Of a DNA stretch of 34,240 bases, positions 1-34,240 are shown piece after piece. The notes below the pieces were generated by a model. It was not told the DNA's origin. It saw nothing but the letters and a program-made list of their open reading frames with translations, and made no database searches. Source of the stretch: a virus; IMG/VR virus record IMGVR_UViG_3300031951_000667, positions 1 through 34,240 of that record; one strand, given 5' to 3'. The stretch's first letter is position 1. Every line of letters starts with the position of its first letter. The translations under genes and the position numbers were made by a program.

Positions 1-52
1 CATTGATAGTGTAAGAAACACATTATTACCATTATTAAAACAAGCATTATGA
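1..52 (+). CDS. C-terminal tail of an upstream gene (5' truncated by window edge)
   Basis: A frame open from position 2 encodes IDSVRNTLLPLLKQAL and stops at TGA (50-52). That stop overlaps the ATG of the next gene (49-51) in an ATGA arrangement, the kind of tight junction used throughout this arm. This supports it as the real end of a co-transcribed gene rather than leader sequence. Sixteen residues are too few to identify the family. The alternative is a non-coding leader that happens to be open. Confidence 0.55.
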   Translation, partial: IDSVRNTLLPLLKQAL

Positions 53-474
53 GTTGGATTTATCAAGGAAAAGAATTTGAGGAATTAGATATTCCTGCAG
101 GAGCCGTAGGGTTCATTTATATTATGACTGCTATCATAGATGGTAAATCAGTTGCTTACATAGGAAAGAAAAACTTCTTTGCTAATATTAAGAGACCTCT
201 TGGTAAAAAAGCACTGGCCATGTCTACTGATAAAAGGTTAAAAAAGTACAAGCGGGAACTGAAACCTGACTTTATGAGATATTACAGTAGTAATAAGATT
301 CTTAAAGATGCTCACAAAGCAGGAGTAGTTATCAAGAGAGAGATACTTAGAATATGTAATTCTCAAATGGAACTTACATATCAGGAAACTAAACATCAGT
401 TCTTGTATGAAGTACTTGAAAAAGAAGAATTCCTAAATGGGAATATCTTAGGTAGGTTTTATAAAATCAAATAA
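49..474 (+). CDS. GIY-YIG endonuclease (Seg-like, possible free-standing homing nuclease)
   Basis: This 141-residue protein has the GIY-YIG core: GFIYIM at 21-26, where GIY is replaced by FIY, and YIG at 37-39. These are followed by a basic stretch, a REIL segment near 97-100 containing the candidate catalytic arginine, and YQETKHQF near 111-118, whose Glu113 fits the metal-binding glutamate. Family members cut DNA with one GIY-YIG domain. Small phage versions such as the T4 Seg proteins are mobile homing endonucleases, while others act in repair or host DNA breakdown. No DNA-binding repeat (NUMOD type) is seen after the catalytic domain, so specificity cannot be guessed. The start overlaps the stop of the preceding gene, and the next gene begins 2 nt after its TAA. 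The fold is well supported; a homing role is inference. Confidence 0.75.
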   Translation: MSWIYQGKEFEELDIPAGAVGFIYIMTAIIDGKSVAYIGKKNFFANIKRPLGKKALAMSTDKRLKKYKRELKPDFMRYYSSNKILKDAHKAGVVIKREILRICNSQMELTYQETKHQFLYEVLEKEEFLNGNILGRFYKIK

Positions 475-476
475 TT

Positions 477-881
477 ATGACAGAATTAGAATTAACAAGC
501 CTCCTGTTTCAGTTGGCTGATCATGGTGTGACCGGTATTAAGGTAAAATATGATGGTGCTGGAGATTCAGGTGCCATAGAATGGGTTGGTTATACAAATC
601 ATCCTTGTGAAACTCCAGAAGATGTATGTGATTATATAGAGGATTGGGAAAATGATTGGGTATTAGCAAAAATTTCTGCAGATGCACATAATGCAATTGA
701 AGAGTTTGCACAATCTAAACTTCTTGATGATATAGAAGACTGGTGGAATAATGAAGGTGGTTTTGGAGAGTTGTGTATTTGTGTTCCTTCAGGAAAGTAC
801 ATTATCAATAACCATGTAAGAGTTACTGAAACTGAAGATTATTTTCATGATGGTAGTCTTCTAGATAAAGTAGATGAGTAA
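477..881 (+). CDS. Small acidic conserved protein, DUF6878-like
   Basis: The protein has 134 residues, is strongly acidic and has no membrane segment. It begins with a helix and a strand containing VKYDGAGDSG (about 23-32). Its second half carries DDIEDWWNNEGGFGELCI (about 84-101), followed by an HVRVTETEDYFHDG segment. This order, a GxGDxG turn followed by W-N-x-GG-x-G, resembles the DUF6878 family of phage and bacterial proteins of unknown function; I rely on pattern memory, not a search. The stop shares its last base with the next ATG (TAATG at 879-883), so translation of the two is probably coupled. No enzymatic residues stand out. The role is unknown. Confidence 0.7.
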   Translation: MTELELTSLLFQLADHGVTGIKVKYDGAGDSGAIEWVGYTNHPCETPEDVCDYIEDWENDWVLAKISADAHNAIEEFAQSKLLDDIEDWWNNEGGFGELCICVPSGKYIINNHVRVTETEDYFHDGSLLDKVDE

Positions 882-1228
882 TGGCACATCCTGAAGAACA
901 TGCTAAATCCTCTGTTAGAAAATGGGGAGGTAAGCCAGAAGATTATCTTGAGATTCATGCATGGTTTGATGAAACCAAGGCTTGGATAGGTCACTCTAAA
1001 CATAGAATGTTTAGACACCATAGTGAAGGTATCTTTCAGTGTGAACAAATATTTGGTGGATATATAATTAATTCTGACGGAAAGAAAGTTTATACCAGAT
1101 ATATTGGTGAACAACATGTAAAAGAGGATTGTAACAACTACATTCCTACTGCTAAAGAATGGGTAGATATGATTGAAAGTGGCAAACCCAAAGAATGGGC
1201 AATAAAAACTTTAAAAATTGAAGACTGA
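881..1228 (+). CDS. Conserved small protein, DUF6915-like
   Basis: This 115-residue protein is rich in His and Trp. It has a conserved-looking core: MAHPEEHAKSSVRKWGG at the start, then IHAWFDETKAW (about 25-35) and HRMFRHHSEGIFQCEQIFGG (about 41-60). These match my memory of the DUF6915 family, which begins MAHPxxHAxSSxRKxGG and carries RHHxEGIFxxExxFG. The clustered histidines could bind metal, but no reaction is known for the family. It overlaps its neighbours by one base on both sides (TAATG upstream, TGATG downstream). It therefore forms a translationally coupled run with the DUF6878-like gene and the small gene before the VWA protein. Confidence 0.75.
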   Translation: MAHPEEHAKSSVRKWGGKPEDYLEIHAWFDETKAWIGHSKHRMFRHHSEGIFQCEQIFGGYIINSDGKKVYTRYIGEQHVKEDCNNYIPTAKEWVDMIESGKPKEWAIKTLKIED

Positions 1229-1644
1229 TGGTAAAGATGATTTTTGATAAAGAAGAGACAAGAAACTTAATGATGATGTTGCAATCACAAGATGCAGACA
1301 ATCATGTTATAGCTTTTGAAACTCTAAAGAATGTTGATTTTGATAAATACATAGGAGAACTATTAGTTCTCTATAAGTTTGGTGGACATACTATGGAGAA
1401 CTGGATGATTAACTGTAAAAAGATAGCAACAAAAATATTAGCTATTAAACCAGAAACTCCACTTAGTAGTCCTAATACATTAAGTCTGATTACAAAACAC
1501 AAAGGTTCTAAAGCTTCGGTTGAGCTATTTATGGAATTCTTTATTAAGGATATGACTAGAATGTTAGGTTCTATTGGATATCCTACGGATAAGTTTGAGA
1601 TAGACATTAAATTTAAAGATGATGGACAAACAACAGAGTCTTAG
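1228..1644 (+). CDS. Unknown helical protein sharing a domain with the gene at 4081-5382
   Basis: The protein has 138 residues, is probably all-helical and has no recognised family. Residues 17-26 read MLQSQDADNH. Nearly the same motif occurs in the 433-residue protein at 4081-5382 (MFESSDRDNH, residues 219-228), and the alignment continues with the A-x-E-x-x-x-N that follows, so the two share a related domain. The pattern suits HEAT-like or other helical scaffolds. The gene ends in TAG followed at once by TAA. Its last 26 bases overlap the start of the VWA gene in another frame, which suggests coupled expression with the VWA/MoxR pair. A partner or adaptor role for that pair is inference. 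Confidence 0.75.
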   Translation: MVKMIFDKEETRNLMMMLQSQDADNHVIAFETLKNVDFDKYIGELLVLYKFGGHTMENWMINCKKIATKILAIKPETPLSSPNTLSLITKHKGSKASVELFMEFFIKDMTRMLGSIGYPTDKFEIDIKFKDDGQTTES

Positions 1645-2803
1645 TAAAATTGGTAAAGAGCTAATGTTGAAAGAGCCCTATTATGGGTTCTTTCTTATTA
1701 TGCTTAATAAGTTATGGGATAGTAAAAGAGTTCCTACAGCAGGTGTAAGCAAGAATGGTATTAATTACCAGCTTGCTATTAATCCTGAATTTTGGGAAAG
1801 TCTTAGTGATTCTCACAGACTTGGATTATTGAAACATGAGCTACTTCATATTGCATTTGGTCACTTAACTACATTCTTTAAGTTTAGTGATAAGAGACTT
1901 GCAAATGTGGCAATGGATATGGAGATTAATCAATATATTGATAAGTCTTGGTTGCCAGAAGGTGGTATTGATATAGATAACTATCAAGAGCACAATCTTG
2001 ATAGAAAAGCTGGTTGTAGATATTATTATGACAAGCTGAAACAACTACAGGATGAGAAAAATAAGAATGGTACATCTGGTAGTGATGCTATGGATCAGTT
2101 ACTAGACAATATTGAGTCTGGTAATATTCCTGATCATAGTACATGGGAAGAGTTTGAAGATCTTAGTGAAGCTGAGCAAAAGTTAATTGAGAAACAATTA
2201 CAGAAAGTTCTTAGTGATGCTAAAGAACAAACTCTTAAGAAAAGAGGTACAGTTCCTGGAGAAATTGAAGGAGTAATTATTATTGAAGAAGTTGTCAAGC
2301 CTAAATTTAATTGGCGGGGATATATTAGAAGATTTACTGGTGTAAGTACTAAAGTATTTACTAAGAAAATTAGAAGAAAAGAGAACCGTAGATTTGAGGC
2401 TAATCCTGGTCTTAAAGTAAAAATGAGACAACATATGTTGTTGGCCATTGATACTTCAGGATCTGTAAGTGATGCGGAACTTCAAGAATTTATGAGTGAA
2501 ATCTATCACATCTATAAATGTGGTGTAGATATTACAGTTGTACAGTGTGATACAATGATTAGATCTGTTGAGCCTTACAAAGGTAAATTTGAAATGGCTG
2601 TACAAGGCAGAGGTGGGACTGAATTTGATCCTGTCCTAGAATATTTTAATGCCAACCTGAAGAAATACACAAGCCTGGTGTATTTTACAGACGGGGAATG
2701 TAGTTATTCTGTAAAACCTAGAGGTAATACTCTGTGGGTTTTGTCAGAAAGATCTTATATGAATGAAGATTTACCAGGTAAAGTAATTAAATTAGAACTA
2801 TAA
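1619..2803 (+). CDS. Zincin-motif plus VWA domain protein (DUF2201 type), MoxR partner
   Basis: This 394-residue protein has two parts. The N-terminal part has the zinc-peptidase-like motif HELLHIAFGH, with His73, Glu74 and His77. The C-terminal part is a von Willebrand A domain with a complete MIDAS: DTSGS at 278-282, the Thr in GGTEFDP (332-338) and the Asp in FTDG (356-359). This combination is the DUF2201 'putative metallopeptidase plus VWA-like' architecture. Such proteins usually pair with a MoxR AAA+ ATPase, and one is encoded 11 nt downstream. Known MoxR-VWA pairs act as chaperone-like remodelling or metal-insertion modules; the phage substrate is unknown. A basic linker (KKIRRKENRR, 249-258) precedes the VWA domain. 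The start could be ATG at 1619 or 1622; both overlap the previous gene. Confidence 0.85.
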   Translation: MMDKQQSLSKIGKELMLKEPYYGFFLIMLNKLWDSKRVPTAGVSKNGINYQLAINPEFWESLSDSHRLGLLKHELLHIAFGHLTTFFKFSDKRLANVAMDMEINQYIDKSWLPEGGIDIDNYQEHNLDRKAGCRYYYDKLKQLQDEKNKNGTSGSDAMDQLLDNIESGNIPDHSTWEEFEDLSEAEQKLIEKQLQKVLSDAKEQTLKKRGTVPGEIEGVIIIEEVVKPKFNWRGYIRRFTGVSTKVFTKKIRRKENRRFEANPGLKVKMRQHMLLAIDTSGSVSDAELQEFMSEIYHIYKCGVDITVVQCDTMIRSVEPYKGKFEMAVQGRGGTEFDPVLEYFNANLKKYTSLVYFTDGECSYSVKPRGNTLWVLSERSYMNEDLPGKVIKLEL

Positions 2804-2814
2804 AAAGAAAGATT

Positions 2815-3984
2815 ATGAATCAAGTACAGTTGAACGTAGATGAGTTGAAAAACTTTATTAAGCATATGGTTAAGAATAACCAACATATTCAGTCTGAAGG
2901 TAAAGTACCTGTGGCTATTAATATTGAGGGTGATGCTGGTTTGGGTAAAACTTCTGCAATCATGCAGTTGGGTAAAGAACTATCTATGGAGGTTGTAAAG
3001 CTGAATTTATCTCAGCTAGAAGAGTTAGGTGACTTGGTTGGGTTTCCTGTAAAAGAATTTCAAATACAAAATGCTGAAGGTAAAACTACCTGGATAAATG
3101 AATCTCAGATATCTGCAGCTACTAGTAAAGGGTATAAAGTTGTAGGAAAGAGAATGTCACATGCTGCTCCTGAGTGGATTCAAGGTAAAGGAGAAGGTGG
3201 TTTCTTAATTCTTGATGACTATACTCGTGCTGATGCAAGATTTATGCAGGCTACTATGGAGATCTTGGATAGACAAGAATATGTTTCTTGGAAACTACCT
3301 AAGAACTGGCATGTTATCTTGACTACTAATCCAGATAATGGTGACTATAATGTTACTTCTCTTGATGTAGCTCAGAAGACCAGATTTATTTCTGTTGAGT
3401 TGAAATATGATTCTGATGTATGGGCTAAGTGGGCAGAGAAAGCAAACATAGATGGTAGATGTATCAACTTTATGTTGATGCACCCAGAGTTGGTTACTCA
3501 AAGAATAAATCCAAGAGCAATTACTACTTTCTTTAATGCTATTAGTTCTATTCCTAAGTTTGAGGACAACTTGCCATTGATTCAAATGATTGGTGAAGGT
3601 TCTGTGGGAGCTGATTTTAGTTCAATGTTTACTATGTTCATTAATAATAAACTTGATAGAATTATTTCTCCTGAAGACATCCTGACTAAAGATGAGCAGT
3701 ATGTTATGAATAGTTTGACCAATGCTGTTGGTAAAGATGATGAGTTCCGTGCTGATATATCTAGTGTAATTGCAACCAGATTGATTAACTATTCCCTTAC
3801 TATTGCTGACAAAGGAGCAGTTGGTAAACCAATTATAGATAGGATAGCTAAGCTTACTACAGATTGTGAAGCATTTACTAATGACCTTAGATACTATATG
3901 GTTAAAGAAATTGTCAACGGTAATAAAGTTAAGTTTAGTCAATTGATGATGAATCAAGAGGTGGTGAAGATGGCTGTTAAGTAA
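2815..3984 (+). CDS. MoxR-like AAA+ ATPase
   Basis: The protein has 389 residues. Walker A is GDAGLGKTS at 39-47, Walker B is LILDD at 131-135, sensor 1 lies in TTNPDNGDYN at 170-179, and a likely arginine finger follows in QKTRF (Arg190). The layout and the TTNP sensor are typical of MoxR-family AAA+ ATPases, which form rings and use ATP to remodel protein partners together with VWA proteins. The VWA gene directly upstream supports this reading. The C-terminal half is helical and acts as the lid. The gene ends before a 96-nt gap that holds a terminator hairpin, so it probably closes the first operon segment. The specific substrate is unknown. Confidence 0.87.
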   Translation: MNQVQLNVDELKNFIKHMVKNNQHIQSEGKVPVAINIEGDAGLGKTSAIMQLGKELSMEVVKLNLSQLEELGDLVGFPVKEFQIQNAEGKTTWINESQISAATSKGYKVVGKRMSHAAPEWIQGKGEGGFLILDDYTRADARFMQATMEILDRQEYVSWKLPKNWHVILTTNPDNGDYNVTSLDVAQKTRFISVELKYDSDVWAKWAEKANIDGRCINFMLMHPELVTQRINPRAITTFFNAISSIPKFEDNLPLIQMIGEGSVGADFSSMFTMFINNKLDRIISPEDILTKDEQYVMNSLTNAVGKDDEFRADISSVIATRLINYSLTIADKGAVGKPIIDRIAKLTTDCEAFTNDLRYYMVKEIVNGNKVKFSQLMMNQEVVKMAVK

Positions 3985-3993
3985 TTGAAACAT

Positions 3994-4011
3994 AAAGGGT
4001 TTTCCCCCTTT
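3994..4011 (+). repeat. Small inverted repeat after the ATPase gene
   Basis: AAAGGG (3994-3999) can pair with CCCTTT (4006-4011) across a 6-base loop. It lies 10 nt after the ATPase stop codon. It is followed by A-rich rather than T-rich sequence, so it is not a standard intrinsic terminator. It may act with the stronger hairpin 33 nt downstream or be an RNA 3'-end or processing element. Confidence 0.3.
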
Positions 4012-4043
4012 AAAAATACATTACTATAATTAAAAACAAACAT

Positions 4044-4068
4044 AAGGGGAGGTAATACTCCCCTTTTT
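4044..4068 (+). terminator. Intrinsic terminator or attenuator hairpin
   Basis: AAGGGGAG (4044-4051) pairs perfectly with CTCCCCTT (4058-4065) across a GTAATA loop and runs into TTTTT. This is a good rho-independent terminator for the VWA/MoxR segment. Only 12 nt separate its end from the next ATG at 4081. The downstream gene therefore either depends on read-through, or the hairpin lies in that gene's own leader and attenuates it. Confidence 0.8.
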
Positions 4069-4080
4069 AAATAAAATTCT

Positions 4081-5382
4081 ATGAAAAAATATTTGTTTAT
4101 TTATGATGCGGCAACAGATGGAAATGAAATAATTATAAAAGTACAACCATTATATTGTGCTTGGGGTGGTGATGAATTTTTACCAGTAGTTGATAAAGAA
4201 TATATCCCTAATAAAGGAGACAAACTTTATTTCCTTCCTGGTGTAAATATTCCTAGAGTAAAACTAAAAGATTTGTCTTTGGAATATGGTATTAAAACAG
4301 TTAGAAATATAGAAGATGCTACACATGTTTTCCGTGGTAAAAATACTAGAGATAAAATTGTATCATCACATTGGTATTATAAAATACCTACATCTGCATT
4401 AAGGGCAATCATTGAGGACTCTGAATGTAATATGGATGATTATTACAAAGAAAACTTAAGAGAAGCACTAGAACACTATACTGAAGACATAGTTATTGTA
4501 AATTATGCTGATGCTAGTGTATTAAGAAATAATAATGTACCTGTACTAAGAAGACATATACAAGCTAGTATGTTAGGTTCATCTAATACATATTATACAA
4601 TAGATGATGATCACAAAGATTTATTTCCAGATATATTGAGTCTAGAACTTTATGATGAAAGTAAATTGCTAAAGTACATTAATGGTAATGATGCTGCTAC
4701 TATAGATGAATCTATGTTCTTACAGATTTCTGATATGTTTGAAAGCTCAGATAGAGACAACCATATTCTTGCAATGGAAATTATGGCCAATTGTAATTAT
4801 ATGGAAAGTCTACTATTTATTGAGATGCTTTTTGAAAGATATGCATATAAGATGAGTGAATGTCATACCAAGAACCATGTTAATTTCAAATCTTTACTTA
4901 GTTTTCTAGGTAAAAATAAGAATTACATGAGCACTAGTATTGATGAGATGACAACATCTCTTATCAATAAAGAAGTATTTGATTTAGATAAGGTTAATCT
5001 TATAATGAAATATTATGGTAAAGAGATAGCTGAAAAAGGTGGTACTCAATACTTTGAAGTAAAAAGTGTAACTCTTAGTGAAGAAGCAGCAAAGTTACTC
5101 AATACTAACTATGTTCATGAGATAATACCAGATTTTATTCCTGAAGGTGTAGAACAAGTAGAAATCCAAGAACCAACAGTGTATCCAGTTAATGAGGCAG
5201 AGCATGAAGAACTTCTAGGTGAAGACATAGAAACTGCATTATCTAGAATTGAGAGAAATCAACTTAAGTCAGAGCTAATAGCTATTGAAGAAGAGTTAAG
5301 TGCACCACAGGGGTCCCTGGATGAAGAATCAAATAACAATCAAATAGAAGAGAAAGATGACAATGGTTTTGAATGGTTCTGA
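4081..5382 (+). CDS. Unknown protein with acidic, aromatic-capped C-terminal tail
   Basis: This 433-residue protein is not recognised. Residues 1-110 look like mixed strands and helices. Residues 211-330 are helical and carry MFESSDRDNH (219-228), shared with the small protein at 1228-1644. From about residue 345 the sequence becomes acidic and low in complexity, and it ends EEKDDNGFEWF. An acidic tail closed by aromatic residues is the layout of single-stranded-DNA-binding protein tails that recruit replication partners, and a second protein in this arm (9302-10507) ends similarly. The last 26 bases overlap the exonuclease gene, which suggests coupling to recombination or replication. A role as a DNA-binding or scaffold protein is inference only. 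Confidence 0.75.
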   Translation: MKKYLFIYDAATDGNEIIIKVQPLYCAWGGDEFLPVVDKEYIPNKGDKLYFLPGVNIPRVKLKDLSLEYGIKTVRNIEDATHVFRGKNTRDKIVSSHWYYKIPTSALRAIIEDSECNMDDYYKENLREALEHYTEDIVIVNYADASVLRNNNVPVLRRHIQASMLGSSNTYYTIDDDHKDLFPDILSLELYDESKLLKYINGNDAATIDESMFLQISDMFESSDRDNHILAMEIMANCNYMESLLFIEMLFERYAYKMSECHTKNHVNFKSLLSFLGKNKNYMSTSIDEMTTSLINKEVFDLDKVNLIMKYYGKEIAEKGGTQYFEVKSVTLSEEAAKLLNTNYVHEIIPDFIPEGVEQVEIQEPTVYPVNEAEHEELLGEDIETALSRIERNQLKSELIAIEEELSAPQGSLDEESNNNQIEEKDDNGFEWF

Positions 5383-6373
5383 TGAACTAGAGAGATTTTA
5401 TAAGGAGAAGTTTTATTTTAGCTATAGTGGCTTAAATAAACTACTATATTCTCCTGCACTATTTTATAATCATTATGTGCTCAACCAGAGAGAGGATAGT
5501 ACAGACCCGCACCTTGTAGGAGGGCGGGTTCTGCACTGTCTTTTATTTGAGCCTGAGAAGTATGATGAGCAATTTGTATCATTACCGGGTAAACTTCCAA
5601 CAGATAGTCAAAGAAAAATTATTGATAATATTTTTAGAATACATTGCTCAGTAGGAAATAATTCTTTACTTTTGGAAGACTACTCAACAGATATACTCAC
5701 ACAGCTTCTTACAGCAAATCTTTATCAATCACTCAAAACAGATGCTCAAAGATTAGAAAAAATTCTAACAGATGAGAACAAAGAGTATTTTGAATTCCTC
5801 AAACAAAGTCAAGATAAAGCAGTAGTAGATCAACCAACTTTGGATGGCTGCAAAGCACAGGTAGAGATACTAAAAACTAATAATGATGTTAGAGCTTTAT
5901 TAGCATTAGACAAAGCTGAGGAAGATGATCATATTGAGATATATAATGAGTTGCATATCAAAATAGATCATGATCAGTTGCCCTTTGGATTTAATGGATT
6001 CCTTGATAATGTAGTTATAGACAACCAAGCAAAAGTTATATTTATTAATGACTTAAAAACTACTGGCAAGTCTATTCAAGATTTTCCTGATGCTGTTGAG
6101 TATTATAAGTATTGGATTCAAGCTGTTATCTATTATATACTGGCAACACATAAATTTTTGAAAGGCAAACCAGATATAACATCTTGGCAAGTACAAGTAA
6201 CCTTTATTGTAATTGACAAATACAATTTAGTTTATCCATATCAAGTGTCAAGAGAAACAATGTCTAAGTGGCAAAAGGATTTTAAGTCTGTGTTAGAAGT
6301 GGCTGTATGGCACTATACAGAGAAGAAATATGACTTGCCATATGACTTAGCAGTAGGTAATGTAAAATTGTAA
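5357..6373 (+). CDS. PD-(D/E)XK exonuclease, RecB/YqaJ/Cas4-like
   Basis: The protein has 338 residues. The N-terminal SYSGLNKLLYSPALFYNHY (22-40) and the GGRVLHCLLFEP segment (55-66, His60) are typical of phage exonucleases related to RecE/exonuclease VIII and Cas4. The active site is visible as Asp217 (GFLDNVV), then Asp232-Leu-Lys234 (INDLKTTGKS) and the Gln255/Tyr259 pair (QAVIYY) of the RecB-like QxxxY motif. Family members degrade dsDNA ends to prepare recombination or replication intermediates. No recombinase of the RecT/Erf type is seen within the window. ATG at 5357 or 5363 could be the start; both overlap the preceding gene in another frame. Family assignment is strong; the exact in vivo role is inferred. 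Confidence 0.83.
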   Translation: MTMVLNGSDELERFYKEKFYFSYSGLNKLLYSPALFYNHYVLNQREDSTDPHLVGGRVLHCLLFEPEKYDEQFVSLPGKLPTDSQRKIIDNIFRIHCSVGNNSLLLEDYSTDILTQLLTANLYQSLKTDAQRLEKILTDENKEYFEFLKQSQDKAVVDQPTLDGCKAQVEILKTNNDVRALLALDKAEEDDHIEIYNELHIKIDHDQLPFGFNGFLDNVVIDNQAKVIFINDLKTTGKSIQDFPDAVEYYKYWIQAVIYYILATHKFLKGKPDITSWQVQVTFIVIDKYNLVYPYQVSRETMSKWQKDFKSVLEVAVWHYTEKKYDLPYDLAVGNVKL

Positions 6374-6377
6374 AATT

Positions 6378-6944
6378 ATGGTAATTGATGCGCTTTATAG
6401 GAAATACTTCCAGAAGTCCAAGATATTTTTATATCCGCTCTTGGGCATTAAAAGAGGTACAAGTGTTGTTCCAGGTGAGACTTATCTCTCTTGGGAAAAC
6501 AAAGTAAACTCTGAGGATATGAAACTAGTTTGTGTATACCATACAAGAACTGACATGGAATATTTACAGTTTGAGAAAAATATTTTACTCAAACATAATA
6601 GACTTGTTGATTTTACTAAGGTAGATGAAGATAAACTAGTTGCAATTTTTAATTTTTCTGATTTAAGTGATGATTGGTCATACTTTCTAGATGGAAAGTA
6701 CAGTAAAATGAATACAAATACAAAGCGCAAAATTCTAGACTTCTTTGATAAGAGAAGTGGTAACTATGCTTATGTAGAAAGCTACCTGTTTCCTGAAAAT
6801 CATTTTGAAACATATGCTAAAATACTAGGTGTAGATGTTGAAATACTCAAATCTGTTGGTGAGCTATGCAATAAGCCAGATTTTGAAAAAGAAAATTTAC
6901 TTATTGAAGTAGCAGATTTGGAAAACATTAAAATAATTCAATAA
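6378..6944 (+). CDS. Unknown 188-residue protein
   Basis: The gene starts 4 nt after the exonuclease stop. The protein is soluble, with alternating strands and helices, and carries aromatic-rich stretches such as KIFLYPLLGIKRG (about 15-27). I do not recognise a family or catalytic motif. The Asp/Lys-rich middle (DFTKVDEDKLVAIFNFSD, about 78-95) and tight linkage to the exonuclease and polymerase genes suggest it belongs to the replication arm. A candidate promoter for the next gene lies inside its last 30 bases. Confidence 0.75.
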   Translation: MVIDALYRKYFQKSKIFLYPLLGIKRGTSVVPGETYLSWENKVNSEDMKLVCVYHTRTDMEYLQFEKNILLKHNRLVDFTKVDEDKLVAIFNFSDLSDDWSYFLDGKYSKMNTNTKRKILDFFDKRSGNYAYVESYLFPENHFETYAKILGVDVEILKSVGELCNKPDFEKENLLIEVADLENIKIIQ

Positions 6945-6949
6945 CTTTG
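6917..6949 (+). promoter_or_regulatory. Candidate Bacteroides-type promoter (TTTG / TAnnTTTG)
   Basis: TTTG (6917-6920) is followed after 21 nt by TAACTTTG (6942-6949). This fits exactly the Bacteroides primary-sigma consensus, a -33 TTTG and a -7 TAnnTTTG separated by about 19-21 nt. It ends 14 nt before the ATG at 6964, which would give a very short leader. It overlaps the end of the upstream gene. Chance matches are possible in AT-rich DNA, but the position is right. Confidence 0.5.
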
Positions 6950-6963
6950 TTAAAACCAACAAA

Positions 6964-7308
6964 ATGAGTGAAAAAACAATGATGATTGTCCAGTCAACTT
7001 GGCAAGACAAACAAACTTTTAGATTGATTCCAATTGCAGAATCATGTCCTTATGTAGAATGTATTTTTGATCCAGATAGCAAAGTTTTTGTTATTGTATC
7101 AAAGATTAGAAAAACTTCTTTACATATGTTGCCCAAACTTGATGAGTACGGTATTGCCATATCAGGCAACCGTGGAACTAAACAAGAAAGACACAAGATA
7201 GAAGTGTTTCAAGAATTCTATATAGAAGACCTAAATGCTATTGAAGAATTAATTAAAACTTTTGCAGTTAATGCTGAGTTTGATTATAAAACATTTATGA
7301 ATAACTAA
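6964..7308 (+). CDS. Unknown 114-residue protein
   Basis: This small soluble protein has predicted strands in its first half (MMIVQSTWQDKQTFRLIPI, about 6-24; VFVIVSKIRKTS, about 38-49). A basic SGNRGTKQERHK segment (about 67-78) comes next, and an acidic helix lies near the end. No family is recognised. It follows a candidate host-type promoter and is closed by a strong terminator at 7332-7359, so it may be expressed as a short separate unit. A regulatory or small DNA-metabolism role is possible but not shown. Confidence 0.72.
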   Translation: MSEKTMMIVQSTWQDKQTFRLIPIAESCPYVECIFDPDSKVFVIVSKIRKTSLHMLPKLDEYGIAISGNRGTKQERHKIEVFQEFYIEDLNAIEELIKTFAVNAEFDYKTFMNN

Positions 7309-7331
7309 CATAAATAGTTTAATTCTACCAG

Positions 7332-7359
7332 AAGGGAGTGTTTACAGGCACTCCCTTTT
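7332..7359 (+). terminator. Intrinsic terminator upstream of the DNA polymerase
   Basis: AAGGGAGTG (7332-7340) pairs with CACTCCCTT (7349-7357) across an 8-base loop and continues into TTTTATTTT. The remaining leader before the polymerase ATG (7360-7400) contains a run of six G (7373-7378) flanked by two CTTAAC repeats, which is unusual in this AT-rich DNA. I see no clear promoter there. Confidence 0.82.
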
Positions 7360-7400
7360 ATTTTAACTTAACGGGGGGACAGCTTAACTGAACAAATCTT

Positions 7401-9299
7401 ATGAAAACACATTGGGTAATGGACTATGAAACTCTTAGTAATTGTTTCATAGCAGTATTTGAAGATATTAAATCTGATGACCGGGAAATTTTTGTAGTTC
7501 ATGAGTCTAGAAATGACACTGAAGAACTAGTAAACTTTCTAAATAGGAACAAAACCTTTAATGAATGGCATGTCAGCTTTAATGGTCTTGGCTTTGATAG
7601 TCAAATCACTGAATATATATTAAGAAAACAGAATGATCTGTGCAGTATGTCTGCACAGGATGTTGCAGCTTATTTATATTCAAAAGCACAACAAATTATT
7701 AATAAACAAAACTCTGGTGAGTTTTTAGAATTTAGTCAAAAAGATCTCCAGATAAGACAGATTGATGTATTTAAACTTAATCATTGGGATAATCCAGCTA
7801 AGAGAAGTTCATTAAAATGGATTCAGTATACTATGGACTGGCACAACATTGTAGACATGCCAATTCATCATACTAGTCATATTGTTGCTCAGCAAATAGA
7901 ACCAATTATTAGGTATTGTATTAATGATGTCAAGTCTACTAAACAAATTATGCAACTTAGTAAAGGGCAGATTGATTTACGTAGATCTTTAACACAAGAA
8001 TATAATATTGATTTATTTTCAGCATCTGAACCTAGAATTTCTAAAGAATTATTTCTTCATTTTCTAAGTAACCAAACAGGAATAAAGAAATGGGACTTAA
8101 GAAACATGAGAACTTACAGACCTAAAATTACTGTTGCCGATATTATTCTGCCTTATATAAAGTTTGAAACAGCTACTTTTCAAAGATTGCTTAATAAATT
8201 TAATGAAGTAGTTATATTCCCAAATGAAACTAAAGGAGGTTTTAAGTATTCTGTACAGTATAAAGGTGTAAAAACTGACTTTGGTCTTGGTGGTGTGCAC
8301 GGTGCTAGAGAAAGTAAAGTGTATAAATCAAACTCTGATATGGTTATTATGACATCTGATGTTGTAAGTTTCTATCCTAATCTTGCTATAAGAAATAAAT
8401 GGGCTCCAGCTCATTTGCCGCAGCAAGAATTTTGTAATCTATATGAGTGGTTCTTTGAGGAAAGAAAGAAGATACCAAAGTCTGATCCTAAGAACTATGT
8501 ATATAAGATCATTCTAAATTCTACTTATGGTCTTAGCAATGATGAGAATAGTTTCTTGTATGACCCAGAGTTTACTATGAGAATTACCATCAATGGTCAG
8601 TTGAGTCTTACTATGTTGTATGAAATGATTTGTGAAGAGATTCCAAATGCAGTTCCATTAATGCAGAATACAGATGGTCTTGAAACTATGATTCCAAGAG
8701 AGTATCAAGATAAATATATGGAGATTTGCAAAAGATGGGAGCAGATAACTAATCTTGAACTTGAGCACGGCACATATAGTAAGATAGTTCTAGGTGATGT
8801 AAATAATTATATTGCTGTAACTGAAGATGGTAAGTCTAAATGTAAGGGTAGATTTGAGTATGATAATCTAGCTTTACATAAGAACAAAAGTTTTTTAATT
8901 ATTCCAAAAGCCTTACATGCATATTTTGTAAATGGTATTAAACCTGAAATATTTATAAAAGAAAATTTAAACATTTTTGATTTCTGTGGAGGAGTCAAGA
9001 TAAAAGGTGATTGGAGATTTACTGAACATAAAATAGAATTTGGAGAATATACAGAAACAAAACTTCAGGATACTATTAGGTATTTCATCTCTAAATCAGG
9101 TAGTAAGATTATCAAGAAACATAACACTGATGGCCGGGAAATACAAGTAGAAGCTGGAAGATGGTTACAAACTCTATATACCAACCATCATGATAATCCA
9201 TTTTCTGAATATGATTTAAATTATGATTATTATCTAGAGAAGATTAGAAAAGAAATAGAATCTCTAGAGCCAAATACAAATCAATTAAGTTTATTTTAA
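7401..9299 (+). CDS. Family B DNA polymerase with 3'-5' exonuclease
   Basis: The protein has 632 residues. The proofreading domain is visible: Exo I with Asp8/Glu10 (MDYETL), Exo II at Asp66 (NGLGFDS) and Exo III Tyr172/Asp176 (YCINDVKS). The polymerase domain shows motif A DVVSFYPNL (Asp320), motif B K369-x3-NSTYG377 and motif C NTDG, with Asp425 in place of the usual DTD first aspartate. A GLGGVHG segment just before motif A is common in phage family B enzymes. At 632 residues it is shorter than most cellular family B enzymes. Crassvirales groups use either family A or family B replicases, so this fits. It replicates the phage genome in the host cytoplasm. The following gene starts 2 nt after its stop. 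Confidence 0.92.
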   Translation: MKTHWVMDYETLSNCFIAVFEDIKSDDREIFVVHESRNDTEELVNFLNRNKTFNEWHVSFNGLGFDSQITEYILRKQNDLCSMSAQDVAAYLYSKAQQIINKQNSGEFLEFSQKDLQIRQIDVFKLNHWDNPAKRSSLKWIQYTMDWHNIVDMPIHHTSHIVAQQIEPIIRYCINDVKSTKQIMQLSKGQIDLRRSLTQEYNIDLFSASEPRISKELFLHFLSNQTGIKKWDLRNMRTYRPKITVADIILPYIKFETATFQRLLNKFNEVVIFPNETKGGFKYSVQYKGVKTDFGLGGVHGARESKVYKSNSDMVIMTSDVVSFYPNLAIRNKWAPAHLPQQEFCNLYEWFFEERKKIPKSDPKNYVYKIILNSTYGLSNDENSFLYDPEFTMRITINGQLSLTMLYEMICEEIPNAVPLMQNTDGLETMIPREYQDKYMEICKRWEQITNLELEHGTYSKIVLGDVNNYIAVTEDGKSKCKGRFEYDNLALHKNKSFLIIPKALHAYFVNGIKPEIFIKENLNIFDFCGGVKIKGDWRFTEHKIEFGEYTETKLQDTIRYFISKSGSKIIKKHNTDGREIQVEAGRWLQTLYTNHHDNPFSEYDLNYDYYLEKIRKEIESLEPNTNQLSLF

Positions 9300-9301
9300 T
9301 T

Positions 9302-10507
9302 ATGCCAAAGAAAATTCAAAACACAACAAAGGCACATTTAGTAAGTGTGCCTCTACCAAATCATGGTGCTAGTTATACTGTAATTAGTCATCAATTTGTT
9401 ATTGATTATGCTTATCAAGCCCTTGCTAATGCAGGGTTTGGGATTGTAGATGAAGAGTACAGATGTACTGCTGATGGACAAATTGCTCAGGGAGTTTACA
9501 AACTAAACTTTAATAATGATCCTGAGTTGTCAATGATGTTTGCTTGGACAAACAGTTATAATAAACAAGTAAAGTTTAAATGTGTAGTTGGTGCATATAT
9601 AAATAATAGTGGTTCTGTCATGATCTCTGGAGAAGTTGGAAGCTGGGTTAGAAAACATACAGGTACTGCAGATACAGAAGTCAAAGCTACTATTGATGAT
9701 TACATTACTAATGCATATATGTATTATACTCAGTTATGCTCTGATAAAGCTGTAATGGAAACTATCTCTTTAAATAGAAGGAGACAATCACAGCTGTTAG
9801 GGGTACTATTTGCCGAGTATGAAATACTTACTACAGAACAAGCTAGTGTTGTAAGAGATCAAATGAAGAAGCCTTATCATGTATTTGCTAATACAGATAG
9901 TTTATGGGCATTCTATAACTATGTAACCAATGCATTACAGTCATCACATCCTAAGACTTGGATGGAAGACCAAAGAATCTTGCATTATTTCATAGGAACA
10001 ATCTGTGACTTTAGTGCACCAGTTAGTCAACCAGTTCAAGCTGTTAGTGCACCAGTAGAAGATCCTTTATATGTAGATCCAGCACAAACAAATATTCTTG
10101 ATCAAATTGCAGAAGTTGAATCAGAAGTGGTGCAAGATGAGACTATCTGTGCAGATGATCTACACCGATCAGAAGAAATCATTGAAGACACAAATGAACC
10201 TGAGATACTTCCATTTGATATAGATGAGGATGATGATGCTGTGTTAGATCAATTACTAGTTCCAATTGAAAGGGAAATTGAGGAAGAAAAATCTGAGGAC
10301 ATTTTTCCCCAAGATAAAATTGTTCAATATACAGATCCTGTAGGTAATGTATTTGAGGCACCAGTTGTTATAGATACAATTGATCTTAATGAAACTACTA
10401 AAGCTTCTGTTGTAGTAGTTGAAAATAGTGAAGATACAGATCTAGATTTTGATCTAGATTTTAATGAAACAGAAACTGGAACAGAGGATGTTCCAGATTT
10501 CTTTTGA
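9302..10507 (+). CDS. DUF932-like protein with SSB-like acidic tail
   Basis: The protein has 401 residues. The N-terminal 240 residues resemble DUF932 phage/plasmid proteins: an early HQFVIDYAYQALANAGFGIV helix (about 31-50), an AWTNSYNK segment with a following VVGAYI strand, and a later W-x-x-Q-x-x-LHYF ending. From about residue 245 the chain is disordered-looking and very acidic, with DFDLDFNETE near the end, and it finishes EDVPDFF. Such acidic tips closed by Pro/Phe are typical of bacterial SSB, and acidic-Phe ends occur in T7-type SSB. The gene begins 2 nt after the DNA polymerase gene, so it may be the phage's single-strand-binding or polymerase-partner protein. DUF932 similarity is moderate; the SSB-like role is inference. 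Confidence 0.75.
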   Translation: MPKKIQNTTKAHLVSVPLPNHGASYTVISHQFVIDYAYQALANAGFGIVDEEYRCTADGQIAQGVYKLNFNNDPELSMMFAWTNSYNKQVKFKCVVGAYINNSGSVMISGEVGSWVRKHTGTADTEVKATIDDYITNAYMYYTQLCSDKAVMETISLNRRRQSQLLGVLFAEYEILTTEQASVVRDQMKKPYHVFANTDSLWAFYNYVTNALQSSHPKTWMEDQRILHYFIGTICDFSAPVSQPVQAVSAPVEDPLYVDPAQTNILDQIAEVESEVVQDETICADDLHRSEEIIEDTNEPEILPFDIDEDDDAVLDQLLVPIEREIEEEKSEDIFPQDKIVQYTDPVGNVFEAPVVIDTIDLNETTKASVVVVENSEDTDLDFDLDFNETETGTEDVPDFF

Positions 10508-10548
10508 CATCCTTGTTAGCATATAAGGATTTATTGATTTATCATCTA

Positions 10549-10579
10549 GGGGGTAGCTTCGGCTATCCCCTTTTTTTTT
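10549..10579 (+). terminator. Strong intrinsic terminator with UUCG tetraloop
   Basis: GGGGGTAGC (10549-10557) pairs with GCTATCCCC (10562-10570), with one G-U pair, across a TTCG loop, followed by nine T. It closes the polymerase/DUF932-like unit. The next ATG (10609) is 29 nt downstream of the T run. Confidence 0.92.
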
Positions 10580-10608
10580 ATTAACTTAGTTTTACAAAAA
10601 TAAAAGAC

Positions 10609-10782
10609 ATGCATCCAGTAGCATTTAAAAAAGCATTAATTGAAGCATACCTTGCAGGAGCAAGTAGTATGTATTGTGGTTGTTATGAAATGCAAACTAA
10701 GGCAAGTGCCAGAGAATGGTTTGATAATGAATATGGGGAACAAGAGTCAGAAGATTGTGACTGTTGTGAAGAAGATGAATAA
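10609..10782 (+). CDS. Small acidic cysteine-rich protein (57 aa)
   Basis: ATG at 10609 to TAA at 10780-10782 encodes 57 residues. The start MHPVAFKKALIEAYLAGA looks like an amphipathic helix. The protein contains Cys23-Gly-Cys25 and, at the acidic C-terminus, Cys50-Asp-Cys-Cys53 inside EDCDCCEEDE. Five cysteines in a short acidic protein suggest metal binding. It stands alone between two UUCG-loop terminators, which strongly argues that it is a real transcribed gene. No family is recognised. Expression needs either read-through or a promoter in the 29-nt leader. Confidence 0.7.
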   Translation: MHPVAFKKALIEAYLAGASSMYCGCYEMQTKASAREWFDNEYGEQESEDCDCCEEDE

Positions 10783-10786
10783 ATAA

Positions 10787-10814
10787 GGGGAGCCTTCGGG
10801 TTCCCCTTTTTTTT
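10787..10814 (+). terminator. Terminator at the convergence of the two arms (UUCG loop)
   Basis: GGGGAGCC (10787-10794) and GGTTCCCC (10799-10806) pair, with one G-U, across TTCG, followed by eight T. It ends the plus-strand arm. Read from the minus strand the same hairpin is followed by TTATTTATT, so it may also stop the minus-strand cluster, whose last gene ends at 10816. Confidence 0.92.
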
Positions 10815-10815
10815 C

Positions 10816-10956
10816 TCATCTACCTTGTGCTCTATAAGCTTTTTTGTAGTTTTTTGATCTTTTAGACTTAGAAGTTTTAGTTTTAGCATGTACACCTGGA
10901 CGGGTTACTTTTACTTTTCTATAAGTCCTTACTGTTCCTGTTGTTGCCTTTGCCAT
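10816..10956 (-). CDS. Small highly basic protein (46 aa), last gene of the giant cluster
   Basis: ATG at 10956 to TGA at 10816-10818 encodes 46 residues with 16 Lys/Arg and no Asp or Glu. It includes VKVTRPGVHAKTKTSKSK (about 15-32) and ends KKAYRAQGR. From memory, a protein with this RPGVHAKTKTSK pattern recurs in crAss-like and some other large phages, without a known function. It begins 6 nt after the stop of the 2540-residue protein and reads in the same direction, so it is co-expressed with the virion cluster. Its charge suggests DNA or RNA binding, for example as a packaged internal protein; that is inference. Confidence 0.8.
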   Translation of the reverse strand: MAKATTGTVRTYRKVKVTRPGVHAKTKTSKSKRSKNYKKAYRAQGR

Positions 10957-10962
10957 TATTTA

Positions 10963-13900
10963 TTATTTTAATTTACCTGCACTTTCAAATCCTTCTAATG
11001 CCTTATCTACTTGACCTGTGTTACCATTAATACCAACACTCTTAAGTAAGTGACCTATAACTTTTGGTGACCCCTCTTGTTGCCAGAAGTATTCACCCTC
11101 TTTTCTACTATAGTATGCTTTATCATTAAATGTAATTAGTTGGAATACATCTTCAAATATTTTAGCATATAAACTAATGGTATTTCCAAATGCAGATGTA
11201 GTTGTAGTAACCATTTTAATATAATCATCTGCTCCAAGGTTTACACCAGCAATTGTTGGTAGTGGAACAAATGCTGAAGTTTCAGCTTGTACACCTAATA
11301 ATAATAAAAGCATATGATTTTGAATAAATCCCCATGTTTTAAAGTCATCAGTAAATAAAGCTCCTGATCTTGCTCTAAGTTTATCAAATCTTTTCTTATC
11401 ATCTGGATCATAACCCCAAAGCATTGATGCAAGAAGAGCGGCAGTTATTATAAATAATCCTTCAGAAAGAGTTCTCATCAAATCTCTTTTTTGATCAAGT
11501 GGCATATAAGCCCAATACTTACCTTTACTTTTAATAAGTTCTTTCATTCCAAGATATGCATTTACATAAAAGCCCATAGTAGTTTTACCGGTCATCCAAT
11601 CATATCTTTTTTTCATTTTTGGTTTCCAGAACTTACCATCTTCTATTTCTACTGCAGCTCCCCATCTGTTTGTAAGCATTGGTATAAACCACTTTCTCAT
11701 GAATGTAAACATTCTATATGGTAAATACATATTACCTTCAGCTTGAGCAAACTTATCATATGAACCATACAATCTGTGAGATACACCCTGAAATTTATTT
11801 CTAAACTGTTTAAATTTCTCAGATTTAGCAATTATAATTTCTTTACCTTCTTCAAATTCTATAGCACTAACAACTTTATTTCTTTGCTGAAGTTCTTCAA
11901 CAGTAACACCATACATTTGAGCAATTTCTTCAAGTGTTTGACCTTTAACATACTCATGATATACTGTTCTATTATACCATGCTGGATCAACACCTGGTTT
12001 TAATTCAGCTATACCAGTATCTTTATTAAGTTGCCATGCATCTTTATAGTTAATAGTGATAGTCTTACCATTAGAAAGTCTTTGCTCTACTTTTTCAGCA
12101 TTTAAAAATGCACCAAAAAGTTGTAAAGCTGCTTCCATTTCAGCATTTTTTCTAATGTTGTACATCCACTCTCCATTCATAAGATCCTTTGACATGTTTC
12201 TAGAGACAGATCTTCCAAAGTCATCTTCAAATTTAAAGGCTGCATCAAACATTTCAATTATCTGAGATGATAATGCAGGAACACCTTTTGTATATACACT
12301 CTTAGCTACCCACTCTAACATAGCTGGAGTAGCCCATAGTTTACCTTTTCCTAAATCTTTTACAGTAATAAATCCACCACCAGCTGATTCAATAATATTT
12401 TGTACTATCTGACCATATCTGTTTTTTAAATCTGAAGGTAAGTTTACTGCTAGTGAAGCTCTTGATGATAGCTTTTGTAGTTTGCCAATAAATTTATCTA
12501 AGTAGACAGAGCTTCCCTCACCGCTATATTGTTTACCATAGTATTCTCTTTCAATAAGAGATCTTACTTGGCCGGCTCTATTATTAGTAGCACCCGGTTT
12601 TACAGTATGAGTAAGTTTACCTTTTATCCTATTTATAGTTTTACTATAAGTGTTAGGAGTCTTTGGTGCATTAGCTGGATCCTCTAATGTATCTAGTATA
12701 GAATTAACAAGAGGAAGAGTTTGTAATAATTGTGACTGTTGTTCAAGAGATAGTAAATACTTAAACATTCCTCTAACAACATCTGGATCAGTATTATCTA
12801 TATCTAGATTATATAATCCAGTTACCGGAATATATGAAACTTCTTCAGAATTTAAATCAGTATTTACAAGTCTATACTCTTGAAGATTATTATCTCTTTC
12901 ATAGTTGTGTTCTAATTCAACTTCATCTACAGACTTACCCCAAGCATCTCTTATTGACTGACCAATACCTTTTTTAATCTGAGAATATCTTTCACCTAAT
13001 TTACCAGCTTGTAATCTAGATAGGTTATCTCTTAATACATAGCGTGGCATATCTAGATATAACTTAGACTTATTAGACTTATCTTCTTGAAATGAAAGAT
13101 GAGCTTCTTTCATTACCTCAAGGAGTTGGAATCTTACACTATTTGGTTGATCCTTAAGCCTCATGTAATCCTTGTTAATGTATCTATCATCTTTAGCAGA
13201 ATTAGGATCATTTACATTAGTAAATAATCTTGGAAGATATTGACCTTTATTGTCAATGTGTACACCAACTTGTAATTCTACTTCACCTGTCTGAGGATTG
13301 TAACCTGTTCTATATTTATCTTTTATTCTATAAATAGAGTGTCTAGCATTAGGTAAACCATTAAAGGTTTCTTCTTCTCCTGTTAGCTCATTAAGCAATA
13401 CAGTTTTTTCATAGTACTCTGGATTCTTTGGAACAGACAAAGAATTGGCCATAGTTCTTTCATACTTGACTTCAATTTTTCTAGTCTTTCTATTTTTAAC
13501 CTTTCTAGAAACGTGATTAACTCTAAACCAATCTACTAGTTTCCCATCTTTTTCTAATAGGGCTTTCATTTCATCACTGTTGATGAAATTAGTTGCATCT
13601 TCAACATTAATTGGTGCAACATTTAATCTCTGCAAATGCTCATTTAATGCATCAACATAATATTCAGTAGGTATCTTTTGAGTTAATGAAGATAAGTCAG
13701 CATAAATACTTTGCATAAGAGCCACTTCACCTACAGATAAACCAGTCTTAGCTTGTTTTTCCAACAATGTTCTATATCTTAACTTTTGTTCTGGTGTTAG
13801 TTTTGCTGGATCTTTTTTACTTATAGCAATATATAAATCAAGTTCTTCAGACTCATCTCTAGAAAGTCCAGTTTTAGTATCAAATTTAGCTTTGTAATCA

Positions 13901-16900
13901 ATAATTTTTTGATTAAGCTCTTTAATTGTTTTTAACTTATCTACACCTAACTCTTCTGGAATAGGTTGACCCTGCTCATCTTTATAAGCATACATTAAGT
14001 TATAGATTTCACTATAGGCATTGCTGATATCAAAATCTTCTTCTATTACAGTATTAACTTTTGATTGTAAAGCTTTAAGTTTAGTAATCAAGTCTTTTCT
14101 AGAATTATAAAAGTCTTCAGTATAAGCAACTCTTAAATTTTGCTTTACCCATTCTTTTTTAGCTTCTTCTATTTCTTCAGGAGTAGCTCCTTCTTGATCC
14201 TTTAAACTTAAAAATTCATTAAATGCAGTTTGTAAAGAGCCAGCTCTTGGGATAAACTCATAATAGTCACCGGTACTTTCTCTATGTTCAAGAAGTATTC
14301 TAGTAATAGTTAAGTCATAAATACCATTGATTGGATCATCTACTTTATCACTACCATCAGCATACTTTAATGAATACAAATTTTTGTAATCTTGCCAAAG
14401 TGACTGAAGTGTAGAATATTTTTGAAATCTTTCTAGCTCATCTGTTAACTCATTTGATTCATTGTTATATGCATCAAGAGCCATTTTTCTTGCAAGCCAT
14501 GCCATCTTTCCTATATCACCATACTTATCAAACACACTATCTTTTTGATAGACTTCTTGAATGTACTCATCATGCATATAGTCTCTTTTAAAAGCTCTAT
14601 ATTCATCAACAGCAGTTCTAATTTTTTCTTGATCTTCAGATGACCATGCCTCATCAATTTTATATTCAAGTAAATCCTGAACATATCTCCAACCATTTCC
14701 AAACTCATTCAAAAAAGTTAATATTTCTTTTTCAACTGGCTTTTTTGTTTTAGGATCTACATAAAGTATTTTATCCTTAAACATTAATAAGTCTACTAAT
14801 TGCCTTGTTTTTAAAGTACTATAACCTATTTTTTCTAAAAGTGGTTGAAGCTTTTTTCTAAATTGATATGACTTTTCCAGGGCCCTGTTATTAGCTTCAG
14901 TTATCTGATCATTAATAAAAATAGCTAATCCACCTACTATAGGGTCATTACTAGAAGTATAGCTCTCAAAGAATCTGTTAAACCAACTTACATCTTTTAA
15001 TTTACCTGACAGACCATCAGTAATTGTATCTTGATTTAGCAAAAACTCTTTATAGTCATCAATAAATTTCTTAATGTATTTAGATTCAATTCCTTTCTTT
15101 TCATACTTTGCATACAACTCATCTAAATCTTGATCTGTAAATGATTGTTTGATAACACCATTGTATAATTCTTCAATCTCCGAAACAGATAGTTTATTAG
15201 TTAATGCATTTTTTAAATTATTTCCAAGTTCTTGCATTAGGAAATCATTCATATACCCAGTGACTTCTACATAAAAGTTGACACTGTTTTCTTGATAGAT
15301 ATCTCTAATTTTTTTGTCTGCTCTGAGTAAATTATTCTTTGTCTCATTAATGAGATCTGTTAGTTCATTTGGTTGAGTAACATCAAAATCATCTTGCTCA
15401 ATTAAGAATTCATCAAATGTGTTAAACATATCATTCCATGATCTAATTGAGCTTCTATATAAAAAGAGAAGAGCTACAGCATCCCTAGAGTTAAACTCTT
15501 TTGTTTTCTGCATTCTATTTAGATCACTAAATATATTCTGAGAAATATTATTGACTACAGCAACACTATTAATAAAACTTCTAGCTCTGTTAGTAAGATC
15601 TTGAGTTCTTGCTCTTTCAGCTTCAACTGTATTTTTGATTATCTCATCAACAGATAGGTCTTCATAGTTAGTTATTGTTTGAAAGCCAGCTAAACTTCTT
15701 TTTATTCTTGGCAATAGTTCTTTAGTACCTTTTACAAATAATGCTTCTTTAAGCATTTTCTGATACAAAGGTGATCTAGTTTTAAAGTTTATTGCCTTTT
15801 CATAAATTAATTGATTAGTAGCAAACAAGTCATTTATAGATTCTTGAATTTTATCAGCCTTAACATCTTTTACAAGTCTGTTAGCCATGTCTTTAATTTC
15901 CCTAGCAAAAGCTACTATGTCTTCATTTTTTATGGCTTCAACATTATACTCAAAAGTATCTGTCAATAACATTTCTGCTAACTTATCTATCTTTGTATTT
16001 ACATTAATGTCAGCTACCTTTACTTTAGAGCCAAAAATCTTTTTAAGTAAGTCTTTTAATACACTTAATAATTTACCTATAAATGACTCAAATCCTTCTG
16101 ATTCAATTTGATTAGTTACCTGATTAGCTGCTTTTCTTTGTAAAGCATATGCTAAAGTTTCCTCCATAAAGAGGGGATTAAGTTGCCTTTCCCCATTTGC
16201 ATCTATAGTATACTCAGGTAATTCTGGATAGTTTTTTATAACATGATCTCTTATTATCTGACCTTCAGTAGTTGCCATCAAACTATTATAGAGATTGGTA
16301 AATAGAGTTTTGTTTTCTCTATAGATTGCTCTCAATAGTGGGTGGGATAATTCATGGAGTACTGTATCAAAATTTACATTGTCTCCTACTATGTATACAG
16401 CTCCTCCAAAAAAGAATGCTGGTTCTCCATTATATTTTTTCTTTCTTGATTCAAGAATTTGTCTAGCTTCTTGCTCAGTTACATACATATACTGAACACC
16501 TAATGATTCAGCAATTTTTTGTCCTAATGCATCTGCAGCTTCTTTTGCTCTCTCATTATTTATTTTTCCTTCATCAACTGTTAAATCACTTTTGTCAGGC
16601 ATATTTGTAAAATGATCATCTGCAAAAGTAAAATATCTAAAACCTCTATTAGTAAATTTATATTTGTCTTCAAAGAAAGGTTGGAAGTATATAAGATCTG
16701 TTAAGTCTTTACCTCTACCCATGTTTATTTTTGCTTCAAAGATTTGTTTCCAGTCTTTATAGTACTGATCAAATATTTCTGGATAATTTCCTTCTTGGGT
16801 TCTTAAAAAGAAATCAAGTACATATCTCTTAGGTCTAGTAACCATATTGGGAACAATTTTTCCCCCATAACTTGCTAATCCATCTTGTACAGTTTCTGTT

Positions 16901-18585
16901 TCAGTAGGATGTTCAACATAACCCGTAATTGTAATTGACTCTCCCTTCTTATGATCTTTACCAATAAAGGCAGTATCAAAATTCCAACTAGGAAATTGTT
17001 CTTTTAAATTTTTATACCAAGATTGTGCTTCAAGATATGGTAAAACTTCTTTTTTAAAAGTTTCAGAATTTTTTCTGCTCCTAGCTTTACTTAATGGTAA
17101 GCCTCTTTCTTCAATCCATTTAAGGAACTGAGCTGCATTTTTCTCACTGTTAAATTGCTCAAGACTAATAACACCATCAATATCATGCAGATCTTCAGAT
17201 ATAGCTCTTACAACTCTACCATACTTTCTTAATACTAATGAGCCACTAAGAAAGTATTCAAATGGAGAATTAAATAATTTTTCTACAATCCCTTTAGCAA
17301 ATGGGTCTCTATTTAAACTTTGATTATAATACTTTTGCTCAAACTCTTCTCCCTTGCTTGAAAAGAACTTACCATTTGAATCCTCATAGTAACTTCTAAT
17401 AAACTTCTCATAGTTCTTTTTATAAACATCATCAACAATATCTAAGACAGTGTCTCTTAGTTCAGCTTCCTTGTATATAGTTATAGCTTTATTGTCCTTA
17501 ATATTTGCTTGCCACCAGTTCCATAGTTTATTGAACATTCTAATAATCCAATTTTCAGCATATTTATCTTTGTAGCCTAAACTTTCAAAGTATTCTTTGC
17601 TTATATCAGGATTTTTTCTTTTACTACCATCATATCCATTTTCAACACCAACAACTAACATACCGGCAATAAACTCAATAATTACTTGCCTGTGTGCATA
17701 TGGGTTAAATCTAGCTGGGTCATATTTGTAGATTTCTCTAACTGTTTCTGCAGCCATATCTCTCTCACCATATGGTGTAACTTCTTCCGCAGTTTGTTCA
17801 TCTTCTACTTCAAGCCTTCTTGTATTGTATTTATTGTACAATTCATCATATCTGCTCCAGCTATTTATACCTTTCCAAAGCTCTAAACCAAGTTTAGATT
17901 TTTTACCAAGAAATTGAAATATAACATTTGCAGACTGCATAGCTAATGTCTTGTCTGATACATTTCTTTTAAGTGCCATATACTTTTGAAGTATATCAAA
18001 TGCAGCTAAAGGATCCTCTTTTGTTCTTCTTACACCATTCTCATCAATCCAAGTTCTTCTATCTGAACTTATTATTTCATCAAGATCCTGATCAATTTTA
18101 ATGTTTAATCCTTCCATGAAAGAAATAAGACTAGTTCTTAGTCTATTACTAAACTCCCTATTTAAAGATGAATTATTAAAGTTATCCCTCATAAACATAG
18201 GGTTTAAACTTTCATCATCCTCAAAGTTTGATACAGGTTCTTTTAGAATATCAAAGTCTTTAGTCTCTTCTTTTATTTCTTGTTGGATTCTAACATCATC
18301 AAGTATTTGGAATAACTCATCATTTGGTTGAGCATAAAGTGTAACATTTATGTCATCCCTATAGAATCTAGATGAATATGGATATCTTGTTTGAACCTCA
18401 TATGGTTCATTGAAGAAAGAATCATTTTCTTCAAGTTTTAGATTTGGATACTTGAGCTGTATAAATCTGGTAAATTCTTCATTAAATTTATTAAATTCAA
18501 TTGGATCCAATATATCATTGAATTCACCAAGTATACCTCTCTTTTTTAAATCTTCTAAAACTGTTGACCTAGATTCACAAAACAT
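10963..18585 (-). CDS. Giant virion-type protein: NTase-like region, zincin motif, LysM, C-terminal hydrophobic segments
   Basis: The protein has 2540 residues counted from ATG at 18585. I prefer this to the TTG at 18594 because it forms a TAATG junction with the upstream stop. In order: a GS (448-449) followed by Asp468-Ile-Asp470 and a later Asp591 resembles a nucleotidyltransferase fold; HELSH (744-748) with FMEETLAYALQ near 807-817 resembles a zincin site and its third ligand; a long helical, coiled-coil-prone middle; a LysM repeat at about 2212-2257 (GQTLEEIAQMYGVTVEEL within it); and a C-terminal region with hydrophobic stretches near 2375-2391 and 2422-2450. Giant proteins beside the RNA polymerase gene in crAss-like phages are virion components delivered with DNA. 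LysM and the hydrophobic stretches fit passage through the cell envelope. Overall function is inference. Confidence 0.8.
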   Translation of the reverse strand: MFCESRSTVLEDLKKRGILGEFNDILDPIEFNKFNEEFTRFIQLKYPNLKLEENDSFFNEPYEVQTRYPYSSRFYRDDINVTLYAQPNDELFQILDDVRIQQEIKEETKDFDILKEPVSNFEDDESLNPMFMRDNFNNSSLNREFSNRLRTSLISFMEGLNIKIDQDLDEIISSDRRTWIDENGVRRTKEDPLAAFDILQKYMALKRNVSDKTLAMQSANVIFQFLGKKSKLGLELWKGINSWSRYDELYNKYNTRRLEVEDEQTAEEVTPYGERDMAAETVREIYKYDPARFNPYAHRQVIIEFIAGMLVVGVENGYDGSKRKNPDISKEYFESLGYKDKYAENWIIRMFNKLWNWWQANIKDNKAITIYKEAELRDTVLDIVDDVYKKNYEKFIRSYYEDSNGKFFSSKGEEFEQKYYNQSLNRDPFAKGIVEKLFNSPFEYFLSGSLVLRKYGRVVRAISEDLHDIDGVISLEQFNSEKNAAQFLKWIEERGLPLSKARSRKNSETFKKEVLPYLEAQSWYKNLKEQFPSWNFDTAFIGKDHKKGESITITGYVEHPTETETVQDGLASYGGKIVPNMVTRPKRYVLDFFLRTQEGNYPEIFDQYYKDWKQIFEAKINMGRGKDLTDLIYFQPFFEDKYKFTNRGFRYFTFADDHFTNMPDKSDLTVDEGKINNERAKEAADALGQKIAESLGVQYMYVTEQEARQILESRKKKYNGEPAFFFGGAVYIVGDNVNFDTVLHELSHPLLRAIYRENKTLFTNLYNSLMATTEGQIIRDHVIKNYPELPEYTIDANGERQLNPLFMEETLAYALQRKAANQVTNQIESEGFESFIGKLLSVLKDLLKKIFGSKVKVADINVNTKIDKLAEMLLTDTFEYNVEAIKNEDIVAFAREIKDMANRLVKDVKADKIQESINDLFATNQLIYEKAINFKTRSPLYQKMLKEALFVKGTKELLPRIKRSLAGFQTITNYEDLSVDEIIKNTVEAERARTQDLTNRARSFINSVAVVNNISQNIFSDLNRMQKTKEFNSRDAVALLFLYRSSIRSWNDMFNTFDEFLIEQDDFDVTQPNELTDLINETKNNLLRADKKIRDIYQENSVNFYVEVTGYMNDFLMQELGNNLKNALTNKLSVSEIEELYNGVIKQSFTDQDLDELYAKYEKKGIESKYIKKFIDDYKEFLLNQDTITDGLSGKLKDVSWFNRFFESYTSSNDPIVGGLAIFINDQITEANNRALEKSYQFRKKLQPLLEKIGYSTLKTRQLVDLLMFKDKILYVDPKTKKPVEKEILTFLNEFGNGWRYVQDLLEYKIDEAWSSEDQEKIRTAVDEYRAFKRDYMHDEYIQEVYQKDSVFDKYGDIGKMAWLARKMALDAYNNESNELTDELERFQKYSTLQSLWQDYKNLYSLKYADGSDKVDDPINGIYDLTITRILLEHRESTGDYYEFIPRAGSLQTAFNEFLSLKDQEGATPEEIEEAKKEWVKQNLRVAYTEDFYNSRKDLITKLKALQSKVNTVIEEDFDISNAYSEIYNLMYAYKDEQGQPIPEELGVDKLKTIKELNQKIIDYKAKFDTKTGLSRDESEELDLYIAISKKDPAKLTPEQKLRYRTLLEKQAKTGLSVGEVALMQSIYADLSSLTQKIPTEYYVDALNEHLQRLNVAPINVEDATNFINSDEMKALLEKDGKLVDWFRVNHVSRKVKNRKTRKIEVKYERTMANSLSVPKNPEYYEKTVLLNELTGEEETFNGLPNARHSIYRIKDKYRTGYNPQTGEVELQVGVHIDNKGQYLPRLFTNVNDPNSAKDDRYINKDYMRLKDQPNSVRFQLLEVMKEAHLSFQEDKSNKSKLYLDMPRYVLRDNLSRLQAGKLGERYSQIKKGIGQSIRDAWGKSVDEVELEHNYERDNNLQEYRLVNTDLNSEEVSYIPVTGLYNLDIDNTDPDVVRGMFKYLLSLEQQSQLLQTLPLVNSILDTLEDPANAPKTPNTYSKTINRIKGKLTHTVKPGATNNRAGQVRSLIEREYYGKQYSGEGSSVYLDKFIGKLQKLSSRASLAVNLPSDLKNRYGQIVQNIIESAGGGFITVKDLGKGKLWATPAMLEWVAKSVYTKGVPALSSQIIEMFDAAFKFEDDFGRSVSRNMSKDLMNGEWMYNIRKNAEMEAALQLFGAFLNAEKVEQRLSNGKTITINYKDAWQLNKDTGIAELKPGVDPAWYNRTVYHEYVKGQTLEEIAQMYGVTVEELQQRNKVVSAIEFEEGKEIIIAKSEKFKQFRNKFQGVSHRLYGSYDKFAQAEGNMYLPYRMFTFMRKWFIPMLTNRWGAAVEIEDGKFWKPKMKKRYDWMTGKTTMGFYVNAYLGMKELIKSKGKYWAYMPLDQKRDLMRTLSEGLFIITAALLASMLWGYDPDDKKRFDKLRARSGALFTDDFKTWGFIQNHMLLLLLGVQAETSAFVPLPTIAGVNLGADDYIKMVTTTTSAFGNTISLYAKIFEDVFQLITFNDKAYYSRKEGEYFWQQEGSPKVIGHLLKSVGINGNTGQVDKALEGFESAGKLK

Positions 18586-21500
18586 TACATACAATTTAAT
18601 GGGTTATTCTCTCCTTCAAATTTAGCTAATATTTCTGCATCTGTTACAGGTTGATATTTGGCTACCTCTGAACTTACTTCTTTTGCAAACTCCGATCCTG
18701 GGTTAAGATATTGGAATTCTTCAAAAAGTCTTCTACTTAAATATACAAATAATTCTTTTGGCATCAAAGCAGGATCTCCATATCCATTAATAGAAAATGC
18801 AACTTTACCTCCTTTTTCTATTACTTGATTGATTTCTGCAATAGCAAGTTCTATATCAGCTATCCTATTATCATAGTACTTTTTATCTAGAGTAGAGAAA
18901 GCATCGGATACCTTATCTAAACCAGTTACTATACCTACAGAAGAACTATTAGCTATTTTTTTAAGTAGCACTTGCCCTTTAAGCTTTCTTTTATTAAACT
19001 CTTCAGGTGTCATTTTTTCATATGCTTCTTTTTGTGCTAAGCTTAATTGATAGATAAATGTAATGTCTTGATTATTATCAACTATATACTGGTATGCTTT
19101 TTCACTTCCAGAAAGATCATTGTATACAAATACATTAGCACTAATAGTTGGTATAAGATTTTTTCTTTCTACCAGCCTTTCTGCATTTTCTATGTCTTCA
19201 GCTGTTATTGTTTCTGAATCTGGAATTTTTGAAAGTACATACTGTGTATCTATAGATTTCTGAACATCTAGTCCTGTCAAATAATTTTTAAATCTATACT
19301 TGTCTCTATTTGTTTTACTGTTAACTTGTTCAAACTTATTTTTAAAATCAACAAGCATTTTAAGTTTTACAGGAGATTCTAAGAACTTAGCAGTCTCATC
19401 ATTCATTACATCAATAAACTTATCAAAGTCAGTTAAGCTTAGGAAGTTGTATTTACTTTTATTAGTACCTGATTGCAGCATTGCAATGTATGTAATCTTT
19501 GCAAAGAAGTCACTAATTCTATCATTCTCATCTTTATCTTCAACCTTTTTTACAGCCCTATTTGAAAGCTCTTCAAAATTTCTTGAATATAAATTAGACT
19601 TAAATGATGTCATGTCTTTATCATCTATATAAAGATTAAACATTGTCTTAGATTGATTAGTATCTATTACTATTCTAGATAGTACAGGATAATTATCAAA
19701 AAGCTCAGTTCTGTATTGAGTCTTAAGCCTTTCTAATCTAACAGCATATGCATTTTCTTTATCATTAAATAAATGATATGGATTCAATGTGTTATCTAAA
19801 GCTCTACTTGCTATAATTTTTTCATAAGTGTATCTTCTATTTTCTGTTTCCACACCTCTTACACTAGTCTTTTTTACATTTTCAAGTTCTTTTTTAAACT
19901 CTTGTGTTTTTACAACTTCATCAAAAGGCATAACATGTCTTAGATACTCTCTTTCTACAACAAATCTGATATATTCTTCTTTGTTAGAAGCTACATTACT
20001 TCCAAAATGACCTGGCTCAAGAGCATATAATCCTCTATCCTCATAACTATTTTTAGCTTCACTTCCTCTTAGATAAGACTTGTCAAAGAATTCTTTTTCA
20101 ATTTGAACTCTATCAACCACCATAGTTGGCCCACCAGCTGTATCTACAACCCGTGCACCAAACTTAAGTCCTGCAGCAGGTGTAATTTTAATATTGTCAC
20201 TTAGGGCATAAGAGCTATATTCTTTTCCAAGACTATATTTTCTTAGTGTATTTTGGAACAAATAACTTAAAATATCATTTCTAAATACAACTGGGAATAT
20301 ATCACGATAGTTATATCCAAATGCAGCTTTTAAAATTTCTGCATTTTTAAAATCAGAAACATAAGATTGTATATAATCTTGTATGTCTTCATCATATCTA
20401 AACTTGAATAATGGTTTTGCTAAACCTTTAACAAGTTTTGAATTAAAGAAAGAACTAATAATTGAATCATTAATCATTCCTAACCTTAGATCTTGATCTA
20501 TTTTAGTATTTAGTGCTAAAGCCTCAATATTAGATTCAGCTTGAATAGCTTGTCCTACATCAGTGTTAAGAGCTGTATCAGGATTAGAAGCCATCTTTAA
20601 TGCTGTGATTCCTTCAATTTGTTTTTCTATAGTAAGATAATGCAAGAACATTGTTCTTGATAAGTCACTACTAGCTTTTTCAGGATTATTTTTACTTTCT
20701 GTGATTAGATTAAGCATTTCTTCTTTAGTGAAATGTTTGTTATCTTCACTTCTGTTTTTAAAATATTCATCCATCATATTCTTACCAACAGTATATCTTA
20801 CTTGGTCATCTGCAAGAAAGTTCTTAAAGTTTTTAGATATAACATTGCTGGCTGCTTTGAAAGATACTCCTAAATATCCTGGGTCTCTTCTTAATGGTTC
20901 TGCAAATGTACTTTGTGCAAGTCTCTTTTCTTTTACATAGTCCCTAACAAGTGGTTGTGATACAAAGTAAACTGCTTCTTCTACTGGTACTCCTGTCTTA
21001 AGTAAGTAAAGTAGTATAGGTGCAACTTCATAGTTACCCTGCACAAAGAATATCCAAGCATCTTTTTCAACATCCACCCAACCGTTTATTAATTGGGATA
21101 TAACATCAGCTATTTTATTTACACCATCAACATCATACTGATTAGACAATGATATAACATCTTGTCCATTCTTTTTTGTTGTGTGATGTCTTAAACCTAA
21201 GAATGATATTCTATTCATTTCTTCATCACTGTGTTTATACACAGGAGGCATTGTTGCTCCTAATGAATTAAATATAACATTGAATGTATTTTCAATAGCA
21301 CCAAGTCCTAATGTCTTCTTACCAACAACATTTGATTCATGTTTGTATAAGTTATAACCTACTTCAAAGATTCTTGTTGGACTAATAACTTCTTTTTGCT
21401 TACCACTTTTATCTGGAGCTGAAAGATTTGGTACAAGGTTTCCATCTTTATCTTTAGTCATCATATTTTGTAATGGACTATAATCCATTACTGATTGTGC

Positions 21501-24500
21501 TAATCTATCTGCTATAGGTTTAACAAGATAAGTTCCGTTAGGAGTTGTAAGAGATACAAAATTTTCTGGTAATTCAAGAATACTTCTTATGTCATTGATC
21601 AGTGCATTCTCAAGACCAGCCTTTTGCATAGCATACATCTGCTGCTTAGTCATATCATATTTTGCTGGATCTTTGAGTGCATTATAGAATTCCTCTGCAT
21701 TTTCAAACATTGTCTGTTTAACATTGCCATCAGAATCAATGTTATTCATGAATATAGATAACTTATCAATATCAAAGTCAGCTCCTGATTTAGCAACTAT
21801 TTCTGCTGGAGGAATGATAATATTACCAGCTTCTGCTGGAAGGAAGTGATATACTTCCATAAATTCCATAGAGTTCAAACCCTGTACTGGAATCCTAACT
21901 CCAACCATAGTTATTGCTTTTCTGTTATTTTTATCATTTGCATCTAACCATTCATCATCTTTGATAGCTTCATTAAGTCTATCAATAGTTCCTATTGGTT
22001 CACCTTTGTATTCTAGATTTAATAAACTCTCATAATCACCTTGAAGAGATATGGCAACTTTCATTGCTGTAGTTTTACCATCAGCTCCTCTATGATATGT
22101 AGGTAAAAAGTTAGAGCCCATATATTTTTTAACTGCAGTTTCCCGTGCAGCAGGACTCATCTTATCTAAATCAATTGGCAACTCAAATAAACCATCATAG
22201 AAAGCAGATGATTTCTGTACTAATGGTTCTCCCTTAACTTTTTGTTTAATTATTCTTTTATTGATCAATGACAATAAAAGTTTTTCAATCTTCACAGCCT
22301 CTGGGTGTAGAGATAAGTCAAATCTTAAATCTCCCTCATCAGTTACATCAATGATGTCTATTAGATTGTCACTATATACATCATCTCTTGTAAGAGTATC
22401 CCGAATCATTTTTGCAAGCTTTGCAATACTGTCTTTATTTACTGGAATAAATTCTCCACTTTCAGTTTCTTCAAACCCTAGTTCATCAACTAATTCATTT
22501 TTAAGTAACTCAGTATACTCAGATACCCTGTTTACATAGTTTTCAATTAGCTTAGTATGTTTTTTTATGGTTATTTGACCATTTTCATACATTCCTTCTA
22601 ATACTAACTTTCTTAACTGAGTTGAGAATATTGATTTTTGTTTATACTTTGAGTTTACTTCAGTTTGATTTTTAAGGTATTCTGCAAAAATTACATTCTT
22701 GGTTAATGTAACTGAGGTATCTATATTTCCATTTTTGTCCACAATGTTATCACCTGAACCAAAATGTCCTACCTTTTCACCAGATTCCATTAATACATAA
22801 TCAATACCTTGTTTCATCATCATGTCATGAATCTGACCCAATCTAGTATTGGCAGTATGCACTGTAGGAATCAATGGAGCTAATGAAAATTTATGAAAAG
22901 ATGTTAATGGTAATCCAGAAACTTTAATGTTACCATAGTACTGTAATTTATATGGTGGAAAGTATTCTCTAATTTCAGAAGCTGTAATTGTTTCATTATT
23001 TACAATTCTTTTATATAAGTTTTCCTGTTGAGTAGTCCAGTTACCTTCTAGATTTTTTAACATCTTATATGCTTCAAATCCTATCCAACCTTGACCATCA
23101 GCAATTTTCATATCACTGTAGTCTTTAAGAACTATTGTTGCAAGTTCTTTTGCAAGTCTTTCTGCTTCAGCTTTAGATTTACCAGCTTTTAAATACCTTT
23201 GTGTATAATCTTTAACGTGAGCATCATAGTATTCTGACTTATATTTAGATTCCCCTATCTCTTCTTCTTTTATAATAGCTGTGTTAAGTGTACCATCATA
23301 TGGTCTAAATTCATAATTATATTTTTCAGCATAAAGTCTTTCATACATAGGGCTGTTGATATACATCCTTGCTCTATAATCTGCACGGAATCCTCTACCA
23401 CCAGAACCTAAACCAGCATTTCTCTTATGGAACTCTTCTTTGTCATGGTTATACTGTACTGTATCTCCATATGCCAAAATGGTTGTTTCAAAGTTATGTA
23501 TCCAATAGTTATAGGTGTATGCTTTAACTAGCATTTTATCTACTTGATCTTTACTAAGTTCTTCAGAAGATACCATATCATATAAACTTTGGTCTATATA
23601 TCTAGCATCTTCTAATCTACTGTAGTTTTGTTGTGTTTGAGCATTAAAATATTGAATGACATCATTTTTAATTTTTCTTCTTAATTCAGGATTCTCATTA
23701 ACAATATCTTTAAGATTAAAATCTTCAGGATTAAAATAACCAGTCTCTAATGCATCTTCCATAGTTTTATCTATCAATGCATATAGATCACCTTGTACTT
23801 CAGCAGATAAGACATCATCAAATGCTGTAAATGCTTCACCGGCTTTTACAGTTTGACCATTATCTTTTCTTACTACATTTCTATTATAGGCTGAAAATTT
23901 TCCAAAGTATTCTTTATTTGATTTGAATCTGTAAATCCTACCAGCTTCTGCTGCAATGTAACCAAGTAACACATTAAATGCTTCTGACTCTCCTAGATTA
24001 TTATTTGCTGTAGTATTACTTGGACTAAATGCCATGATATCTACATAAAGATTGGTGAGTTTTTTGCTTGAATAAGTATTTACTTTCTTAGCTCTTAAGT
24101 TCATTGCTGTTTGCTTAGAAGCATGTCTCATGAACTCCACAACACCTGATTGTAGCATTGTATGCATTTCCTGTAAGAACTTACTTGTTACATCTGTATT
24201 TGCAGTTGATGTTCCAGTAGTTTCATTATTCTCTCTATCAATAATTTGAGTACCTCCAATATTTTCTAATAACAATTCAGCACCTGGAAACTTTTCACCA
24301 TAGTTTGGTGACATTGGATTTAAATCAAAAATAGAATTTAATACTACAGAAAATGCTGAAGAAGGATTATTCTCTTCAGACAACCATCTCATGTGTTGGA
24401 ATCTACCATTTGGATCAGCTTCTTTCATAGTAAGCTGTTGCCAAGAAGAAGCTTTATTTATTGAAGTTACAATTCTTGTTACTGTATTATCTAAGAACTG

Positions 24501-27500
24501 TTCCCATACTCTATTCTTTTCAGGAGTTAATACACTGTAGTTTGAGTATCCATCTGAAAATCTATTTTGTAATTGTGCAAGTGTTGTAATTTTAGATCTA
24601 ACATCTCTTGCTTTTCCTCCAGCAGCATCAACTATTGCTTTTGGCATTTCATTCATCAAATAATATAGAGGCTGTCTTTTAAAATCCTCTGCTGCAGCCA
24701 TTAGTCCAATATCATTGGACTTACTAGCTAAGTATACTAATCTTACATTATCATATATAAAATCAATATTGTATCTAGAAGCAAATGGTTTTTCTTTATT
24801 TCTAACAACATTTCTAATATCAGCACTTGTCATATCTAATTGGATACCAAGAGCTGCAAGAAACTCACCTGCTTTGTTAGGATTAAGCTTTTTGTCTAAT
24901 GTAAATTCTTTAATAACCTCATTAACATTTAAGTAATTGTTTCCACCATCCTTTTCAATAAATCTGTTGGTAACAGAATCAGCAACATTAAAGTTTGTTG
25001 TCCAATCATTAATGATTCTATAAATATCAAAGTTAGCTGCAGCAAGTCTAGCTTCATAGATTGATTTCTCTGGTATTCTTTTACCATCAATTTGTTTAGC
25101 TTTCTCTATAACAGTTTTATTTATATTTAATTGAATAAATGGAATAACCGGCTTCTTAAGATCTTGCCAGAAATTAGTTTCTGATTTAAACTCTGTGTTA
25201 TTATTATAAGCTAAAGGTCCAAATTGATATGGGTTTGGTAATATTTCAAGAACTTGAATAAACTCAGGATAATTTTCAATTGAGTTTTTCATTCTATCAT
25301 ACATATCAAGAAAATCCATAGAGCCCTGTAAAGTTCTTGCTAATCTAGCCCACATTACATCTACTGGTTCTAGCATTGGAAGACCAAAGTCATCTGTTTT
25401 TACAGAGTAGGTTTTAACTCCATTTTCATTTTCTTCAATTAAATAATCCCCATTCTCATCTCTATTAAGTTGGTAGATTCCAGAAAGCATCATCATTGTA
25501 TCATCAGTTGCTAACTGTTTAGCAGAAATAGAATTACCTTCTTCTGTTTTAAATAAAGCTACTGTAGCATCTTCTGTATCATCATTATAGGCATCTTTCA
25601 AAATATTAAATCTTGATCTTTGCATGTGAAATGCAACTACACCTTTATCTGTTTTTTTACTTAATGCCTCATCAACAACACCATAATTTTCCACTGCTTT
25701 CATCAAAAGATCAAGCTTTGCCATCTCTTTTTGTTCAGCTACAAAATCAGGATTTTTATTTGTGGGGTCTGCATTTGCAATAGCAATACTTTGTGCAACT
25801 TCTATTTGATTATCAAGTAAAACATTTAACTGTTTTTCTATATTACTATAAAGTTTTTGTCTATTAGTTATATCACTTAAAAGTCTTACTGCTCCACTTG
25901 TTGTACCGTATGTAGTATTATATTTATAGAAGGTTCTAGCCATTAATGAATCCATAAGATCCACAATCTTATTAGACTGAACATCAGTAATTTCAGTAAA
26001 GTCTTTGCCAGTACTTGTGATTGGTTGTATTGTTTTCTTTGCACTATTCAATCTTTGAAAACCAGGCATTAAGTTATGCTCAGCATTTTCAGTATCAACT
26101 GTAAAGTTTCCGGTATAAAGATTATTATAATATTCTTTTACCATTGGTATATCATACAATCTTGTTACATCTCTCTTAGTTGTTTTACCAAAGAAGAAAT
26201 CAATAATCTTTTTGATTTTATTAAATATGGTCTGAATAATACCAGATTGTTTTTTACCATTTACAGCATAGTCAATAAAGTCTTCAGCTAAATCTTCTTC
26301 AATTTCTATAAATTCTTTATTGGCCCATTTATCAAATGTTCTAATATGGTTATATAATGCTGTCTTTTCTTCTATTGTTAGAACCAACTGAGAGAATGCA
26401 TGCCATGCTTCGTGATATAAAGTAATTGGTTGGGCATCTCCATATAGTTCTATTCTTGCTGCAAATCCTTCTTCTCTAAGTTTATTTGCTGCATCAGATA
26501 AAAGAGATCCTGCAGAAAGAAATGTACCATATGCTGAAGAGTTAAATACAAGAGCCAGTCTTTCAACATCTACAACACCTTTTAAAGGGGACTTATCAAA
26601 CCATGCATTTACATCTTCCCAAGCTCTAGCACTTCCATAGAGTTGATTCATAACAGAAGCAGCTCTTTTATTTCTATCCATACCTGGAAGATCAGGTATT
26701 AAATCAGTACCATTTAGTAAATCATCTATAGAAATTTTATTAATTTTTCTATCTTGAACTTTTTGTTGCTCTACTGTTTTAGCTGGTATAGTTGGTTTAG
26801 CAGGGACAACAGTTGATGTATCCACTGGTTGAGTAACTTTATTTGCAGCTTTCTTATAAGTTTTAGTTGACTTGCTAAGAAATCTAGATAGAAAATCTGC
26901 TTTAGTATTCTTAGTTGATTTTGAACCTGAAGCTAAATATGGAGCTTGAGTTCTTAATGCATAACCTGTAAATGCTCTAATCTTAACTGGTATACCTAAT
27001 TTTTTTGCTGCTTTGATTGAAGCTTCAGCAATACCGGTTTGACCATTACTAATGATCTTAGATATTGGATAATCCTTTACAACCTCTTTTAAGATATTAT
27101 AAATATACTTATCTATTTCTGCTTGAGTGTAACCATCTTTAGCAAGCTGTGCAATATCATTACCAACAATATTTACAACATTACCTTTCATTTTAGAAAG
27201 GTTACTTACCATTAAATCAATAGCATTTTGTGGAGGAATTAAATTTTTTGGAGCTTCACTTTTAGAACCAATTTTTAATCCATACCATTTGTTTACTGCA
27301 CCAGCTCTTTGTTGTACTAATTTTTCATCAGGAGTAGTAAACTTTGTTCCTAATCCAAATACTACATCTGCTTCATTTATATTTGCTACAAGAGTTTTAT
27401 CATTTGGAAGAGTAGATTGTTTAGTTTCTATTGTAAACTTTACTCCTTCTTCTTCCTCTTCTTCAACTTCTTCTTTTTTAACTTCATCTTGAGTACCATT

Positions 27501-29402
27501 ATCTACATCATCAGAAGTTAAATTACTTTCTTTTGGTATACCTATATCAATCTGTTCATCCATTGGAGTTTCTAAATCTATAGGGACAGCAAATTCTAAA
27601 TAAGCATTGACTCCAGCAAAATAACCAACATCACCTATTGTATAATCTACTTTAGCAAGAGGCTTAATAAAACCAAAATAATCTTTTTGTACTTCTTTTA
27701 TTATTTCTATGCCATCTTTATTTTGATTGATTTCATAGTCAGTAAATCTTACACCTTTTTGTATTGCACCATCCTCTGCAAATGATTTCATGTAACTCAT
27801 ACTAGCAGGATAACTAATTTGAGTTCCATCATTTTTAGTTATAACTTTTACTTTTTTAAGATGATTGCTAATTATACTTGCCGCATCATCTTTTTCTAAA
27901 TCAACAACAGTTGATTCTCCAGTTAATGGATCTTTTATAGTTACAGAAAGTTGATTAACACCTAATACTTCATTTATTTCAACATTAATATTATTTGTCT
28001 CAACTCTATTAGATAAAAAAGTATTGTAGTATTCCAGCTTTGCTTGTGGACTTAATGGTTCTCCATTTAATAATCCTTTAGTTGCTAGTATTTTACCTAG
28101 GTTGTCTGCAAGAGATTCTGGCATGTCCATTTTTTGCAAATAAATTTGACTATTAACAGCAACACCAGCACTGAATTTGTTTACCATGAAAAAACTATAA
28201 CCCTCTTTTACACCAGAGTCATAAGTATAGATCATAGACAAATCATCAGCAAAATTTGTATTAGATATTAATTCAGATTTACGTTCTACAATACCAAAGC
28301 TTCCACCTGTAATAGGTAATAAGACAGGTTCAGTACTTGTACTAAGTCTATCATTTAGCCTTAGTAGATCATTCATTTTTTGTTTTTGTGTATTCTTTAT
28401 TTTATTTAGGATATCTTGTCTCTCTTGTTCACCATACAAGTTACCTTCTGCAATACCTTCTTTAATTTCTCTTGCAGCTAATGTCTCAGCAGGTATTAAT
28501 GTATATAAGAAACCAGATCTATTTCCTAAATATAATTTGCCACCTTGATTAACAACTGGTCTAATGTACTGGTATACAATTCTACCACCTGTTTCTACAA
28601 TATTACTATTCTCATCAAATCTAATTGGATTACCTTTTGCATCAGAGATGATGGCAATATTAATATCATAAGTTCTATTCTTACTTAAGAAAGTCTTATC
28701 ATAGTTAGTTAAATCATCAGGATTCAAATCTCTAATGTTCTGAGCTCTAAGCATGATTGCTTTGTCCCCTAACATTACATTATCATTTATATCCTTTTTC
28801 TTAGCTTGTACTACTGCAGTTTTAACTACTTCAAAAAATAATTTTTTATCCTGGTCTTCTTGATTTCTTTCCTCCTCCGTCATCTTATCAGGATTTTTTG
28901 CAATAGCAACATTATCAGATGTTTTATCTGGATAATCTACTTTTGCTTTTTCCTGCACAGCTGACCAATTTGGTTGTGCATTATTATCATTATTTTGTAC
29001 TACATTCTTAGAAGTCTTATTGCTCTCTTTAATTTTTTTATCAACGTCTTTCTTTGTTTTTGTAGTAGTTTTTGGAGTAACAAACTTTAATACATTTTTA
29101 GGATCTTCAAATTCCAATGATAAGTCTTGTAAATAGTCAAAACTTAAACCAGCATCTTGTCTTAAATACTTTTTAATTTCAAGATCATTCTTAACTAAAT
29201 CTAATATATCAGGAACAGCTTGTGCATAAAGAAGACCATTTGGTTCATCTTTAAATTCTTCATAGATCTCTCTAATGAATTTATCTAATGCTTTATTATC
29301 AAATTTACCTAGTTTAGGATCATTCATCCTATCAAGTATTTCTCCACGGACTATTGTATATAAAGCACTTATATCATTTTCAGTATAGAGTTGACAAGCC
29401 AT
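18585..29402 (-). CDS. Giant virion RNA polymerase (crAss-like/YonO type) with SLOG-like and zincin regions
   Basis: The protein has 3605 residues. The catalytic motif DFDID lies at 2542-2546 within AKSGADFDIDKLSIFMNN, preceded by VRIPVQGLNSMEF. This is the DxDxD metal-binding loop of single-chain double-psi-barrel RNA polymerases, as in YonO and Cellulophaga phage phi14:2 gp66. A conserved-looking ISQLINGWVDVEKDAW segment follows about 200 residues later. N-terminal to the core lie a lysine/asparagine-rich linker, a Glu-rich run (about 643-656), a SLOG-like Rossmann region (about 675-815, NGQTG at 786-790), a Pro/Thr linker and a zincin motif HEAWH (997-1001) with a possible third ligand in EEDLAEDF. 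It probably transcribes early phage genes after injection. It starts 2 nt after the upstream stop. The roles of the SLOG and zincin parts are unknown. Confidence 0.88.
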   Translation of the reverse strand: MACQLYTENDISALYTIVRGEILDRMNDPKLGKFDNKALDKFIREIYEEFKDEPNGLLYAQAVPDILDLVKNDLEIKKYLRQDAGLSFDYLQDLSLEFEDPKNVLKFVTPKTTTKTKKDVDKKIKESNKTSKNVVQNNDNNAQPNWSAVQEKAKVDYPDKTSDNVAIAKNPDKMTEEERNQEDQDKKLFFEVVKTAVVQAKKKDINDNVMLGDKAIMLRAQNIRDLNPDDLTNYDKTFLSKNRTYDINIAIISDAKGNPIRFDENSNIVETGGRIVYQYIRPVVNQGGKLYLGNRSGFLYTLIPAETLAAREIKEGIAEGNLYGEQERQDILNKIKNTQKQKMNDLLRLNDRLSTSTEPVLLPITGGSFGIVERKSELISNTNFADDLSMIYTYDSGVKEGYSFFMVNKFSAGVAVNSQIYLQKMDMPESLADNLGKILATKGLLNGEPLSPQAKLEYYNTFLSNRVETNNINVEINEVLGVNQLSVTIKDPLTGESTVVDLEKDDAASIISNHLKKVKVITKNDGTQISYPASMSYMKSFAEDGAIQKGVRFTDYEINQNKDGIEIIKEVQKDYFGFIKPLAKVDYTIGDVGYFAGVNAYLEFAVPIDLETPMDEQIDIGIPKESNLTSDDVDNGTQDEVKKEEVEEEEEEGVKFTIETKQSTLPNDKTLVANINEADVVFGLGTKFTTPDEKLVQQRAGAVNKWYGLKIGSKSEAPKNLIPPQNAIDLMVSNLSKMKGNVVNIVGNDIAQLAKDGYTQAEIDKYIYNILKEVVKDYPISKIISNGQTGIAEASIKAAKKLGIPVKIRAFTGYALRTQAPYLASGSKSTKNTKADFLSRFLSKSTKTYKKAANKVTQPVDTSTVVPAKPTIPAKTVEQQKVQDRKINKISIDDLLNGTDLIPDLPGMDRNKRAASVMNQLYGSARAWEDVNAWFDKSPLKGVVDVERLALVFNSSAYGTFLSAGSLLSDAANKLREEGFAARIELYGDAQPITLYHEAWHAFSQLVLTIEEKTALYNHIRTFDKWANKEFIEIEEDLAEDFIDYAVNGKKQSGIIQTIFNKIKKIIDFFFGKTTKRDVTRLYDIPMVKEYYNNLYTGNFTVDTENAEHNLMPGFQRLNSAKKTIQPITSTGKDFTEITDVQSNKIVDLMDSLMARTFYKYNTTYGTTSGAVRLLSDITNRQKLYSNIEKQLNVLLDNQIEVAQSIAIANADPTNKNPDFVAEQKEMAKLDLLMKAVENYGVVDEALSKKTDKGVVAFHMQRSRFNILKDAYNDDTEDATVALFKTEEGNSISAKQLATDDTMMMLSGIYQLNRDENGDYLIEENENGVKTYSVKTDDFGLPMLEPVDVMWARLARTLQGSMDFLDMYDRMKNSIENYPEFIQVLEILPNPYQFGPLAYNNNTEFKSETNFWQDLKKPVIPFIQLNINKTVIEKAKQIDGKRIPEKSIYEARLAAANFDIYRIINDWTTNFNVADSVTNRFIEKDGGNNYLNVNEVIKEFTLDKKLNPNKAGEFLAALGIQLDMTSADIRNVVRNKEKPFASRYNIDFIYDNVRLVYLASKSNDIGLMAAAEDFKRQPLYYLMNEMPKAIVDAAGGKARDVRSKITTLAQLQNRFSDGYSNYSVLTPEKNRVWEQFLDNTVTRIVTSINKASSWQQLTMKEADPNGRFQHMRWLSEENNPSSAFSVVLNSIFDLNPMSPNYGEKFPGAELLLENIGGTQIIDRENNETTGTSTANTDVTSKFLQEMHTMLQSGVVEFMRHASKQTAMNLRAKKVNTYSSKKLTNLYVDIMAFSPSNTTANNNLGESEAFNVLLGYIAAEAGRIYRFKSNKEYFGKFSAYNRNVVRKDNGQTVKAGEAFTAFDDVLSAEVQGDLYALIDKTMEDALETGYFNPEDFNLKDIVNENPELRRKIKNDVIQYFNAQTQQNYSRLEDARYIDQSLYDMVSSEELSKDQVDKMLVKAYTYNYWIHNFETTILAYGDTVQYNHDKEEFHKRNAGLGSGGRGFRADYRARMYINSPMYERLYAEKYNYEFRPYDGTLNTAIIKEEEIGESKYKSEYYDAHVKDYTQRYLKAGKSKAEAERLAKELATIVLKDYSDMKIADGQGWIGFEAYKMLKNLEGNWTTQQENLYKRIVNNETITASEIREYFPPYKLQYYGNIKVSGLPLTSFHKFSLAPLIPTVHTANTRLGQIHDMMMKQGIDYVLMESGEKVGHFGSGDNIVDKNGNIDTSVTLTKNVIFAEYLKNQTEVNSKYKQKSIFSTQLRKLVLEGMYENGQITIKKHTKLIENYVNRVSEYTELLKNELVDELGFEETESGEFIPVNKDSIAKLAKMIRDTLTRDDVYSDNLIDIIDVTDEGDLRFDLSLHPEAVKIEKLLLSLINKRIIKQKVKGEPLVQKSSAFYDGLFELPIDLDKMSPAARETAVKKYMGSNFLPTYHRGADGKTTAMKVAISLQGDYESLLNLEYKGEPIGTIDRLNEAIKDDEWLDANDKNNRKAITMVGVRIPVQGLNSMEFMEVYHFLPAEAGNIIIPPAEIVAKSGADFDIDKLSIFMNNIDSDGNVKQTMFENAEEFYNALKDPAKYDMTKQQMYAMQKAGLENALINDIRSILELPENFVSLTTPNGTYLVKPIADRLAQSVMDYSPLQNMMTKDKDGNLVPNLSAPDKSGKQKEVISPTRIFEVGYNLYKHESNVVGKKTLGLGAIENTFNVIFNSLGATMPPVYKHSDEEMNRISFLGLRHHTTKKNGQDVISLSNQYDVDGVNKIADVISQLINGWVDVEKDAWIFFVQGNYEVAPILLYLLKTGVPVEEAVYFVSQPLVRDYVKEKRLAQSTFAEPLRRDPGYLGVSFKAASNVISKNFKNFLADDQVRYTVGKNMMDEYFKNRSEDNKHFTKEEMLNLITESKNNPEKASSDLSRTMFLHYLTIEKQIEGITALKMASNPDTALNTDVGQAIQAESNIEALALNTKIDQDLRLGMINDSIISSFFNSKLVKGLAKPLFKFRYDEDIQDYIQSYVSDFKNAEILKAAFGYNYRDIFPVVFRNDILSYLFQNTLRKYSLGKEYSSYALSDNIKITPAAGLKFGARVVDTAGGPTMVVDRVQIEKEFFDKSYLRGSEAKNSYEDRGLYALEPGHFGSNVASNKEEYIRFVVEREYLRHVMPFDEVVKTQEFKKELENVKKTSVRGVETENRRYTYEKIIASRALDNTLNPYHLFNDKENAYAVRLERLKTQYRTELFDNYPVLSRIVIDTNQSKTMFNLYIDDKDMTSFKSNLYSRNFEELSNRAVKKVEDKDENDRISDFFAKITYIAMLQSGTNKSKYNFLSLTDFDKFIDVMNDETAKFLESPVKLKMLVDFKNKFEQVNSKTNRDKYRFKNYLTGLDVQKSIDTQYVLSKIPDSETITAEDIENAERLVERKNLIPTISANVFVYNDLSGSEKAYQYIVDNNQDITFIYQLSLAQKEAYEKMTPEEFNKRKLKGQVLLKKIANSSSVGIVTGLDKVSDAFSTLDKKYYDNRIADIELAIAEINQVIEKGGKVAFSINGYGDPALMPKELFVYLSRRLFEEFQYLNPGSEFAKEVSSEVAKYQPVTDAEILAKFEGENNPLNCM

Positions 29403-29404
29403 TT

Positions 29405-32400
29405 CTATTTTGGTTTACAATTATTAATATTATCATCTTTACTCTTATTCTTCAATGCGGCAAGTCTATCTTTTTTAGACATGCTGGCTGCATTTTGTTT
29501 TGCCTTTTCAATTAGTTCAGGATTGTCAGCAAAATCTTTAAGACTGCTTTTTGAAATTTCAGAGTTTTCTTTTTCTTCTGGTGTAGGTTCCATAATTTCT
29601 TCTTCTACTTTTAATGCTTCTTCAGTAGTTTTAGTAAACCCTGCTTTTATCTGAGTTTCAGTAAATGTTTTTTTCTTAGGTTTTCCATTTTTTACATTTT
29701 CAACCTGATTGATTACAATCTTACCGTCACCTTTAGATTTAACAACAACTACCTCATTTTCTGTAATTCCAAAGATAGGTTTTTTGCTAATAAGATAGTC
29801 ACCTTCAGCAATGTTTTCCTCAGATGTGCTTAGCTTTAATGAATTCTTTCTAATCTGGTATACATTTTCTACAAGGTCTGCAAACTGTATATCTGTTTCT
29901 GCTGTAATAGCAACTATGGCATCAGTATAAGCTGTTTCTAAATCTTCAAGTTTCTCAGCAGATTTGATTCTGTCAAGTATATTTTTGAATTCTTCAGAAG
30001 TTAATGATACAAGTTCTGGGAATACATTATCTACAAAGTTTCTTTTTAATGCATCAAGTTCATCTTCAATTGGATCTTTTGTTGGTGTTGATGCCTTTTT
30101 TAAAGCAGCTAGTTGTCTATCAAATTCAGCATTGATTTTATCAAAATCATCTTTAGATTTTCTGTATACATTTTTTAAATCTTTTATTTTTAACTCAAGT
30201 TTTTCTAAATCCTTAAAAGGTTTGATATCTCGAACAGGGACAGCTCCTAAAAAATCTAATTTATCATATACCCTACTTTTAGCTTTATTAAAAAACCAAT
30301 CATCACTTTCTGTTTTTCCTTTTTCAAAATTTTCTGTTAATTCTGGACTTTGATATAACCTACTATTTCTTTCAGAATCTGCAATTTGTTTAAACCTATT
30401 ATTATACTCTTTTTCTAATTCTTCAATTTTATCAAATCCTTCTTTAATTTCATTTTTTATTTCTTCTATTGAAAATGGTGTAGTATCAAATATTGTTTTA
30501 AATCTTTTTTCTAATTCTTTTAGTCTTCTTTTTTCTATATCAGCTTCCTCAGCTTTTATATCTTTAGGTGCTTTTTCAAGTTTTGCCAACTCAGTTTCTA
30601 ACTGTTTTTTCTTAGCAAGTAGTTGTTCATATTGAGGAGAAGTAGCTACCATATCACCAACAGAGATCATACCTCCATTAGGAATATCAGCTAACTTTTT
30701 ATTTACTTCAGCTATTTTCTTTTTTAGTTTTTTAACTTCAGTTGACTTTTGTTCTTCTGTAAGTTGTGGCTCCTTTGTTTCTTGTCCAACATTTTCTGGT
30801 TTAAGATTGTCAGGAAGATTAGGAAGCTTCATTACCACACCATACTCAGCTAGTTTTGCATCATCAATTGGTTCTAAAGGAACTGTTTTTGCACGTTCTA
30901 ATTCTTCTACTTTATTTTCTAATTCTTTTATTTTATTAGCATCTGGCTTGCTTGATTTTTCTATTGATAGTATAGTATTTTTTAAATCTCTAATAACTGG
31001 ACCATTAACAACTTTAGCTGCTGACTCTGCAGAAAGAATATTACCATCCATATCTGTAGTAATTGATATAGGAAGAATAGAAATACTTTTTGCTAACTCA
31101 CCTGTCATATTATATAAGAGAGCTCTATAGATAGACTGTTGTATTCTATATGTAAGTTTTTTATTGAACTTACTGTCATCATTAAAGTTGGTCCAGTTTT
31201 CTGGTTTACCAGTTTTAATATCAATAATTTTAAGATCTCCCGTCTCAGTATCAAATGCTACTAAGTCCATTGCACCTACTAAACCTGAGTCAAGTAAAGT
31301 AGGATCATATATTATTACATCATCAGATAAGATTTTATATTTACCATCTATTACTGAGTCTTGTAATTCAGTTATAATACCATACTCCCCAAACAAATTG
31401 TCATAAGCTTGTTGTGACATCTTAGCTGGCTTTTCTGGTTTTATAAATCCTCCATCTTTATCAGTTCTAAATGCAACTCTAGTCATGTTGTCTATTGTGT
31501 TTCCAGCAATAGTTGATTCATCATTAGCAACATCTTTTACAACTGCAATTAATGTAGCTTCAGTAAAATTATTAGTTAAAGCATTTCTAATAATGTCAAG
31601 CTTTCTTTGACTTTTTAACTGAGCAAGTTTACCATCTTTTACAGTATATTCAAGAAATGACATGAATCTATTAAGTCTTTCAGCATCTGATTCTATGTCA
31701 GTATCATTTACAAGATCTCTAAATGGTATTAGCAATTGACCACCTTTTTGGACTTTGCCTTCCATATAAGGTTCCTTAATTGCTTCATACAAATAAGGAT
31801 CTTTATTGGTCATTTTATTTTCTATCTCTTCAGTAAGTTTAGTAACCCTCATAGGTTTACCATCTACACCTGGAAACTCATAACCAACTGTATTGCCTTC
31901 AGCATCTAGAATTCTTGAGACACCGTTTTGTTTATTTTTTACCATCTCTTCAAAAATTCTGAAGACACGGTTTGTATTATCTTTTGGTTTATATATTGAT
32001 CTTAGATAAGTTAAATATTTTTGTAATTCAGAAATATCATTTTTAATAGCATTTCTATCATTATTAGTAAGAGTATCACCATTATCATACTTGTTTCTAT
32101 CATACATGCTCTGCAGCTTATCTCTCATAACTCTTAATTGAGTAAGCCCATATTCTGTAATTGATTTAGTAAGTGGTAGATACTTTATTTTAGGTAAAGC
32201 TGATTCTTCATCAATTGGTCTTTCATTGTATGCCTTAATAATATCTTTTTGTTCTGGTCTTTCAAGCCAGTTGTTTCTTATTAATTCATATCTAGTTGGG
32301 TCAATTCTTCTGAAGTCTGCAGGTTTTCCTAAACCTTCTGGAGCAGGAGCTACAAGATAAGCATCAAATGCAACTTCAAGTTCATTTCTTAAATCATCTG

Positions 32401-34240
32401 GTAAATCATTCCAAGTTGCATTTAAGTCAACCTCTTGTCTAGATTCTTTTTTAGGAGCTTGTGTTGTAACAGGTTTTGTTTGTGCCGGAGCTTCTGTTAA
32501 TTGACCTTTTAATTTATTAATGAAAGCATTATATCTTTCATTTGTCTTTTTTACTTGCTCTTGATAATCTTTCCATGCATCAGTTGTTTCAATAGGTGGA
32601 ACAGCTTCTTGTTGTAAGTCTTCAGTTTCCTGTTCTATTTTAGCTTGTGCAATTTTATCTAATAATATTTGTTGCAAACCAAACTTAACTAAGGTTGCTC
32701 TTTGTCTATCTTCTACAGATGCACCAGATTTTTTAGTTGATTTAAAGAATTTACTACTTTCTTCTGGATTATTTTGTATTGCAAGCTCAGCTAATTCTGT
32801 AAAATTCTCAGGCACAATATTTTGTTGTGCCATTGTTTCATATAAGTCAAATAATGATGATACATCATTTGCATCTTCAACTAATTTTAAAACAGAATTA
32901 AGATCTTTAATACCATCTTCAATTTCTTTTTTACTTCTAGGTGCAGGTGGTATTTCTTTTTGCATCCAGGCTTCTTTATTTTCACCTGTTGTTGCTAATA
33001 AGTTTTCTTCAAACTGTACTTCAAGTTTTTCAAGTTGTCTATCTTTTCTTTCTTGTAGTTGTGAAATTCTAAGTTGTAGCTCTGCATTTTTTGCAGTCTC
33101 AGTTACAACTCCTTCTATTTCTTTTAGTGTTTGGTATCTCTCCAGTGTTTCCATATATCTGTCATATGCCAAACTACCTTCAGGAACTACTAAACCTTTT
33201 CTTTCATCATAGAATTCTTTTGGTGGAATACCTTGATCTCTCCATAGAAGGAAGTCATTTCCCTCCATAAATATTCCTCGGTTTGCTAAAAAATTTAACA
33301 AACCATTATCTTCAATTTGTGATAACTCTTGTGTAGCTATCTCTCTATAGTAATCTCCTTTTTTAAGCCAGAGATCTGTCATCCATTTTTCATTACGGTA
33401 GTAAACATCTAAGAAACCTTTTGGGTCATTCATTAGATTAATTATATCTACCATTTCTCTAGACTCATCATTAAGTTTATAAAAGTCTAGAACTAACTCA
33501 AATGAGTCATCTATATTTTCTGTAAAGAGATAATCATCTGGTTTTCCAGAAATTGTTTTTAATAAATTCTTATACTGGTCTTCTAGATTTTCAAGTATTT
33601 TAGTTTCTATCTCTTCATTTTTTGGTCCAAATCTATCTTCTAAGTATTGTTCTACTTCTTGATCTGTAACTTCTTCTCCTTCTTCTTTATCTTGTTGTAA
33701 GATTGATTTAGCTCTATTAAAATATCTATCTCTATGATAGTACTCACTAAACTCTTGGTATGCTTCAGAATATTTTTCTAGAGCTTCTGCTTCTTTTAAT
33801 TTGTCCTTAGCCATTTGTTTTGACTCAGGATCACCCACAGCAATAAGATTATTAGCTTCATTTTTTAATAGTCCAATCTCATTTCTCATTTCTTCTGGGC
33901 GAAGAATAATATCAGATTGTCTTTTAGTCATAGATTGTAATGGTCTTTTCTCATAAAACTTGTTCATGATTCCAACCATTCTTTTTCTTACATCATCAAA
34001 AACTTCATTATAGAAAACAGCAGATTTAATACCATAATTCCAAGTATGATGCATTATATATGCTTGTTCATAGTCTTCACTATCTTTAGGTATTTTGTTG
34101 AGATCAATTGGATTAGGATATACTTTATTATAGAAGTCCATTCTTTTTTGTATATCTCTTGCTTGAGTTACTAAATCACTAATTCTTGCTTTGTATTTAT
34201 TAATATCTTCTCCAGCTAATTTTGGAAAAGCTTCTTTAAA
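29405..34240 (-). CDS. Giant cluster protein with PD-(D/E)XK nuclease-like domain, N-terminus beyond the window
   Basis: The frame runs open from the right edge to TAG at 29405-29407, giving at least 1611 residues. The ATG at 34141 is probably internal: the 33 codons before it are open, coding-like (FKEAFPKLAGEDINKYKARI at the edge) and contain no ATG. Numbered from that Met, GLVGAMDLVAFD (Asp959) followed by LKIIDIKTGK (Asp974-Ile-Lys976) is a RecB/Cas4-type PD-(D/E)XK site. Coiled-coil stretches lie near 350-375 and 1160-1215. A Pro/Thr-rich linker (TEAPAQTKPVTTQAPKK) separates helical blocks. A strand-rich region near 1440-1500 looks SH3-like, and the C-terminus is Lys-rich. It is the first in-window member of the virion RNA-polymerase cluster. 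The nuclease could process DNA at entry or packaging; this is inference. Confidence 0.8.
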   Translation of the reverse strand, partial: FKEAFPKLAGEDINKYKARISDLVTQARDIQKRMDFYNKVYPNPIDLNKIPKDSEDYEQAYIMHHTWNYGIKSAVFYNEVFDDVRKRMVGIMNKFYEKRPLQSMTKRQSDIILRPEEMRNEIGLLKNEANNLIAVGDPESKQMAKDKLKEAEALEKYSEAYQEFSEYYHRDRYFNRAKSILQQDKEEGEEVTDQEVEQYLEDRFGPKNEEIETKILENLEDQYKNLLKTISGKPDDYLFTENIDDSFELVLDFYKLNDESREMVDIINLMNDPKGFLDVYYRNEKWMTDLWLKKGDYYREIATQELSQIEDNGLLNFLANRGIFMEGNDFLLWRDQGIPPKEFYDERKGLVVPEGSLAYDRYMETLERYQTLKEIEGVVTETAKNAELQLRISQLQERKDRQLEKLEVQFEENLLATTGENKEAWMQKEIPPAPRSKKEIEDGIKDLNSVLKLVEDANDVSSLFDLYETMAQQNIVPENFTELAELAIQNNPEESSKFFKSTKKSGASVEDRQRATLVKFGLQQILLDKIAQAKIEQETEDLQQEAVPPIETTDAWKDYQEQVKKTNERYNAFINKLKGQLTEAPAQTKPVTTQAPKKESRQEVDLNATWNDLPDDLRNELEVAFDAYLVAPAPEGLGKPADFRRIDPTRYELIRNNWLERPEQKDIIKAYNERPIDEESALPKIKYLPLTKSITEYGLTQLRVMRDKLQSMYDRNKYDNGDTLTNNDRNAIKNDISELQKYLTYLRSIYKPKDNTNRVFRIFEEMVKNKQNGVSRILDAEGNTVGYEFPGVDGKPMRVTKLTEEIENKMTNKDPYLYEAIKEPYMEGKVQKGGQLLIPFRDLVNDTDIESDAERLNRFMSFLEYTVKDGKLAQLKSQRKLDIIRNALTNNFTEATLIAVVKDVANDESTIAGNTIDNMTRVAFRTDKDGGFIKPEKPAKMSQQAYDNLFGEYGIITELQDSVIDGKYKILSDDVIIYDPTLLDSGLVGAMDLVAFDTETGDLKIIDIKTGKPENWTNFNDDSKFNKKLTYRIQQSIYRALLYNMTGELAKSISILPISITTDMDGNILSAESAAKVVNGPVIRDLKNTILSIEKSSKPDANKIKELENKVEELERAKTVPLEPIDDAKLAEYGVVMKLPNLPDNLKPENVGQETKEPQLTEEQKSTEVKKLKKKIAEVNKKLADIPNGGMISVGDMVATSPQYEQLLAKKKQLETELAKLEKAPKDIKAEEADIEKRRLKELEKRFKTIFDTTPFSIEEIKNEIKEGFDKIEELEKEYNNRFKQIADSERNSRLYQSPELTENFEKGKTESDDWFFNKAKSRVYDKLDFLGAVPVRDIKPFKDLEKLELKIKDLKNVYRKSKDDFDKINAEFDRQLAALKKASTPTKDPIEDELDALKRNFVDNVFPELVSLTSEEFKNILDRIKSAEKLEDLETAYTDAIVAITAETDIQFADLVENVYQIRKNSLKLSTSEENIAEGDYLISKKPIFGITENEVVVVKSKGDGKIVINQVENVKNGKPKKKTFTETQIKAGFTKTTEEALKVEEEIMEPTPEEKENSEISKSSLKDFADNPELIEKAKQNAASMSKKDRLAALKNKSKDDNINNCKPK

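Follow-up and report, generated by a model that had tools for sequence, protein, structure and literature searches.

A predicted SLOG-type domain with an altered pocket inside a virion-type RNA polymerase of a crAss-like phage

The polymerase polypeptide and its neighbours

The window, that is, the whole stretch of DNA analysed here, is itself a virus record of 34,240 bases (a 34-kb fragment), and its features are collected in Table 1. Residues 2070-2823 of its SLOG-bearing polymerase polypeptide match PDB 6vr4, the virion RNA polymerase of phi14:2, at E 1e-23, and the polypeptide aligns by blastp with gp66 of phi14:2 at 23.5% over 803 columns (E 3.8e-31). The homologous core and the DFDID motif are common to both proteins, so that homology to 6VR4 and a DxDxD motif, by which gp66-type polymerases are recognised, are both found in the window protein. 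The fusion to a phage virion-type RNA polymerase that had been proposed in an earlier note on this DNA is therefore supported. Unlike the window polymerase, gp66 gave no match to the SLOG profile at E<=10. A 1000-aa piece of the window polymerase matched 84 phage records and, among the 50 matches listed, the sources were phi14:2, crAss-like phages by name, or just 'bacteriophage'. By homology to gp66, whose annotation rests on MS/MS, we infer that the window polymerase would be packaged in the virion; the polymerase-associated proteins of phicrAss001 are described as virion cargo in PMC10172136.

Downstream of the SLOG domain, the metallopeptidase-like motif HEAWH serves as a landmark, and it could belong to a self-processing protease of the giant polypeptide. 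The neighbouring metallopeptidase-like segment (residues 875-1375) was used to scan for the polymerase loci compared below, of which the best 80 of 222 were taken. HEAWH, itself the pattern in that search, is common to these 80 loci.

Table 1. Features of the window, with residue numbers of the encoded proteins where given
Feature	Position	Strand	Basis
141-aa protein	49-474	plus	PHROG 447 'NAD synthetase', E 2.1e-23; a homing-endonuclease PHROG also matches
Adjacent genes, VWA-like/metallopeptidase protein and ATPase	1619-3984	plus	DUF2201, PF09967, E 4.9e-17; PHROG 1297, E 9.5e-33
2543-aa neighbour	10963-18594	minus	LysM near C-terminus (PF01476, residues 2217-2243, E 1.1e-4)
Virion-type crAss-like RNA polymerase polypeptide, SLOG-bearing, 3605 aa	18585..29402	minus	6vr4 and gp66 matches
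DFDID, polymerase catalytic motif, residues 2542-2546	21765..21779	minus	sequence motif
HEAWH, metallopeptidase-like motif, residues 997-1001	26400..26414	minus	sequence
Segment missing from domain-less homologues, residues ~623-850	26853..27536	minus	alignment, cleanest case L110
SLOG-type domain as modelled, residues 652-841	26880..27449	minus	AlphaFold2, pLDDT 91.5, pTM 0.88
PHROG 10774 match, residues 673-818	26949..27386	minus	E 1.6e-13
ISNGQTGIAEASIKAAKKLGIP, loop and helix, residues 784-805	26988..27053	minus	sequence, alignment
NVVNIVGNDIAQL, strand and loop, residues 741-753	27144..27182	minus	sequence, alignment
VVFGLGTKF, strand following helix 1, residues 680-688	27339..27365	minus	sequence
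1578-aa neighbour	29405-34141	minus	weak PD-(D/E)XK nuclease match, residues 953-1016, E 0.0012, below cut-off

Elsewhere in the window, the 'NAD synthetase' label of the 141-aa protein is probably wrong; the protein has what we take to be the look of a GIY-YIG nuclease. The 2543-aa neighbour also has a HELSH motif. PADLOC returned no match.

Fold and family of the inserted segment

The three motifs that the earlier note had attributed to a SLOG-like region, VVFGLGTKF, NVVNIVGNDIAQL and ISNGQTGIAEASIKAAKKLGIP, were located in the polymerase frame where it had placed them. The segment that holds them matches PHROG 10774, a family annotated as of unknown function, over 146 window residues and profile positions 20-154 of 179, and so over most of the profile. 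A tblastn search with the 190-aa segment 652-841 found 79 phage records (best E 2e-13), and 14 loci of bacterial relatives (L181-L194) were confirmed by genome scan. All six non-crAss phages inspected (FLC9, SYP, 1.121.O, ICP1, QdP_Psa3 and P018-4) carry the domain as a stand-alone gene of ~180 aa. In two of the six the annotation is that of a carrier of molybdenum or of its cofactor, and some records of the family read 'putative molybdenum carrier'.

Members of this phage family such as ICP1 ORF146 and Pseudomonas phage SYP gp196 are homologous to the window copy over their full length and have their elements in the same order, but AGNGIY and GGQTGxD, nearly invariant in the family, are replaced in the window by NIVGNDIA and SNGQTGIA. 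The TPDEK that follows VVFGLGTKF has TAGEK as its family counterpart. NVVNIVGNDIAQL corresponds to NIAGNGIYTL, with the second Gly and the Tyr replaced, and ISNGQTGIAEASIKAAKKLGIP to SGGQTGxDEAG, with the first Gly, the Asp and the last Gly replaced.

All 70 members of a family alignment match PHROG 10774, and 69 of the 70 match cpYpsA (Pfam PF12694) at E<=1 (best 1.2e-16); the window copy alone reaches 13.6 bits against the Pfam cut-off of 26.2. The 70-member profile matches PDB 3IMK, a cpYpsA, at E 2.4e-15 in two stretches, profile 4-87 with chain residues 53-136 and profile 118-153 with chain residues 6-41. Both halves of cpYpsA are thus homologous to the phage family by profile, but they stand in the opposite order, with the GGQTG part first in cpYpsA and not in the phage family. 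Because the two halves of 3IMK match in swapped order, the phage family is a circular permutation relative to cpYpsA, a relationship that we did not find described among the matches listed in a literature search. The window copy further differs from cpYpsA in falling under the Pfam cut-off and in lacking the acid. The strand order of YpsA presumably also differs from that of the window domain. B. subtilis YpsA is a more distant point of comparison within the SLOG superfamily, with a GxD/E-type motif in its second helix according to PMC6459960; GIA replaces this motif in the window.

Structure prediction is consistent with this assignment. AlphaFold2 gave confident models both for the window domain (pLDDT 91.5) and for the same domain of a distant clade member, L106 (pLDDT 96.0, pTM 0.91). 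When the models were realigned to PDB structures, 3IMK came first for the window (Z 8.2, rmsd 2.4, 106 residues) and for L106 (Z 8.4, rmsd 2.9, 106 residues), the next row being at 5.8 in both cases. The realignment covers Foldseek's top 1000, where best Z values of 7-8 are typical even without a clear relative, and for this reason the SLOG family claim is carried by the sequence profile. In a viral structure library the first match was the cr10_1 polymerase, with a TM of 0.79. Foldseek against the PDB listed 50 matches, among them KaiC, the calcium-sensing receptor and SRP but not 3IMK, with TM 0.19-0.40 (query), rmsd 5.3-13.9 and eight matches at E <= 0.001; kinship to KaiC, the receptor or SRP was rejected, and these matches were read as a general Rossmann-like resemblance. 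Weak matches to IntS11_C, Phage_T7_Capsid, dehydrogenase and aminotransferase models (Pfam/NCBIfam) were read as chance, and a PDB-chain search with the single sequence returned designed repeat proteins only.

A Rossmann-type alpha/beta fold and a solved SLOG relative are thus both at hand, and residues ~652-841 are predicted, by profile and model, to be a SLOG-type Rossmann domain of the YpsA/cpYpsA-like kind, as the earlier note had supposed. That the motifs fell by chance into an unrelated, non-SLOG domain is hardly credible: the low cpYpsA score of the window copy alone and the PDB matches to other proteins would fit such a coincidence, but the PHROG match over 146 residues, the match of the family profile to 3IMK, the first place of 3IMK in the realignments and the TM of 0.79 to the cr10_1 domain all argue against it.

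Insertion, selection and pocket residues

The domain is found in 20 of the 80 polymerase loci (best 80 of 222), as 15 distinct sequences. All nine domain-less homologues tested align with the window polymerase on both flanks, over window residues 1 to 607-643 and again from 821-908; the cleanest case is L110, in which 228 window residues have no counterpart between its residues 598 and 602. Aligned in this way, the SLOG domain is a module of ~228 residues inserted in the N-terminal part of the polymerase. An unfiltered clade-profile search for hidden remnants in all ORFs without a domain match gave a best E of 0.21.

We built trees of the polymerases and of the domains; both were computed as 'quick' trees and contain several long branches, and some forks in the 36-row polymerase clade described here are unresolved. 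Among the 66 rows of the polymerase tree, in which identical rows were entered once and L144 and L152 were left out as too short, 16 have the SLOG domain. Fifteen of these fall in one clade of 36 rows, which also includes a 21-row clade without the domain. The sixteenth, L142, lies in a separate clade of 19 rows, the other 18 of which are without it. The tree needs at least three changes, or two if only the starred branches are trusted. In the domain tree (89 rows), the 14 same-site copies, including that of the window, form one clade with an SH-aLRT of 99, and L142 groups beside L041, L049, L062 and L063; in the last three the SLOG domain and the polymerase core share a frame, with SLOG on the C-terminal side. 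The simplest reading of both trees would be one old acquisition followed by loss in the sister clade, the L142 polymerase having recently gained the domain independently at this position.

dN/dS was usable in four of eight pairs, the other four being too similar. For the domain it was 0.186 (L094/L096), 0.082 (L111/L134), 0.134 (L111/L121) and 0.144 (L104/L107), and for the rest of the polymerase, in the same order, 0.127, 0.081, 0.140 and 0.141; the values are rough, as dS was 0.87-1.36 in three of the four pairs. The domain of the window clade is thus under purifying selection, with omega 0.08-0.19 in the four usable pairs, and in the window's own pair the domain value is above that of the rest of the polymerase (0.186 vs 0.127). 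Over five relatives, 37% of the positions of the whole domain are invariant against 50% for the polymerase stretch examined; within the altered loop and its helix, 20 of 24 positions are invariant, a level reached by 9% of polymerase windows. These data bear on the suggestion that the domain is a decaying passenger, an old insertion that is losing its function and on its way out. Its greater variability compared with the polymerase core and the 21-row sister clade without it are in keeping with decay, but the omega values, the confident predicted fold of two distant copies and the invariance of the loop and helix make it very unlikely.

The pocket was judged by sequence, by comparing the 14 copies of the window clade with 74 copies from elsewhere (33 fused and 41 alone, divided at an open frame of 420 aa). 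The 74 come from pattern-seeded scans, with A or D allowed at the Asp site, plus eight named phage loci, and the relatives are the best 80 of 90 from such a scan, so that strongly altered stand-alone copies may have escaped; the neighbouring segment, and not the domain itself, served to find the 14 clade copies. The counts exclude split or partial domains (L058, L073 and L091) as well as exact duplicates.

Elsewhere, the pocket is nearly uniform. The Asn of NA, the Gly and the Glu of AGE, the first Gly of GGQTG and the Asp of QTGxD are each present in all 74 copies, the second Gly of GNG in 73, the Tyr of GIY in 72 and the Gly after DEA in 71. Among the 14 copies of the window clade, by contrast, the second Gly of GNG, the Tyr of GIY, the Asp of QTGxD and the Gly after DEA are found in none, the Gly of AGE and the first Gly of GGQTG in one each, the Glu of AGE in five and the Asn of NA in 11. 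The earlier note was right that the Asp after QTG is replaced, and this turns out to be the main point. Its expectation of a conserved NGQTG loop was borne out only in part: conservation holds, but separately in two groups, since the loop reads G[G/A]Q[T/S]GxD in 74/74 copies elsewhere and lacks the Asp in 14/14 of the window clade. The Asp site holds A in seven clade copies, S in five and E in two; these last, L104 and L107, thereby retain a GxD/E motif. At the aromatic site, where the window reads GNDIAQL, the clade varies between A, V, T, S and N, and no copy is aromatic (0/14). An Arg-Thr motif depends on the alignment: one alignment has it in 74/74 copies elsewhere, with Arg in 0/14 and Thr in 1/14 of the clade, while another gives Lys-Thr in the window, and the nearby relative L097 has Arg; the motif is therefore left out of the list of lost residues. 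L142 has the canonical pocket residues at the same polymerase site as the window copy.

Other parts of the pocket remain. The first Gly of GNG, the second and third Gly of GGQTG and the Ala of DEA are kept in 14/14 clade copies, the Gln of GGQTG in 9/14 and the Asn of GN in 10/14, and the window copy itself retains GQTG, the Glu of AGE, the Asn of GN and the Asn of NA; some nucleotide binding is for this reason possible. By strand-order equivalence, the Tyr of GIY would correspond to the first-loop aromatic position of YpsA. In B. subtilis YpsA, this aromatic and the acid of GxD/E are predicted active-site pocket positions, and filamentation was abolished and foci were poorly formed with G53A and E55Q, as stated in PMC6459960. 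Since the window copy has GIA for GxD/E, no aromatic in the first loop and a score under the Pfam cut-off, it is filed, as far as residues can tell, neither as cpYpsA nor as a functional YpsA-like SLOG; by profile it is a divergent relative of PHROG 10774. The nucleotide sensor or anti-SLOG role that the earlier note had considered finds no support for this copy, in which the acid and the first-loop aromatic are both replaced.

Canonical relatives and the possible role of the window domain

Other crAss-like polymerases carry domains of the same family, likewise inside the polymerase polypeptide. In PhiCrAssBcn2 the SLOG domain lies near the N-terminus (~residues 88-257) and in cr10_1 at the C-terminus (~4244-4424 of 4460), both with a canonical pocket, unlike the window copy in place as in residues. 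Other SLOG domains lie in frames >420 aa in 30 records; a polymerase core was matched in 23 of them, and in 22 of the 23 the SLOG domain shares the open frame with the core, C-terminal in 21 and N-terminal in one (G070). Among 16 SLOG records with short frames, a polymerase core occurs in one, L023, but outside the SLOG frame; the canonical SLOG of this contig, in a frame of 325 aa, is perhaps a domain that was split off or is yet to be fused.

The search for NADAR covered 50 of 62 polymerase loci and 50 of 67 SLOG loci. Nine of the 50 SLOG records have it above the cut-off (7/23 fused, 2/27 others), and in the seven fused records it lies in the SLOG frame, 51-135 bp away, before the SLOG domain in four and after it in three. 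Three of the 50 polymerase records have a NADAR match, one above the cut-off. In the polymerase of cr126_1 (L176:5872-13080), NADAR at residues 62-189 (E 1.7e-13) occupies the N-terminal place of the PhiCrAssBcn2 SLOG domain, polymerase homology starting at residues 198 and 240. The cr130_1 polymerase is named 'DprA-like' in RefSeq, a reading that we rejected, the SLOG profile having no match there at E<=10; Pfam gives NADAR at E 3.8e-7 with 30.9 bits (cut-off 35.1) and DUF7831 with 28.8 bits (cut-off 27). This frame (L179, NC_055901 13777-31182) has 74 TAG codons that are read through, and the NADAR-like and DUF7831 matches lie near its C-terminus. NADAR was found in none of the 14 mid-site SLOG records tested and, in the 34-kb window, neither in P0001-P0003 nor in the other 10 plus-strand proteins scanned, so that the NADAR partner of a SLOG-NADAR ADP-ribose module is missing from the polypeptide and from these proteins of the record. 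Joining of SLOG or NADAR with crAss-like polymerases was not found among the matches listed in a literature search; the word 'crass' is absent from PMC9503650, as are 'Rossmann', 'fused' and 'DprA' from the crAss survey PMC7886860.

Viral SLOGs, often together with Macro or NADAR, are proposed in PMC9503650 to act early in infection by degrading or sensing ADP-ribose signals of the host; the canonical SLOG-NADAR fusions of polymerases fit these ideas. It may be asked whether the window copy is likewise an active counter-defence domain, which degrades or sequesters host ADP-ribose signals and is delivered with the polymerase. The published proposal and the NADAR domains that adjoin canonical polymerase-fused relatives in the same frame in 7/23 fused records speak for this, but the acid, aromatic and glycine positions are replaced in the window copy, and NADAR is missing from P0001-P0003 and from 14/14 mid-site records. 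We consider it unlikely here; the canonical copies fused to polymerases, some of which adjoin NADAR, are more plausible candidates for counter-defence than the window copy.

A somewhat doubtful but better alternative is a sensor with a changed ligand, which would be catalytically dead and bind a different nucleotide or nucleotide-derived signal to tune the polymerase. The GQTG loop is retained, and there is conservation of the altered loop with its helix; in PMC9503650 the inactive proteins of the TIR-DrHyd-SLOG class are described as sensors that bind nucleotides, and the sporadic fusions of SLOG to enzymes of nucleic acids are likewise interpreted as sensors. The variation within the clade, with A, S or E at the acid site and A, V, T, S or N at the aromatic site, is however unlike one new conserved pocket.

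The reading that we prefer, and to which we would give about even chances, is that an old, pocket-altered SLOG domain has been retained in the polymerase without catalytic activity, for structure or for protein contacts. The domain derives from the phage PHROG 10774 family, other copies of which may bind or act on ADP-ribose-type nucleotides. The lineage of the window has lost several pocket residues that are invariant in the family, yet the fold is kept and purifying selection persists. The family chemistry is unlikely in the window copy because the acid, aromatic and glycine positions are lost, and some function has probably been retained, since selection and fold speak for it. The window copy would then no longer perform the family chemistry, and its most likely use in the injected polymerase would be to give structure or to make protein contacts. 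Against this stand the lower invariance of the domain compared with the polymerase, its higher omega in the window's own pair, the partly retained pocket and the Glu at the acid site of two clade copies, and the structural role is one that we infer. Grouped more loosely, the best reading is that of a structural, contact or altered-ligand module.

On a wider scale we propose, tentatively, that a phage counter-defence protein for nucleotide signals was captured by a virion polymerase and stripped of its active site, and that it now acts as a contact or allosteric module or as the receptor of a new ligand, which has persisted throughout a deep clade of phages; the ends of other crAss-like polymerases would meanwhile continue to gain and exchange SLOG and NADAR domains that are intact. 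Canonical and pocket-altered domains occur in the same kind of polymerase and even at the same site (L142 and the window), and these natural matched pairs therefore make chemistry, ligand sensing and structure directly testable against one another. The findings suggest that, as infection begins, giant crAss-like polymerases may bring interchangeable counter-defence domains with them into the host.
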